In this document: positions 1 through 43,399 of the stretch, one piece after another
How the letters are laid out: every line of letters starts with the position of its first letter
Numbering within the stretch: the first letter of the stretch is position 1
IMG/VR virus record: IMGVR_UViG_3300050025_000104
Span: 1-43,399 of that record
Direction: 5' to 3' (one strand)
DNA: 43,399 nt
DNA from: a virus
Translations under genes and position numbers: made by a program
Notes under the pieces: model-generated
The model's input: only the letters and a program-made list of their open reading frames with translations
Database searches by the model: none
Told to the model about the DNA's origin: nothing

Positions 1-9
1 GGTACTATC

Positions 10-918
10 TCAGCCATCATTCTCCTCCAGCATTGCATCAGCCAATAACGCTTTGTCGGTTCCGGCTCCCGACTGCGTGTAATTTACACCAGCTAGCTCT
101 TCTATGGATGGAATCTTTCCTAGATCTTTCCTCATCCTGAACTTCTCGAAGGCCTGTAGAACTTCCTTCAGAGCGACATCGCTCTGACGCATTTCGTTCT
201 CAGCTGCCGTAATAACGTCCATGTAGTTCTTCATCATCTTAGAGTGAAGAATGGATGCGGGCTGCCTTTCGATCTCAAGAACCTTCATGAAAGCTACGTC
301 TCTCATACGGCGTGCAACAACACCCGTATTGATATTCGGGGGTGGCCCTGACATTCCTGCCAGCCAGGGCACGACCATGTTCTGTACATCAGGAGAGGCA
401 GTAAGGGTAGTGATGCGTTCATAAGCACCAGGCTTATGGTCCATGAAGGATACCCACTCAGCCATGGAGAGTAGACGACGATTCCAGAAGTAATGCTGGA
501 ATGCAGACACACCATCCACAGTCAAGGCAGTGCCATGATACTTATTGAGAGCCGCTATGATCTCTTCGAATCGCATAGCAGATAAGATCATCTGCTCAGT
601 GTGCTCTCTGAGACGAGCGTCTCCTAGTATCCTGAAGGCTTCATGAACCGCAGGGGTAGGGAACCACAGATCTTTGATGTTCTGCTTACGCAGATAGTCC
701 ATCGTGATCTGATAGTTCTCTGGGTCTCTTTCTGGAGAGATAACCCACGGGTCTGGGAATGGCTCCATCTTTTCCTGGATCTCTTCCAGATAGCGCCTAC
801 CTAGAGACGCCATCTGGTGATCTTCCAGAATAGCCATGAGCGTACCTACATCATGCTCCCTCTTACTAATTAAGAATCTAATGAAGTATTCCGCAGGACT
901 GCGCTTTGGGTCTGCCAC
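10..918 (-). CDS. Unrecognised leftward-operon protein, 302 aa
   Basis: I do not recognise this protein. It starts at GTG (918-916) behind a purine-rich GGGGGC and ends in TGA at 10-12. It looks soluble and mostly helical, with many charged residues (Glu, Arg, Lys) and aromatic residues, and shows no signal peptide, membrane segment or cysteine cluster. The N-terminal 40 residues are basic and helical, and the C-terminal 60 look like an amphipathic helix followed by a short acidic tail. It is the last gene visible in the leftward operon that runs from the RNA polymerase gene through the spike-like gene, only 17 nt after its neighbour. A virion or assembly role is inferred from context alone. 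Confidence 0.75.
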   Translation of the reverse strand: MADPKRSPAEYFIRFLISKREHDVGTLMAILEDHQMASLGRRYLEEIQEKMEPFPDPWVISPERDPENYQITMDYLRKQNIKDLWFPTPAVHEAFRILGDARLREHTEQMILSAMRFEEIIAALNKYHGTALTVDGVSAFQHYFWNRRLLSMAEWVSFMDHKPGAYERITTLTASPDVQNMVVPWLAGMSGPPPNINTGVVARRMRDVAFMKVLEIERQPASILHSKMMKNYMDVITAAENEMRQSDVALKEVLQAFEKFRMRKDLGKIPSIEELAGVNYTQSGAGTDKALLADAMLEENDG

Positions 919-935
919 GATGCCCCCATTACTGC

Positions 936-2963
936 TTAAGCTTGTGGAGCAGCGTCTAGTGTCTTCAAACCATCAACGACCTTATCCAGATGCACAAGTG
1001 CACGCTGTAGAGCTCCCTCATTCACTGTGTGTAGCCCCATACGAGTAGCTACCAACAGCTCTGCCAACTTACGTATGACCGTCTCAAACTCTGGGATGTA
1101 CCCAGCAAAGATCGATACGTTCTCTGGATTGATGAACCCTACCGACAGTACCTTGTCTACTGCCATCGGGTCCTCAAGCAGGGCCGCTTCCTTGAGTAGG
1201 TAAGCTCTGATCTGAGGCAGCTTACTAGTGTGAGCTACAGCAGCTGTCTTAGCTGTTGCATACCGCTCACTCATCAGCATCACAGGCTTAGCTGTGAACC
1301 ACATCTCTTGGCTAGCCCTCTTCCGCATACCATCCAGGTCCTTAGAGAATTGGATTGGATCTTGTCCTAGGCATGCTCCCAAGAAGACAGCGTCATCCCT
1401 GTCCAAGAACTCGGTAGCAGTTACGCTAGCGATCTTATCTATGGGCTGACCCTCCAAGGTATAAGTAACACCGTCAGTGATTATACGTACGGCATTAGGT
1501 AAGGCACGAGCCTGACCAACCTTGGTGAATTCATCTGGTGAAGAGGCTAGATCAATGGGTTGATTGAAGGAGATGAAGCCACACTCTTCTGGTATACCGT
1601 AGTGTCCAGCATCAATCATCGTAGGCATCTTCAGTCCAGGTACCTTGGTGATTACGATCTTCTCACCAAGAGTTGTATCGCAGTGGAACCCAACACCTTC
1701 TGGTGTGTCCTCACATGCAGTGACATTGACTGGTGTCATTGCAATGGCTCCCTCAGGAGTCGCGTGATAGAAGCAGCCGAAGCCCTCAGGATCTACGTCG
1801 ATCAGATCTGTAGACTTAGTGATGGGTACACCAGCAATGTTCTCCTGTACAGCAGACTCACTGCCATTTGTGAAGAGAGCCATTGGCATAAGTGTGCCAT
1901 CAAAGTCCATGATCTTTGGGAATACCCAACCAACAAGCTCACGGTTCTCGTTCTGAGTCTTGACCTTGTACATGCCAAACTTGCTGACCACTTCGATCAC
2001 AAGGTCAGTCATAGTCTCCTTCACTGCAGGTTGAGTAGTGATGGTAGTCGTACCATCAGCCTCAATCTTAGAGACCATATCTCCACCCATAGCACCCACA
2101 GCTGCTGGCCGTGGAATATCCTGGGCATCTGGGATGAACGCATCCGTGTTTGCTGTCTTGATCCTAAAGCCACCATCAATCTTACGGAACTGAATGACGT
2201 TAGGAACTATGGCTCCTGCAATCTTGCGCAGGTAGTCCTCTCCAGTCATTACGTTTCCTGAAGCAACCTTCGTCAGCTTCTTGATGCAACCCATGGCTGC
2301 AGCATTCTTGGACAGTGCGCCCACCAGACTGTAAGCCTCGGCAGTATCTCCACCAACCTTGCTGAGTACCTCATTAGCTTGGTCCCTAGTAATGGTTGGA
2401 AGGATGGCATCGAACAGCGTCTCTGCCTGTACGCTACCTTCCTTGCCTATACCACCAGCCGCACCTACGTCAGCCATCATAGGACCACGAGCACCACCGT
2501 ACTGCCTGTGTGGTGGGTACAGCTGCTCGATAAGAGAGATGTCACCAGGACGTTCCCTGATGGCCTCAAATAGGTTGGGACGGAAGAGTGCCTTACGAAG
2601 TCTATCTTCGGTGAGTGGCTCTACCTTGCCATCATAGATCAAGACATCCATGGGCTTGAGCTTGCCGTCCTGGATGATGATAGGTACGAGGGCTTTCTGT
2701 CTTCCTTTCAACCCAGCCGGGGTATCATCGTCCCGTGGATTGATAGCCATCTTGTTGAGGAGCTCAACCTGGCCCAGACCATAGCGCCTATCAGAATCCA
2801 CCACCCTAAGGACTACCTTAGGTGAGTACTCACTAGCATAAGGGACTTGGTGGTAGAGCTCGTCAAGAATCTGCTGAGGCCAATCATTGGCGTCCTCGCT
2901 TAGCATGCACTCCATGCCTAGCTTCTCGAGTTGAATTGGGGAATGATCTAAAAAGAGATCCAT
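936..2963 (-). CDS. Unrecognised large protein of the leftward operon, 675 aa
   Basis: The ATG at 2963 has a good ribosome site (AGAGGAGC, six bases upstream). The 675-residue product has no family signature I recognise. Residues about 1-140 are charged and mixed alpha/beta. A glycine-rich stretch around residues 150-180 may be a linker. The middle third is rich in beta-prone Val, Ile and Thr, and the last 60 residues are helical with a heptad-like Leu/Ala pattern ending in an Ala-rich tail. It sits between a 93-aa gene and a 302-aa gene in the operon carrying the spike-like gene, so a structural or assembly protein of the tail or baseplate is the natural guess. That is inference from position. 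Confidence 0.78.
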   Translation of the reverse strand: MDLFLDHSPIQLEKLGMECMLSEDANDWPQQILDELYHQVPYASEYSPKVVLRVVDSDRRYGLGQVELLNKMAINPRDDDTPAGLKGRQKALVPIIIQDGKLKPMDVLIYDGKVEPLTEDRLRKALFRPNLFEAIRERPGDISLIEQLYPPHRQYGGARGPMMADVGAAGGIGKEGSVQAETLFDAILPTITRDQANEVLSKVGGDTAEAYSLVGALSKNAAAMGCIKKLTKVASGNVMTGEDYLRKIAGAIVPNVIQFRKIDGGFRIKTANTDAFIPDAQDIPRPAAVGAMGGDMVSKIEADGTTTITTQPAVKETMTDLVIEVVSKFGMYKVKTQNENRELVGWVFPKIMDFDGTLMPMALFTNGSESAVQENIAGVPITKSTDLIDVDPEGFGCFYHATPEGAIAMTPVNVTACEDTPEGVGFHCDTTLGEKIVITKVPGLKMPTMIDAGHYGIPEECGFISFNQPIDLASSPDEFTKVGQARALPNAVRIITDGVTYTLEGQPIDKIASVTATEFLDRDDAVFLGACLGQDPIQFSKDLDGMRKRASQEMWFTAKPVMLMSERYATAKTAAVAHTSKLPQIRAYLLKEAALLEDPMAVDKVLSVGFINPENVSIFAGYIPEFETVIRKLAELLVATRMGLHTVNEGALQRALVHLDKVVDGLKTLDAAPQA

Positions 2964-2974
2964 GGTTGCTCCTC

Positions 2975-3256
2975 TTACGTAATCGTACTAATGACCGGGC
3001 CCGCACCATTGGCACCGGAGATCAAAGAACTACTCATAATGTGTGAGATGACTGCCTTGGCAATAGCATCAGAGATTACACGTGCCATCGGGTCCTTCAT
3101 GAACTCAGGTACCATCACAGGCGGACTCACAGTAGTGATAGACGTACCATCCCCATTATCCGAAGTGCTCACTGTAGCCTTGGGGGATTCCCCAATGGGT
3201 ACAGAGATCAACAACGAATGGATGGATTCTGAAAGTAATGATGGGTCTAGAGGCAT
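2975..3256 (-). CDS. Small operon protein, 93 aa
   Basis: This is a short gene between the spike-like gene and the 675-aa gene. Its ATG lies three bases after the TAG of the upstream gene (TAG, ATC, ATG), which suggests translational coupling. The protein is rich in Ser, Thr, Ile and Val. It has one mildly hydrophobic helical stretch near residues 58-75 and a Gly/Ala-rich end. No family is recognisable. The opposite strand is open over the same stretch (2991-3272), but that frame has no ribosome site and runs against the operon, so I prefer the leftward reading. Confidence 0.55.
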   Translation of the reverse strand: MPLDPSLLSESIHSLLISVPIGESPKATVSTSDNGDGTSITTVSPPVMVPEFMKDPMARVISDAIAKAVISHIMSSSLISGANGAGPVISTIT

Positions 3257-3259
3257 GAT

Positions 3260-4465
3260 CTATTTCATGTAAACTTTTTTAGCTAAGATGCTTGAGAGTG
3301 TAGCCACCTGTATCGGTGGACCACCTGACGGTGGATGGGTGTGCGTCATTAGCCATTGTATCAACTGTAACCCAAGAACAGCTGGCTCGGAAGCATCTGC
3401 TGAGCCTAATTTCACAGAAGTAGCATCAATTACTTTGATCTTCTTCCAAGTCTCCGTACTTCCTTCGTCTCCTTGGATGCTGTGTGGACCTGTGATTACT
3501 TCAGTCAGAGAACCATCGACTGTCAACGTACGATCTTCTTTTACGTAGATAGTCTGTGCTCCCTCCACATCCAGGTTATCCGTACCATTGATCCGTATCT
3601 TACGGTCAGCCTGTATTGTCTCAGTGGTGCCGTCTTTACCAATACGTAGAACGTAGAGTGGACTTGTTACCGTACCATCTCTAGGGTCTATGTTGTCTGG
3701 AGCAATAGCCACTTCCAGGAAAGCCTCAGCTCCACTAGGTAACACAGGCTCCTTGAGTAAAGAGCCCACGCTTACCCTGATAGAAGCCATCTTGTCTTGA
3801 GCGAACTCTCTGGCTATCAGAGAGAACTCGGTTGGGGCGTTAGCTTGTGGTGTAGTTTCAGATGGATGCACCACCCAGCTCATCGACCCAGCAGCAGTGT
3901 TCAGCTCATAGTTCTCGCAGAAATCACGGATGTAGTTGCCTACGGGTATATACGCACGCTGACAAATATTCGTAGACCCTATCTGTAGAACCCCACCCCT
4001 TCGAAGGACCAGAAAATTCTCATCCCTACCTTGAAGCAAGATGTCACCTGGATTGAGCACTGGTCTGTTGGCTCGATAGCTGGCGTCAGTTCTTGCCTGC
4101 TCGGTGGTACCTGTAGATGTAGAGGTCTTCACTGCAGGTGGTGGCACTGAGGCGTCTGTACTTCCGGCTTCGGCAGGAGCTGCTTCTGGTGCTGTCAGGA
4201 ACCCCATTACGAAGGGAGACTCATCATCGGAGGGCCAGCACAACACACATATGGCACCTGGTTCAGGCAGGCAACAGAACCCTTCGCCATTATTGTAGTG
4301 CACGTATGGGGTCATCATCTGTACCCCAGCCACCTGCTTACCTGTGTGCTGAGATACCCAATCGAGTGTCATGTTCTGTGCGTTGACGCTGGCTACCACA
4401 CCAGTCTCACAGACGAAGCCTCTATTGCCTGTCTTGGCTGCCGAGTTCTTGAATGATGCGCTCAC
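3260..4465 (-). CDS. Baseplate or tail-spike-like protein (gpV/gp45-type), 401 aa
   Basis: Residues about 20-90 look like the OB-fold found at the start of phage baseplate spike proteins: a 'VASVN' strand, a 'VQMMTPYVHYNNGEGF' segment, then 'PEPGAICVLCWPSDDESPFVMGF', resembling the 'P.~G~~V~v.~~~~~~~pvV~G~' pattern of gpV, Mu gp45 and T4 gp5. A Pro/Thr/Ala linker follows near residues 95-130. The C-terminal part is beta-rich, with the repetitive 'I.i.g..~l.v.g' strands expected of a beta-helix spike. The 'THTHPPSGGP' near the end resembles the His-x-His metal site of membrane-piercing spikes. The start is GTG at 4465-4463 with GAGG five bases upstream. The upstream neighbour is the TnpB element, whose left edge lies within about 20 bases of this start codon. 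Confidence 0.65.
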   Translation of the reverse strand: MSASFKNSAAKTGNRGFVCETGVVASVNAQNMTLDWVSQHTGKQVAGVQMMTPYVHYNNGEGFCCLPEPGAICVLCWPSDDESPFVMGFLTAPEAAPAEAGSTDASVPPPAVKTSTSTGTTEQARTDASYRANRPVLNPGDILLQGRDENFLVLRRGGVLQIGSTNICQRAYIPVGNYIRDFCENYELNTAAGSMSWVVHPSETTPQANAPTEFSLIAREFAQDKMASIRVSVGSLLKEPVLPSGAEAFLEVAIAPDNIDPRDGTVTSPLYVLRIGKDGTTETIQADRKIRINGTDNLDVEGAQTIYVKEDRTLTVDGSLTEVITGPHSIQGDEGSTETWKKIKVIDATSVKLGSADASEPAVLGLQLIQWLMTHTHPPSGGPPIQVATLSSILAKKVYMK

Positions 4466-4484
4466 AATATCCTCGGCGTGGAAG

Positions 4485-4504
4485 CCGCCCCCTTTAGGAG
4501 GCGG
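4485..4504 (+). repeat. Left-end subterminal hairpin of the TnpB element
   Basis: The arms are CCGCC and GGCGG, then a single C/A mismatch, then CCT and AGG around a TT loop. The CTTTAG core and the mismatch position are the same as in the right-end hairpin at 5682-5701. Subterminal hairpins of this kind are the recognition sites used by the Y1 transposase TnpA in IS200/IS605 elements. Here TnpA would have to act in trans. Confidence 0.7.
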
Positions 4505-4563
4505 AGGAAACGCCGTCCGGCTCTTGGTTGCATTCCTGACCTTAGAGTAGTAGTATCTAAGGC

Positions 4564-5694
4564 GTGAAACTGGTTGCCGTTGCCAAATTGCTTCCGACTC
4601 CCGAGCAGTCCGCTGCTCTGCTGGAGACGCTTGAGCGCGTGAACGAGGCGTGCGGCTGGCTTGCCGAACGAGCTTTCGAGCTGAAGAGCGCCGACAAGCT
4701 CAAGCTGCAAGGGCTGTACTACCGAGACCTGCGCGAGAAGTTCGAGCTGTCCTCGCAGATGGCGGTGCGGGCGATCTCCAAGGTGGTCGAGGCGTACAAG
4801 CGGGACCGTACCCGCCAGCCCGCCTTCAGACCCCACGGTGCCATCGCCTACGACCAGAGGATCATGAGCTTCAAGGCGATGGACCGCGTGTCGCTGCTGA
4901 CCATCTCGGGCCGCATTCTCGTTCCCTACGTGGCCGGAGGGTACCACCGCGCTCGGCTCGAAGGCGTGCGAGGGCAGTCCGACCTTGTTCTCCGCAAGGG
5001 CAAGTGGTTCCTCTATGTGACCGTTGAGGTACCCGACGGTTCCCCTATTGACCCCGAAGGCTGGCTTGGTGTCGATCTTGGAATCCGCAACCTCGCAGTC
5101 GACTCCGATGGTGAGACCCACAGCGGCGCCGCTGTGGAAGCCACCCGCCAGCGCCACCAACGTCTCCGCAACATGCTCCAACCCATCGGAACCAAGTCGG
5201 CGAAACGCCACCTCAAAAAACTCTCGGGCAAGGAGGCCCGCTTCCGCTCCCACACCAACCACGTGATCTCGAAACACATCGTCGCCAAGGCTAAAGGCAC
5301 CGGGAGAGGGATTGCCGTCGAAGACTTGACGGGAATTCGCGACCGGGTAACTGTCAGAAAAGACGAGCGAGCGATGCACTCGGGATGGGCGTTTTTTCAG
5401 TTGCGTGCGTTCCTCAGCTACAAGTCCGCCATCGCCGGCGTCAAACTCGTGGCCGTGGACCCTCGCAACACCTCTCGGACTTGCCCAGCGTGCGGCTACA
5501 TCGACAAAGCCAACCGCAAGAGTCAGTCCGAGTTTGCTTGCAAGTCGTGCGACTTCGTTGACCATGCCGATCATGTCGGTGCGGTCAACATCGCACGCAG
5601 GACTGTTGTAAATCAGCCTATCGTCTCGAATTATTGTGATGGAAAACATTCGTGTTTGTCTGTCTCTGTTCAGGGGCAAAGCTGCCTGCTTTAG
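4564..5694 (+). CDS. tnpB: TnpB RNA-guided nuclease, 376 aa
   Basis: The N-terminal half is the helix-turn-helix and wedge region typical of TnpB. The split RuvC nuclease shows all three acidic motifs: Asp in 'GVDLGIRNLAV' (about residue 177), Glu in 'IAVEDLTGI' (about 258), and Asp in 'ADHVGAVNIARR' near the C terminus. A zinc ribbon (TCPACG, then CKSC) lies between the second and third. The length fits full-length TnpB. The start is GTG at 4564. The known function of the family is DNA cleavage guided by a right-end RNA. The last motif has 'HVGAVNI' where many relatives have 'xNAAxNI', but the Asp is kept, so an active enzyme is likely. Codon usage is more G+C-rich than the neighbours, and it is the only rightward gene in the first 14.9 kb. 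Confidence 0.9.
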   Translation: MKLVAVAKLLPTPEQSAALLETLERVNEACGWLAERAFELKSADKLKLQGLYYRDLREKFELSSQMAVRAISKVVEAYKRDRTRQPAFRPHGAIAYDQRIMSFKAMDRVSLLTISGRILVPYVAGGYHRARLEGVRGQSDLVLRKGKWFLYVTVEVPDGSPIDPEGWLGVDLGIRNLAVDSDGETHSGAAVEATRQRHQRLRNMLQPIGTKSAKRHLKKLSGKEARFRSHTNHVISKHIVAKAKGTGRGIAVEDLTGIRDRVTVRKDERAMHSGWAFFQLRAFLSYKSAIAGVKLVAVDPRNTSRTCPACGYIDKANRKSQSEFACKSCDFVDHADHVGAVNIARRTVVNQPIVSNYCDGKHSCLSVSVQGQSCLL

Positions 5695-5701
5695 CTGGCA
5701 G
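5682..5701 (+). repeat. Right-end hairpin, covering the tnpB stop and probable guide-RNA scaffold end
   Basis: CTGCC and GGCAG arms, a T/T mismatch, then GCT and AGC around a TT loop make the same fold as the left-end hairpin. The tnpB stop codon (TAG, 5692-5694) is in the loop and inner stem. In this family a non-coding guide RNA is made from the 3' end of tnpB and runs to the right end, so such an RNA probably covers the last 100-200 nt of the gene. That RNA is inferred, not seen. Confidence 0.65.
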
Positions 5702-5709
5702 TTCATTTA

Positions 5710-6324
5710 CTAGTATTCTCCTGGCTTTCCCTTACCGATCTCAGCACCGTATACAATAGTGTCTGGATTGGAATTAGCCACAAGAGTGCACCAATGTACT
5801 AGCTCGGATACTGACATAGAGTGCTTCATAAAATTGATCTTAGTGTGGACCCACTGTACGTTGCCGGGCACGTAGCCTACATCATTCTTAATCCTATCGA
5901 GAGATGCAGTAGAAAGATCACGCTCCACGTAGCTTGGATTCAAAACGAGGGGTACGCCTGTCAGGGCACACCTCTTTTTTTGCTTGAGAAACAGCTTCCA
6001 CGCGTCTTGGATCGTTATGGTTAGCTTATGTCCTCTACGTTTGGCACTGTTCACTATATTACGCCACTTGGTTCCGGACAGGTCACCTACTCCGTTATAG
6101 AAGTGGCTTCGTAGTCCTCTTTTGGCACAACCACACGACTTAGGTATCCCTCTAACACCCCTCTGAGCACGCAACAACTCAGACGTTTCTCGCCTCACCT
6201 CAGTACCACAGGCACACCTACACAACCACACAACATTTCCTCTAGCCGACCTATCAGACGTAGCTGTTACTGCAGTCAGCAGATCAAAGGTCTTACCAGT
6301 GAGATCCTTAGTCCTCCTGTCCAT
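5710..6324 (-). CDS. HNH homing-type endonuclease with an RNA-polymerase tail copy, 204 aa
   Basis: The N-terminal ~65 residues match a DNA-binding zinc module often found in phage HNH proteins: 'LTGKTFDLLTAV', CRCACG, then a 'PKSCGCA' end. The catalytic part has 'KKRCALTGVPL', 'TASLDRIKNDVGYVPGNVQWV' and 'KINFMK', the usual signature of the HNH family that includes group I intron and free-standing homing enzymes. The ATG (6324-6322) follows the RNA polymerase stop by one base (TAG C ATG), so it is probably translated by reinitiation. The final 15 codons spell 'IVYGAEIGK' then an ending in Tyr and TAG, nearly the same as the last residues of the polymerase. Synonymous differences at most third positions show the copy is not recent. 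The gene ends against the TnpB element. Confidence 0.85.
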   Translation of the reverse strand: MDRRTKDLTGKTFDLLTAVTATSDRSARGNVVWLCRCACGTEVRRETSELLRAQRGVRGIPKSCGCAKRGLRSHFYNGVGDLSGTKWRNIVNSAKRRGHKLTITIQDAWKLFLKQKKRCALTGVPLVLNPSYVERDLSTASLDRIKNDVGYVPGNVQWVHTKINFMKHSMSVSELVHWCTLVANSNPDTIVYGAEIGKGKPGEY

Positions 6325-6325
6325 G

Positions 6326-9300
6326 CTAGTATCCGACCTTTCCTTCTGGACTCTTACCTATTTCCGCCCCATAGACAATCGCTGGGATAGGATGTTGACT
6401 GTGGATGCTACTTGTCCAGCCACGCTGAGCTGCATCTATGATCGTTTCAGATAAGTTCTCGTGGTTCAGCTTTGCAATCCAGTCTTCCTGCATCTCAAGA
6501 GGCAATACGTTGACACCTTTGAGTATAGGCTCATGAATGATCGGACGAGAGCCCTTAGGCATAGTTCTGTTTATGTTGGAGACGTGTGCTGTGGAGGCGA
6601 AGTCACCACGAATGAGACCATCTGCAGACCCTGGATCTTTGATCTTAGTGAGGTTCGTCAAGGCTTTGACCACAACCTCATGGTTCCTTCTTCGAATACC
6701 AGAGCCAGCGTATGCACTGTGCAGTTCACTGGCCAGGTGTAGCTGAACAGGCTCTATACCTGTCAATGCCAGCATCTCGTGCGGATTCACGAGGCCTTCT
6801 GATAGAGGGCTACCCTTCTTGACTTCCATACCCACCTTCAATGGCTGGCCACCATAGGTAGGGGTACCTAAGGAGTGTGGGATGTAGTGGACGTGCCCTT
6901 CCACTGTAACCTCATGACCACCGGCAGGTGACGGAGCAATCTTCGTGACCTTACCGTTGAGTTCACTGAGCGTTGCAGATCCTGGCAGGGTCTTAGGAAA
7001 TGCAAGTAAGTTCTTCACGTGCGAGAAGTCGTCAACCAGTGCGCTCTTCGAAGATGCTGTACCACCTGTGTTGTGGTGCTTGATCCCACTGACATACAGA
7101 GTGCCTGTTTCCGTGGTTGCGTCGTACACATAAGCATCTGTGTACATCACATCCTTCACAACACTCACCAATCTGTACCCAGTAATCTCAGGCAATCTAG
7201 TAGGACTGACACCAGTAGTCTTTCTGACTTTCTCTGAAGCATGAAGTAATTCCTTTGCATCCTTAGTCATGCGGATGCGAATAGCAAAACCTTGATGCCT
7301 TGTTAGCTTTCTGATCGTAGTAGAAACAATAGAAGAAACTAGTCCTAGTCTTGTGCACAACAGAGCTATCTGCTGAACCAACACGAAGCTAGTAGAGTCT
7401 ATATTTATCGCATCAGGACCATCACTCTGAGGCAGTACCGTGCCATCACCATCGATCAAACCAATCAGCATCTCTACTAACCAGTCGGTAGGATACCCCA
7501 GGAAATCGAATGGTAGGTGCTTGTTGCTGGAGTATCTACCAAAGGTATCATTGAAGAATGTTCCCAACTTCAGACTATCCATTTCTACGTAACGCTTGTG
7601 ACGACGAGGCCGCCAGCCAGCCTTACGTAATCTGGACATGATCTTGTCTTGAATTGGTCCGCTTTTCTGAGATATCTGTACTTGGTACGGTTTCTCTACA
7701 GCACGCTTACTAGACTTCTTCCAGGCTGTGCTGCCCTCTGCTAAAAACACACCAGCTATGTATGCGTCTACGTCTAAGGTTGTAGCAGCCCTGACATACA
7801 TGATGGGAGATACGTCTCTATGTAGATAGACATCGTTCCGTAAAAGATCTGATGGGGGCAAAAAGGTGAGCTCCCCCATCTTCTCTATGGGTGCTTCTTG
7901 TGGAGATCCACACTGTCTACAGTACTGCCTAGACTTCTTGTGCGGATTTTTGAACTTGCGATAACCACACCTAGTACACCGTACTTTGTTTTCCCACACA
8001 CCTAGAGGGTGGTTATCCTGACAGATCGTAACCAGACCACCATCACCAACTAGCTTCATTGGCCTAGACGGTGGGTGTCTTCTAACGTGAGTAAGATTTA
8101 CCCACTCCGAATCCCATACTTGCCAACCCGACACACTCTTTACTTCCTCTGTACCATTCATATAGATCGGAGACTCAATAAGATCAAACAACGCCTCCAT
8201 AGTGATAGGAAGTACTCCAGTATGGGCACCACGAACAAACACTATAGATTTTGCGTGACTGCAGTGGAACGCCTTAAGTGCCAGCTGTGTCGTACGTTCT
8301 CCCAGCGCCTGACCCGCAAGTACACCTACGTTGAGTCCCTTCTCAGGCAATACACCATTCTCTGTGAGACCATAACAATTATGCGTGAGAAGACCATTAG
8401 CTGTGAACTTACGGCTATGCGTAGTGACATCATACACGTACTTGCAGTGTATCCGATCACTAACGTCTTTAACACGCAACACTGTTGCATACTGTTTATT
8501 TAGATCGTACTTACCATCACATGCCGACATACCTTGCATTTTCTGTGATCTACTCAGCCTATCGAGCATCGAACTATTCGCAGAGAATGTGAGGTGAAAG
8601 AAGTCTTTTCTAGTCTTAACCGCGTCTCCTTGTTCAGGAGTTTGTGTCTTACAGGATAGATCAGCACGAACACTGTGCCTAGATAGCCAATCTTGCACCT
8701 GAACTAATAGTGTATATGACGTAGATCCTATGAGTACTTCATGTGATCCATTAGCTCGCTCTCTAACATGCCCGTCTCCATCGATCAAACCAGCCACAAC
8801 ATCTCCGACATAGCTATCATCCCAACTTAGCCACGTAGTAGGAAGTACCTTTCGGTCACATAGTTCTAGCCCTCCTAGAACACTAACGAGTTCTCTAACT
8901 AGAGTGACGTCATTAAGTACGATGCCCGTTTCATTGACGTGTGGTTCATTTTTTGTAACAAACCTGCACGCTTCAATCATGCCTGGCCGCCACTGGTTGT
9001 CCTGCTGAGCAATACTTACAGATCTAGGATAGTCCCTATTCCTATCAGTAGAGCCCTCAGCCAGGTACAGACCTAACCAATATGGATTCAAAGTAGGCGT
9101 TTCTGGTTTACGCCCACGAAACTGTTTCTGAAAAGGGTAATACCTCAGTCTATCCCCAGGCATTACCTGATCTGCACGTATTTCTAGTCGTTCAGCTAGT
9201 TCCCAGGACTCTCGATCTACTGTCCAACTTCTCTCACAGTCTCTACAATATAAATATGCCTTATCATCTGGGCTCCTGTTGTCTATGGATATGCGTAATG

Positions 9301-12300
9301 ATCCGCACGTACATGCCCTAGGTCTCCACACTATAGCAGTATGATCTTCTGTAAGATGCTGAGTACGTCCATGCGTTGTTCTTATCTCTAACACAGCTTT
9401 ATGCGGCTCACGCGCATGACGTACAACCCTCTCCAAATCAACCCACTCTCCGTCATCAGAAATCTCCCACCCTCTGACTATTTTCACCTCTACACCACAG
9501 TCTGAGGTATTTATTGGAGAAAGCACCAAATCGAATAGTGCCTCTAGAGACAAGTTATGCATCACACCTGCGTGCTTCACCGTTACTACGGTTTCTGGAA
9601 TCATGGACTTCTGACAAATACCAGGTCCATGCAGACACCGCAGTGGTGACCTAACTACTACCTTACCCACATTGTTATTCCGTAGGGTGCTACGTATTTC
9701 TGGTGTGATCAAAGTACCAGCCTTGATGATGTGGCTACCTGCCTTGATATCTGCAGCAGTGAAGCGATCTAGTATGTCCTTCTCATCTACAGGCAGAGCT
9801 ATGCCCTTAGTGGTACCACAGTCAGTGTCCACGATCAGATTATTCATTACCGAGTTCATGACCTGCTTGCTGATGTAGCCAGGCTCCTGAACTGACTGGA
9901 CCTTCTGGATGATACCCTTACGAGAGCCACTGATAGCTGTCCAATAGTCAGCCACGTCCAGACCTTCAGAATAGGACCTACGTACGGGAGTAGGTATGAT
10001 CTCGCCCTTGTGATTGCTCATGAGCATGGGCGCAGCACGTATCTGCCTCAGGGTATCAGTACCACCCTTCATACCCACGTTGTGCAGGAGCATCAGATTG
10101 TTATCGCTCTCAGACACGGCCCTAAGATGCTTGTTCATCTCATCCGTAGCCTTGGCATAGATCTCAATCTGTTGTTGATCTTTGTGTGGACCAGTAAGCT
10201 TGTGTACCTTGGCATCAGCCTCAGCCAAGATCTTGTCTCTCATGTGGCGCTCAGGAGCTATGTCCTTCATGCCTATAGAGAAGGCTGTGTTCGTGGACCA
10301 CATGTTACCTAGGTCCTTCAGCTTGTTAGCTGACTCACTGTAATCACCTTTGTGATCTTTGCCGATCTCAGTGAACATGGCCTCTTGTGCCTTCTTATCC
10401 AAGGAGGCACTGCCCTCTAGCAACTTACGACGCATGCCCTCTGGTAGCGCACCTGCCACCATGAACCTTCCAACACCAGCCTTCATACCACCAACGGTCA
10501 CTCGATCTGTGAGCTTTATATCGCCCTTCCTAACAGCAGACTCCATGTCCTGCATGTTGGCGAACTTGTGATCAGTGTCCTTACCAGGCTGCATGATACC
10601 GTACAGACCTAACCTGCTCTCATTGGTAGGAGCGTACATTATCTCTCCAGTGGATGGACTGAAGAGGTTGCGTGATGGAAGCATCTTGTGTGCTTCAGCT
10701 ACAGCCTCAACACTGATAGGAACGAACGCACCCATGGCGTCACCATCAAAGTCAGCATTGAATCCACTGGTGACTAGCGGGTGAACTTGCACTGCCTTGC
10801 CGCCAACGATACGTGGCTTGAATGCCTGCACACCGTACTTGTGCAAGACAGGGTCTCGCTTCAGTAGGATAGGTCTGGTAGATATGACCTTCTCCAGTGC
10901 CCTATCCACAATCTCTCCACCCTCTGCCATCTTCTTCTGCGCCTGTAAGGGAGTGATGCCTAACAGATTTCGCAATTCACGAATCACGAAAGGTTTGTAG
11001 ACTTCCAGCGCTGCAGACTTGGGCAGGCCTACCTCATCCAATCCCAACGATGGCTCAGGGATGATGGTGCCACGCATAGACATGTCTTGCTTGCGCTCAA
11101 CCAACTGATCTTGGAAGAAGCCTTCCTTAGGAGAGCCACCCTTGGCACCAGTCCTTGGATCGATAACCTTCTTGCCGTGGATGTAATCCAGGATACCCCT
11201 GCGTACCTGCTTCGGATACCCACCGATACCAGCTAGTGCGCTAAGGCCATCGTACATTTCCTGGCGTACGTCTACCTTAGATGAGTCGTTGTCTGGGATG
11301 AGAGGAGACATCTTTGCGTACCTAGACGCAGACAGATGCAGGTTCTTGTACAGACCATTCAAGTCCTCTTCACTGATCGTTCCGTTAGGTAGCACTGGTA
11401 ATGGACGCATGGATGGCGGGAGTATTGGTACCGTCTTGGTCAGGTACGCTTCAACCGGAGTCATGTTCACCTTGTCCAGCGCCTGCAGAAGCTTCACCTT
11501 ACTGTTGGCGTGATCTAGGTACGTGCCCTTAAGTGTAGGCTTTTCTAGTGCTGTCTTAGCTGCAGCCAAATCCTTCTTGACGTTTATCTTACCGAGCATG
11601 TGCTCGAAAGCTTTGCCGCCTACCAGACCACCCTCAATCCTTTGAGAGTCACCGATCTTACCTGTCTTAGGATCGTATGCCAGTGAACCACCTACTAGCC
11701 CAATGAATTCCTTCTGCTTGATACCGAGCAGCCTGATGATGGCGCTCTCAAACACTGGGTTGGGTAGAGATTCTGGAAGTGTGTAGTGGGACCACTTAGT
11801 CCCCTCTAGCCCTCCTGTAATCTTTGGATCGAACAGACCGCCTATCTCAGGCTTCATGTTCTTTGCGGTGACCCATAGTGCAGGGTCTGTAATCTCACCG
11901 TTGCTTTGCTCTACGATCTGCTTGTCAGTCATAGGCATGAGGGTCAGGTTGTTTCCCGTCTTCTGTACGTTCACACCAAGGCCCCTGATGTACCCAAGGA
12001 ACTTGCTGTAAGCGAAGGTTGGCTTAGGAGTAGGCAGCATCTCACCAGCCTGCAGGGCAGACCAGAACTGATCTCCTTGAGCAGCGTCACTCTTGAGTGT
12101 CTGCATCTCCCGTAGGTTAGCCACTGCACCGTGAGCCAGCATGGAATACAGGCCCAGGGTACCTAAAGACTTGGCTCCCTGAGGACCGCCGCCCTTTGGG
12201 ATCAGGTTCTTATCGTAGGCGTATCCAGTACCACCAGCTCTAGAGCTCAGCTTCTTCTCTACCTGGTGGTGGAGTTTGAACACATGCATAGGACCAACGA

Positions 12301-14923
12301 GTACATCACCCATCTTCTTGTTGGTGAGTGGGTCTATGATCTCTTCTTTGTCAGACAGTCCATGCTTGGCCAAGTCTGCCGTCACCTGTGCATGGAAGTC
12401 AGCACCAGGAGCAAAGTTCTTAACCAGGTAGGGCTTGCCGGTCTTCTCTGCAATCTTAGCAGCAGCAACCTCAAGTACCTGCCCAAGGTTTGTTCTGCCG
12501 ATTACGCCCAGTGGATTCAAAAGAATCTCTAGATGCTTTCCATCTGCAGTACGTGGCATGTCGTGGTCTGGAACGATCTTAGTAACGATACCCTTGTTAC
12601 CGTGGCGTCCTGTCAACTTGTCACCAACGTCTAGCTGCTCTTCCGTCTTCACGTGAACAGCTACGTTCTTACCTATCTTCACAACCTCTTTGACTACGCC
12701 TGGGTAATCGCTGTCCCACTTGATACTCGAATCCTTGTACGGTTTGACGATGGACTTGTGTAATTTGGAGAGCTCCAGATCTTCTCGCCTCTCTGGGTCG
12801 TTAGATGCACGCAGAGCTGCAATCAAAGTGTCCCCAGGCATGATCACAGTACCTGGCTTTACTACGCCTTCTTCATCCAGCTTATCGAACTGTGCCTTGT
12901 TCAAGGCGTTCGGCATGTAAGCCTGGAACTTCCTTCGATCTAAGATGTGTGCGATGTCTCGCTCTAAGGAATGCCTATGCAAGTGCTCAGATGTCAGCTT
13001 CTTAGCTGCACTCTCACTGACCACGATACCATCGTCAAAGTTGTAGCCCTTGTATGGCATGAACCCAGCACGAAGGTTCGTTCCTATGGCCAAAGTACCG
13101 TTCTTCGTATAGTTCGTATCGGCTATGACCTGTTGTGCTTTTACTGTGTCTCCCACCTTCACTATGGGTTCGGCGTGAAGGAAGGCCTTGTCTTCATTGA
13201 GAGGGAAGTGATCGTAAATATGTACTTCCTTCTTCTCTCCATTAGGCTTCTTGATAATGATGGCATCTGGCTTGATCTTGTAGACCACACCATCAACTGG
13301 TGTTCTATGACTAGCAAAGCCACCGACTAGTGTATCGAAGCTAGTCTTACCAGCCATACTCTGAACGAGTGGAACCTCCCTGTGCTTCAAGGAGATAGCC
13401 TGTTCCATCTGTCTACCGGCCATGGTGCTACGATTGGGGTGATCAGATGGCATGAACGGGATCATGTTAGACGAGATTGAAAACATCTGAAGTGGGTCCT
13501 TCATTACGAAGTCCGCATCCTTCAAACTACCCTCATATATCTCGTTAGCAGGACCACTGATCTTGATATGAGATCCTATTGCCTTAGGCTTCCCATCAAC
13601 CCACGTTACTTGATCTGGTAGTACAACGTGAGACTTATACGCTACGGTTGGATTGACCTTTACATTCTTGCCAGTCTTAGCGTTGTACATGAGCACGGCC
13701 ACATCGTGCCCAATCTTTTGCACACCCAATGGCAACCGCAGGGTGATGCCCGTAGCATGGCCTTCTGGTGTGTGGATGGGGTCTAAGAATCCTAAGTGAG
13801 ACGGATCGATTAGCTTGGCATCATCAGACACTGTGTGCTCAGACTTGATACCGCCATCACCCATGATGGTAGTTTTCATCTGTGCCGAGATCATCTCTAG
13901 TGGGTTGGTCTGATCTGTTACGATAGCCAAAGAGTTCTTACCGAACATCTGCTTGATGGGTCGGTTAAATATTTCAGGAGCAACAATGTCACGCACCTTA
14001 GCTTTGCGATCAATATTGTTGCTCACCTTCTTCAAGATCTCACGAGAGCCCTTGATAATACGCTCTGCTGCGAAGTCCTCAATCGAGTGGAGGTCCTTGA
14101 ACATGAGAGCATCACGAGGGTCTGGCTTAGCCTCACCTCGAGATATTTTGAGAAGCTTGTCTGAAGCATCTAGTAGTGTATGCCCCGTAACATTCGTGTA
14201 CTCTTTACCTAGCGTGAACTTGGTCACCTCTGGACGAAGGATAGTCTTCTGCATCGTCTCCCAGAGATGGGCCTTAGCCTCATCAGGAGTGAGCTTGGTT
14301 GCCTTGTCTCCAGTAGATGCACGATAAAACTTGGCCAGCTCTTTGTTGGAGTCAGCATGGTTGACATCAACAATATCTTTACCCCAGCTCTTCTCTACCT
14401 CTTCATCTGACACACCCATGGCGTGCAAGAAAGGTTTGAGTGGCATGTTAGAGTTGCCATAGTTCAAAGTGAACTGTCGAGTCTTAGGATCAAAGTGAAT
14501 CTTGAATCCACCAGCAGCATTGAAGTGCGACTCGAGCGCACCGTCCTGCTTGATCATGTTGTATACACCAGGTTTCAAACGCCACTGGTTATCTATTTGA
14601 TACTCCTGCCCATCAACAATGTGGCTGAACCGACTGGTAACCTTTGGAAGATTGAGCAGATTCATTTTCTGCTTATCTATCACCGCACCAGTGGCGTTAT
14701 CCTTGAGAGCAAGGACCGCTTCTACAGGAACAGACCAAGTACGCCCACTAAGCTTGGCTTGTTTCTGCGACCTGAGATCATCCATATCCAGGTTATCTTT
14801 TACCGCTACACTCTGTAGCTCTAGCGTATTCTTCCGCCCGATAATGGGGAAGAGTCCGCTAACTGCATTTTGTACTCGGTCTTTGAGGAGTTCAAACCCC
14901 TCTTCCGGTGCAAGACGTGCCAA
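6326..14923 (-). CDS. Single-chain DNA-directed RNA polymerase, beta fused to beta-prime, with two inteins (2865 aa precursor)
   Basis: The beta part shows 'LDPIHTPEGHATGI', 'MPYKGYNFDDGIVVSE' and 'GDKLTGRHGNKG' followed by 'LNPLGVIGRTNLGQ', all canonical bacterial beta motifs. Near residue 1000 it passes into beta-prime with 'PILPPSMRPLPVLPNG', 'GLPKSAALEVYKPF' and 'ILLKRDPVLHKYGVQAF'. The catalytic 'NADFDGD' has Asp 1391, 1393 and 1395. Bridge-helix and trigger-loop motifs follow ('GQALGERTTQLALKAFH', then 'TGGTAS'). The N-terminal beta-prime zinc finger is absent, while the second zinc site is present. Removing two inteins of 410 and 398 residues gives about 2057 aa, far smaller than E. 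coli beta plus beta-prime. The start is TTG (14923-14921) with GAGGA four bases upstream. No alpha, omega or sigma gene is in the window. It probably transcribes late phage genes, which is an inference. Confidence 0.95.
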   Translation of the reverse strand: MARLAPEEGFELLKDRVQNAVSGLFPIIGRKNTLELQSVAVKDNLDMDDLRSQKQAKLSGRTWSVPVEAVLALKDNATGAVIDKQKMNLLNLPKVTSRFSHIVDGQEYQIDNQWRLKPGVYNMIKQDGALESHFNAAGGFKIHFDPKTRQFTLNYGNSNMPLKPFLHAMGVSDEEVEKSWGKDIVDVNHADSNKELAKFYRASTGDKATKLTPDEAKAHLWETMQKTILRPEVTKFTLGKEYTNVTGHTLLDASDKLLKISRGEAKPDPRDALMFKDLHSIEDFAAERIIKGSREILKKVSNNIDRKAKVRDIVAPEIFNRPIKQMFGKNSLAIVTDQTNPLEMISAQMKTTIMGDGGIKSEHTVSDDAKLIDPSHLGFLDPIHTPEGHATGITLRLPLGVQKIGHDVAVLMYNAKTGKNVKVNPTVAYKSHVVLPDQVTWVDGKPKAIGSHIKISGPANEIYEGSLKDADFVMKDPLQMFSISSNMIPFMPSDHPNRSTMAGRQMEQAISLKHREVPLVQSMAGKTSFDTLVGGFASHRTPVDGVVYKIKPDAIIIKKPNGEKKEVHIYDHFPLNEDKAFLHAEPIVKVGDTVKAQQVIADTNYTKNGTLAIGTNLRAGFMPYKGYNFDDGIVVSESAAKKLTSEHLHRHSLERDIAHILDRRKFQAYMPNALNKAQFDKLDEEGVVKPGTVIMPGDTLIAALRASNDPERREDLELSKLHKSIVKPYKDSSIKWDSDYPGVVKEVVKIGKNVAVHVKTEEQLDVGDKLTGRHGNKGIVTKIVPDHDMPRTADGKHLEILLNPLGVIGRTNLGQVLEVAAAKIAEKTGKPYLVKNFAPGADFHAQVTADLAKHGLSDKEEIIDPLTNKKMGDVLVGPMHVFKLHHQVEKKLSSRAGGTGYAYDKNLIPKGGGPQGAKSLGTLGLYSMLAHGAVANLREMQTLKSDAAQGDQFWSALQAGEMLPTPKPTFAYSKFLGYIRGLGVNVQKTGNNLTLMPMTDKQIVEQSNGEITDPALWVTAKNMKPEIGGLFDPKITGGLEGTKWSHYTLPESLPNPVFESAIIRLLGIKQKEFIGLVGGSLAYDPKTGKIGDSQRIEGGLVGGKAFEHMLGKINVKKDLAAAKTALEKPTLKGTYLDHANSKVKLLQALDKVNMTPVEAYLTKTVPILPPSMRPLPVLPNGTISEEDLNGLYKNLHLSASRYAKMSPLIPDNDSSKVDVRQEMYDGLSALAGIGGYPKQVRRGILDYIHGKKVIDPRTGAKGGSPKEGFFQDQLVERKQDMSMRGTIIPEPSLGLDEVGLPKSAALEVYKPFVIRELRNLLGITPLQAQKKMAEGGEIVDRALEKVISTRPILLKRDPVLHKYGVQAFKPRIVGGKAVQVHPLVTSGFNADFDGDAMGAFVPISVEAVAEAHKMLPSRNLFSPSTGEIMYAPTNESRLGLYGIMQPGKDTDHKFANMQDMESAVRKGDIKLTDRVTVGGMKAGVGRFMVAGALPEGMRRKLLEGSASLDKKAQEAMFTEIGKDHKGDYSESANKLKDLGNMWSTNTAFSIGMKDIAPERHMRDKILAEADAKVHKLTGPHKDQQQIEIYAKATDEMNKHLRAVSESDNNLMLLHNVGMKGGTDTLRQIRAAPMLMSNHKGEIIPTPVRRSYSEGLDVADYWTAISGSRKGIIQKVQSVQEPGYISKQVMNSVMNNLIVDTDCGTTKGIALPVDEKDILDRFTAADIKAGSHIIKAGTLITPEIRSTLRNNNVGKVVVRSPLRCLHGPGICQKSMIPETVVTVKHAGVMHNLSLEALFDLVLSPINTSDCGVEVKIVRGWEISDDGEWVDLERVVRHAREPHKAVLEIRTTHGRTQHLTEDHTAIVWRPRACTCGSLRISIDNRSPDDKAYLYCRDCERSWTVDRESWELAERLEIRADQVMPGDRLRYYPFQKQFRGRKPETPTLNPYWLGLYLAEGSTDRNRDYPRSVSIAQQDNQWRPGMIEACRFVTKNEPHVNETGIVLNDVTLVRELVSVLGGLELCDRKVLPTTWLSWDDSYVGDVVAGLIDGDGHVRERANGSHEVLIGSTSYTLLVQVQDWLSRHSVRADLSCKTQTPEQGDAVKTRKDFFHLTFSANSSMLDRLSRSQKMQGMSACDGKYDLNKQYATVLRVKDVSDRIHCKYVYDVTTHSRKFTANGLLTHNCYGLTENGVLPEKGLNVGVLAGQALGERTTQLALKAFHCSHAKSIVFVRGAHTGVLPITMEALFDLIESPIYMNGTEEVKSVSGWQVWDSEWVNLTHVRRHPPSRPMKLVGDGGLVTICQDNHPLGVWENKVRCTRCGYRKFKNPHKKSRQYCRQCGSPQEAPIEKMGELTFLPPSDLLRNDVYLHRDVSPIMYVRAATTLDVDAYIAGVFLAEGSTAWKKSSKRAVEKPYQVQISQKSGPIQDKIMSRLRKAGWRPRRHKRYVEMDSLKLGTFFNDTFGRYSSNKHLPFDFLGYPTDWLVEMLIGLIDGDGTVLPQSDGPDAINIDSTSFVLVQQIALLCTRLGLVSSIVSTTIRKLTRHQGFAIRIRMTKDAKELLHASEKVRKTTGVSPTRLPEITGYRLVSVVKDVMYTDAYVYDATTETGTLYVSGIKHHNTGGTASSKSALVDDFSHVKNLLAFPKTLPGSATLSELNGKVTKIAPSPAGGHEVTVEGHVHYIPHSLGTPTYGGQPLKVGMEVKKGSPLSEGLVNPHEMLALTGIEPVQLHLASELHSAYAGSGIRRRNHEVVVKALTNLTKIKDPGSADGLIRGDFASTAHVSNINRTMPKGSRPIIHEPILKGVNVLPLEMQEDWIAKLNHENLSETIIDAAQRGWTSSIHSQHPIPAIVYGAEIGKSPEGKVGY
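7070..8263 (-). other. Intein 2 (LAGLIDADG), inserted in the trigger loop
   Basis: This covers precursor residues 2221-2618 (398 aa). It begins with Cys directly after the extein 'LKAFH' and ends 'GIKHHN' before Thr+1 of 'TGGTAS', so the splice residues (Cys1, penultimate His, terminal Asn, Thr+1) are intact. Block B is degenerate ('CQDNHPLGVW'). Two LAGLIDADG motifs are present, 'IAGVFLAEGST' and 'LIGLIDGDGTV', with block F 'YVYDATTETGTLYVSG'. A zinc ribbon (CTRCG, then CRQCG) sits between block B and the endonuclease. The extein His before the junction aligns with E. coli beta-prime His936, the trigger-loop residue. Confidence 0.93.
8378..9607 (-). other. Intein 1 (LAGLIDADG), inserted at the second zinc site of beta-prime
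   Basis: This covers precursor residues 1773-2182 (410 aa). It begins with Ser after the extein 'GPGICQK' and ends 'GLLTHN' before Cys+1 of 'CYGLTENG'. Block B is clear ('TQHLTEDHTAIVW'). The endonuclease motifs are 'LGLYLAEGST' and 'VAGLIDGDGHV', and block F is 'KYVYDVTTHSRKFTANG'. A zinc ribbon (CTCG, then YCRDC) follows block B. Cys+1 (residue 2183) aligns with E. coli beta-prime Cys898, so the polymerase zinc site C1763, C1770 and C2183 plus an upstream Cys can form only after splicing. It resembles intein 2 throughout. Confidence 0.93.
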
Positions 14924-14985
14924 GGATTCCTCGCTTGTTGTATGTTTGACTCATAAGGTACCAGAACCTGACCGACATGGGCATG

Positions 14986-15012
14986 AAATTATACGGCGCT
15001 AAGCGGTATAAG
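14986..15012 (+). promoter_or_regulatory. Rightward phage promoter motif, copy A
   Basis: AAAT (14986-14989), a 17-nt spacer ending in GG, then TATAAG (15007-15012). The same arrangement recurs at 22397-22422 and 42549-42574, each just upstream of a rightward transcription unit. The promoter function is inferred from recurrence and position. Confidence 0.55.
14989..15011. promoter_or_regulatory. Quasi-palindromic divergent promoter core
   Basis: TTATAC and GTATAA form inverted 6-bp arms around an 11-nt centre. On the minus strand this gives a perfect TATAAT -10 box (revcomp of 14988-14993), about 70 nt upstream of the RNA polymerase start. On the plus strand it gives TATAAG, upstream of the small rightward cassette. 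Two oppositely facing -10 boxes lie within 26 nt, so firing in one direction should compete with the other. No good -35 hexamer is seen for the leftward one. Confidence 0.5.
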
Positions 15013-15017
15013 TACTA

Positions 15018-15043
15018 TGTAGAAGGAACTTCTTTCTTCTACA
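15018..15043 (+). promoter_or_regulatory. 5' leader hairpin ahead of the rightward cassette
   Basis: A perfect 8-bp inverted repeat (TGTAGAAG at 15018-15025, CTTCTACA at 15036-15043) with a 10-nt loop. It lies at the expected transcription start of promoter copy A and about 10 nt before the AGGAGGT ribosome site (15052-15058). It may stabilise the mRNA or act as an operator. Confidence 0.45.
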
Positions 15044-15061
15044 CAATCATCAGGAGGTGCC

Positions 15062-15190
15062 ATGATCCCAGAGGATGAGAATGAAGAGACAGAGAAGTCG
15101 TCGGCAGAGATGTTCAATGACGACATCAATGGGGAAATTGGCGAAGAGGACGCAGACACGAAAGACGACGCTGGTGAGCCAACGGAATGA
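15062..15190 (+). CDS. Very acidic 42-aa peptide
   Basis: The ATG has a strong AGGAGGT site four bases upstream, and the reading frame ends in TGA at 15188-15190. About 17 of the 42 residues are Asp or Glu against three Lys and no Arg, so the peptide is strongly negative and likely disordered. It is the first gene after promoter copy A, directly opposite the RNA polymerase gene. Acidic phage peptides of this sort can act as DNA mimics or as binding partners of host proteins, but nothing in the sequence identifies a target. The strong ribosome site and the ATGA overlap with the next frame are the main evidence that it is translated. Confidence 0.6.
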   Translation: MIPEDENEETEKSSAEMFNDDINGEIGEEDADTKDDAGEPTE

Positions 15191-15267
15191 TGATCTTTCT
15201 AGCTGCATTCTTCATCGGACTATTAGAGACACTAGGAAGACGGGGTGATCCCCGCAGTAAGAATTAG
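15187..15267 (+). CDS. 26-aa single-pass membrane peptide
   Basis: It starts with tandem ATG codons overlapping the stop of the acidic peptide (ATGATGA) and ends in TAG at 15265-15267. The first 14 residues are hydrophobic ('MMIFLAAFFIGLL') and are followed by a short basic tail, giving a probable inner-membrane peptide. Translational coupling to the preceding gene supports expression, but its small size keeps confidence modest. Confidence 0.4.
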   Translation: MMIFLAAFFIGLLETLGRRGDPRSKN

Positions 15268-15331
15268 TGATTCATGTATGTGTGGCGACTTACTGTCTGG
15301 TCGCCAGATGTGTGTAATAGAGGGAGGCAAC

Positions 15332-15739
15332 ATGGTTGCCATGAGAAGAGACCCACGTTTCTTGCGCTTCCAATCATGGGCAGACGTGCCTCCCGACGAC
15401 CTACCTGATGGGATACGAAGCATACTTTTATTCCTGCATTGTGACTGCTTCGAAAGCAGTTGTGGGGAACTAGAAGAAGAGCTTGTAGTCCCTGATGATC
15501 GAGACTCTAGACACTGTGATCTATGTCGTCGAGGACTCGACGATGGTCACAAAGTTTTTCAAGTAACCGAGTGGTGTCCTGAAAGGGATGCTGAACTAGA
15601 AAACGGACAGCCAGAGTTTATTCTGGATGCCTCGTGTGAAAAGATCATTCTCTGCCCGAGTTGTCTGAAAAAGATATTGGGTGAAGGTGACGAAGAAGAA
15701 GGAGATGCCCTTCTATTAGAAGGAGTCCTCTCCGGATAG
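15332..15739 (+). CDS. Cysteine-rich acidic protein, 135 aa (zinc-binding candidate)
   Basis: I chose ATG 15332 because GGGAGG lies just upstream. The frame is open back to a GTG at 15245 and passes an ATG at 15278, so up to 29 more residues, with three more Cys, are possible. The protein carries paired cysteines ('HCDCFESSCGE', 'HCDLC', 'CPSC') that could bind one or two zinc ions, then an acidic C terminus. The family is unknown. It belongs to the small rightward cassette between the RNA polymerase and portal genes, and is followed 11 nt later by the next gene. Confidence 0.65.
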   Translation: MVAMRRDPRFLRFQSWADVPPDDLPDGIRSILLFLHCDCFESSCGELEEELVVPDDRDSRHCDLCRRGLDDGHKVFQVTEWCPERDAELENGQPEFILDASCEKIILCPSCLKKILGEGDEEEGDALLLEGVLSG

Positions 15740-15750
15740 GAGGAACAAGT

Positions 15751-16095
15751 ATGAACGCCATGAATACTACCGCTCTGAATCCTGCAGTACCGGGGGTTAC
15801 GAAAGCGAATCTACAAACGGAATGTGAGTTGGTGTCAGGAAAAGCTTTGAACCTTTTCCTGTACGCCACTCAAGAGACATTCCATATATGGGCAATCAAG
15901 CCCAAGAAAGATGGATCACTTTCCAGAGTCTACTGGTACCCACCTGAGAAGGTGGACGTTGCGAAAGCAGCGTACCAGAACCGAGGAGAGACCATTGCAG
16001 GCATGATACAAACCGTTTGTACACTTGAGGTGAAGTTTGTAGCACTCCTGCACAATCTCTACCTCAAGAACAAAGGGATGTGTGATGTCCGTTAA
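15751..16095 (+). CDS. Unrecognised 114-aa protein, paralogue of the next gene
   Basis: The ATG has AGGAGG upstream (15739-15744). The product looks like a small alpha/beta domain: 'ELVSGKALNLFLYATQETFHIW', a strand with 'VYWYPPEK', then a long helix. The downstream gene repeats the same pattern ('VVVTGKAMNGFLYHC', 'FYWKPIDK', helix), so the two arose by tandem duplication. Function is unknown. The stop codon overlaps the start of the paralogue. Confidence 0.7.
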   Translation: MNAMNTTALNPAVPGVTKANLQTECELVSGKALNLFLYATQETFHIWAIKPKKDGSLSRVYWYPPEKVDVAKAAYQNRGETIAGMIQTVCTLEVKFVALLHNLYLKNKGMCDVR

Positions 16096-16392
16096 GAAAA
16101 GCAAGCGCCCAGGATTTGAGGACTGCGTGGTGGTAACTGGAAAGGCTATGAACGGATTCCTATACCACTGCAGACTCAAGTTCAAGATCGAACTAGTAGC
16201 CCCAAGGGAAGCAACACATTCTATTGGAAGCCAATCGACAAAACAATCGCTGCTACGGCAGTGTTTCAGGGCACAAGTAACCGCATCGCCAAGATGTATA
16301 AGATGGTCTTTGACACGATCAAGGAGATGGGTAGAGATGCCCACCGTAAGTATACAGCCGCACACCCTGAGAAGGGTAAAGACCGTAACTAG
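16085..16392 (+). pseudogene. Frameshifted paralogue of the 15751-16095 gene (about 102 aa if read through)
   Basis: The frame from ATG 16085 matches the N-terminal half of the upstream paralogue as far as 'KIELVAP' (about 16204), then loses similarity. The -1 frame from 16201 continues it with 'KGSNTFYWKPIDKTIAATAVF' and a helix, ending at TAG 16390-16392. One missing C in the C4 run at 16200-16203 would explain the shift. The recovered frame ends exactly on the portal gene stop: the CTAG at 16389-16392 serves as a stop on both strands. That fit supports the recovered frame as the ancestral one. It may be a real disruption or a base-call error, and a programmed shift is less likely because no standard slippery heptamer is present. 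Confidence 0.65.
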
Positions 16393-18431
16393 ATTTGCGC
16401 AGCTTCAGGGCCTCTGCGAGGTGCACGTTGCAAAGGCAGCGGCCTCGCAGCGGCCTGTGAAGCGGCGGTGGGACCATTACCACCGCTCATCATTAGCCCT
16501 GTAACGGTTGAATACAGAGTGGGGTTGTAGTCACGCAGTCTCTTCAGTACCACTGGCTTCTCCCCAGGATTCATCCTAGAGAATCTATCTGCCAGCTTCC
16601 TAGCCATGACCAAAATGTCTACGTTCTGACCACCGGCAATGTCTTCATTGGAAGTGGCAGCCGAGTACTTCTGTACACTCTGCAGTGTGAGTGGTGACGA
16701 GATCTCACGAGGCACGTTCAACAGACTTGGGTTGCGTGGTGTTGGGGTCAGGTCTGGGTTCTTAGGTGGAGCTTCTTGTCCAGTCTGTGCTGCCATCTGA
16801 TCTTGGGTCATACCACTCTGTAGCTCAGCCTGGAATGCCATCTGATCTTTAGCACCCTCACCAGCGATAGCTGTCTGTTCAGCAAGCGCCTTGTTCTGTG
16901 CCTTGGTCTGCCACTTCTGCTGGACCATAGCTGCTTCGCCTTCCATCTCGGCTTGAAGCAGACGCTGCTTCTTCATCGCACCTATGCGACGAGTAGCCTC
17001 GTTCTCCATGATCTTATCTTCCTTGACAGAGTCGTAATCAGCATCAGAACAGAGAGACTCATCCGAAATCTTACCAGCTTGATTGAGCTGGAACAGATAA
17101 GCCTTCCTCTGCAGATCGTCTGCCATCTTGAATGGCTTGAACCTAGCGCCCACCTTAGCCCAGCCTAGGTACGAAGCTGTCTTCTCAATGACCCAGTGGA
17201 GTAGAGCTAGTTGATCTGATAGGTATCCAAGAAACATGTTCTCGAGCATACGCAAAGAGACGTTGGACCCCGAGTAGCTAAGCCCACCAAAGATGAGCTC
17301 TGTAGGTACGCCCATGCCTGCAATGATATGCTCAGACCACACCCTGATCTCTTGGCTCAAGAGAAGAGCCCTACCATCACCACCAATGGTCTGCTGACCA
17401 ATAGGCAATGGAAGAATGGGGATGTAGTTGTTGTCTGCCCGCCACCTACGCAGCTCTCCTGCGATCTGGTCATGCCAGTCCATCAAATTGACAGAGGTGT
17501 ACGGGTCTGATGTGGCAGACCCTGCCTGTGGGAACAACACACGCAGAGGAACGATGTGCTCAAGAGCAATGGATTCCTGTGCCTTGCGGAGGACCTGAAG
17601 GTAGAACGTATCCTTCAGAACTGGCAAGATCATAGGGGTACCCCAACCTCTATCCTTCCCGGCCAATGTGGGCCGCTTGAAGTGGTAGATGTTGTCACGA
17701 GAAAACACGACGGCTTTTCTTAGCCTTAAAGCATCAATGAAGAGCTGTGGCATGGTCTCCACAACAGACTTCTTCCCCATGATGATGTCGTTCTTGATCT
17801 GTACTGGAATCGTGTAGTAGTACTCGGACTCACCAGTGATGTCGTTGTACCTGGTGTCGATGTCCTCAGGGTTCCAACGCAGTAAACGAATACCCTTGGG
17901 TGCTTTGATGTAGTGATCTCTAACGCCCGCTATACCAGCGTAGCTACACTTGGGGCACTCCCAGTGAAACTCGAAGTTCATGAAACGGTACGTGGAGTCT
18001 GCTGCCTGCTTCTCATGGCCACAGCTCTTGCATCGTAGCATCTTCACAAAGGGATAGAAGATACTGACCAGTGCATTGCCGTAAGCATAGTAATCTAGGC
18101 CCAGCTCAATCTGAAAAGGACGATACCTGAGCTGTGAGTTCAGGAACGTGTACCACTTCTCCTTCAGATCTGGCTTGTCCGTATCAAGAATGATGTCGGT
18201 GACTGGGTAATCAGCCATCTTAGCCACCACTGCATTGATCAGTGGATTGACAAGGAAATAGTACCGGCACCACCGGAACATCTGCTTGACCGTAGCAGGT
18301 AGATACGTCTGTCCGATATCAAAGAACGGACTAGGGTACTGCAGACCGTAGTCTGCAGAGCTGCCAGTGCGCCCACGAGATCTAGAGAAACGAAGTGCAG
18401 AGGAATCTGCGCCGCCCAATCCTACAGACAT
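16389..18431 (-). CDS. Portal protein with a zinc-ribbon insertion, 680 aa
   Basis: The size, the beta-rich core followed by long helices, and the conserved-looking 'AGMGVPTELIFGGLSYSGSNVSLRMLENMF' region (read in two parts) are typical of myovirus-type portals, the dodecameric ring at the capsid vertex through which DNA enters and leaves. Around residues 134-165 there is a CKSCG and CPKC pair, a zinc-ribbon insert not usual in portals. The C-terminal 180 residues are Gln/Ala-rich and low in complexity. The ATG directly abuts the TAA of the upstream gene with no gap. The gene ends tail-to-tail with the rightward cassette, sharing a CTAG. Confidence 0.82.
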   Translation of the reverse strand: MSVGLGGADSSALRFSRSRGRTGSSADYGLQYPSPFFDIGQTYLPATVKQMFRWCRYYFLVNPLINAVVAKMADYPVTDIILDTDKPDLKEKWYTFLNSQLRYRPFQIELGLDYYAYGNALVSIFYPFVKMLRCKSCGHEKQAADSTYRFMNFEFHWECPKCSYAGIAGVRDHYIKAPKGIRLLRWNPEDIDTRYNDITGESEYYYTIPVQIKNDIIMGKKSVVETMPQLFIDALRLRKAVVFSRDNIYHFKRPTLAGKDRGWGTPMILPVLKDTFYLQVLRKAQESIALEHIVPLRVLFPQAGSATSDPYTSVNLMDWHDQIAGELRRWRADNNYIPILPLPIGQQTIGGDGRALLLSQEIRVWSEHIIAGMGVPTELIFGGLSYSGSNVSLRMLENMFLGYLSDQLALLHWVIEKTASYLGWAKVGARFKPFKMADDLQRKAYLFQLNQAGKISDESLCSDADYDSVKEDKIMENEATRRIGAMKKQRLLQAEMEGEAAMVQQKWQTKAQNKALAEQTAIAGEGAKDQMAFQAELQSGMTQDQMAAQTGQEAPPKNPDLTPTPRNPSLLNVPREISSPLTLQSVQKYSAATSNEDIAGGQNVDILVMARKLADRFSRMNPGEKPVVLKRLRDYNPTLYSTVTGLMMSGGNGPTAASQAAARPLPLQRAPRRGPEAAQI

Positions 18432-19313
18432 TTATGCTTCTCCAGTCAAGGATGTGGGACTAAGCATGCCAGGCGCATTTTCATACGCAGGGTTGTATGC
18501 CTCAGATTGTGTCGGCATGTGACCCATGAGTCTGTCACCAACACGCCCTATTCTTTGTCCAGCTTTACCTGCAGCACCACCAGTTAACATGCCTGGGATC
18601 AAACCTGCAGGACCAGCAAAGCCGACAGTTCCAGCTACGTTACCTAGTGTCTTCTCTAACCTACCTGGACCCTCTGGATCTGGTTTCTTGATCAAGTCAG
18701 CAGCTGCCGATACACCAGAAGCTGCAGTGAGCCCCTTTGTCAGCCTATCCATACGGTTCCAAGAGTTCTTCAGTACTTGGCCAGGCTTGGTGACCATCCC
18801 GTGTGCGAACCCAGGGATAGACAGCCAGTCGTTATCAGGATGGAGCGCATCTACATGAGCAGCATCCATGGCTTGAGCTCTAGCTGAGGGATTCTCTTCG
18901 AGCTTAGGGATCAAACCTATCTCCCTGGCCTTCTGAACTCGAGCTTCTGGGCTACCCTCTAATCCCTTACCTGTAAACTGGTACTTAGATCTGTCCCAGA
19001 AATTACCCACAGTCTTCTTTGCTTCTTCCCTGCCACTCTTCGTGGCAAGGTGTCCAAGACCGACAGCTCCAGCACCAAGAGCACCACCAGCCAGGCCTCG
19101 CTGAAAACGAGTACCGTCTTCACCAGTACCAGCACCTATGGCCGCACCGACAGCACCACCAGCCAGCATACGCTTGGTGGGTGTACTTAGGTGTGCCTTG
19201 GAAAGACCTATCGCCTTAGGCAGTATCGCATTACGCAAGGTAGATAGAGGACCTGCTTCTTTTTGAAGGCCCTCTAGCATACCCAGCATGTGTTGTTCAG
19301 TGATGTGCTTCAT
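18432..19313 (-). CDS. Glycine-zipper protein of the virion operon, 293 aa
   Basis: I start it at ATG 19313-19311, which forms an ATGA overlap with the upstream stop. An in-frame ATG 57 nt earlier would need a long overlap and lacks this coupling. The N-terminal part is helical. Residues about 50-90 carry two glycine-zipper stretches ('AGGAVGAAIGAGTG', 'LAGGALGAGAVGLG'), and a third lies near residue 240. Such motifs pack in or across membranes and occur in phage ejection and internal virion proteins. Between them is a helical, charged middle. It lies immediately upstream of the portal gene, so a virion or DNA-delivery role is plausible but unproven. Confidence 0.65.
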   Translation of the reverse strand: MKHITEQHMLGMLEGLQKEAGPLSTLRNAILPKAIGLSKAHLSTPTKRMLAGGAVGAAIGAGTGEDGTRFQRGLAGGALGAGAVGLGHLATKSGREEAKKTVGNFWDRSKYQFTGKGLEGSPEARVQKAREIGLIPKLEENPSARAQAMDAAHVDALHPDNDWLSIPGFAHGMVTKPGQVLKNSWNRMDRLTKGLTAASGVSAAADLIKKPDPEGPGRLEKTLGNVAGTVGFAGPAGLIPGMLTGGAAGKAGQRIGRVGDRLMGHMPTQSEAYNPAYENAPGMLSPTSLTGEA

Positions 19314-20164
19314 GTGAGCAGTGCCAGCTGGTCCTTTAGCTGTCTTCCCCTCATAGCTTGATAGTCCCACGCCACTTTCAATTTAGCTACTTGAATGTCT
19401 ACTGCATTCTCCTCGAGAGGAATGCCTGGGGTCTTAATGACCTCACGATACTTCTTCTGTACCTCTGAGATCAAACCCTCATGCTCTATACCAGCACCAG
19501 TTAGGTACCTACTTATCTCACTCTGACAGAAGGCTACAGGATGGGGAGCGTAGAGTACATTCTCATCAAGAAGACTTGCAGCAATGAAACTAGATACCTC
19601 GAGAGCGAATGTCTCTCCAGTACGTACCATCTCTGCGATGTCCACACTGCTCATCAACTGTGCCAGTGAGGGCTTCTGCAGAATGTGCCAATCTGGAATG
19701 TTGTTGTTCAAAGACTGGGTGATCCAACAGAATACTTCCCAGCTCTTCCAGTACCCCTCTCCTATATGGAGAGTTCTTATGGCTTGAATCTTAGACTTAG
19801 CATGGTCAGATATTGATGGGACTCTGAAGTCCTCTTTGATCTCTTTCCACAAAGTCTCAGGCTGCCACTCAAACCAGTCTGCTTTGTACCGTTTAAGCAG
19901 AGCTATATCAAACACGACAGGGTGTGTATCGTGATGTACGAAAAGGTTCTTGCTAGTTACAGGAGTAGTCTTCCTGGTGTTTAGATCTGGCACCTGCATA
20001 GGTGAGGGAGCTAAGACATCAGGCGCTACTACCTTGTAGTGATCTGTAGTAGGTACGATTGTCCCTGAATCTAGGACAGCCGAATCATCATCACTAGGTG
20101 TAGTGGGTATCTGCTGACCGACTTGTTGAAGTACAGTCAGCAGATTTGACTCGTGGTCTACCAC
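19310..20164 (-). CDS. Unrecognised virion-operon protein, 284 aa
   Basis: No family was recognised. The first 75 residues are Thr/Ser/Pro/Asp-rich and probably flexible. The rest is helical with many Trp ('YKADWFEWQPETLW', 'WKSWEVFCWITQSLNN'). A C-terminal helix is rich in Lys and Gln. It sits between a collagen-tailed protein and the glycine-zipper protein, both close to the portal gene. A small assembly or vertex role is possible. The gap to the upstream gene is 12 nt and the downstream gene overlaps by four bases. Confidence 0.7.
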   Translation of the reverse strand: MVDHESNLLTVLQQVGQQIPTTPSDDDSAVLDSGTIVPTTDHYKVVAPDVLAPSPMQVPDLNTRKTTPVTSKNLFVHHDTHPVVFDIALLKRYKADWFEWQPETLWKEIKEDFRVPSISDHAKSKIQAIRTLHIGEGYWKSWEVFCWITQSLNNNIPDWHILQKPSLAQLMSSVDIAEMVRTGETFALEVSSFIAASLLDENVLYAPHPVAFCQSEISRYLTGAGIEHEGLISEVQKKYREVIKTPGIPLEENAVDIQVAKLKVAWDYQAMRGRQLKDQLALLT

Positions 20165-20176
20165 ACTGTTACCTGA

Positions 20177-21019
20177 TTATGAGTGGCCAGATGGACCAGT
20201 CACTCCAGTAGGACCGGTTGGGCCAGTTGCACCAGAAGGACCGGTTGCACCGGTAGCACCAGCAGTTCCACCACCAAGCTGAATGGTGAGCGGTGCAGAC
20301 ATGGTACCGTTGGACTCGATCACTGCAGCAACCTTGTCACCAGTGTTGTGTGCTGGAGAGGTGGTGCTTAGGTTTGGAGACGATACAGTAAGTACTGTGT
20401 CCGTCCAAGCAGCTGCACCAGTAGCGCCAGTCGTATTCTTTGGCAATGCTTCCACGCCAGAGAAGGTGACTACGTTACCAGCATATGCACCAACGCCACC
20501 AGCAAGTGGTGTCGAGGCAACTGCGAGAGTGAATGGAGTAGCATCACCAACTACAACCGTTGCCCACAGAACGCCCTGGCAAGCAGCGCCATTGGCATTG
20601 ATCAGTGTAGCGATAGCAGAAGCAGTACTTCCACCAGCTGCAGGCTGAATGGTGAGTACGCCACCCGTGAATGCCACAGAGGCTGCGCCTGCTGCTGTAA
20701 GAACCACAACCTTGATGCCGCTCTTACCAGGCTTCAGTGCTGTGATGATCAGGTTAGAGGTACCAGACACCAACGTCAGGGTATCGAATGACTGACCCTG
20801 AAGTAGGGCCCTACCACGGAATACCACTGTGGCTCCACCAACTGCAGGTTCTGCGCCCACCAGCCAGTCCAGCATCGGGAAGCCGACCTGGCCCTCATGG
20901 TTCTCGAATCCTAGCTCAGTATCCTGGCGAAGGTCAGCGACCTCCCCTGGGATACCACCTTTGCCATCGAGCAGATGGCTTAGCTTTGCGTGTTGTGCTC
21001 CGAATGATCTACTGGACAT
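20177..21019 (-). CDS. Virion surface protein candidate with a collagen-like tail, 280 aa
   Basis: The first 70 residues contain 'LSHLLDGKGGIPGEVADLRQDTE', a pattern often placed at the start of phage decoration or head-associated proteins. The middle is rich in Gly, Ala, Val and Thr and is probably a set of beta domains. The last 25 or so residues are collagen-like Gly-X-Y triplets with Thr and Pro in the Y position ('GATGPTGPTGVTGPSG'), which could form a trimeric stalk. The ATG has AGAAGAGA upstream. Its place in the portal operon supports an exposed structural role, but the exact one cannot be told. Confidence 0.68.
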   Translation of the reverse strand: MSSRSFGAQHAKLSHLLDGKGGIPGEVADLRQDTELGFENHEGQVGFPMLDWLVGAEPAVGGATVVFRGRALLQGQSFDTLTLVSGTSNLIITALKPGKSGIKVVVLTAAGAASVAFTGGVLTIQPAAGGSTASAIATLINANGAACQGVLWATVVVGDATPFTLAVASTPLAGGVGAYAGNVVTFSGVEALPKNTTGATGAAAWTDTVLTVSSPNLSTTSPAHNTGDKVAAVIESNGTMSAPLTIQLGGGTAGATGATGPSGATGPTGPTGVTGPSGHS

Positions 21020-21031
21020 GGTCTCTTCTCC

Positions 21032-22318
21032 TTATTGTGAGTCGTTGAGAATCCTGGCGATGATACGTTTCGAGTCTAATGGTAGAGAGTCGAATACCGT
21101 ATTCGGGTTCTCTACGATCTCACTAGCCAGGTCTTTCCCGAACAAGGTACAAATTTCGTGAATCTTTTTCCCGTCCCTAATACCTCGAGTAAGGACTTCG
21201 TCTGTAAGTCTGTCCGCTCCCTGCTCCCAGGTCCACTCAGCCTTCTTTTCAAAGCCGAATGTCGAGGCCCACGGATCTATAACATAGTCATCCCAGTAGT
21301 GATTCAGACCATGGTCTTCATCAAACTTTGCCAGCTTCTTGCAAAACGCATCTGGTGTAGCGCTAGCATACTTGTCGATCATTCCTTGAAGAGCATCACG
21401 CTCTGGGGAATCACTCTGCCAGAACTGCATCCTGGTACTAACTGCCGCACGTACTTCCTTCTCTGGAGCAAAGGTGTTGCTAGCGTACTTGCGGATGGTA
21501 GTAGTGACTGAGATACCTAGTTGATCGGCTCTTGCAGCCAGTTTGGTGCAGTACTCTTGCCTATCACTGGGATGCAGTGTCTTACCGTTCTCTTCGAACC
21601 ACCGGTTGGCCTCTAGGACATCGCCGTAAGAGTCAAGAGGGAACCTACCCTGGCCATACTTGTGTAGGGCGTAGTTGATAGACGCCTTCTTCGTGAACCT
21701 GGGCTCTGGGGTCTTGCCTGTCACATCTACATACAGGCTCGCTGTCTTGCTGGCATTGAGTTGGCTATCAGCATCGTCAGCTTTATTGGGGTTGGACTGG
21801 AGTGGCATGATCTCAGAGCCAGTGGCATCACTATTCTTTTGCAGAGCCATCTGCGTTCCTATGCGAGCATTATTTTGAGCACGCTTATTTTCAGTATGAA
21901 GTGCGAGGGCTCCTACGCCAATAGCCCCAGCAAGTGCTGGTCTTTTTCCCACAAAGTCAACCACACCAGCAATCTTGGCCACTTGACTTGGCACCTCGAG
22001 ACCGAAGGCCATGCAATACCCGAGCAGGTTTGCTGCAGCTATCTTCTGTGCTTCTTCAGGGAGCTTGTCCTTAGTCTCCATGAAGTAGAGAACAGACAAG
22101 GCTGTGTTGCCCTTGTCTACGCAGGCAAACTTTCTCATGGCCTTACCGTTGTCCACCATGATCAAAGCAAAAGCATCGTCTGGCAGTGATGCCAGCTTCT
22201 CTTCGGTCTGATAGTCAGCCGATCTGATGTAGTCAGGTAGCTGAGCGTACGCCACTTTGGTTTTGAGAACCGACCCCATAGGGTCGTCATAGAGGTCAAT
22301 GATGGTGCCTGTTTGCAT
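21032..22318 (-). CDS. Probable virion structural protein, 428 aa, first gene of the virion operon
   Basis: The ATG follows AGGAGA by five bases and a consensus-like promoter by about 30 bases. The N-terminal ~120 residues contain 'DDAFALIMVDNGKAMRKFACVDKGNT' (given as one domain start) and 'LPEEAQKIAAANLLGYCMAFG', a layout I associate with uncharacterised virion proteins of large phages. That recollection is weak evidence. A hydrophobic stretch near residues 127-142 and a low-complexity region to about residue 190 follow. The C-terminal 230 residues are helical and charged. No catalytic motif is apparent. Confidence 0.6.
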   Translation of the reverse strand: MQTGTIIDLYDDPMGSVLKTKVAYAQLPDYIRSADYQTEEKLASLPDDAFALIMVDNGKAMRKFACVDKGNTALSVLYFMETKDKLPEEAQKIAAANLLGYCMAFGLEVPSQVAKIAGVVDFVGKRPALAGAIGVGALALHTENKRAQNNARIGTQMALQKNSDATGSEIMPLQSNPNKADDADSQLNASKTASLYVDVTGKTPEPRFTKKASINYALHKYGQGRFPLDSYGDVLEANRWFEENGKTLHPSDRQEYCTKLAARADQLGISVTTTIRKYASNTFAPEKEVRAAVSTRMQFWQSDSPERDALQGMIDKYASATPDAFCKKLAKFDEDHGLNHYWDDYVIDPWASTFGFEKKAEWTWEQGADRLTDEVLTRGIRDGKKIHEICTLFGKDLASEIVENPNTVFDSLPLDSKRIIARILNDSQ

Positions 22319-22346
22319 GGGGTCTCCTGCGTGAGTACCAAAGATG

Positions 22347-22376
22347 ATAGTACGTTCCCACTACAAGTCATGTCAA
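22347..22376 (-). promoter_or_regulatory. Sigma70-like promoter for the virion operon
   Basis: Read on the minus strand: TTGACA (revcomp of 22371-22376), an 18-nt spacer, then TACTAT (revcomp of 22347-22352). The -35 is a perfect consensus and the -10 matches four of six bases. It faces the 428-aa gene starting at 22318, and looks recognisable by the unmodified host RNA polymerase. Confidence 0.6.
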
Positions 22377-22396
22377 CAACGACAGTAGGGGCCCAG

Positions 22397-22422
22397 AAAT
22401 AACCCAAAAACGCAGGTATAAG
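22397..22422 (+). promoter_or_regulatory. Rightward phage promoter motif, copy B
   Basis: AAAT (22397-22400), a 16-nt spacer ending in CAGG, then TATAAG (22417-22422). It lies about 45 nt before the first gene of the 20-kb replication operon, back to back with the virion-operon promoter. It matches copies A and C in spacing and in the GG before TATAAG. Confidence 0.6.
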
Positions 22423-22467
22423 CATTCTACTTAAGCCCCCCTAATTCGCCCGCAGAAAGGAACCTTG

Positions 22468-22875
22468 ATGGCATACGCAGACCGCGTCAACGTAAATGAA
22501 AAACCAGCATGCTGGGGAGATGGTGACTCCTATGATTCCAGGGATGCAGACTGTAGCGCCTGCAATTTTCAACATACTTGTAGGACTGAGATCTCTAGAG
22601 CTTCCGCCGCAGCCATGGGCCCGCCGAGAACATCCTCTGGATATACATCCCAGCCGATACAGATAAGCCGACCATACCAGCCCTACCGTCCACAAGGAGG
22701 CTACGCTTCGCAATACAAACCACAAGGAAGCGTAGAGTCCGTAGGTTGGGCACCAGGCCCAGTAAGTGAAACAGATCGCCCCGTAACCAGGTTCTTCAAG
22801 GATGGCTTGGCTGGTGCAGCACGAGGAGGTTTGTTCGAGCTCTATAGATTCTGGACAGTGTTCCGTCTCAAATAG
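22468..22875 (+). CDS. Small protein with an N-terminal four-cysteine motif, 135 aa
   Basis: First gene of the replication operon. The ATG at 22468 has AAAGGAA upstream. Residues 14-40 carry a Cys pattern ('CWGDGDSYDSRDADC', then 'SACNFQHTC') that I have seen in short phage domains, probably holding zinc or an Fe-S cluster. A Pro/Tyr/Gln/Ser-rich disordered middle follows. The C-terminal 35 residues hold a positively charged helix. Function unknown. The stop is followed by AGGAGG for the next gene. Confidence 0.65.
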   Translation: MAYADRVNVNEKPACWGDGDSYDSRDADCSACNFQHTCRTEISRASAAAMGPPRTSSGYTSQPIQISRPYQPYRPQGGYASQYKPQGSVESVGWAPGPVSETDRPVTRFFKDGLAGAARGGLFELYRFWTVFRLK

Positions 22876-22883
22876 GAGGACCA

Positions 22884-23480
22884 GTGAGGAGATACTACCC
22901 TGATGCTCTAGAAGTTTCCGGTAGGCAGGATACGAAAAAGAAAGTACTCCTGCCTATCATATTCTCCAAAGTAGGACCGGGCCAACCATTGATCACAGTA
23001 GGTGAGCTGAAGCAAGCCTGCTCTCATGTGATGGTACGGTTCAACATAAAGTCCTGGATAGAGGACCTAGTAAGACAGCTGTGGACCTACAAGTTTCTGG
23101 AACGCAAGCAACTGTCTGACCACGACAAAGACTACCATGGTGCCAAAGCAAAGTATGTCTACTGGGCAATACGAGAATTACCAGTAGACGATCAGGATTT
23201 TCTGAACGAATGTGTAGACCCCAAAACTACTGAACAATTGCCGAAGCGAGAGGATGTTCCATTCGAGGCACCAATAAATGAACCAGTACTAGCTTCAGAT
23301 CCGTTCAATGGCATGCCTAGTGAAGTAGCTATCAAACTTGCCGCCATAGTCATAGAGAATATGCCCGAGCTAGTGAACGGCATAAAGGCTATGGAGACTA
23401 GGCTGGCCCAGATAGAGGAGACATTAGCTTCGATCAAGGGCTATGTAGATGAGCAAGAGCGCATAAAAAAGAACGACTGA
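22884..23480 (+). CDS. Unrecognised 198-aa replication-operon protein
   Basis: The start is GTG with AGGAGG four bases before it. Residues about 20-100 look like a winged-helix fold ('ITVGELKQACSHVMVRF', then 'WIEDLVRQLWTYKFLER'). The last 50 residues are a helix with a heptad pattern ('LVNGIKAMETRLAQIEETLA'), which suggests a coiled coil and oligomerisation. DNA binding is a possibility suggested only by the fold impression and the operon. Confidence 0.65.
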   Translation: MRRYYPDALEVSGRQDTKKKVLLPIIFSKVGPGQPLITVGELKQACSHVMVRFNIKSWIEDLVRQLWTYKFLERKQLSDHDKDYHGAKAKYVYWAIRELPVDDQDFLNECVDPKTTEQLPKREDVPFEAPINEPVLASDPFNGMPSEVAIKLAAIVIENMPELVNGIKAMETRLAQIEETLASIKGYVDEQERIKKND

Positions 23481-23540
23481 TAGCGATACGGGAGAGGCTC
23501 AAGAATAGAAAAGAACCCACACCGGAATTGGAGCCTGCTA

Positions 23541-24398
23541 ATGGGTGATGACGAAGACTTGGAAGATCTGGTTCGACTAGTAGAGAAACACAAGGGTCTC
23601 ACCACTGATCGAGAGAAGACCCAGTGTGAGAATGAGATGTGGGTACTGGCTAAGACAGCTAAGTTACGTAACATTGATCGAGCCAAGTGGTTAGAAGGAC
23701 AGCTTGGTTACCCAGGCAGCTACCAACACAGAACCACGCTGAAGGATGCCCCGCCTGCACTTTGGGATTACGCCGAAAGCAAAGGACTCAAACTCCCCAA
23801 GTGTGTCCTCCTATACAAAGAGGTGCTAAACGTCCGAGACATACAACACTGCTCTACTCTGGACGCATTACAACTTGTGATCACACAGAAAGAAAGCGTT
23901 GTACCTAAGAAGGAGCCTGTCCCAAAGAAGGTACCTGATGTAGCAGTAGTACAGGAGGGATGGGCAGAGCTACAGCAGGCCATAGAGAAATGCCTCATAC
24001 CAGTACTTGCAGAGATGACTGCGGCACAAAAGATCAGGTACATACCCAGACTCAATAGGGGAATACAGCAGGCCATAGCTGCTCTGTATGCCAGCCTCAA
24101 AAGGGATGCTGATGAAGAGAACAGTATGCCCGTATCGATCTCCGAGCTGAAAGCTGCTTGTGATTGTCTACACGTAGACATGCCTGAGCACAACATGCTA
24201 GTAGATTTGGAGATGGCAAAACGTAACAAACGAACTCTGATCTATGATGTACACCCAGATCAGAGCGCAACACCTAACCTAGTGGTATTCCAAGAGTACA
24301 TCAACGCTTACGACACCCTGGCGAAATACAACGATCAAATCAGGGAAAACACAGCAGAACCGAAAGAGGAAACCCATGCCGAAGGTAACAGCGATTGA
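23541..24398 (+). CDS. Unrecognised 285-aa protein, helical
   Basis: ATG at 23541, with GGAG about ten bases upstream. The protein is helical and highly charged. Around residues 215-235 'ISELKAACDCLHVDMPEHN' resembles the 'VGELKQACSHVMVRF' stretch in the preceding gene, so the two may share a small related domain. A Lys/Pro/Val-rich linker is near residue 130. It overlaps the next gene by 23 nt. No function can be assigned. Confidence 0.65.
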   Translation: MGDDEDLEDLVRLVEKHKGLTTDREKTQCENEMWVLAKTAKLRNIDRAKWLEGQLGYPGSYQHRTTLKDAPPALWDYAESKGLKLPKCVLLYKEVLNVRDIQHCSTLDALQLVITQKESVVPKKEPVPKKVPDVAVVQEGWAELQQAIEKCLIPVLAEMTAAQKIRYIPRLNRGIQQAIAALYASLKRDADEENSMPVSISELKAACDCLHVDMPEHNMLVDLEMAKRNKRTLIYDVHPDQSATPNLVVFQEYINAYDTLAKYNDQIRENTAEPKEETHAEGNSD

Positions 24399-24948
24399 CG
24401 AGAATGATATCATTCGTGATCCGCATATTTGTGGCGAGTACATAATCAAGCCAGGCATGTCTATGGTGAAGAGGTGTGTGGACTTCTACCATGAGATGCT
24501 TCTCAAATTCCCCGGTAAGTTCATAGCCGCAAACGTAGTGCACAAGCACATCAACAGTCTATCCAGGATGGTGGACAACCGATCTGAAGATGCTGCCAGA
24601 ATCAGAGGATGGAACAGTGCTGCTCGTAAAGAGAGCATCAAAAGGTACAAGCGTTCTATCATCAGCTTGGCGGGCATTGGTGCTAGAATGTCCACTGGAT
24701 ATGAGGATGAGCTAGTTAACTCCGCACCCAAGGTCTACAGCAGAGCTGAGTCTGCTATCAAGGGTGTGCAGCTACAGAACAGCATCATAGACATATCAAA
24801 GATCAAGGTCACTAAGGAGAACGAGCCCTACATTGCGACGTTCAATGCGTCCAATGCTATTGCCTCCAGCAGTGTTGTCCTCAAGAATCTTGAAGCTCTC
24901 AGGTATGTAGCCCCGAAGGACGAAACGGACGACAAAAAGAAGAAGTAA
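24376..24948 (+). CDS. Unrecognised 190-aa basic helical protein
   Basis: The ATG follows AGAGGAAA by a few bases and lies inside the end of the previous gene. The sequence is helical and rich in Lys and Arg ('KESIKRYKRSII'), with a lysine-run C terminus. There are no catalytic motifs, so I cannot assign a function. It precedes the SF2 helicase by two bases, so the two are probably co-translated. A helicase accessory or nucleic-acid-binding role is possible on that basis only. Confidence 0.65.
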   Translation: MPKVTAIDENDIIRDPHICGEYIIKPGMSMVKRCVDFYHEMLLKFPGKFIAANVVHKHINSLSRMVDNRSEDAARIRGWNSAARKESIKRYKRSIISLAGIGARMSTGYEDELVNSAPKVYSRAESAIKGVQLQNSIIDISKIKVTKENEPYIATFNASNAIASSSVVLKNLEALRYVAPKDETDDKKKK

Positions 24949-24950
24949 TC

Positions 24951-26402
24951 ATGGAAATAAGTCTGATCAAAAAGGACCCTAACAAGGGGTACTTCGGTAG
25001 ACAATTGTGGATTCCAAAGAACCACGTCAACGTGAGATCTATAAAGGCAGGACTCGAATTCCCGGTGATGACAGACACTGGAGTAGAGTTCATGCAGCTA
25101 TGGGAGGAGAATGATACTCACCTGATTGTTCCGCGTGAGTTCATACCAAGGAGCCAGTACAAGGACGCTCCATTTCCAATCATAGATGTGGGTCCGCGTA
25201 AATACCGGAAGATCAGAATCAAAAGCAAGATCGTACTGGATTTCCTACGCCCACAAGAAGATGTACAACGACGTGCACACAGTGCCATGTCTGGTGTACC
25301 GAGTGGCATCTTGAATTTATCTTGTGGGAAAGGGAAGACCCAGATAGCACTACAGACCATAGCAGACAAACAGATGCCAGCTATTGTGATCGTAAACAAC
25401 ACCACCCTCATAGACCAGTGGAGGAATCGTATAGAGACCTTCTTGGAAGTTGAGGGTGGTGTTGGCGTAGTGCAAGGAGACCCTGACACATGGGACTGGA
25501 GAGGACGAGGCATAGTCCTGGCTATGATCCACTCACTATCCCTACGTTATGAAGAGATACCAGTGGGATTCGATAGGTACTTTGGTGGAGTGTACTACGA
25601 TGAGGTCCACCACCTATCTGCTCCGCTGTTTGTACACACAGCCCCTATGTTCTACGGAGAGCGCTTTGGTCTAACAGCCACAGTGAATAGAGAAGACGGC
25701 CTTGAGCCCATCTATCAGTACCACATAGGGCCTGTGTTCTTTAGAGACCTAGCTCAGGATGTTAAACCACGCATCTACATCCAAGAGAATCCAATCACGG
25801 TAGACACTCGAGATCCTGAGGTAGTAAAACGAGTATTCGATACTAGGGGAAAGATCAACATCCCCAAATTGAGAACGTACCTGGGTACACTTCAAGCCAA
25901 CAATGACTTCATTGCTGAGAGATTGAATACTCCGATCAAAAAGAAACGAAAGATACTGGCTCTCAGTCACAGCGTGGAGCAGCTGAGAATACTACACACT
26001 ATGTTCCCAGACTCCGGCCTATGCACAGGTAATGAGAAGCCGGTCGATAGAATCGAAACCCTACGAACCAGACAGGTAACATTCGGTACCCTTCAGCTGG
26101 TCAAGGAAGCGTTGGATGAGAAGACACTGGATACGATCTTCTTCCTAACACCCTTTGGTAGCGGCTCCATAGACATGGGCGGCAAGAACACACTACAGCA
26201 AGGCATGGGACGTATCCTTGGGTACCGTGGTGGTGGCAACCATCCAGTAGTTGTGATCATTGACCACATCTTCGTACCAAAATTCCACAAGATGTGTCGC
26301 CAACTGAAGAAGCTGATTAACGACTGGCCTGTTGATGAGGGCGGTCCCTTTGAGTACACAATCCTGAGACCCTTTGACGAACAGGAACGATACAAGAAAT
26401 GA
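24951..26402 (+). CDS. Superfamily 2 DNA helicase, UvsW-like, 483 aa
   Basis: The N-terminal ~95 residues are a small domain before the motor. Motif I is 'LNLSCGKGKTQIA' (about residues 117-129), motif Ia 'VIVNNTTLIDQWR', motif II 'YYDEVHHLSA', and motif III 'GLTATVNRED'. The second RecA domain has a 'LALSHSVEQL' strand and motif VI 'QQGMGRILGYR'. T4 UvsW and related helicases unwind branched DNA and drive the switch from origin to recombination-dependent replication. An RNA-helicase role is less likely given its place beside recombination genes. The stop overlaps the next start (ATGA). Confidence 0.85.
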   Translation: MEISLIKKDPNKGYFGRQLWIPKNHVNVRSIKAGLEFPVMTDTGVEFMQLWEENDTHLIVPREFIPRSQYKDAPFPIIDVGPRKYRKIRIKSKIVLDFLRPQEDVQRRAHSAMSGVPSGILNLSCGKGKTQIALQTIADKQMPAIVIVNNTTLIDQWRNRIETFLEVEGGVGVVQGDPDTWDWRGRGIVLAMIHSLSLRYEEIPVGFDRYFGGVYYDEVHHLSAPLFVHTAPMFYGERFGLTATVNREDGLEPIYQYHIGPVFFRDLAQDVKPRIYIQENPITVDTRDPEVVKRVFDTRGKINIPKLRTYLGTLQANNDFIAERLNTPIKKKRKILALSHSVEQLRILHTMFPDSGLCTGNEKPVDRIETLRTRQVTFGTLQLVKEALDEKTLDTIFFLTPFGSGSIDMGGKNTLQQGMGRILGYRGGGNHPVVVIIDHIFVPKFHKMCRQLKKLINDWPVDEGGPFEYTILRPFDEQERYKK

Positions 26403-26875
26403 GCAACATTGCCGAAGTCAGAAAGAACCAACTAGCCGAGTTCCCATACAGCATCAAAGGCTTCTTTGCAGAGTACAGGTGGTTGAGTAACTTCCATCAG
26501 TGCCCGGTGTCGTATGAGGGAGTGATCTACCCGAGCAGCGAGAATGCTTTTCAAGCAGCTAAGACTCAATCAATAGAACTACGAAAGCCATTCAAGACGT
26601 GCTCACCAGCGGATGCAAAGTCTCTAGGCAGGCACCTAGATCTGCCCCCCAGTTGGGAACAAATGAGGGTGGTTGTAATGTATCAAGTCACAAGAAGCAA
26701 ATATCACATAAACGAAGACATAAGGTCGAAGCTGCTGGCCTTAGGTAGCGCATACCTGGAGGAGACTAACTGGTGGGGAGATGACTTCTGGGGTGTGTGC
26801 AGCATGAACGGATTGAACATGCTGGGTAAGATAATCATGGCAGTGCGGACAGAAATTCAAACGGAGAAGAAATGA
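26399..26875 (+). CDS. NADAR-domain protein (YbiA/DUF1768 family), 158 aa
   Basis: The family pattern is clear: 'WLSNFHQCPVSYEGVIYPSSENAFQAAK' (shown by 'SNF', 'YPSSENAFQA'), then 'MRVVVMYQVTRSK', 'NEDIRSKLL', and 'DDFWGVCSMNGLNMLGKI'. NADAR proteins are hydrolases of N-linked ribose compounds. Some remove ADP-ribose from guanine in DNA and so undo DarT-type toxin damage, and others act on riboflavin intermediates. In a phage, reversal of DNA ADP-ribosylation by a host defence is an attractive role but inferred. It is coupled on both sides by ATGA overlaps. Confidence 0.85.
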   Translation: MSNIAEVRKNQLAEFPYSIKGFFAEYRWLSNFHQCPVSYEGVIYPSSENAFQAAKTQSIELRKPFKTCSPADAKSLGRHLDLPPSWEQMRVVVMYQVTRSKYHINEDIRSKLLALGSAYLEETNWWGDDFWGVCSMNGLNMLGKIIMAVRTEIQTEKK

Positions 26876-27261
26876 GCAAACTGATCATACTCGGAGACGG
26901 TAATGTATCACAGTCTTACATCGGTGAAACCGAGCTAAGTGAGTCTGAGATCATCCAGCAGATGCAGATAGGTGTGCCTATCGTTCTAGAGAACGCACGA
27001 GTGTTCTACCACCAAATCATTACACTCATGACCCCACAAGGGCCATCCAATCTGGCGAGCACTAAGATCTTTCCATTCCCACTCACAGTATACGGGCATC
27101 GTATAGCGATCAAAGCATCCACGTACGTAAGTGTAGATTCTTCAGAAGACATGAAGGGCCACGTCAAAGAGCTCATGGATGCATGCCTGGACATGGAGAA
27201 GAACATGCGTCTACAACAGTCTGGGCTTGTGACTGCTTCAGAACTTCCAAGGAGAAGCTGA
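26872..27261 (+). CDS. Unrecognised 129-aa protein after NADAR
   Basis: The start overlaps the NADAR stop (ATGA), so it is probably co-translated. The product seems to be a compact alpha/beta domain: strands 'KLIILGDG' and 'RVFYHQIITLM', then 'RIAIKASTYVSVDS', and a C-terminal helix. No motif was recognised. Being coupled to NADAR makes it a candidate partner in nucleotide or ADP-ribose metabolism or in counter-defence, which is conjecture. It is followed by a strong intergenic hairpin. Confidence 0.6.
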   Translation: MSKLIILGDGNVSQSYIGETELSESEIIQQMQIGVPIVLENARVFYHQIITLMTPQGPSNLASTKIFPFPLTVYGHRIAIKASTYVSVDSSEDMKGHVKELMDACLDMEKNMRLQQSGLVTASELPRRS

Positions 27262-27273
27262 TCAGTAATTCAT

Positions 27274-27322
27274 AACGCGTATGGTCTACTTCGGCACGGT
27301 GCCGAAGTAGACTACCTGCGTT
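27274..27322. other. Long intergenic hairpin upstream of the uracil-DNA glycosylase gene
   Basis: A perfect inverted repeat of 14-nt arms (27284-27312) with a one-base centre, flanked by outer AACGC and GCGTT arms. There is no T-run after it, so it is not a standard terminator. It lies between two genes with the same direction and could be an RNA processing or stability signal, or a protein-binding site on DNA. Confidence 0.6.
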
Positions 27323-27341
27323 AGGATAAGGAGATCAAATA

Positions 27342-28088
27342 GTGAACAAAGCACAAGCGCTCAAAGACCTTGAGATCAAATGGTCGGGCTGTACTGCTTG
27401 CCCACTTCACAAAGGACGCAAGCACATAGTGTTTGGAGAGGGCAATCCAAACGCCGATCTGATGCTCATCGGAGCTGGTCCTGGTAAGGATGAGGACGCA
27501 GTAGGCAGGCCATTCAGAGGAGTAGCAGGATCGATACTGAACCAGTTCTTACAGGGCGCAAAGCTCAGTAGGGATGGGGATGTATACATAACCAACATTG
27601 TCTGCTGTTATCCCCAAATCGAGAAAGAGGATGAGCGGTCAGGCAAGAAGTACATAGACTATCGTGATCCAAACAAAGAAGAACGGAATGCCTGTAGAGA
27701 ACGTCTGATGGAGACGATCTATATAGTTGATCCAATGCTCATCGTAGTGTTCGGTCGTATAGCTATGCAGGCGCTCACTGGTAAGGGAAACGTAATGTCC
27801 AGCAGCCGTGGTCAGATTCAGACCATGCATATGCAGGGCAGGCAGACAGAACTACGGTATGCAGTGATGCCATTGTATGAGCCTGGTGCTTTGGCTGCCA
27901 GCTCAGATCACGTATCATCTAATGGCCCGTGGGTGCCAACCATAAACGACTTCTCCACGATCTGTAATGTAATAGACTACCTCAGGGAGAAGTACTACGG
28001 TATTGCTCCTCCCGAAGCAGAGGTGTTGATGAAGCACACGCCACCTAAGGAGCCGCCTGATGAGGAAGAAGAAGGAAGAGACGACTGA
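27342..28088 (+). CDS. Uracil-DNA glycosylase, family 4-like, 248 aa
   Basis: The start is GTG with AAGGAG eight bases upstream. Cys17 and Cys20 ('SGCTAC') and later cysteines ('IVCCYP', 'NACRERL') fit the [4Fe-4S] ligands of family 4/5 enzymes. 'IGAGPGKDEDAVGRPFRG' is the uracil-binding motif A region, and 'IVVFGRIAMQALTG' and 'MPLYEPGAL' occupy the downstream positions ('P.yhP.~ll' in relatives, with His replaced by Glu here). The enzyme removes uracil from DNA; related domains are also fused to phage polymerases. The changed 'YEPG' may alter activity. The acidic C-terminal tail overlaps the next gene. Confidence 0.85.
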   Translation: MNKAQALKDLEIKWSGCTACPLHKGRKHIVFGEGNPNADLMLIGAGPGKDEDAVGRPFRGVAGSILNQFLQGAKLSRDGDVYITNIVCCYPQIEKEDERSGKKYIDYRDPNKEERNACRERLMETIYIVDPMLIVVFGRIAMQALTGKGNVMSSSRGQIQTMHMQGRQTELRYAVMPLYEPGALAASSDHVSSNGPWVPTINDFSTICNVIDYLREKYYGIAPPEAEVLMKHTPPKEPPDEEEEGRDD

Positions 28089-28560
28089 AGCTCCACCAGA
28101 GACAACGGCACAACGAAATGCCAGGAGATACAGGGATGCCAATGATGAGCTCATTGCCTTCATGAGAGACCCTGCATATCGCCCGTTGTTGGAAGAGTTC
28201 TACGAGCTGGTGAAGGTAAGGAACGATGCCCTGGATACTGCTGTACGTGATGTGAAGGCAGAGCTACAGCGATCTGAACACAGACAGTTAATCTATGAGG
28301 GCATCGGGGCTCAAAAGAAAACCGAGAGGTACTACGACACTGACTTCTTGTCAGAGCACCTACCTGTTGGTCAAGCTGACTTGATCTTGACCCGCAAAGT
28401 AACGTATGAACTGAACCAACCAATGCTCGAGCAGATGGTTCGTCAGGGAGAAGTAGATAATGAGATCGTAAGTCAGGCATACCATGAGGACAATCTGAAT
28501 CCATCCTCTATGCCTGGTACACCAAAACCATTCAGTCTTCCAGCCCTTCCGCTGGACTAA
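28060..28560 (+). CDS. Unrecognised 166-aa protein
   Basis: The ATG lies inside the end of the glycosylase gene with AAGGAG seven bases upstream. The N-terminal 25 residues are very charged (Lys/Glu run, then Thr/Ala/Arg). A helical middle contains 'LLEEFYELVKVRNDALDTAV'. Towards the end is a Tyr/Asp/Leu segment with 'SEHLPVGQADLILTRKVTYEL'. The last 20 residues are Pro/Ser-rich. No function assigned. Confidence 0.62.
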   Translation: MRKKKEETTEAPPETTAQRNARRYRDANDELIAFMRDPAYRPLLEEFYELVKVRNDALDTAVRDVKAELQRSEHRQLIYEGIGAQKKTERYYDTDFLSEHLPVGQADLILTRKVTYELNQPMLEQMVRQGEVDNEIVSQAYHEDNLNPSSMPGTPKPFSLPALPLD

Positions 28561-28567
28561 GGAACAC

Positions 28568-28942
28568 ATGGCCGCAAGACAACTCATCCCAGGGATACCA
28601 GCAAGTGCCACTGTAAGTGGGAAAGCAACCCAGCGTGTAAAGACAGACGGCAATAGAATTAGACAAGAGAAAGAGATCAGAGAGACTGTAGAACTGCCCT
28701 TTGAGATAGGTGATGGTCGTGGTAATATCTCCGTCACTCGAGGGCTCAAGAATTGGTTCAGTACTAGAGATGCGGGACTGACTGTGGAGTCTACTGTAAC
28801 CGTCAGTGTGGCTTGCAATCAGGACGCACTTTCAATACTGAACGCAATACACGATGCAGCGATCATAGCTGAAGAGAAGGCTAAAGAAGGAGCCGAAGAT
28901 ATGGGAGCCTATCTCGAGGACTTCGGTAAGAGCAGGTCATGA
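28568..28942 (+). CDS. Unrecognised 124-aa protein
   Basis: The ATG follows AAGGAA. The N terminus is basic, the middle beta-rich ('FEIGDGRGNISVTRG', 'LTVESTVTVSVAC'), and a long charged helix of about 35 residues ends the protein. No family recognised. It overlaps the next gene (ATGA) and sits in the middle of the replication operon. Confidence 0.6.
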   Translation: MAARQLIPGIPASATVSGKATQRVKTDGNRIRQEKEIRETVELPFEIGDGRGNISVTRGLKNWFSTRDAGLTVESTVTVSVACNQDALSILNAIHDAAIIAEEKAKEGAEDMGAYLEDFGKSRS

Positions 28943-29277
28943 AAGCATGCGATGCAGAGAGCAGGATCAATGCTCTCCAAGTTACTGAGATCGAGATATC
29001 CAATTTCCCAGATCATGGGACAATCGTAAATGCTACCTACGCTCTAGTAGACTACGATGAAAAGGCTAAGAAGGTAGTCCATACGCACGGTAGGTGCACA
29101 GCAAACACTAACAATTGGTCCCCTGAAACACTGGACCTGATTCAAGAACTTATTGAGTCCATGGAGACTGACTTACTTCCAAGACACTTCGCAATTCAAA
29201 CCAACCCATTGATGGAGAAACGACATGATGAGACGCGGACTACGGCTAGAGGACTCGAAGAAGATAATCAAGTTTGA
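28939..29277 (+). CDS. Unrecognised 112-aa protein
   Basis: The ATG overlaps the preceding stop. The pattern suggests a small alpha/beta domain: a strand 'ATYALVDYDEKAKKVVHTHG', then a helix 'SPETLDLIQELIESMETDLL'. The last 18 residues overlap the start of the DUF932-like gene by 53 nt in another frame. Function unknown. Confidence 0.58.
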   Translation: MKACDAESRINALQVTEIEISNFPDHGTIVNATYALVDYDEKAKKVVHTHGRCTANTNNWSPETLDLIQELIESMETDLLPRHFAIQTNPLMEKRHDETRTTARGLEEDNQV

Positions 29278-30376
29278 TACCGTTCGTCAGGAGGTAGCTG
29301 AAGAGCATGACCTGAAGAACAAAGACGTCGTGATCAAGATGTCTGATGTCAAGATCAACGACAAGCTGAATATGGATATCCCTGGTATCGGAACCTACAC
29401 GATCACTAACTGGGCAAAGAGCCAGCTTGGGCAATCTTTGGGGATTCAGTGGGATAAGTGGTTCAATACTAAGTGGGTAAACCCGGCCCAGATACAAGAG
29501 GAGCTTCAGCGTAGGTTCACCAACAGTGGTGAGAGCAAGAAGCTCAGGACCAAGCGTTTCCGTACAGGAGCACCTGGTCTGAAGGAAGCCGATGGATACC
29601 TCAGAGCTGTTCTGTCCCCGACCTATGAACCCATTGATGACGAGAAGATCTTTGACCGCTGTGAGCGCAAGTTCACTCACGAGCTGTCTACTCTCGGGTT
29701 CATGAAGGGACACCTCAACAAGCATGAGCGGTGGGGTAATGACCACTGCAACTACTACATCCTGGTATCTCAGGAGCCCATCAACCTAGGTCCTATTGAC
29801 CGTGGTCATCCCAATCATGAGCTTCGCCAGGTCTATGACAACGCAGAGCGGGCAGGAACACTTCCCGAAGCTGACTACGTGTACCCAGGACTTACCATGC
29901 GTAACTCCGAAGTTGGGTACACTGCTGTCATCATCGACGAGTTCAACTTCCGTTTGGTCTGCTTGAATGGCATGATCATCAGCGTAGGTGAAAGCCGTCT
30001 GCTCTACAGGCAGCATCGTCCTATCGAAGAGGCAGCACTAGACAGACAGCTCAGTGATGTGTTCAACAAGCTGGACTCGAGATGGATTGCCACCACAACT
30101 AAGCTACAACTCCTGTCCAGCATCAAGATCAACGATGCTGAGAAAGAGATTGAAGCTCAGTTGAACAAACTAGAAGCAACCAAGGTCTTCATCAAGGCAT
30201 CGCAGGAAGCCTTCAAGTTGGAGCCGTTGGACAATATGTACGGGGTTCTTCAAGCGATCACCCGTGCTGCACAGAACACAGACGATGACATGGATAAGAG
30301 AGTGGATTTGGAAGAGATGGCAGGACGTCTTCTCTCCAAAACCTCGTCTCTGTCTCCTCTCATTGCTGCAGCATAA
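29225..30376 (+). CDS. DUF932-like (phage/plasmid TIGR03299-type) protein, 383 aa
   Basis: The signature is 'LRAVLSPTYEPIDDEKIFD' (relatives: 'RaVlSdrY.~iDn..v') followed by 'PGLTMRNSEVGYTAVIID' and 'FRLVCLNGMII', which matches the 'NSEvG' and 'R.vC.NG' positions of this family. Such proteins are widespread in phages and plasmids, often beside recombination genes; their reaction is not known to me. The C-terminal 100 residues are helical. It begins inside the preceding gene. After its stop comes a structured intergenic element. Confidence 0.6.
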   Translation: MMRRGLRLEDSKKIIKFDTVRQEVAEEHDLKNKDVVIKMSDVKINDKLNMDIPGIGTYTITNWAKSQLGQSLGIQWDKWFNTKWVNPAQIQEELQRRFTNSGESKKLRTKRFRTGAPGLKEADGYLRAVLSPTYEPIDDEKIFDRCERKFTHELSTLGFMKGHLNKHERWGNDHCNYYILVSQEPINLGPIDRGHPNHELRQVYDNAERAGTLPEADYVYPGLTMRNSEVGYTAVIIDEFNFRLVCLNGMIISVGESRLLYRQHRPIEEAALDRQLSDVFNKLDSRWIATTTKLQLLSSIKINDAEKEIEAQLNKLEATKVFIKASQEAFKLEPLDNMYGVLQAITRAAQNTDDDMDKRVDLEEMAGRLLSKTSSLSPLIAAA

Positions 30377-30401
30377 CCACTACGTATTGTAGTAGGGACA
30401 C

Positions 30402-30466
30402 AGCTGCGCCACTAGCAGTTGTGTAGGTCAAGAATTGTTTGACTTGCATGACTGCTGGGCGCAGCT
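30402..30466 (+). ncRNA. Strongly folded intergenic element, possible small RNA or leader
   Basis: Three nested stems: AGCTGCGCC with GGCGCAGCT (30402-30410, 30458-30466), AGCAGT with ACTGCT (30414-30419, 30451-30456), and GTCAA with TTGAC (30427-30431, 30439-30443). A separate small hairpin (ACTAC, GTAGT) lies just before it. A 3' run of four T follows 13 nt later (30480-30483), weak for a terminator. It lies just upstream of the gene for an Sm-like protein. I saw no matching known RNA family. Confidence 0.5.
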
Positions 30467-30498
30467 TTGCTCCCCTGCGTTTTCATCAAGGAGGAACC

Positions 30499-30777
30499 AT
30501 GCCGCCGAAGTCACCTCAGGCTGTGCTCGAAGATCGTGTGAACAGTCTGCAAAAAGAAGTCAACGCACTCAAGGACACACTAAATGTCTATGAGAACTGG
30601 AACAGTGAGATCAAGGCTATGTTCGGTAAGAAGGTGCTGATCATAACTACCAGAGGTGCATGTCGTGTCGGCAAGCTAGTCTGGTCTGATCGATACTGCG
30701 TATGTGTGACAGATGACACTAGCAAGAAGCGAGTGATCTACAACAAAGGAGGTATCGAATCTATCGAGCTGTCCTAA
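30499..30777 (+). CDS. Sm/Hfq-like fold protein with coiled-coil N terminus, 92 aa
   Basis: I use ATG 30499, which has AAGGAGG just upstream; an ATG 60 nt earlier would put the folded element inside the gene. Residues about 7-38 form a coiled coil ('LEDRVNSLQKEVNALKDTLN'). Residues 42-91 look like an Sm fold: 'FGKKVLIITTRGACRVGKLVWSD' (shown as 'GKKVLIIT' and 'GKLVWSDRY'), then 'RVIYNKGGIESIEL', resembling 'G.v..fD.y' and the 'yKHAIStI' of Hfq. Sm and Hfq proteins form rings that bind RNA. The usual KH motif is replaced by NKGG, so RNA binding would differ. This is a fold prediction by eye. Confidence 0.5.
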   Translation: MPPKSPQAVLEDRVNSLQKEVNALKDTLNVYENWNSEIKAMFGKKVLIITTRGACRVGKLVWSDRYCVCVTDDTSKKRVIYNKGGIESIELS

Positions 30778-30792
30778 TACAAGGAGCATCAC

Positions 30793-32295
30793 ATGGCCGC
30801 TAACAAATACTTGCAACTGATCGCCAAGATAGCCGACGTTGGCCCTACTGGTATGAGGGCAGTACTAGACGCCGGTATTCGTATCGATCATCTAGTAGAC
30901 ACGGATGCACGGTTGCTCTTTGACTTCATGTCCAAGTACTACCACAGTGCAAAGACCGGTGGAGACATACCTACCAGAGGGATGATCGAGACAGAGTTTC
31001 CTTCTGTGAATCTACCGCCACCAGACCGTATGAAGATGTCCTCTACCATTGAGGACTTTCAGAAGCACGATGCTAGCGCCAAGCTACAAAGGTTGGCTCT
31101 CTACATTGAGGACTGGAAGGATAGACCTGACGAAGCTGTTGCTCACATAGAACGAGAAATCAAAGAGATCGGAAAGCAAAGACGTGGTAGTACAGACATC
31201 ATCATGTCTGACTCCATACTTTCCGTTCAATCACTATATGAAGAGAACAAAAACAGGGGTGTGCTGAAAGGCATACCGTATCCATGGAAGGTTCTGAATG
31301 ATGAGACTCGAGGTATGCAAGATGGTGAGTACATCATCTTCTACGGTAGACCAAAGAGCCTCAAAACGTGGATAGCTCTGAACATAGGTATGTACGCCTA
31401 TGATTTTGGGAGTAGGAAGATATTGATCTATACCAGAGAGATGTCTCCCGAACAGATGATGGAGAGGTGTGTCTGTATTCTCATAGGCGCACCCTATAGA
31501 GAGTGGAAGCATGGGCTCCTTCATACTCTTCCGCACCCACACGGTGGGTCCATGGAAGACCACTTCTACGCCACCATGGCTACTATGAAGCAAGATGAAG
31601 TCACCTGTAGTCTTGAAACAGGCAAGCACAAAGGCATCGTCATAACCAGTGACCGTCAAGATCGAAAGTATGGCGGTGGTATCCGTGGGCTAAGAAATAA
31701 GATCGATGACTTCAAGCCAGATCTGGTAGTAGCAGACGCTGTCTATCTCATGCGCAATGATAGAGAGAACGGTGCTAGGTCTTTGAAGTGGAACGATCAA
31801 GCAGCCATATCACAGGACCTAAAAGACCTGGCTCAGGATATCAAGCGTCCGATCATAGCTACACTGCAGGCCAATAGAGCTAGTGAGAACGAGGATAAGC
31901 AGGGCAAGTCCGCAGTGAACATGTCCTTCTCAGACTCCTACGCACAAGATACGGACCTAGCTATCGAGATCATAAAGAAGCGTGTAGATGCCTCACACAA
32001 TGAACTAGCACTGGCTATCACGGCTTCGAGAGAGGCCAACATCGCAGGCTTTGCAATCCACGGTGATCCAGCAACCAACTTCTCACAGCTCTACCGAGAG
32101 GTACGCGATGACTGTGGTGTGGTGATGGGTGAGGGTGGTAAGCCTATGATGATGCCGGTAATCTTCAATGATGCCAGGGATATCAAAGAGGTGTTCTGGA
32201 AGAACTTCATGCCGAAGAACATGCCAGACTATGATGCTCACGTAGAGAAAGGGTCCAAGGGCCCAGCGATCAACATTTCACGTAAAGGTGTGTAG
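30793..32295 (+). CDS. Replicative DNA helicase, DnaB-like (RecA-fold), 500 aa
   Basis: The N-terminal ~140 residues resemble a DnaB-N-type helical domain. The RecA-type motor starts with 'EYIIFYGRPKSLKTWIALNIG': the P-loop GRPKSLKT (residues 185-192) lacks the usual second Gly and looks like the T4 UvsX-type GPSKSFKS. 'KILIYTREMSPEQMMERC' is the H1a Glu region, 'LVVADAVYLM' the Walker B strand, and 'PIIATLQANR' the H3 Gln. It unwinds the fork 5' to 3' in the family. It is followed directly by a primase. Confidence 0.8.
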   Translation: MAANKYLQLIAKIADVGPTGMRAVLDAGIRIDHLVDTDARLLFDFMSKYYHSAKTGGDIPTRGMIETEFPSVNLPPPDRMKMSSTIEDFQKHDASAKLQRLALYIEDWKDRPDEAVAHIEREIKEIGKQRRGSTDIIMSDSILSVQSLYEENKNRGVLKGIPYPWKVLNDETRGMQDGEYIIFYGRPKSLKTWIALNIGMYAYDFGSRKILIYTREMSPEQMMERCVCILIGAPYREWKHGLLHTLPHPHGGSMEDHFYATMATMKQDEVTCSLETGKHKGIVITSDRQDRKYGGGIRGLRNKIDDFKPDLVVADAVYLMRNDRENGARSLKWNDQAAISQDLKDLAQDIKRPIIATLQANRASENEDKQGKSAVNMSFSDSYAQDTDLAIEIIKKRVDASHNELALAITASREANIAGFAIHGDPATNFSQLYREVRDDCGVVMGEGGKPMMMPVIFNDARDIKEVFWKNFMPKNMPDYDAHVEKGSKGPAINISRKGV

Positions 32296-33353
32296 TGGCA
32301 CTGGCAGACGTCATACAGGAGTCAGCACAGAAGTATCTACGTTTTGTGAAGCCCTCCGGTAACAACAACATCGGAGGGCCTTGCCCTTTCCACAAGGACG
32401 GGCAAGAGAAGACACCGTCTTTCTACATCAATCTGCAGAATGGTCTGTACTTCTGTCATGCCTGTGGGGAAAAGGGCACCTTTGCTCAGTTCCTAAAGGC
32501 AATGGGAGAGAGTGCTCAGAAGATAGACCTGATCATAGAACTATCTCGAGTAGCCAGAATCCAGGCCCCACCAAAGGCACTAGATCTGAAGAGCAGACAC
32601 TTCCTGAAGGAGAGCCTTCTAGGTGTGTTCGACTACTGCCCCATCAAGCTGGTAGAGGATGGCTTTGATGAGGTGCTACTTCAAAAGATGGACATAGGGT
32701 TCGACAAAGAGTACGAAAGGATCACCTTTCCACTACGAGATACCTACGGCAATCTGGTTGGTATCTCTGGCCGTACAGTTACCGGTGCCTTCCCCAGGTA
32801 CAAGGTTTACCGCAAGGAAGATTTAGTACGCTTCATGTCGGACGACTACCAAGATAAGAAGCGTTACGAAAACTACGAGATCAAAAACCACCACTTCATG
32901 TGGAACATGCACAACGTGTACCCAAACCTGTTCTATACAGAACTGGATACCGTCATCGTGGTGGAAGGGTACAAGGCTTGCCTATGGATGATACAGAACG
33001 GTTTTGATAACACTGTAGCCCTCCAAGGTAGTAGAATGTCAGACGTTCAAGAAGCAACACTAGCGAAGCACGATGGTTGGGTCATCTTCTTCCTAGACAA
33101 TAACAAAGCAGGGAAGGATGGTACCGCAGACGCAGCACCAAGACTGATCAATAGAGGGCAACGTGTTCTCATATGCGATTACCCAGACGAATATGAGGAA
33201 GGTGCGCAGCCCGACAATCTGAAAAAAGATGAGATACAAGCCAGCTTAGATGCGGCACTTACATTCAATGAATGGAGAAACAGACATGGAATACTCACCG
33301 ACAAGAAGGCTATCTACAGCCCAGAGCATGCACGGATACATCACTGGACGTAG
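32295..33353 (+). CDS. DNA primase, DnaG-type with CHC2 zinc finger, 352 aa
   Basis: The start is GTG, overlapping the helicase TAG. The CHC2 zinc finger is C30-x2-H33 and C54-x2-C57 ('GPCPFHKDG', 'YFCHACGEKG'). The TOPRIM domain shows 'VIVVEGYKACLW' (catalytic Glu) and 'VIFFLDNNKAGKDG', where the usual DxD is DNN. It makes RNA primers at the fork and pairs naturally with the helicase just upstream. No C-terminal helicase-binding domain like that of DnaG is seen, so the protein is short. The last 68 nt overlap the next gene. Confidence 0.9.
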   Translation: MALADVIQESAQKYLRFVKPSGNNNIGGPCPFHKDGQEKTPSFYINLQNGLYFCHACGEKGTFAQFLKAMGESAQKIDLIIELSRVARIQAPPKALDLKSRHFLKESLLGVFDYCPIKLVEDGFDEVLLQKMDIGFDKEYERITFPLRDTYGNLVGISGRTVTGAFPRYKVYRKEDLVRFMSDDYQDKKRYENYEIKNHHFMWNMHNVYPNLFYTELDTVIVVEGYKACLWMIQNGFDNTVALQGSRMSDVQEATLAKHDGWVIFFLDNNKAGKDGTADAAPRLINRGQRVLICDYPDEYEEGAQPDNLKKDEIQASLDAALTFNEWRNRHGILTDKKAIYSPEHARIHHWT

Positions 33354-34419
33354 CGCTGGATTCAGTGGAGGAGGACGCAGCAGAGGTTCTTCTCTCAACA
33401 TACGTTGGGGTAGCAGGTGGCAGCCACCAAAAGGAAACGTAGCCAAGTTCAGGCTGCTTCCAGGTAACTACAAGGATATGGCTGGACAAGAGAACGACTA
33501 CTTCCAGTACGTCTCTTTTTATAGCGCCAGATCTAACAAGAGCTTCATCAGCTCTGCAGAATGGGCCATGGTCAACGGTCGCCCCGAGAAGATCGGTGGC
33601 AACTGTCTAGGCTGGGACGAGTTCGAGAAGGAAACCAAAGAGGGTGTAGAACGCAATCACCGTACTGTCTCCTTACGACTGATGCACGCCTTCAATGGAA
33701 TCCATCTGGACTGGTACCACATGGTCCCTGTGGAACGTGATGGTAAGCCTGTCTACTATGAGAACGGAAAGCTCAAGGGTCAGCAGATCTTGAATAGGGA
33801 ACCCTGCACAGGTCGCAAGTGTGATTACTGTGCCGCCAAGCTACCAAAGGTCTTCGGTAAGAAGGTCCATTGGAGCATGGGATTCGGTCACCTACAGAAT
33901 CTTGCTGGAGCTATCGACGAGATAGAGAAGGACTGTGCTTCCTGCAATGGTGTAGGAACCATCGAGAAGATAACCTGTGACTGTGAAGAGTGCGGAGCAC
34001 CTGTCATCACTGTTGCAGACTTCAACATGGCTGACGAGAAGCAGTCCAATGAGTACTATCAGATCACCGGATCGCCCTTCAAGTGCAAGTGCGGTCACAC
34101 AGGGTGGCTGTTGACTCAACTAGAATGCAACAACTCAGAGAAGGTATGCCAGGACCCAAAGCCCAGGTCTATCTTCGATTGCGACATCGACGTAAAACGG
34201 CAAGGTGAGAATGCTAGCTCGACTGTCCAGATCGTACGTTGGACACCGACTATCCTCTCACAAGAACTGATAGAGATGGCGAAGCCATACAACTTCGCTG
34301 AGATCTTCGCACCAGATCCGCTGGATATCCAGGCTGAAATCCTTGGGATCAAGAACCCCTACAAAGGGGCTCCCAAAGAACAAGCTCGTGAATACGGCGC
34401 TGCGAATTTCGACAAGTAG
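33286..34419 (+). CDS. Zinc-rich protein, possible single-strand DNA-binding protein, 377 aa
   Basis: ATG 33286 has GGAG eight bases upstream and lies inside the primase gene. The N-terminal 30 residues are Ser/Gly/Arg-rich. 'NVAKFRLLPGNYKDMAGQ' resembles the start of the OB fold of T4 gp32-like phage SSBs, and three Cys pairs follow: 'GRKCDYCAA', 'CASCNGVG' and 'CDCEECG', plus 'KCKCG'. Its position between primase and DNA polymerase fits an SSB. The order of the zinc sites differs from gp32, so this is a candidate only. Confidence 0.5.
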   Translation: MEYSPTRRLSTAQSMHGYITGRSAGFSGGGRSRGSSLNIRWGSRWQPPKGNVAKFRLLPGNYKDMAGQENDYFQYVSFYSARSNKSFISSAEWAMVNGRPEKIGGNCLGWDEFEKETKEGVERNHRTVSLRLMHAFNGIHLDWYHMVPVERDGKPVYYENGKLKGQQILNREPCTGRKCDYCAAKLPKVFGKKVHWSMGFGHLQNLAGAIDEIEKDCASCNGVGTIEKITCDCEECGAPVITVADFNMADEKQSNEYYQITGSPFKCKCGHTGWLLTQLECNNSEKVCQDPKPRSIFDCDIDVKRQGENASSTVQIVRWTPTILSQELIEMAKPYNFAEIFAPDPLDIQAEILGIKNPYKGAPKEQAREYGAANFDK

Positions 34420-34428
34420 TGTGTAGTT

Positions 34429-34467
34429 CGTACCCCACCCTCTTCGGAGGGTGGGGTACGTTTCTTT
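34429..34467 (+). terminator. Rho-independent terminator inside the replication operon
   Basis: A 14-bp perfect GC-rich stem (CGTACCCCACCCTC and its complement) with a stable TTCG tetraloop, followed by TTTCTTT. It lies between the zinc-protein gene and DNA polymerase with no visible promoter after it, so the polymerase would depend on read-through or antitermination. Confidence 0.85.
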
Positions 34468-34493
34468 GAAACACTCACAAGGAGGGCCGTGCT

Positions 34494-36428
34494 TTGGCCG
34501 GAATTCTTCAGGATCTTCCCCCCGTTGAATGGGTAGACAACCCAGAGAGCATGATGAGATTTGTACGCCACGCTCGAGATACGAGTGAATGTGCGCTAGA
34601 TACTGAGACTACTGGACTAAGCCGATGGAAAGATCATGTTGTGGTCTGGTCTGCTTGTCCGTCTGAAGAGAAGCGATACTGCTTCAGTAGAGATATGCTT
34701 CCGATCTTTGATGCGGAACTGTCCCAAGATCCGAACATGACTTGGTGGCTGACTAACATGACGTTCGACTTCTGTATGCTGGCCAACTCAGGCGTACGTG
34801 CACCAGTAGGAAACGCCTACTGTACGTTGGCTATGGACTGGCTGTATGACGAGAACAGAGCAGGCTTCCACGGTCTGAAAGAGACAGCTCTGCACTACTG
34901 CGATCTGAATATGGCGAGCTTCAAAGATACCTTCGCCAAGAAGTTCAAGGATGACACCACAGAGATACGTATTCTTCGTGGGCTCAAAGAAGACTTCCGA
35001 AGCGCCATCAACTACGCCTCTCTAGATGCGTACGCCACCTTCATAGTGAAGGACAAGCTACGTGAGCTACTGGCAAATGAAGAGATGGTGAATAATCAGT
35101 CTCTCTGGGACTACTTCCAAGAGATTGAGATGCCATTCACCAGAGTCCTCTACAACCTGATACGTAGAGGCATCATGATTGATACCGGTTACCTCGAGGA
35201 TTTGAAACCTCGGATGACAGATTCAATCAACCAACTAGAACGCAAGATCAACAAGATAGCTGGCAAGGAATTGAATCTACGAAGTACACCACAGCTTCGT
35301 TGGCTACTGTTTGATAAGCTAGGGCTCAAGCCCATCAAGAAGACTAAGAGTGGGGCACCATCTACAGATGAAGGTACTCTGAATCAATATGCAGATGACG
35401 GAGTAGAAGTCTGCAAACTGATCTCGCAACTCCGCAAGGTCAACAAGATCAAGAGCACCTATGTAGAGGGGTTGTCTGCCTGCGCAGATCTGGATGGGCG
35501 TGTACACCCTACCCTCACCCAGCACGTGACTGTTACTGGACGACTGAGCTCTGTAGAGCCCAACCTTCAGAACATTCCCCGCCCAGACAACGATGTCTAC
35601 CACCTACGTGAAGCATTCATACCTCGACACGGATATTGCTTCGCAGTGTTTGACTACAGCCAGCTAGAGATGAGGTTACTAGCTCACGAGTCTGGCGATG
35701 AGAATATGATCGGGGTCATCAATCGTGGGTGGGACATTCACGCAGGTACTGCCTGCATGATGTACAACTACGACTATGCCGAACTAACTAAGGCCCTCAA
35801 GAAAAAGAAGAACCCACAGGCAATACTGAACGAGCTGGAAATTGCGATGTGCTTTGCACGTCAAGCTTCCAAGACCATCGGATTCGGTCTGTCCTACGGC
35901 GAGGGCCCAAAGAAACTAGCACACAGCCTTGGTATCACAGTACCAGAAGCTCAGGTTAAGATCGAAGACTACTTCCGTCCATACCCCAAAGTCCGTCAGT
36001 TCATACAGAACACCCACAGAGACATCCGTGAGTGCCACATGGTTCGTACTGTCACCGGTCGTCCACGTAGGTTCCCTACCATGGAGACACTGGGGTACAT
36101 GACCAGGTGGGAGATGAACGGTATGCAAAAGGGAGAGCTGGCCAGAGCAGAACGACAAGCAGTCAACTCACGTATCCAGGGCTCTGCTGCAGATGTAGCA
36201 CGTAGAGCAATGATCTTGTGTGAGTTTGACCAGCAATTAGCAAACCTAGGCGTACAGATGCTTCTTCAGATCCACGATGAGCTCATATTCGAAGTGCCTG
36301 AAGAGAGCATCAAAGAAGCACTACCAATCATCAAACACAAAATGGAACACCCATTTCCCTATGATCTATCCGTACCGCTGGATTGTGATGGCGGTAGTGG
36401 TTACTCATGGGCTGCAGCAAAGGGATAG
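34494..36428 (+). CDS. DNA polymerase, family A, with 3'-5' exonuclease, 644 aa
   Basis: The start is TTG (34494) with AAGGAGG eight bases upstream; no in-frame ATG is better placed. The exonuclease has 'ALDTETTG' (Asp36, Glu38), 'NMTFDFCML', and later 'NYASLDAYATF'. The polymerase palm has motif A 'FAVFDYSQLEMRLLAH' (Asp387), motif B 'RQASKTIGFGLSYG' and motif C 'LLQIHDELIFEV' (Asp595). 'GSAADVARRAM' is another expected element. There is no 5'-nuclease domain, so it resembles T7-type and SPO1-like replicases. It should be the replicative enzyme here. It lies behind a strong terminator. Confidence 0.95.
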   Translation: MAGILQDLPPVEWVDNPESMMRFVRHARDTSECALDTETTGLSRWKDHVVVWSACPSEEKRYCFSRDMLPIFDAELSQDPNMTWWLTNMTFDFCMLANSGVRAPVGNAYCTLAMDWLYDENRAGFHGLKETALHYCDLNMASFKDTFAKKFKDDTTEIRILRGLKEDFRSAINYASLDAYATFIVKDKLRELLANEEMVNNQSLWDYFQEIEMPFTRVLYNLIRRGIMIDTGYLEDLKPRMTDSINQLERKINKIAGKELNLRSTPQLRWLLFDKLGLKPIKKTKSGAPSTDEGTLNQYADDGVEVCKLISQLRKVNKIKSTYVEGLSACADLDGRVHPTLTQHVTVTGRLSSVEPNLQNIPRPDNDVYHLREAFIPRHGYCFAVFDYSQLEMRLLAHESGDENMIGVINRGWDIHAGTACMMYNYDYAELTKALKKKKNPQAILNELEIAMCFARQASKTIGFGLSYGEGPKKLAHSLGITVPEAQVKIEDYFRPYPKVRQFIQNTHRDIRECHMVRTVTGRPRRFPTMETLGYMTRWEMNGMQKGELARAERQAVNSRIQGSAADVARRAMILCEFDQQLANLGVQMLLQIHDELIFEVPEESIKEALPIIKHKMEHPFPYDLSVPLDCDGGSGYSWAAAKG

Positions 36429-36429
36429 T

Positions 36430-36846
36430 ATGACGTACCTGCAGTTGATCGCTAAGGTATCCGAAGAAACACAATACACTAAGCGAGAGGTTCGTAGCCT
36501 ACTCCGACAGATAGCACGTACGATAGGTGACTCTCTGATCGTCGGTCAAAATGTACAGTGGGATGCACTAGGTACTTTCCTGAACCTGCATGCTGCAGCC
36601 AAGAGAGTACGTAACTACAAGACTGGCGAATGGTATTGGATCGATGCCAGAAGAAGGATAAAATTCAAGCCAAGCATAGATCTGAGACTCAACGTAGCCA
36701 ATTCGACTGCGCAGTTTCAAGAATCAGATGTAGTGAACCAATACCTACCCAAGGAGACAGCAGATGGAAAAGTACGCAGTGGTAATAGACCCAAAGAAGG
36801 TAGAACAAGAAAAGACGGCAGGAAAGGGGCTGCCATCCGATCCTAA
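36430..36846 (+). CDS. HU/IHF-family DNA-binding protein, 138 aa
   Basis: The start is at ATG 36430, one base after the polymerase stop. The HU pattern is clear: 'LIAKVSEETQYTKREVRSLL', 'DSLIVGQNVQWDALGTFLNL' and 'AAAKRVRNYKTGEWYWIDARRR' (read as separate motifs), ending 'FKPSIDLRLNV'. HU dimers bend DNA and could assist replication or packaging. A basic, disordered extension of about 45 residues follows the normal ~90-residue fold. That extension overlaps a 53-aa reading frame with its own ribosome site. Confidence 0.82.
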   Translation: MTYLQLIAKVSEETQYTKREVRSLLRQIARTIGDSLIVGQNVQWDALGTFLNLHAAAKRVRNYKTGEWYWIDARRRIKFKPSIDLRLNVANSTAQFQESDVVNQYLPKETADGKVRSGNRPKEGRTRKDGRKGAAIRS

Positions 36847-36925
36847 CTCGAACATACCCCTAGACCCAGAGAAAGGCTCCCTACCATATGAGCAAGACAT
36901 CGAGAGGGAAGTACCCAAGACCTAG
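36764..36925 (+). CDS. Overlapping 53-aa protein within the HU tail region
   Basis: ATG 36764 has AAGGAG eight bases upstream, the best ribosome site in this stretch. The peptide is charged ('MEKYAVVIDPKKVEQEK') and Pro/Asp/Glu-rich. It overlaps the HU extension by 83 nt in another frame and the endonuclease VII start by 38 nt. Its codons look protein-like, but length and overlap make it tentative. Confidence 0.4.
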   Translation: MEKYAVVIDPKKVEQEKTAGKGLPSDPNSNIPLDPEKGSLPYEQDIEREVPKT

Positions 36926-37484
36926 GGCTATGAGTGCTCTGGAGGAGCGAGACAGACTTGAATGGCAGAAACATCTATGTGCTATGTGTTTCTGCCCACT
37001 CAAAAGCTTGCCCTATCCAGACGGTAGTAAGTACTGCAAAGATCATGATCATGACACAGATAAGATACGTGGGCTTATCTGTGTGAAGTGCAACACTAAA
37101 CTAGGTGTTCTGGGTGATTCTCTGAAGACAATCAAAGAGTCTGTAGATCAAGCCACAATATACTTGAAGAAGACTGAGGGACCGTGGGAGTACAAAGGTA
37201 GGGAGTACGTCACCAAGTCAGCGTTGATCTTTGCATACCTAGATGGTAACCAGGTATTTCTTGGAAACGAGATACCACCTAATCTGAAACAGGCCAGGAT
37301 TGATCTAGATCTGTACCTAGTACATGGTGAGTTCGGAGCTCGCCTAGCTGACTACTGTGACATGGTTAGAAAAGACGAACACGGTCGATACAAAGTGAGC
37401 AGGGTACAGCTAAAAAAAGGCAAAAGCGGAAGGAAGTACATCTTGAATAGCAGCAATACACAGGCTGAGGTGATCAATGGCTAA
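36888..37484 (+). CDS. Endonuclease VII-like HNH nuclease, 198 aa
   Basis: 'HLCAMC' (Cys31, Cys34), 'YCKDHDHDTDKIRGLICVKCN' and 'LGVLGDSLKTIKESVDQATIYL' reproduce the T4 gp49 (recombination endonuclease VII) signature: a zinc site of two Cys pairs around a His-Asp active site. T4 gp49 resolves branched DNA before packaging, though relatives also serve as homing enzymes. The extra ~100-residue C terminus is not in gp49. The location beside HU and recombinase genes suits a recombination role. The ATG lies inside the previous overlapping frame, and the stop overlaps the RecA start. Confidence 0.85.
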   Translation: MSKTSRGKYPRPRAMSALEERDRLEWQKHLCAMCFCPLKSLPYPDGSKYCKDHDHDTDKIRGLICVKCNTKLGVLGDSLKTIKESVDQATIYLKKTEGPWEYKGREYVTKSALIFAYLDGNQVFLGNEIPPNLKQARIDLDLYLVHGEFGARLADYCDMVRKDEHGRYKVSRVQLKKGKSGRKYILNSSNTQAEVING

Positions 37485-38799
37485 GGGTAAGAAAGCAGCA
37501 TCTGCACTAGAGCGAGTAGACATCTCTAAGATCCCACGCACGGATACCAATGAATTATTGGATGCTCTTCAAGCCAAACTGGGTGGAGATGGGGTGGTGC
37601 TACAGCGTGGTGAGGAGATTGAGGGTCGCTTCGATCTCCGCAGACCTAGCGGTATCATTCAGCTAGACATTGCGTGCGGCGGCGGCTTACCGGCTGGTGG
37701 TCTGTCTCAGATAGATGGTCTGGATGGCATCGGTAAGAACCTGCTACTCAACTACTATCTTGCCAAGCAGCAACGCATCTACAAGGATGCATGCAACCTA
37801 GGCATGGTCTGTCTAGAGGGCCCATTCGACAAGCTGTTTGCTAGAGCCATTGGTGTAAAGGTGGCACTGTCTGACTACGAGATAGAGGCCATAGGTAGGG
37901 AGAGGCACCTCAAAGGACAGCCAGAGCTGAAGCCTGAAGAGGTGGACGAATTCAAAGAACAGATCGGTAACTTCCACGTATTCCGTGGGGCAGCTGCCGA
38001 GAAGATCTTGGAAGGTGTTGTGGACTGGGTATCATGCAATTCGTATCAACTCATTGGTATCGATTCCTGGGATGCCATGCTGACCATTGCTGAAGACACT
38101 AAGGAACTCGAGGATAATGCCAAGGTAGCAGATGCATCCAATGTTCAGACCCGCTGGATGCGTAAGGTCTTTGGTGCTCTTTCCCCGCAGAAGCTATGCC
38201 CCTCTTGCTTCAGTAGACCACTAGGCTTCAAGCCTTTTGGTAAGGGCAACTTCGCCTACGAGTGCGGTAACAAAGACTGTGGGTGGAGGGGACAGCGTCC
38301 GTACATGTGGGAGAACGAGACTACTATCATTGGTCTCCGACAAGTACGAGCCAATATGAACAAGATGGGTATGCACGGCAGGGAGTACAAGACCACTGGC
38401 GCATATGCTCTACGACATGGAAAAATGATCGACATCCAACTACGTCGTGGTGAAAACATCCTGTTCAAGGACAAGAAGATAGGCAAAGAGATCACATGGG
38501 AACTGACCAAAGGAAAGGCAGGTACCCATGAAGGCCTCACTGGTACATACAGCTACTACTTCAATCCACCAGAGATTGATGTGGCCGCAGACCTACAGAA
38601 CTATTGCAACTCCAACGACATCATCACGTATGGCGGTCCTAAGGCAGGCTTCCTACTCAAGGATGGTGAGAACGAGCCCATCAAGCTCGGTACCAAGGAA
38701 GAGCTGCAGCGTCGTATTGAAGAGGATGAGGAGCTCCAGCAACTACTTCGAATCGCTGCCATCCGACACGCAGGCCAAGGACACGTAAGGTACAAGTAA
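37477..38799 (+). CDS. RecA/UvsX-like recombinase with altered P-loop and zinc ribbon, 440 aa
   Basis: The RecA architecture is clear: 'GLPAGGLSQIDGLDGIGKNLL' ahead of the motor, Walker B 'QLIGIDSWDAML', then 'GLRQVRANM' and 'TGAYALRHGKMIDIQLRR', matching 'NQlR' and 'GG.ALkf.ai.ldirr'. The P-loop is GLDGIGKN (Lys87, Asn88), where Thr/Ser is expected. A zinc ribbon (CPSC, then CGNKDCGW) of about 40 residues is inserted after Walker B and before the strand with 'TTIIGLRQV'. It should pair DNA strands in phage recombination. The nuclease neighbours on both sides support that. Confidence 0.88.
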   Translation: MAKGKKAASALERVDISKIPRTDTNELLDALQAKLGGDGVVLQRGEEIEGRFDLRRPSGIIQLDIACGGGLPAGGLSQIDGLDGIGKNLLLNYYLAKQQRIYKDACNLGMVCLEGPFDKLFARAIGVKVALSDYEIEAIGRERHLKGQPELKPEEVDEFKEQIGNFHVFRGAAAEKILEGVVDWVSCNSYQLIGIDSWDAMLTIAEDTKELEDNAKVADASNVQTRWMRKVFGALSPQKLCPSCFSRPLGFKPFGKGNFAYECGNKDCGWRGQRPYMWENETTIIGLRQVRANMNKMGMHGREYKTTGAYALRHGKMIDIQLRRGENILFKDKKIGKEITWELTKGKAGTHEGLTGTYSYYFNPPEIDVAADLQNYCNSNDIITYGGPKAGFLLKDGENEPIKLGTKEELQRRIEEDEELQQLLRIAAIRHAGQGHVRYK

Positions 38800-39338
38800 T
38801 GGGTACCGAACTGGAGCTAGGTGTACGTTATGTGGGCTTTGGTCTATCCTGCAACAACTGCGGTAAGATCAGAGAGACCACTAGGTACGTTCTTAGAAAT
38901 GCACAGACGGGAGACATTCTGCAAGACTTCCGTCTGTGCGACCAGTGTCAAGACAAAGGTCACGTAATCAAGTTCGTTATACAGTATGCAGACCCTGCAT
39001 CAGCTAAGAGAGCAGCACGTAGAATCCACCTATCCAGATCTATGGAACGTGGCCTTGCTGCTGATGTGGGTGGTAAGGTACAGCCTGGCTCTGGCAACCA
39101 GGATGCTAAAGATGATGTTCGTGTGCATGGGGAGTGGAGATTCGAGCACAAGTACACTGACAGCATGAGGAGTTACTCTTTACATCCCAGCGATCTGGAG
39201 GCTGTTGCAAGACACGCCAACTTGATGGGAGAGAAGCCTGCTTTGGTGCTGAACTTCCGCAAGCTAGACAAACGATTCGTCACAATACCTTACGATCTCT
39301 TCCTCGAACTAATGGAGAAACTACGTGAATCAAGTTGA
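38799..39338 (+). CDS. PD-(D/E)XK nuclease, possible Holliday junction resolvase, 179 aa
   Basis: An N-terminal zinc finger (CNNCG and CDQC) precedes the nuclease part. 'GGKVQPGSGNQDAKDDVRV' and 'WRFEHKYT' fit the Gly/Ser, Asp and Glu-x-Lys positions of Hjc-like PD-(D/E)XK enzymes, with 'ALVLNFRK' as the following strand. The active-site assignment is by eye. TAATG overlaps the RecA stop, and the next gene overlaps at the end. The operon also has RusA and endonuclease VII. Confidence 0.65.
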   Translation: MGTELELGVRYVGFGLSCNNCGKIRETTRYVLRNAQTGDILQDFRLCDQCQDKGHVIKFVIQYADPASAKRAARRIHLSRSMERGLAADVGGKVQPGSGNQDAKDDVRVHGEWRFEHKYTDSMRSYSLHPSDLEAVARHANLMGEKPALVLNFRKLDKRFVTIPYDLFLELMEKLRESS

Positions 39339-40203
39339 ACTGACATCCATTCCACACAGTCTTGACTTCAACAAGACTGTGCTTCAACACATAATGGTCA
39401 AAGATCGAATAGAGTCTTTGCTTGAAGACATGAACATAGAGCCTGTTCAGATGAAGGGCGAGCTACTCATAGGAGACTCTGACAGAAGGAAGAACATCTT
39501 CCACGCATCTGAGATAGGCAGACTCACAGGCAAGACCCTAGACGGCAAGTATCCAATGGGGTGTGGTCGTGCCCTGTACTACTCGTACATAGGAGCCAAG
39601 TCAGAGAACTCCTGGGAACCAAAGCTACGTCGCATATTCGATACCGGCTCTGCTATACACCTCCAGCTCCAGCTATACCTTGCTCAGTACGCAAAGAAGC
39701 ACAAGAAGACTGACAAGTTCGAAGCAGAGGTATCTATCAATCCAGAGAACAATGCAATGGCAGATCGATATGACATCTCTGCTCACATGGACGGAGCATA
39801 TGAGTTCATCATACCAGCCATCCATGCTAGAGCAGGTCTAGAGATCAAGACCATCAATGATGCCGGGTTCAAAGGCACCAGTGGGCCACATGCAGAGCAC
39901 CTGATACAGGGCACCGTGTACCAGGCCTGTCTAGATCTGCCTATAATGATCTTCCTGTACTACAACAAGAACGATTCCAGTATGGCTGAGTACGTACAAG
40001 TATTTGATCCGCAGAGATGGGACGCCATCACTAGGAAGTTGGACTACGTACGTGAGCATGCTTTGAGACAGGAAGAGCCAGAGCGTGAGCAAAGCTTTGC
40101 CTGTAGAAACTGCAAGTACGCTCAGATCTGCAAGCCACCGAAGCTACTAAAGGGACCGCCAGCGGCAAGCATCTTTCGAAGTAACCGACGGAAGGAGGAA
40201 TAA
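39325..40203 (+). CDS. Cas4/RecB-like nuclease with Fe-S-type cysteines, 292 aa
   Basis: PD-(D/E)XK core: 'HMDGAYEF' (Asp), 'GLEIKTIND' (Glu-x-Lys) and 'LIQGTVYQACL' (Gln-x4-Tyr-type). One early Cys ('GCGRALYY') plus a C-terminal 'FACRNCKYAQIC' make a four-Cys cluster, as in Cas4 and AddB-type [4Fe-4S] nucleases. Phage Cas4-like proteins usually belong to replication and recombination modules and process DNA ends; there is no CRISPR array here. It is coupled to neighbours by overlaps. Confidence 0.8.
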   Translation: MNQVELTSIPHSLDFNKTVLQHIMVKDRIESLLEDMNIEPVQMKGELLIGDSDRRKNIFHASEIGRLTGKTLDGKYPMGCGRALYYSYIGAKSENSWEPKLRRIFDTGSAIHLQLQLYLAQYAKKHKKTDKFEAEVSINPENNAMADRYDISAHMDGAYEFIIPAIHARAGLEIKTINDAGFKGTSGPHAEHLIQGTVYQACLDLPIMIFLYYNKNDSSMAEYVQVFDPQRWDAITRKLDYVREHALRQEEPEREQSFACRNCKYAQICKPPKLLKGPPAASIFRSNRRKEE

Positions 40204-40805
40204 TGCTAACTACAGAGGCAGACTACACTCAAGGAGTAAACATCTACGCACAAGCCGTAGACAAAGGAGATGCTGATCTAACCACGTGGGGCTTTCCAGT
40301 AGCAGAGAGACCACGTCGTGGACAGGAGTTGTCGGATAGGCCCAGCTTACCTGAACGCATCAGCGATCTGGATATGCCGAGCCTACTAGACCTGCTAGTG
40401 TGGTACACCGCTTGGTATGATTACGCTAGTAACCTAGTACCAAATGCACGCACAACTAAGAATGCTGCTGAGTCTGCTCGAGACTTTGCATGGGCTAAAA
40501 TAAGGCGTGAAAAGATCGCCGAGAAGACAGTGTCTGACAAGGATGATGCCACACGTACGGACATGCGGTACATCAGACTCAATGCAGACCTTGAAACCGC
40601 AGACTATAAGTACACCATGCTCAAGGCCATCTCTGAGGGCTTGTACAGGGACATTGAAACCATCTCCAGGGCAATCACTGGGCTAGAGCACAGGAACAAC
40701 ATAGATGGTCACCGGTACACTGGTGAGCGCAAAGCTAACTCTGAAGGGGTGGGTCCTTCCAGAACAGATGTTCTATCTAGGTTCCGCAGAAAGCCAGGAC
40801 AGTGA
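40203..40805 (+). CDS. Unrecognised 200-aa helical protein
   Basis: TAATG overlaps the Cas4-like stop. Residues about 55-150 are a string of helices rich in Leu, Ala and Arg ('LLDLLVWYTAWYDYASNLV'), probably a helical bundle. The C-terminal 40 residues are basic and flexible. No motif found. Its place between Cas4-like and RusA genes suggests a recombination accessory role, by context only. Confidence 0.65.
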   Translation: MLTTEADYTQGVNIYAQAVDKGDADLTTWGFPVAERPRRGQELSDRPSLPERISDLDMPSLLDLLVWYTAWYDYASNLVPNARTTKNAAESARDFAWAKIRREKIAEKTVSDKDDATRTDMRYIRLNADLETADYKYTMLKAISEGLYRDIETISRAITGLEHRNNIDGHRYTGERKANSEGVGPSRTDVLSRFRRKPGQ

Positions 40806-41257
40806 GCGAACTACGAGTATGGATTGATAGGCTTCCGCCATCTTCCAACAAAATCTATATCAACATACCCCGTAAGGGTAGGTTCCTTTCTCCAGAAGCC
40901 AGAGCTTTCAAGGTCTTTGCCATGAGAGCTATCCAACAAGAAGGTAGGGTAGCTTTCCTAGGACTGAAAGCAAACGTACCATATGAGTTACGCTTGACGG
41001 TATTCTTCGATCAAGTAGAGTACCTGAAATCTGCGAAGGGAATGAGGTATAAGCGGATAGATCTTAGCAACCAAGTTAAGCTAATCGAAGACACCATTGC
41101 AGAGGCCATTGGTATCGGAGACGAGCATAACTTCAGGCTCATCCTGGAGAAGCACTGTGATCCAGACCATCCAGGTATGTACATTTCCATTCACCCCATC
41201 TCTGAAGATCGAGTGGGGCTGACAAAGGAGCAGTACGATGCCACGTGCAAACTATGA
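40802..41257 (+). CDS. RusA-family Holliday junction resolvase, 151 aa
   Basis: The start is GTG overlapping the preceding TGA. 'VWIDRLPPSSNKIY' is the RusA N-terminal strand, and 'KRIDLSNQVKLIEDTIAEAIGI' with 'GDEHNF' carries the catalytic Asp residues (family 'D.dN..K...D.l' then 'DD'). RusA dimers cut four-way junctions symmetrically. The length is close to E. coli RusA (120) with a longer middle. An AAAT-N17-GGTATAAG sequence (41027-41053) inside the gene may be a chance match. Confidence 0.85.
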   Translation: MSELRVWIDRLPPSSNKIYINIPRKGRFLSPEARAFKVFAMRAIQQEGRVAFLGLKANVPYELRLTVFFDQVEYLKSAKGMRYKRIDLSNQVKLIEDTIAEAIGIGDEHNFRLILEKHCDPDHPGMYISIHPISEDRVGLTKEQYDATCKL

Positions 41258-41600
41258 CAACATGAACGTAACTGAGCTAGTAGCTCTAGGTAGGAAGGCA
41301 GGATTCCTGAGTGCCCACAGAGGTATGGGCAGGGAGATCTTGATAGGAGTCCTTGTTGGTGATATTGACCCCAACGACGTAGACTCACCAGACCCAATAG
41401 ATGAAGAACGAGAGCTCATGCTCTATCTTCAAGAGACACATCCGGACGCAATACTGTGTCAGTTGAAGTGCAAGTCAGAGGATTACTTCTGTCCTCTCTG
41501 CCCTCCAGCTCGAGTAGCAGTGTGTGCAGTCATTGAGTGTAACGAGGGTCTTAGAGCTAGGAACAAGGCCGACATGCTGCGTGGTAGGCGCAGTCCATAA
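41238..41600 (+). CDS. SAP/HeH-like N terminus with a cysteine cluster, 120 aa
   Basis: ATG 41238 has AAGGAG seven bases upstream and overlaps RusA. Residues about 8-45 ('NMNVTELVALGRKAGF', then 'GMGREILIGVLVGDI') look like a small helix-extended-helix of the SAP/HeH type, often binding nucleic acid. A Cys-rich segment follows ('CQLKC', 'FCPLC', 'VC', 'EC'), suited to zinc binding. No known protein was recognised. It joins two more SAP-like stretches downstream. Confidence 0.6.
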   Translation: MPRANYDNMNVTELVALGRKAGFLSAHRGMGREILIGVLVGDIDPNDVDSPDPIDEERELMLYLQETHPDAILCQLKCKSEDYFCPLCPPARVAVCAVIECNEGLRARNKADMLRGRRSP

Positions 41601-41824
41601 TGCGCTCATGTACAACGTGTCAGCACATAAAAGACTGCTCAGTAGTTAGTGAAACGAAGCTAATAACAGGATACTATTGCGACTCTTGGGTACGTGCTGC
41701 CGACAATGAGATGAAAGCACGAGCTCAGATAGAACAAGAATTCGGACCTTGGGCACTCAGGTTCGAAAATCCTAAATTGCAGAGTGCCAAGCCGACAAGC
41801 AGGAGACGACATCGAAATGGCTAA
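41600..41824 (+). CDS. Small cysteine protein, 74 aa
   Basis: TAATG overlap with the previous gene. Cysteines at the start ('RSCTTCQHIKDC') and 'YYCDSW' could form a zinc or Fe-S site. The end is basic ('TSRRRHRNG'). It overlaps the next gene by eight bases. Function unknown. Confidence 0.6.
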   Translation: MRSCTTCQHIKDCSVVSETKLITGYYCDSWVRAADNEMKARAQIEQEFGPWALRFENPKLQSAKPTSRRRHRNG

Positions 41825-42323
41825 CACCTATACCCGTGAAGACCTCGAAGGAATGCGCCGATCTGAAATCCGTACACTGGCAGTCAGTGATGAATTCGGT
41901 ATGGCTCCAAAGGAAGCAGTCAGTGCTGCATCCAAGGACCTCATTGAATTCATTCTGAGCAAGCAGGGTGGGGAAGGTAAGAAGGCAGCAAGTAAGAAGG
42001 GTGCGCTTAAGTCCGTACCAGAAGAAGTAGTAGCTCCAGAGGAAGTTGTTCCCGAGGGAGAACCAGAAGAGGCTCCTGCCGAAGCTAAGCCAGGCAAGTC
42101 TTCCAAGAAGGAAGAAAACGCTGTCACTGGCCGCATTGACAAGCTTGGTCTGGCATTGGACGATGCTGAGAAGAACATCAAGACTGACATTGCTGGTATC
42201 CAGCAGCAGGTATACGTACTAATGGCTATGGTCAAGCTCATGCTTGGAACCACCGATCTAGAGCCATCTGATGTCGATGAAGCCATCACGAAGGCAAACG
42301 ATGACTTCAACGAGGGAAAATAG
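41817..42323 (+). CDS. SAP-like and coiled-coil protein, 168 aa (0-frame product)
   Basis: ATG 41817 with AGGAG 11 bases upstream. Residues about 5-45 ('REDLEGMRRSEIRTLA', 'ASKDLIEFIL') look like a SAP-type domain. A Lys/Ala then Pro/Glu/Val linker covers residues 50-100. A helix ('LGLALDDAEKNIKTDIAGIQQQV') with a hydrophobic end follows. The frame ends at TAG 42321-42323, exactly behind GGGAAAA, and a -1 shift there would add 62 residues (total about 230). Last protein-coding gene of the long replication operon. Confidence 0.7.
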   Translation: MANTYTREDLEGMRRSEIRTLAVSDEFGMAPKEAVSAASKDLIEFILSKQGGEGKKAASKKGALKSVPEEVVAPEEVVPEGEPEEAPAEAKPGKSSKKEENAVTGRIDKLGLALDDAEKNIKTDIAGIQQQVYVLMAMVKLMLGTTDLEPSDVDEAITKANDDFNEGK

Positions 42324-42343
42324 TTAGGGACTCTCGAGATCCC
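42314..42343 (+). promoter_or_regulatory. Candidate programmed -1 ribosomal frameshift site
   Basis: GGGAAAA (42314-42320) is a correctly phased X-XXY-YYZ heptamer: zero-frame codons GGA AAA, then TAG. A 6-nt spacer separates it from a hairpin (42327-42343) with GGGA/TCCC and TC/GA pairs, a bulged C and a TCGA loop. The -1 frame (from ATA 42320) stays open to TGA 42506. It has no ATG, GTG or TTG between its preceding TGA (42302-42304) and a late ATG near 42422. The hairpin is short, so efficiency is unknown. Confidence 0.6.
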
Positions 42344-42508
42344 ATACCTCCATCTTCTGGGGATGTACACACCTTCAACCTAGAAGACCTCGAGCTGCTG
42401 AGCTTTGATGAACTACGAGAAATGTTGGACGGATACGTTGTCTACAAATCACTAGCAGTAGTCACCAAAGAAGAAGCAATCAAAGCACTACAAGCAAACA
42501 CACTATGA
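42320..42508 (+). CDS. -1 frame extension of the SAP-like protein, 62 codons
   Basis: It reads 'IVRDSRDPIPPSSGDVHTF', then 'LEDLELLSFDELREMLDG' and a helix ending 'EEAIKALQANTL', and is reached only by a -1 shift at 42314-42320. The 'LEDLELLSFDELREML' stretch resembles another SAP/Rho-N-like helix pair. An independent start would need ATG near 42422, yielding about 28 residues and wasting the SAP-like part. It may therefore be translated only as a fusion of about 230 aa. The alternative is a degraded gene. Confidence 0.5.
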   Translation: MVRDSRDPIPPSSGDVHTFNLEDLELLSFDELREMLDGYVVYKSLAVVTKEEAIKALQANTL

Positions 42509-42513
42509 GAAGA

Positions 42514-42542
42514 GGGGAGCTACACAGCTCCCCTTTCTTTTT
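42514..42542 (+). terminator. Rho-independent terminator of the replication operon
   Basis: An 8-bp perfect stem (GGGGAGCT, AGCTCCCC) with an ACAC loop, followed by TTTCTTTTT. It lies just after the -1 frame stop (42508), which fits the extension being part of the operon's last gene. Confidence 0.88.
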
Positions 42543-42548
42543 GCCTGC

Positions 42549-42574
42549 AAATACATAGGTCATACAGGTATAAG
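42549..42574 (+). promoter_or_regulatory. Rightward phage promoter motif, copy C
   Basis: AAAT (42549-42552), a 16-nt spacer ending in CAGG, then TATAAG (42569-42574). It lies directly after the operon terminator and about 20 nt before the next start codon, so it probably drives the small gene and the tRNA. It is closest in sequence to copy B. Confidence 0.62.
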
Positions 42575-42596
42575 ATTAGTAGAGGAGAAATTGACC

Positions 42597-42875
42597 ATGA
42601 AACTTGTAGAAAAGGGCAAACTTTACTCGCATCGAGATTTCTCAAACGCAGAGCTGGCCAAGCATACGTTCGGTAAGAATGGGCTACCACCACTCCATGC
42701 CGTTGGCTCAGCACATCCAACCAGAAGAGCACAAGTAGTGGCAGATGCCATCATGGCACGAGCGCCATCAAGAGATCGGTATGGTATTGAACAGGTGTTG
42801 AGGCGTGGAATCAATTCGGAGGTGGACATACTTGCAGTTGAACATGAAGTGGACCAGGCTAACCTGGATGAGTAG
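42597..42875 (+). CDS. Unrecognised 92-aa protein ahead of the tRNA
   Basis: I prefer ATG 42597, with GAGGAG about ten bases upstream; a TTG at 42591 is also possible. The protein is mixed, with 'HTFGKNGLPPLHAVGSAHP' in the middle and an acidic C-terminal helix. Leu/Ile spacing at the end suggests a small helical domain. No family recognised. It belongs to the short unit started by promoter copy C, and its stop lies five bases before the tRNA. Confidence 0.62.
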   Translation: MKLVEKGKLYSHRDFSNAELAKHTFGKNGLPPLHAVGSAHPTRRAQVVADAIMARAPSRDRYGIEQVLRRGINSEVDILAVEHEVDQANLDE

Positions 42876-42880
42876 TTGCC

Positions 42881-42954
42881 GGGCCCTTAGCTCAACTGGT
42901 TAGAGCAGACGGCTCATAACCGTCCGGTCCAGGGTTCGAATCCCTGAGGGCCCA
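42881..42954 (+). tRNA. tRNA with CAU anticodon (Met or Ile2)
   Basis: A full cloverleaf: acceptor GGGCCCT with AGGGCCC, D-arm GCTC-N9-GAGC, anticodon stem GACGG/CCGTC around loop CTCATAA (anticodon CAT), and T-arm CAGGG-TTCGAAT-CCCTG. The discriminator is A and CCA is not encoded. CAU may serve as elongator Met or, if lysidine-modified, Ile (AUA). The acceptor stem looks a little more like Ile2. The initiator form is unlikely because pair 1-72 is paired (G-C). Confidence 0.95.
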
Positions 42955-42958
42955 CGAG

Positions 42959-43018
42959 CGGCAGTACGTATGAAGGGCAATCTTTGGGACTACTTCTCCT
43001 GAGGCATACGTACTGCCG
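42959..43018. repeat. 14-bp perfect inverted repeat after the tRNA
   Basis: Arms at 42959-42972 and 43005-43018 (CGGCAGTACGTATG and its complement) with a 32-nt loop, beginning four bases after the tRNA. A TTTT run follows near 43026. It could be a processing or termination signal or a small RNA. Confidence 0.6.
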
Positions 43019-43084
43019 TGTATGTTTTGATCTGAGTAGTGGTGACGCGAGAACTTTGGCCAATAGATAAGCCATACCCTGATA

Positions 43085-43108
43085 GAAGGCGTGCCCACGC
43101 ACGCCTTC
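43085..43108. repeat. 10-bp perfect hairpin in the post-tRNA region
   Basis: GAAGGCGTGC and GCACGCCTTC with a CCAC loop. No T-run follows. The whole 42955-43194 stretch holds this hairpin and the larger inverted repeat but no convincing gene. Confidence 0.6.
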
Positions 43109-43194
43109 AGTTGGGGTGGTGTAAAAGCCTCTGGTGGACATGGGTACGCCAGAAACACTTTCTATTGATCACTTGGTTGGCAAATGAAGAACCT

Positions 43195-43399
43195 ATGATG
43201 GGCCTATTGAAGGACCCCGTCTGTACGCAGCCTCTCTTTTACAGAGGACCGAGCGATGGGTTGGTTCTTGCGACACCTCTAGTCAGATCAAAAATGGAGA
43301 CAAACAGAAGGAGGAGTGTAAAAGCAAACGATCACGGAATACCAATCATACCATGGTTGGAATTGCAGCTTGTCTCTGCACCGGCAGGAGAAACGGTCA
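43195..43399 (+). CDS. Start of an unrecognised gene, truncated by the window end
   Basis: An ATG pair at 43195-43200 opens a frame with no stop to the end of the window. It encodes 'MMGLLKDPVCTQPLFYRGP', then a Val/Leu stretch and a basic 'SKMETNRRRSVKANDHG' segment. The frame is also open upstream to about 43100, so a TTG at 43177 is possible, and the ribosome site is weak. The composition looks coding, but no family can be given. Confidence 0.45.
   Translation, partial: MMGLLKDPVCTQPLFYRGPSDGLVLATPLVRSKMETNRRRSVKANDHGIPIIPWLELQLVSAPAGETV

Follow-up and report, generated by a model that had tools for sequence, protein, structure and literature searches.

The HNH endonuclease gene that follows the RNA polymerase gene in a tailed phage is very probably an intron-less homing element that travels as a unit of variant target-gene end, stop codon and HNH open reading frame (ORF). 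This explanation as a whole rests on comparison of sequences, and the cleavage and homing that it implies are inferred. Because the element brings a reworded copy of the gene end that it displaces, the essential gene would still work.

An HNH gene without an intron at the end of the polymerase gene

The window, meaning the whole stretch of DNA analysed, is a 43.4-kb virus record (43,399 nucleotides, IMGVR_UViG_3300050025_000104), and the features discussed here are collected in Table 1. The polymerase ORF matches the Pfam families RNA_pol_Rpb2_6 (4e-56), Rpb1_2 (1.5e-24), LAGLIDADG_3 and Intein_splicing. The HNH ORF goes unrecognised by Pfam and NCBIfam, and a profile search of the PDB finds no chain at E 0.1; its homology to HNH-type nucleases comes from PHROG families 3322 (2.4e-19), 374 (7.6e-19) and 3118 (4.3e-16).

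Table 1. Features of the window around the polymerase/HNH junction.
Feature	Position (nt)	Strand	Basis
Fused beta-beta' RNA polymerase of a tailed phage, 2865 aa, two intein-like LAGLIDADG insertions	6326..14923	-	ORF
Current polymerase 3' end, IVYGAEIGKSPEGKVGY + TAG, an L134-like replacement tail	6326..6379	-	Tail comparison
Whole HNH ORF, 204 aa	5710-6324	-	ORF list
HNH homing-endonuclease core	5758..6324	-	PHROG matches and predicted fold
Resident polymerase tail after displacement, IVYGAEIGKGKPGEY + TAG, forming the C terminus of the HNH ORF	5710..5757	-	L137 match, pLDDT < 50
IS605-type TnpB element	about 4478..5709 (ends approximate, by eye)	+	TnpB ORF
gp5-like baseplate hub gene, GTG start	3260..4465	-	PHROG 430 and Gp5_C

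The HNH ATG is found one base past the polymerase TAG, so that the TAG-C-ATG junction described in a sequence-only reading of this DNA (GGATACTAGCATGGAC) is confirmed. HNH is an ORF of its own after the polymerase stop, outside any intron or intein (ORFs and Rfam, 4400-6500). An intron is rejected, since Rfam gives no intron match at 4400-6500, and a target gene closed by its own stop codon ahead of the HNH ORF does not meet the criterion for group I intron or intein splicing; the earlier suggestion that the gene was entered without an intron is borne out on both counts. With the two intein-like insertions inside the polymerase ORF, which are similar to LAGLIDADG endonucleases, three homing-type elements are associated with this one gene.

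The TnpB element (window 4466-5709) exactly fills the gap from the HNH stop codon to the start of the baseplate gene, which is the old polymerase/baseplate junction, and its ORF (4564-5694) matches Cas12f1-like_TNB (3e-20) and OrfB_IS605 (2e-9) in Pfam. Judging from gene order, the start of the baseplate hub gene would originally, before the insertions, have overlapped the polymerase stop. TnpB takes its guide from flanking sequence. The guide would here derive from the displaced polymerase tail, which would direct TnpB to the same empty site as the HNH nuclease.

The polymerase and the HNH protein share a C-terminal tail

The translated polymerase ends HPIPAIVYGAEIGKSPEGKVGY and the translated HNH protein SNPDTIVYGAEIGKGKPGEY, each at its stop. 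IVYGAEIGK is common to both ends (9/9 residues, 21/27 bases identical), and all six base differences are silent, confirming the earlier observations that both genes end IVYGAEIGK...Y-TAG and that their third codon positions differ. The residues beyond are unlike (SPEGKVGY vs GKPGEY), a difference that is informative on the origins of the two tails. When upstream-gene tails are scored against HNH ends the window reaches 50, a value attained by none of 3966 mismatched pairs (unrelated upstream-gene tails vs other HNH ends, from the first 71 loci), for which the maximum is 44 and the 99.9% level is 35. By this control, the match in the window is beyond chance. Scores of at least 36 occur at 5 of the 71 loci in this first set and at 16/103 in a larger one, for which 113 of 160 loci were entered (the rest being mostly contigs already examined) and an upstream ORF was lacking at 10 of those 113. 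The same contig was at times fetched repeatedly (L005/L184/L288; L049/L055/L154/L368; L054/L367; L001/L044/L133).

A C-terminal motif general to the HNH family, its resemblance to the polymerase being coincidental, was what the sequence-only reading had named as its own refutation. That attempt at refutation fails, in that the tail changes with the neighbouring gene. We found no supporting point for such a motif and give it next to no credence: IVYGAE is absent from all others of the first 43 HNH loci, save for the polymerase of the near-identical L001, tails track the neighbouring gene, and the mismatched pairs never attain the window score. A family-wide motif or domain is rejected on these three grounds. 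In the AlphaFold model of the HNH protein, pLDDT falls below 50 only at residues 192-204 and the last helix spans 172-185, from which the shared tail is predicted to be an appendage outside the folded domain.

Uninterrupted polymerases assign the two tails to different alleles

Searching with the final 246 residues of the polymerase yielded 9 loci, and an alignment search yielded 51, of which 48 have no HNH of the window family within 1.8 kb. The polymerase stop overlaps or abuts the baseplate-gene start in the closest HNH-less relatives; the baseplate gene comes directly after the polymerase in L045-L048, and in L048/L137 the stop and start overlap directly. The L048/L137 polymerase ends IVYGAEVGKGKPGEY, the form found at the HNH end in the window, and the L045/L134 polymerase ends IVYGAEIGKGPEGKVGY, the form found at the window polymerase end. 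Ranked over HNH-less RNAP loci, the left (polymerase) tail of the window is best matched by L134 (40.3, next 16.6) and the right (HNH) tail by L137 (34.3, next 28.3). The last 51 polymerase bases are L134-like (44/51 nt) and the HNH tail agrees with L137 at 42/48 nt, whereas for the stretch of polymerase body between -111 and -54 the nearer relative is L137 (0.81, against 0.67 for L134). We read the polymerase 3' region as the mosaic that the insertion model predicts, with an L137-like body and an L134-like end.

Since the window tails are two polymerase alleles, the resident tail now lies in the HNH ORF and a foreign tail stands in its place; on the same alignments, the silent differences between them are mainly those of two different alleles, not of drift after insertion. 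The central proposal of the sequence-only reading, an HNH gene inserted in the last polymerase codons with a replacement tail and the original tail made into the HNH C terminus, thus survives the comparison by which it was to be judged, namely alignment with the uninterrupted ends of HNH-less relatives, in which one window tail goes with L134 and the other with L137; it is supported too by the empty sites at NrdJ described below. Even the nearest HNH-less relatives share only ~75% nt identity with the window, so the breakpoints in the window are approximate, and no donor phage with an L134-like tail followed by the window HNH was found. In HNH-less L144, ATGCATAAACCACCCAAAGATATAAG lies directly past the polymerase stop and reads HKPPKDIR, resembling that gene's own tail GKPPKDLPG; this repeat is possibly a scar left by loss of an HNH insertion.

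Other HNH genes are linked to RNAP. L054 has the polymerase tail GMAWGREFGLGTKEQPWLY and the HNH tail GMAYGKEFGKGTEKEPWLY, which differ at 22/57 bases, 14 of them at third positions, and the HNH tail is closer to the uninterrupted L164/L165 (27.3 vs 21.3). The HNH of L049/L055 has 50% identity to that of the window, and the tail copy VHGAEIGKGKHPWEY is present in the DNA in the +1 frame relative to HNH. Four of the seven untruncated RNAP-linked HNHs lack a tail copy (L056, L369, L370 and L371, the last three classed as RNAP from their upstream tails). In the near-identical phage L001 (same contig as L044 and L133) the HNH is truncated at about codon 90 and TnpB is missing; at L001 2387-2737 a deletion has joined this point of the HNH to the left edge of the TnpB element and took the displaced tail along with tnpB. 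On this evidence the L001 HNH appears to be decaying, with the polymerase keeping its imported tail.

Near-identical empty sites at a ribonucleotide reductase gene

The HNH relatives in L006-L009 follow a class II ribonucleotide reductase (NrdJ; TIGR02505, Pfam RNR-II) that ends ..CEIVDL, and the HNH itself ends ..CEIVDLT. A search with the NrdJ C terminus returned 80 loci, 6 with an HNH directly after the gene and 74 without. Two of the comparisons that this allows are between genomes with 97% identical gene bodies, polymorphic for presence of HNH at one site (L184/L186, L199/L201); at RNAP, such polymorphism is seen only in more distant relatives. L184/L185 (HNH+) and L186 (HNH-) share 291/300 nt of the left body up to ..TGTGTTGG, after which the HNH+ contigs have an unlike end, AACTGTGAAGTGGTCGATCTAACTTGA (left tail 15/24 vs L186), and then the HNH ORF; past HNH stand the resident end TTGGTGGCTCATGTGAAATCGTGGACCTGACCTGA (right tail 35/36) and a following 200 nt identical at 188 positions. 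The corresponding values for L199/L200 vs L201 are 290/300 for the left body, 11/24 for the left tail and 35/36 for the right tail, with 169 and 176 of 200 identical downstream. The added unit of 536-539 nt consists of a recoded gene end, a stop codon and the HNH gene, with the untouched resident end downstream, and the recipient loses nothing. As far as sequence alone can do so, these near-identical empty sites display the insertion mechanism directly, to the base.

They also decide against a tandem duplication, in which the gene's 3' end was doubled within one genome, HNH landed between the copies and the copies drifted apart. Duplication gives the same tail-HNH-tail order, and the window alone, with two tails identical at 21/27 nt, cannot exclude it; it predicts, however, a conserved functional left copy and a drifting freed copy, and NrdJ shows the reverse, the right copy being all but identical to the empty allele and the left ones diverged beside a 97% identical body. 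The window tails, for their part, best match two different alleles. Duplication in place is accordingly rejected on the empty-site pairs and the two-allele window tails, and we would give it only a slim chance. An even slimmer one goes to an assembly artefact fusing two phage strains in metagenomes. All key loci are indeed uncultivated contigs, but in each empty-site comparison two contigs, assembled from different samples, represent the HNH+ member, the same NrdJ junctions come up again across samples (L184/L185, L199/L200, L006/L007, L008/L009), and L001 repeats the left polymerase-HNH junction of the window; assembly error is rejected on this repetition.

For the six codons of CEIVDL, we compared 12 distinct left/right NrdJ pairs with the 74 HNH-less tails. 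The mean distance to HNH-less tails is 5.04 for left and 3.82 for right tails, against 3.85 for distinct HNH-less tails among themselves. Left tails are more distant than right ones (Wilcoxon p 0.0005) and than HNH-less tails (p 4e-6), whereas right tails do not differ from HNH-less ones (p 0.89); of the 72 codons compared between left and right tails, 43 have changed silently and 11 non-silently. Because the loci are phylogenetically non-independent and the HNH-less set was picked for its resemblance to HNH+ NrdJ genes, the p-values serve only as a guide. Judged by these distances, the left (inserted) NrdJ ends are unusually divergent and foreign, and the displaced ends resemble those of genes that were never interrupted. 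A foreign allele would diverge too, and divergence alone is therefore no proof of selection for recoding.

The displaced tail is a relic

The tail copy is in frame with HNH in the window, L054 and most NrdJ cases. It lies behind a TAG in L331 and in the +1 frame in L320/L321, L402 and L400, and in L119 it is about 100 nt downstream. With the copy out of frame or behind a stop at several loci, it is a DNA relic rather than a protein domain, and the tail fused to HNH is a passive relic. The contrary idea, that it is a functional HNH module, for instance a target-mimic peptide that binds partners or recruits the nuclease to the RNAP/RNR complex, could appeal to the in-frame cases and to the silence of all six nucleotide differences in the nine shared codons. 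We consider it improbable, given the copies that cannot be read with HNH (L049, L331, L320, L400, L402, L119), the many family members without a tail, and an AlphaFold model in which the tail is the only disordered stretch.

Among 88 HNH loci, the HNH ends C-E-[ILVM] in 11/22 that follow NrdJ and in 1/66 others, and the sole exception, L093, also follows an NrdJ. A tail copy is nevertheless lacking in about half of the NrdJ-linked HNHs; family members without one were inserted after the stop or have lost the copy. The HNH of L342 ends EVDIVLPK, which matches the NrdJ ends of L346/L347 (CEIDIVLPK) and is unlike its own NrdJ; going by this match, it is again a displaced resident allele. HNH ends that resemble the end of an upstream gene which is neither RNR nor RNAP occur in L069, L095 and L105 (IKAEVAV/IKYEVAI, SHIVG, YRRFY), possible further target genes whose matches are too short to support a claim. 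In named phages, the tail copy was absent in the 5 checked of 13 HNH neighbourhoods. A scan of genome contigs gave 11 relatives, mostly cyanobacterial. In crAssphage cr111_1 (L283, 2225-4122) an HNH relative lies between two annotated flavin-dependent thymidylate synthase pieces, another essential-gene insertion, but one in which the gene is split.

Proposed mechanism

The insertion point, as read from the alignments, is a few codons ahead of the stop of the essential gene. The target reads on into the insert's own copy of its last codons, mostly silently different, and remains intact. The resident last codons and stop stay downstream, either in frame, where they form the HNH C terminus, or as a relic that is out of frame or untranslated. 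The remaining steps are inferred. The HNH enzyme would cut the gene end of co-infecting phages that lack HNH, and an HNH+ donor would serve as template for repairing the break; the left homology arm would be the gene body, and the right arm the displaced resident tail together with the gene that follows. Because the new tail is divergent, the occupied allele may escape re-cutting, and the two tails may be kept from recombining with loss of HNH. HNH translation would be coupled to that of the target through their stop and start, which are observed to overlap or to lie next to each other. In the window, the target is the phage RNA polymerase, whose resident tail was L137-like and whose imported tail is L134-like.

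Taken jointly, these elements could be natural home-and-rescue gene drives of phages. On this reading, selection has maintained the divergence of the carried tail, which protects the rescued gene from the nuclease and leaves no way of repairing the gene that does not copy HNH too, and the plan is reused at several essential genes, shifting strain-specific gene-end alleles between phages; we regard this as evenly poised between right and wrong. Insertions of this type are shown at RNA polymerase and NrdJ, and elsewhere there are weaker candidates. In the HomeR gene drive, the rescue copy is reportedly recoded. HomeR shares with the elements here homing into an essential gene together with a rescue copy, although, being an engineered, synthetic CRISPR system in Drosophila, it offers likeness of logic and not descent (PMC7968924).

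Relation to known elements

Fungal mitochondrial mORFs with C-terminal duplications are described in Allomyces macrogynus atp6, Rhizopus atp9 and Mortierella cox2, and Glomus mORFs target atp6, atp9, cox2 and nad3 (PMC3630166). They have in common with the phage elements an endonuclease ORF near the 3' end, a supplied foreign C terminus with the native one left downstream, and a native copy that matches close relatives beside an inserted copy that has diverged, largely silently (PMC3630166). They differ in being LAGLIDADG or GIY-YIG enzymes of organelles, whereas here HNH enzymes of phages occupy RNA polymerase and class II ribonucleotide reductase genes and the displaced tail usually serves as HNH's own C terminus. 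Of the mORF features tested, a diverged inserted and a displaced native C terminus are met, and LAGLIDADG/GIY-YIG in mitochondrial DNA is not; the phage HNH elements work like fungal mORFs and are not members of them. The fungal mitochondrial precedent is known, and what is new here is the phage HNH form at two essential genes. In the open-licence literature, to which our search was confined, no phage case of tail replacement was found.

The mob and seg genes of T4 are free-standing phage homing endonucleases. With elements of this kind the HNH genes share a position beside essential genes, the lack of an intron and spread by recombination, which is presumed here (PMC10448857). The passages on them describe no replacement gene end, whereas here insertion is inside the coding sequence and the missing codons are carried along (PMC10448857). 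Reviews of phage homing endonuclease genes and RNR genes place such genes near or inside essential genes, without a replacement tail in the sections accessible to us (PMC10448857, PMC3653736). The intron-encoded HNH gp210 of PhiPA3 cuts the PhiKZ RNAP gene, so that in that case as well the target of an HNH is the conserved RNA polymerase gene of a phage; the difference is that a group I intron keeps that gene functional, and here there is no intron and a recoded tail (PMC11620839). In the same study, recoding of the target restores resistance, which indicates that recoding can block such an enzyme (PMC11620839).

Implications

The arrangement explains why a selfish gene that lacks an intron can sit in the conserved last codons of a gene its carrier cannot do without and yet leave that carrier alive, and natural insertions with near-identical empty sites are available for testing it. 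For annotation, it warns that the C-terminal residues of phage RNAP and RNR genes beside an HNH may be foreign and that short repeats at HNH C termini are scars. The natural persistence of recoded rescue tails bears on the stability of engineered rescue drives. As a phage counterpart of the fungal mitochondrial elements, these genes suggest that the combination of a nuclease with a replacement gene end arose more than once.

Follow-up and report, generated by a model that had tools for sequence, protein, structure and literature searches.

The locus raises two questions: whether an intein interrupts a phage RNA polymerase directly after the catalytic histidine of its trigger loop and, if so, whether splicing there times the activity of the enzyme or the insert is a selfish mobile element. 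The DNA analysed (hereafter the window) is the record of a virus and comprises 43,399 nucleotides. Its open reading frame (ORF) at 6326-14923 on the minus strand encodes a fused beta-beta' RNA polymerase according to Pfam (RNA_pol_Rpb2_6, 4e-56; Rpb1_2, 1.5e-24; Rpb1_5, 5e-14), PHROGs and NCBIfam, and its beta and beta' homologues are recognisable by cellular profiles (TIGR02386, 2e-125; TIGR02013, 8e-97). The gene and its inserts are arranged as follows.

6326-14923, minus strand: host gene for a single-chain beta-beta' phage RNA polymerase (2865 aa including its two inteins, 2057 aa without them)
8378-9607, minus strand: second intein, in the beta' zinc motif CLHGPGICQK/CYG (410 aa, residues 1773-2182, S1...THN/C+1)
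8264-8377, minus strand: 38-aa extein between the two inteins, CYGL...LALKAFH, with the catalytic His codon at 8264-8266
7070-8263, minus strand: trigger-loop intein (398 aa, polymerase residues 2221-2618; C1 at 8261-8263, His397-Asn398 at 7070-7075)
7067-7069, minus strand: Thr codon, the +1 residue of the trigger-loop intein

The boundaries given in a preliminary description of this DNA proved exact to the base when compared with the residues of the ORF, the flanking sequences (...LALKAFH / CSHAKS...GIKHHN / TGGTASS) and an intein-free relative. This relative, L004, has 87% amino acid identity to the window over the whole polymerase and reads an uninterrupted LKAFHTGGTASS at the junction; its counterpart of the flanks is the continuous LALKAFHTGGTASSKSALV, an exact match to joined LALKAFH/TGGTASS. 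A phmmer alignment pairs the His that precedes the intein with Thermus thermophilus beta' H1242, whose Escherichia coli equivalent, H936, contacts the NTP (PMC3737540). This bears out the proposed correspondence to E. coli His936 and puts the junction directly after the catalytic His of the trigger loop, although the E. coli and archaeal comparisons made here lean partly on cited papers. The same His is invariant in all 22 phage sequences compared. Both junctions are repeated with 100% identity in L012, a separate contig from the same population, which disfavours an assembly artefact.

The interior of the trigger-loop intein contains the following elements, where the six copies are those of the family described below.

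8009-8020, minus strand: block B, Q-D-N-H (residues 82-85), with Gln where Thr is usual, in all six copies
7910-7978, minus strand: four-Cys ribbon, CxxC...CxxC (residues 96-118), invariant in all six copies
7229-7783, minus strand: LAGLIDADG homing endonuclease region (residues 161-345; E176, D273), PF14528 at 5e-11
7070-7129, minus strand: splicing blocks F/G, VYDATTETGTLYVSGIKHHN, with a profile match to the C-part of the Nanoarchaeum equitans intein (NEQ528; E 0.004)

The nucleophiles are those of a class 1 intein, with Cys at position 1 and Thr at +1 (Ser+1 in two relatives), and the insert is likewise typical of this class in lying in frame within a conserved protein and being absent from homologues such as L004. 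C1, H85, E176, D271, D273 and the C-terminal H397-N398 are invariant across the six copies, as is an H(-1)-C1-x-H3 arrangement at the junction. Block B (TxxH) retains its His, and the Gln82 found at the Thr position could make splicing slow. The two LAGLIDADG motifs carry their acidic residues (FLAEGS and LIDGDGT), and the PF14528 match is above its cut-off. The splicing domain falls below the Pfam and NCBIfam thresholds for general intein models and was assigned from its residues, from blocks F/G, where the last 21 positions of a six-copy family profile match the N. equitans C-part, and from its similarity to the neighbouring zinc-motif intein (99% probability over 365 columns in a profile comparison), which itself matches Intein_splicing (PF14890) at 2e-5, under its cut-off. 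Between block B and the endonuclease lies the zinc ribbon previously pointed out, which is present as a motif (C96, C99, C115 and C118). A C1-C81 redox pair was considered as a general feature and dropped, as residue 81 is Ser in L051 and L052.

The first search recovered five close polymerases. An alignment-based scan extended these to 27 polymerase loci, among which only L046 (the same record as L008) carries a trigger-loop intein. Searching viral contigs with the DNA pattern Q-x-[AT]-x-K-[AT]-F-H-Cys added two further phages, L051 and L052, while matches in L053 and L056 were due to chance, and a profile of trigger-loop inteins added L066 and L067. The intein is thus found in six lineages, including the window, at an identical junction in each (FH/C1...HN/[T/S]GG). 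Identity to the window copy ranges from 91% (L008) through 46% (L066), 44% (L067) and 34% (L051) to 33% (L052). The carriers fall in three polymerase clades with non-carriers between them; the site is empty in L004 and most other relatives. The +1 residue is Thr or Ser in every carrier and Gly or Gln in some non-carriers. About 85,000 cellular genomes were scanned for Q-x-T-x-R-T-F-H-C, a pattern that covers Cys1 inteins in the canonical motif only; of its nine matches none lay in an RNA polymerase. Isolate phages and plasmids showed no similarity to the trigger-loop intein. No paper describing a phage beta' trigger-loop intein was found in the open-access literature; judged by that literature, the junction, the phage family and the recurrence of the intein seem to be new.

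Inteins occupy several sites in these polymerases. The second intein of the window lies 38 residues upstream of the first, and carries a similar Cys ribbon (CxC...CxxC), a recurrence that suggests a DNA-binding role for the ribbon. L008 has both window inteins and two more in beta, making four in a chain of 3596 aa, whereas L005 and L006 have two other inteins, in beta, and L004 and L007 have none. The L008 contig (IMGVR_UViG_3300041809_000868) also has endonuclease-like matches in further genes of the same phage. Intein-like inserts directly follow the NADFDGD metal-binding motif of beta' in L030 (7441-9100), L041 (7480-9100) and L070, where DFDGD lies at residue 1774 of a 3259-aa frame; the L030 insert has Asp as its last residue before Cys+1, and the first residue of the L041 insert looks like Glu. 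Another site in this gene family is represented by a beta intein in L032 (4621-5637), located after GRHGNKGIVT (C1...WSGN/C+1). A test of intein-site conservation gave only a modest signal (P 0.03 for five sites jointly), with the trigger loop at the 70th percentile of conservation within this phage family.

Directly after the polymerase gene lies an HNH-like ORF (5710-6324, minus strand) that ends ...TIVYGAEIGKGKPGEY and thereby repeats the C-terminus of the polymerase. The polymerase itself (C-terminus at 6326-6420) ends ...AIVYGAEIGKSPEGKVGY and intein-free L004 ends ...IVYGAEVGKGKPGEY; given this copy and the L004 ending, an endonuclease gene seems to have been inserted at the 3' end of the polymerase gene with duplication of its tail. 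A TnpB gene (4564-5694, plus strand; OrfB_IS605 and a Cas12f1-like TNB domain) is situated between the HNH-like ORF and the spike gene, and L012 lacks exactly window positions 4545-6054. The polymerase of L009 and L011 (Vibrio phage D69 and Salmonella phage Arash) is split, with beta and the first part of beta' in one ORF and the rest of beta' in another.

Comparison of the window with L008 gave dN/dS values of 0.041 over the intein and 0.046 over the endonuclease, from which both splicing and endonuclease functions appear to be maintained. Silent sites differ less in the trigger-loop intein (pS 0.58) than in any polymerase stretch of equal length (minimum 0.646), and the neighbouring intein, at 0.733, is not below that minimum. 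The low value fits a later transfer of the trigger-loop intein and could partly reflect constraint; silent-site differences are near saturation, so any dating is relative only. Intein identity exceeds polymerase identity between the window and L008 (91.5 versus 88.5) and between L051 and L052 (71.8 versus 61.7), but the opposite holds for L066 and L067 (52.6 versus 64.6). In the protein tree, intein-free L004 pairs with the carrier L008 with full support; the nucleotide tree disagrees, and under either topology the intein has been gained or lost among close relatives. No co-conversion tract was seen, the intein flanks being not unusually similar between carriers. At depth, the trees of intein and polymerase would also fit an old element that was inherited vertically and lost many times.

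The reading that best accommodates these data, to which we assign a probability of about 0.85, is a selfish homing intein of class 1 type that has a LAGLIDADG endonuclease, has specialised in the codons of the trigger loop in multisubunit phage RNA polymerases, and restores the enzyme by splicing. After translation, Cys1 would attack the His-Cys peptide bond, the N-extein would pass to Thr+1, and cyclisation of Asn398 would accompany joining of the exteins into a continuous ...KAFHTGG... trigger loop. In a mixed infection, the endonuclease would cut intein-free polymerase alleles and the intein would be copied in. On this reading the site is used for its conservation, which provides the endonuclease with a target every time, and because imprecise loss of the intein would kill the polymerase. 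The sequences show where the intein sits, that its catalytic residues are intact, that it recurs at one site in six lineages with a patchy distribution, and that it is under purifying selection; from these we infer splicing, DNA cutting, mobility and inactivity of the precursor. The exact in-frame insertion and the natural intein-free relatives support this reading, and the further intein sites in the same polymerases, up to four per chain, are as expected of mobile elements.

The polymerase precursor is likely to be disabled until the 398-aa insert is spliced out, since the insert lies between the catalytic His and the remainder of the loop. Insertions into the trigger loop are not lethal in principle, as the E. 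coli enzyme works with the 188-aa insert SI3 elsewhere in its own loop (PMC3737540). The preliminary description went further and proposed that splicing serves as a timing switch. Such a switch would require slow or inhibited splicing, governed by metal, redox state or temperature, to set the moment of polymerase activation, for example after packaging into the virion or at a certain stage of infection. The position directly after the catalytic His, the unusual block B Gln and the invariant H(-1)-C1-x-H3 and four-Cys ribbon are all in keeping with this, as is the inhibition of a mycobacterial DnaB intein by zinc on its catalytic Cys (PMC7360933). The polymerase also adjoins a gp5-like spike gene and a gene for a portal-like protein (33% to the portal of Salmonella phage Arash), and may therefore be a late or virion enzyme. 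However, the proposal gained no positive evidence, as nothing in the sequence points to condition-dependent splicing. The 87%-identical L004 polymerase and most relatives do without an intein here, the gene has inteins in other motifs as well, and the presence of copies in six lineages resembles that of a mobile allele. Nor did the suggested role of the ribbon as a sensor fare better, because the similar ribbon of the zinc-motif intein shows that it is not specific to this site, and the possible redox partner C81 is Ser in two copies. We therefore regard a conditional switch as unlikely. A stronger version, in which the whole intein family acts as a post-translational activation lock, with splicing tuned through His(-1)-Cys1-x-His3 and the ribbon so that the enzyme is held inactive until metal or redox conditions change, for instance between assembly and injection, seems slightly more doubtful again.

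A decayed intein that no longer splices, leaving the polymerase dead or working in pieces, might be suspected from the replaced block B Thr and from the failure to reach the splicing-domain models, but it is very improbable given that the nucleophiles are all intact, that dN/dS is 0.04 and that five other lineages have the same block B Gln.

Least probable of all, to the point of being barely credible, is that the insert and the intein of archaeal RNA polymerase A'' (PMC1635734) are one allele, inherited or transferred across domains: the archaeal intein also lies in the trigger loop and the NCBIfam model for A'' with intein, NF011491, can be aligned over the junction region of L051 and L067, but the archaeal insert is located about six residues upstream of the His (QM/TLRTFH) and the similarity between the inteins is marginal (E 0.005). 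The archaeal site was mapped by splitting trigger-loop peptides from solved structures at the His and placing them on NF011491, where the part ending in QMTL fell at positions 60-77 and the part from TLRTFH onwards at 544-584; profile positions of this kind may be in error by one or two residues. An exactly shared site was accordingly rejected.

The archaeal A'' inteins (Mja rPol A'', Nph rPol A''; NF011491/PRK14898) nevertheless resemble the window intein in bearing an endonuclease and in occupying the trigger loop of a largest-subunit homologue, so that trigger-loop inteins have a precedent, though not at this site. With a phage family here and a different archaeal intein a few residues away, the trigger loop is a recurrent intein target. 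The present site, which six phage lineages share through a single intein family, adds an insertion point at one of the most constrained residues in transcription. It offers a natural and testable system for asking whether a phage gains control from splicing at a catalytic residue or only tolerates it; fast splicing would in addition make it a traceless way of holding a multisubunit RNA polymerase as a precursor.

Among other known systems, the RNA polymerase-encoding Caudovirales termed mReC (PMC7481178) are tailed phages whose homologues of beta and beta' can likewise be recognised; inteins are absent from the main text of that paper, and beta and beta' form one chain in the window. The Mycobacterium smegmatis DnaBi1 (PMC7360933) and Pyrococcus horikoshii RadA (PMC5790916) inteins also interrupt a functional motif of an essential enzyme, and differ in that condition-dependence has been shown for them. 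The active-centre inteins of mycobacteriophages, above all those of TerL (PMC5050341), share an endonuclease, catalytic motifs as insertion sites and several sites per protein; they reside in another host protein and their splicing, thought to be necessary for activity, was tested, whereas the window intein is known from sequence. Finally, although the inteins of eukaryotic second-largest RNA polymerase subunits (PMC1635734) are found in a different subunit, at different sites and in nuclear genes, they too represent multiple non-allelic inteins near the active cleft.

Follow-up and report, generated by a model that had tools for sequence, protein, structure and literature searches.

From a comparison of seven phages, we conclude that the last gene of a phage DNA recombination operon is very probably subject to programmed −1 ribosomal frameshifting at the heptamer G_GGA_AAA. 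The slip mechanism itself is ordinary, being of the textbook heptamer type; the gene, its operon and its domain arrangement are not, as judged against open-licence full text.

A slippery heptamer at the end of a recombination operon

The stretch of DNA that was analyzed (the window) spans the 43,399 bases of a linear virus record (IMGVR_UViG_3300050025_000104), in which sequence and phase were read directly. The 3' end of the frame-0 ORF reads ...AAC GAG GGA AAA TAG, and the features of the region are as follows.

34494..41824, + strand: rest of the operon, encoding PolA, a small ORF, endonuclease VII, a UvsX-like RecA, a Holliday-junction resolvase (phrog_2002), a Cas4-like exonuclease, a 200-aa ORF, a RusA-like resolvase, a 120-aa ORF and a 74-aa Cys-rich ORF
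41817..42323, + strand: frame-0 ORF (ATG at 41817, TAG at 42321-42323) for the short product of 168 aa, with homologs in six other phages
42314..42320, + strand: slippery heptamer G_GGA_AAA in the X_XXY_YYZ phase, at the same place in 7/7 phages
42321..42323, + strand: frame-0 stop TAG, directly 3' of the heptamer, from the sequence read directly
42320..42508, + strand: −1 frame extension of 62 codons plus TGA (42506-42508), with base 42320 read twice; long product of 230 aa
42327..42343, + strand: possible stimulatory hairpin GGGACTCTCGAGATCCC, 6 nt after the heptamer (spacer 42321-42326)
42511..42536, + strand: stem-loop of the intrinsic terminator at the operon end, with a T-rich tail to ~42544

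Direct reading bore out the original prediction of a correctly phased GGGAAAA immediately before a TAG (42314-42320), and of a −1 frame that stays open for 62 codons, such that the 168-aa and 230-aa products would have a common N terminus. The extension had also been said to lack a usable start: in the window its earliest ATG/GTG/TTG is codon 35, and a stop closes the −1 frame 9 nt before the heptamer begins, in agreement with that claim. Likewise, the extension does end close to the operon terminator, at a distance of 2–6 nt depending on the stem start chosen, where six bases had been claimed. A stem-loop followed by a T run is also found 3' of the extension in those relatives with contigs that are long enough.

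The gene sits outside a tail module and in a recombination operon, as had been proposed, with RecA, exonuclease and RusA genes as neighbors. It is the last gene of the operon and is followed by the terminator and then a tRNA gene, tRNA-Met(CAT), at window positions 42881-42955 (+), a few hundred bases 3' of the terminator. The order of the operon, in which PolA is a family A DNA polymerase, is kept in phages L004 and L010, and in the other relatives as far as their contigs reach. Two features of the UvsX-like RecA (37477-38799, +) recur throughout the lineage: its Walker motif is of the unusual form GxDGxGKN, and a zinc-ribbon-like segment, CPxC...C...CxW, is inserted in the protein.

PHROGs and Pfam scans of all seven members returned no tail-chaperone family, the chaperones being proteins that diverge strongly, and there is no tape-measure gene beside the frameshift gene and no link to the tail module. 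A 2865-aa gene of the window was considered as a tape-measure gene with an adjacent tail-chaperone frameshift, and was rejected: it encodes an RNA polymerase. This protein (6326-14923, −) contains beta-type (Rpb2 domains 3 and 6) and beta-prime-type (Rpb1 domains 1, 2, 3 and 5) RNA polymerase domains, with homing-endonuclease/intein-like segments near residues 1832-2182 and 2481-2558. Apparently it is a fused one-chain RNA polymerase with inteins, which recalls the polymerase of crAss-like phages.

Identification of relatives

The comparison set comprised the window and six further distinct IMG/VR phages (L004, L010, L021, L034, L024 and L027), all from metagenomes. Homology searches with the window proteins alone found no relatives, nor did the short form as a tblastn query match anything in cultured phages or viral contigs; searches with the exonuclease and with RecA/RusA patterns were the sole route. 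The neighboring exonuclease as a query retrieved L003/L004 (72% identical), which are one phage in two samples (identical over 12,268 bases). Degenerate patterns (two for RecA, one of them its Walker motif, and one for a RusA motif) retrieved L010, L021, L022, L020/L024 and L027; L034 is L022 read further, and L020/L024 was counted as one phage. Where measured, the RecA proteins of the relatives are 50–82% identical to that of the window. In each relative a homolog of the 168-aa gene sits 3' of RusA and two small ORFs, and the short product of the window is 28–70% identical to these six homologs.

The search found no relatives among prophages or host genomes, and none on plasmids. In Streptomyces phages of the BRock/GiJojo group, RecA is ~23% identical, the region is ordered differently and no recognizable homolog is annotated.

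Conservation of the slip site

An in-phase heptamer is found 0–5 codons before the zero-frame stop, which may be TAG or TAA, in all seven phages. It is GGGAAAA in five (window, L004, L010, L021 and L034) and GGGAAAC in the remaining two (L024 and L027). The codon before GGA (GAG, CCG, CAG, AAG, CAG, CAG and GAG) specifies four amino acids (E, P, Q and K) and ends in G every time. Moreover, the Gly codon of the heptamer is GGA in 7/7, though GGA makes up only 13–34% of Gly codons in these phages. There is thus constraint on the nucleotides of the slip site beyond that on the protein, given a G-ending codon across E, P, Q and K and a Gly codon that is always GGA. Codon usage gives the synonymous choices that make the site a joint probability of ~10^-8.5 with the seven phages treated as independent, a figure that is overstated because they are related. 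Elsewhere in-phase GGGAAAN is rare (6 in 15,014 codons of conserved neighboring genes).

Conservation of the −1 extension

All seven phages have a homologous extension of 61–69 aa in the −1 frame. When the 36 frame pairings were compared by local protein alignment, the best was −1 with −1 for each of the 21 phage pairs; by tblastn, the window extension matched L010 with an E value of 1.6e-13 (47% identity). Between the zero-frame stop and the −1 stop there are no stops in frame −1, compared with 3–6 per phage in frame 0 and 1–7 in frame +1, and the chance of the −1 frame being open jointly over the phages is ~10^-9 if they are independent. Differences in the extension by codon position number 756/586/922, highest at the third, and dN was below dS wherever dS could be estimated; these two measures lean toward the −1 frame because the alignment was guided by the −1 translation, on which the 36-pairing test does not depend. 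By such comparisons, the extension is under purifying selection. Conserved within it are an RDP/PxPP stretch and the pattern L..m...EL..ml...V.

The original prediction was open to challenge from relatives without −1 frame conservation, or with an extension brought in frame by a one-base correction. What we found is that the heptamer and its phase are retained in 6/6 relatives, as are the closure of the zero frame and a homologous extension in frame −1, and that in none of them is the extension in frame with the short form. Collectively, these patterns of conservation show that, on the evidence of sequence, selection has maintained both the slip site and the extension.

Alternative explanations

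The frameshift might be real and the extension not a functional second domain but mainly a regulatory element that influences, for instance, termination or the stability of the mRNA at the terminator. The −1 stop does adjoin the terminator, but regulation would have no need of the folded-domain pattern and the amino-acid conservation, with dN below dS, that are found over 61–69 codons; we regard this explanation as very unlikely.

Less probable still is a −1 frame that is a separate small gene, with translation that begins, by coupled reinitiation, at a non-AUG codon close to the stop of frame 0. In its favor, ATA is codon 1 (window) or codon 2 (L004) of the −1 frame, and GAGGG lies just upstream in the window. 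However, the early ATA is absent in L010, L021, L024 and L027, and no start of any kind is common to the phages: the first ATG/GTG/TTG falls at codon 24–41, at a position that differs among them, and rare starts are not common to them either. No start codon of the extension's own, with a ribosome binding site common to the relatives, was found in the seven phages. A stop closes the −1 frame 0 nt (L021, directly before GGG), 3 nt (L004) or 9 nt (window) ahead of the heptamer, which leaves no ordinary start available to the extension in these three phages; in each of them, the stretch in which the shift must fall is shorter than 20 nt and contains the heptamer. Reinitiation would, moreover, need neither the heptamer nor the G-ending codon before GGA, both of which are kept in 7/7.

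Transcriptional slippage on the A run would generate mixed mRNAs, and hence the same two proteins. Productive bacterial transcriptional slippage needs much longer runs, while the run here consists of four A only (three in L024 and L027), and this mechanism leaves the GGG before the A run in 7/7 unexplained, so that we consider it highly improbable. Lastly, an artifact of sequencing or assembly, or the recent loss of a single base that split one gene into a pseudogene, is compatible with the window taken alone but is refuted in practice by the 7/7 conservation of the site and the 21/21 −1/−1 pairings, given also that the arrangement recurs in seven distinct phages, that L003 and L004 agree over their 12,268 bases in two different samples, that the zero-frame stop differs (TAG or TAA, 0–5 codons after the heptamer) and that the extension is under purifying selection.

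Possible stimulatory elements

The 6-nt spacer and the foldable hairpin that had been noted in the window are present, but the hairpin is not clearly supported: it is no better than dinucleotide shuffles (z +1.07), and hence by itself constitutes weak evidence. A hairpin can be drawn 5–8 nt 3' of the heptamer in 6/7 phages, most clearly in L004 (8 bp) and L024, and it clearly beats shuffles in L004 only (z −2.9); the pooled p value over the seven phages is a modest 0.02. Upstream SD-like sequences are found in four phages (L010, L021, L024 and L027) and are absent in the other three. To our knowledge, G_GGA_AAC is not among the best slip sites for bacterial ribosomes. Both GGGAAAC sites have AGGAG upstream, which is suggestive, with two cases only. 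These phages offer a natural set of sites for testing, with GGGAAAA and GGGAAAC and with and without SD-like sequences.

Predicted domain architecture

AlphaFold2 was run on seven-sequence alignments of the short form and of the extension. Three regions of the window encode predicted structural elements.

41823..41975, + strand: N-terminal helical domain with a Rho_N/SAP-like fold, residues 3-53 (AlphaFold2 pLDDT ~90)
42102..42248, + strand: long helix, a probable coiled coil, residues 96-144 (AlphaFold2 model)
42374..42505, + strand: second Rho_N/SAP-like helical domain, predicted inside the extension (AlphaFold2 mean pLDDT 68)

Within the N-terminal domain, the confidently modeled helical part covers residues 7-50. 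The best structural match of this domain was E. coli Rho residues 1-48 (Z 7.9; 1a8v, 1.6 Å over 47 residues). The linker that follows it (residues 52-95) is of low complexity and disordered in the model. AT-hook-like motifs (RGRGR/GRGRGRP) abound in the linker of L021, L024 and L027, while that of the window and its closer relatives is acidic and rich in E, P and A. The extension was modeled with moderate confidence as three helices (23-28, 31-40 and 52-62). Its best structural match was Rho residues 1-43 (Z 4.8, 2.1 Å over 43 residues), and FAN1 and CDNF/MANF (SAP-type domains) were also among the matches. A profile comparison paired the extension with the N-terminal part of the frame-0 product, residues 3-48 (P 0.0015, with an HHalign probability of only 17%).

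Since both ends best match the same part of Rho, and since the extension aligns with the N terminus in the profile comparison, the long form probably carries Rho_N/SAP-like domains at both termini, as modeled. On an absolute scale the structural scores are low (Foldseek E > 1; for the extension, Z 4.8), and Foldseek with the whole short form gave no useful match. The original description of the protein as SAP-like holds for the fold class, in that both ends best match Rho N-terminal/SAP-type domains, but not for sequence families: neither Pfam SAP nor Pfam Rho_N gave a significant match, Rho_N reaching an E value of only 0.14, in one member.

The short product, the long product and the extension are all acidic (extension pI 4.2–5.8), which argues against simple DNA binding; the second domain is therefore no less likely to bind protein than DNA. 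At L039 (G001:C1:95961-96119, −), a 218-aa open frame of the L004 phage carries, close to its C terminus and in frame, a segment that resembles the extension (E 5.9e-4), and this second protein fits an interaction module that is used on more than one protein.

Proposed mechanism and role

A fraction of the ribosomes translating ...GAG GGA AAA TAG would slip back by one base at G_GGA_AAA, where the tRNAs on GGA and AAA would re-pair with GGG and AAA, and the slipped ribosomes would read 62 more codons. Because only part of the ribosomes would slip, one gene would yield two proteins, of 168 and 230 aa, whose N termini are the same. By fold prediction, the short form would consist of the N-terminal Rho_N/SAP-like domain, a flexible linker and the coiled coil, and the long form would add the second Rho_N/SAP-like domain.

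The coiled coil might make oligomers, in which case the rate of frameshifting would set the number of subunits with the extra binding domain. That domain might tether a partner of the phage recombination machinery, by analogy with gpGT or DnaX tau, through which some of the subunits acquire a recruiting domain. We tentatively propose that the protein serves as an oligomeric accessory or adaptor of recombination, a role that has somewhat less than an even chance of being correct. More speculatively, a fixed frameshift ratio in this lineage of uncultured phages could give mixed oligomers of a recombination accessory protein, in which most subunits have one Rho_N/SAP-like domain and some have two, such that the stoichiometry of the recombination complex would be set as it is for tails.

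Comparison with known systems

Lambda gpG/gpGT and its counterparts in other long-tailed phages also rely on a GGGAAA-type heptamer for a −1 slip shortly before a short gene ends, with a long form that is a C-terminal extension (PMC5009743). Unlike those genes, the present one closes a DNA recombination/replication operon, has no PHROGs similarity to tail chaperones and has no tape-measure neighbor. The same kind of slippery site and an extended minority isoform are found for major capsid products (T7/T3 gene 10B; GGGAAAG in the Kuravirus-like phage YF01) (PMC9965538, PMC5009743). Those are virion proteins, whereas the operon here encodes nucleic-acid enzymes. With regard to the heptamers themselves, G_GGA_AAG shows a strong propensity to shift in E. 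coli, and the haloarchaeal virus HCTV-1 has G_GGA_AAC as a g-t site (PMC5009743).

The dnaX products tau and gamma resemble the present case in belonging to a DNA-metabolism gene and in having a common N terminus, with extra domains on the longer form. In some bacteria tau is the frameshifted form and the gamma stop lies directly after the site (PMC5009743). By contrast, DnaX is an unrelated protein of a cellular gene, and in E. coli it is the shorter form that arises by frameshifting. By predicted fold, the N-terminal domain and the extension alike are matched best by the N-terminal helical domain of Rho and by SAP-type domains; the proteins here differ in being acidic and in lacking a significant sequence match to them.

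Few phage frameshifts outside structural genes were found in the open-licence full-text literature, namely the predicted one in the Quimbyvirus DGR reverse transcriptase (PMC8008677) and that in cro of Lactobacillus phage A2 (PMC5009743). Both lie outside structural genes, as here, but in other genes and with another arrangement, and the A2 cro product is shorter. In one phage collection, the 2476 annotated frameshifted genes comprised 2397 tail chaperones and 79 hypothetical genes (PMC10885494). Standard ORF calling yields the short frame only, and consequently the long isoform would be missed in every such genome. Conserved programmed frameshifts of phages are known mainly from tail chaperones and from capsid or tail proteins; a case in a recombination operon, kept while RecA diverged to ~50% identity, would show that frameshifting also serves DNA metabolism.
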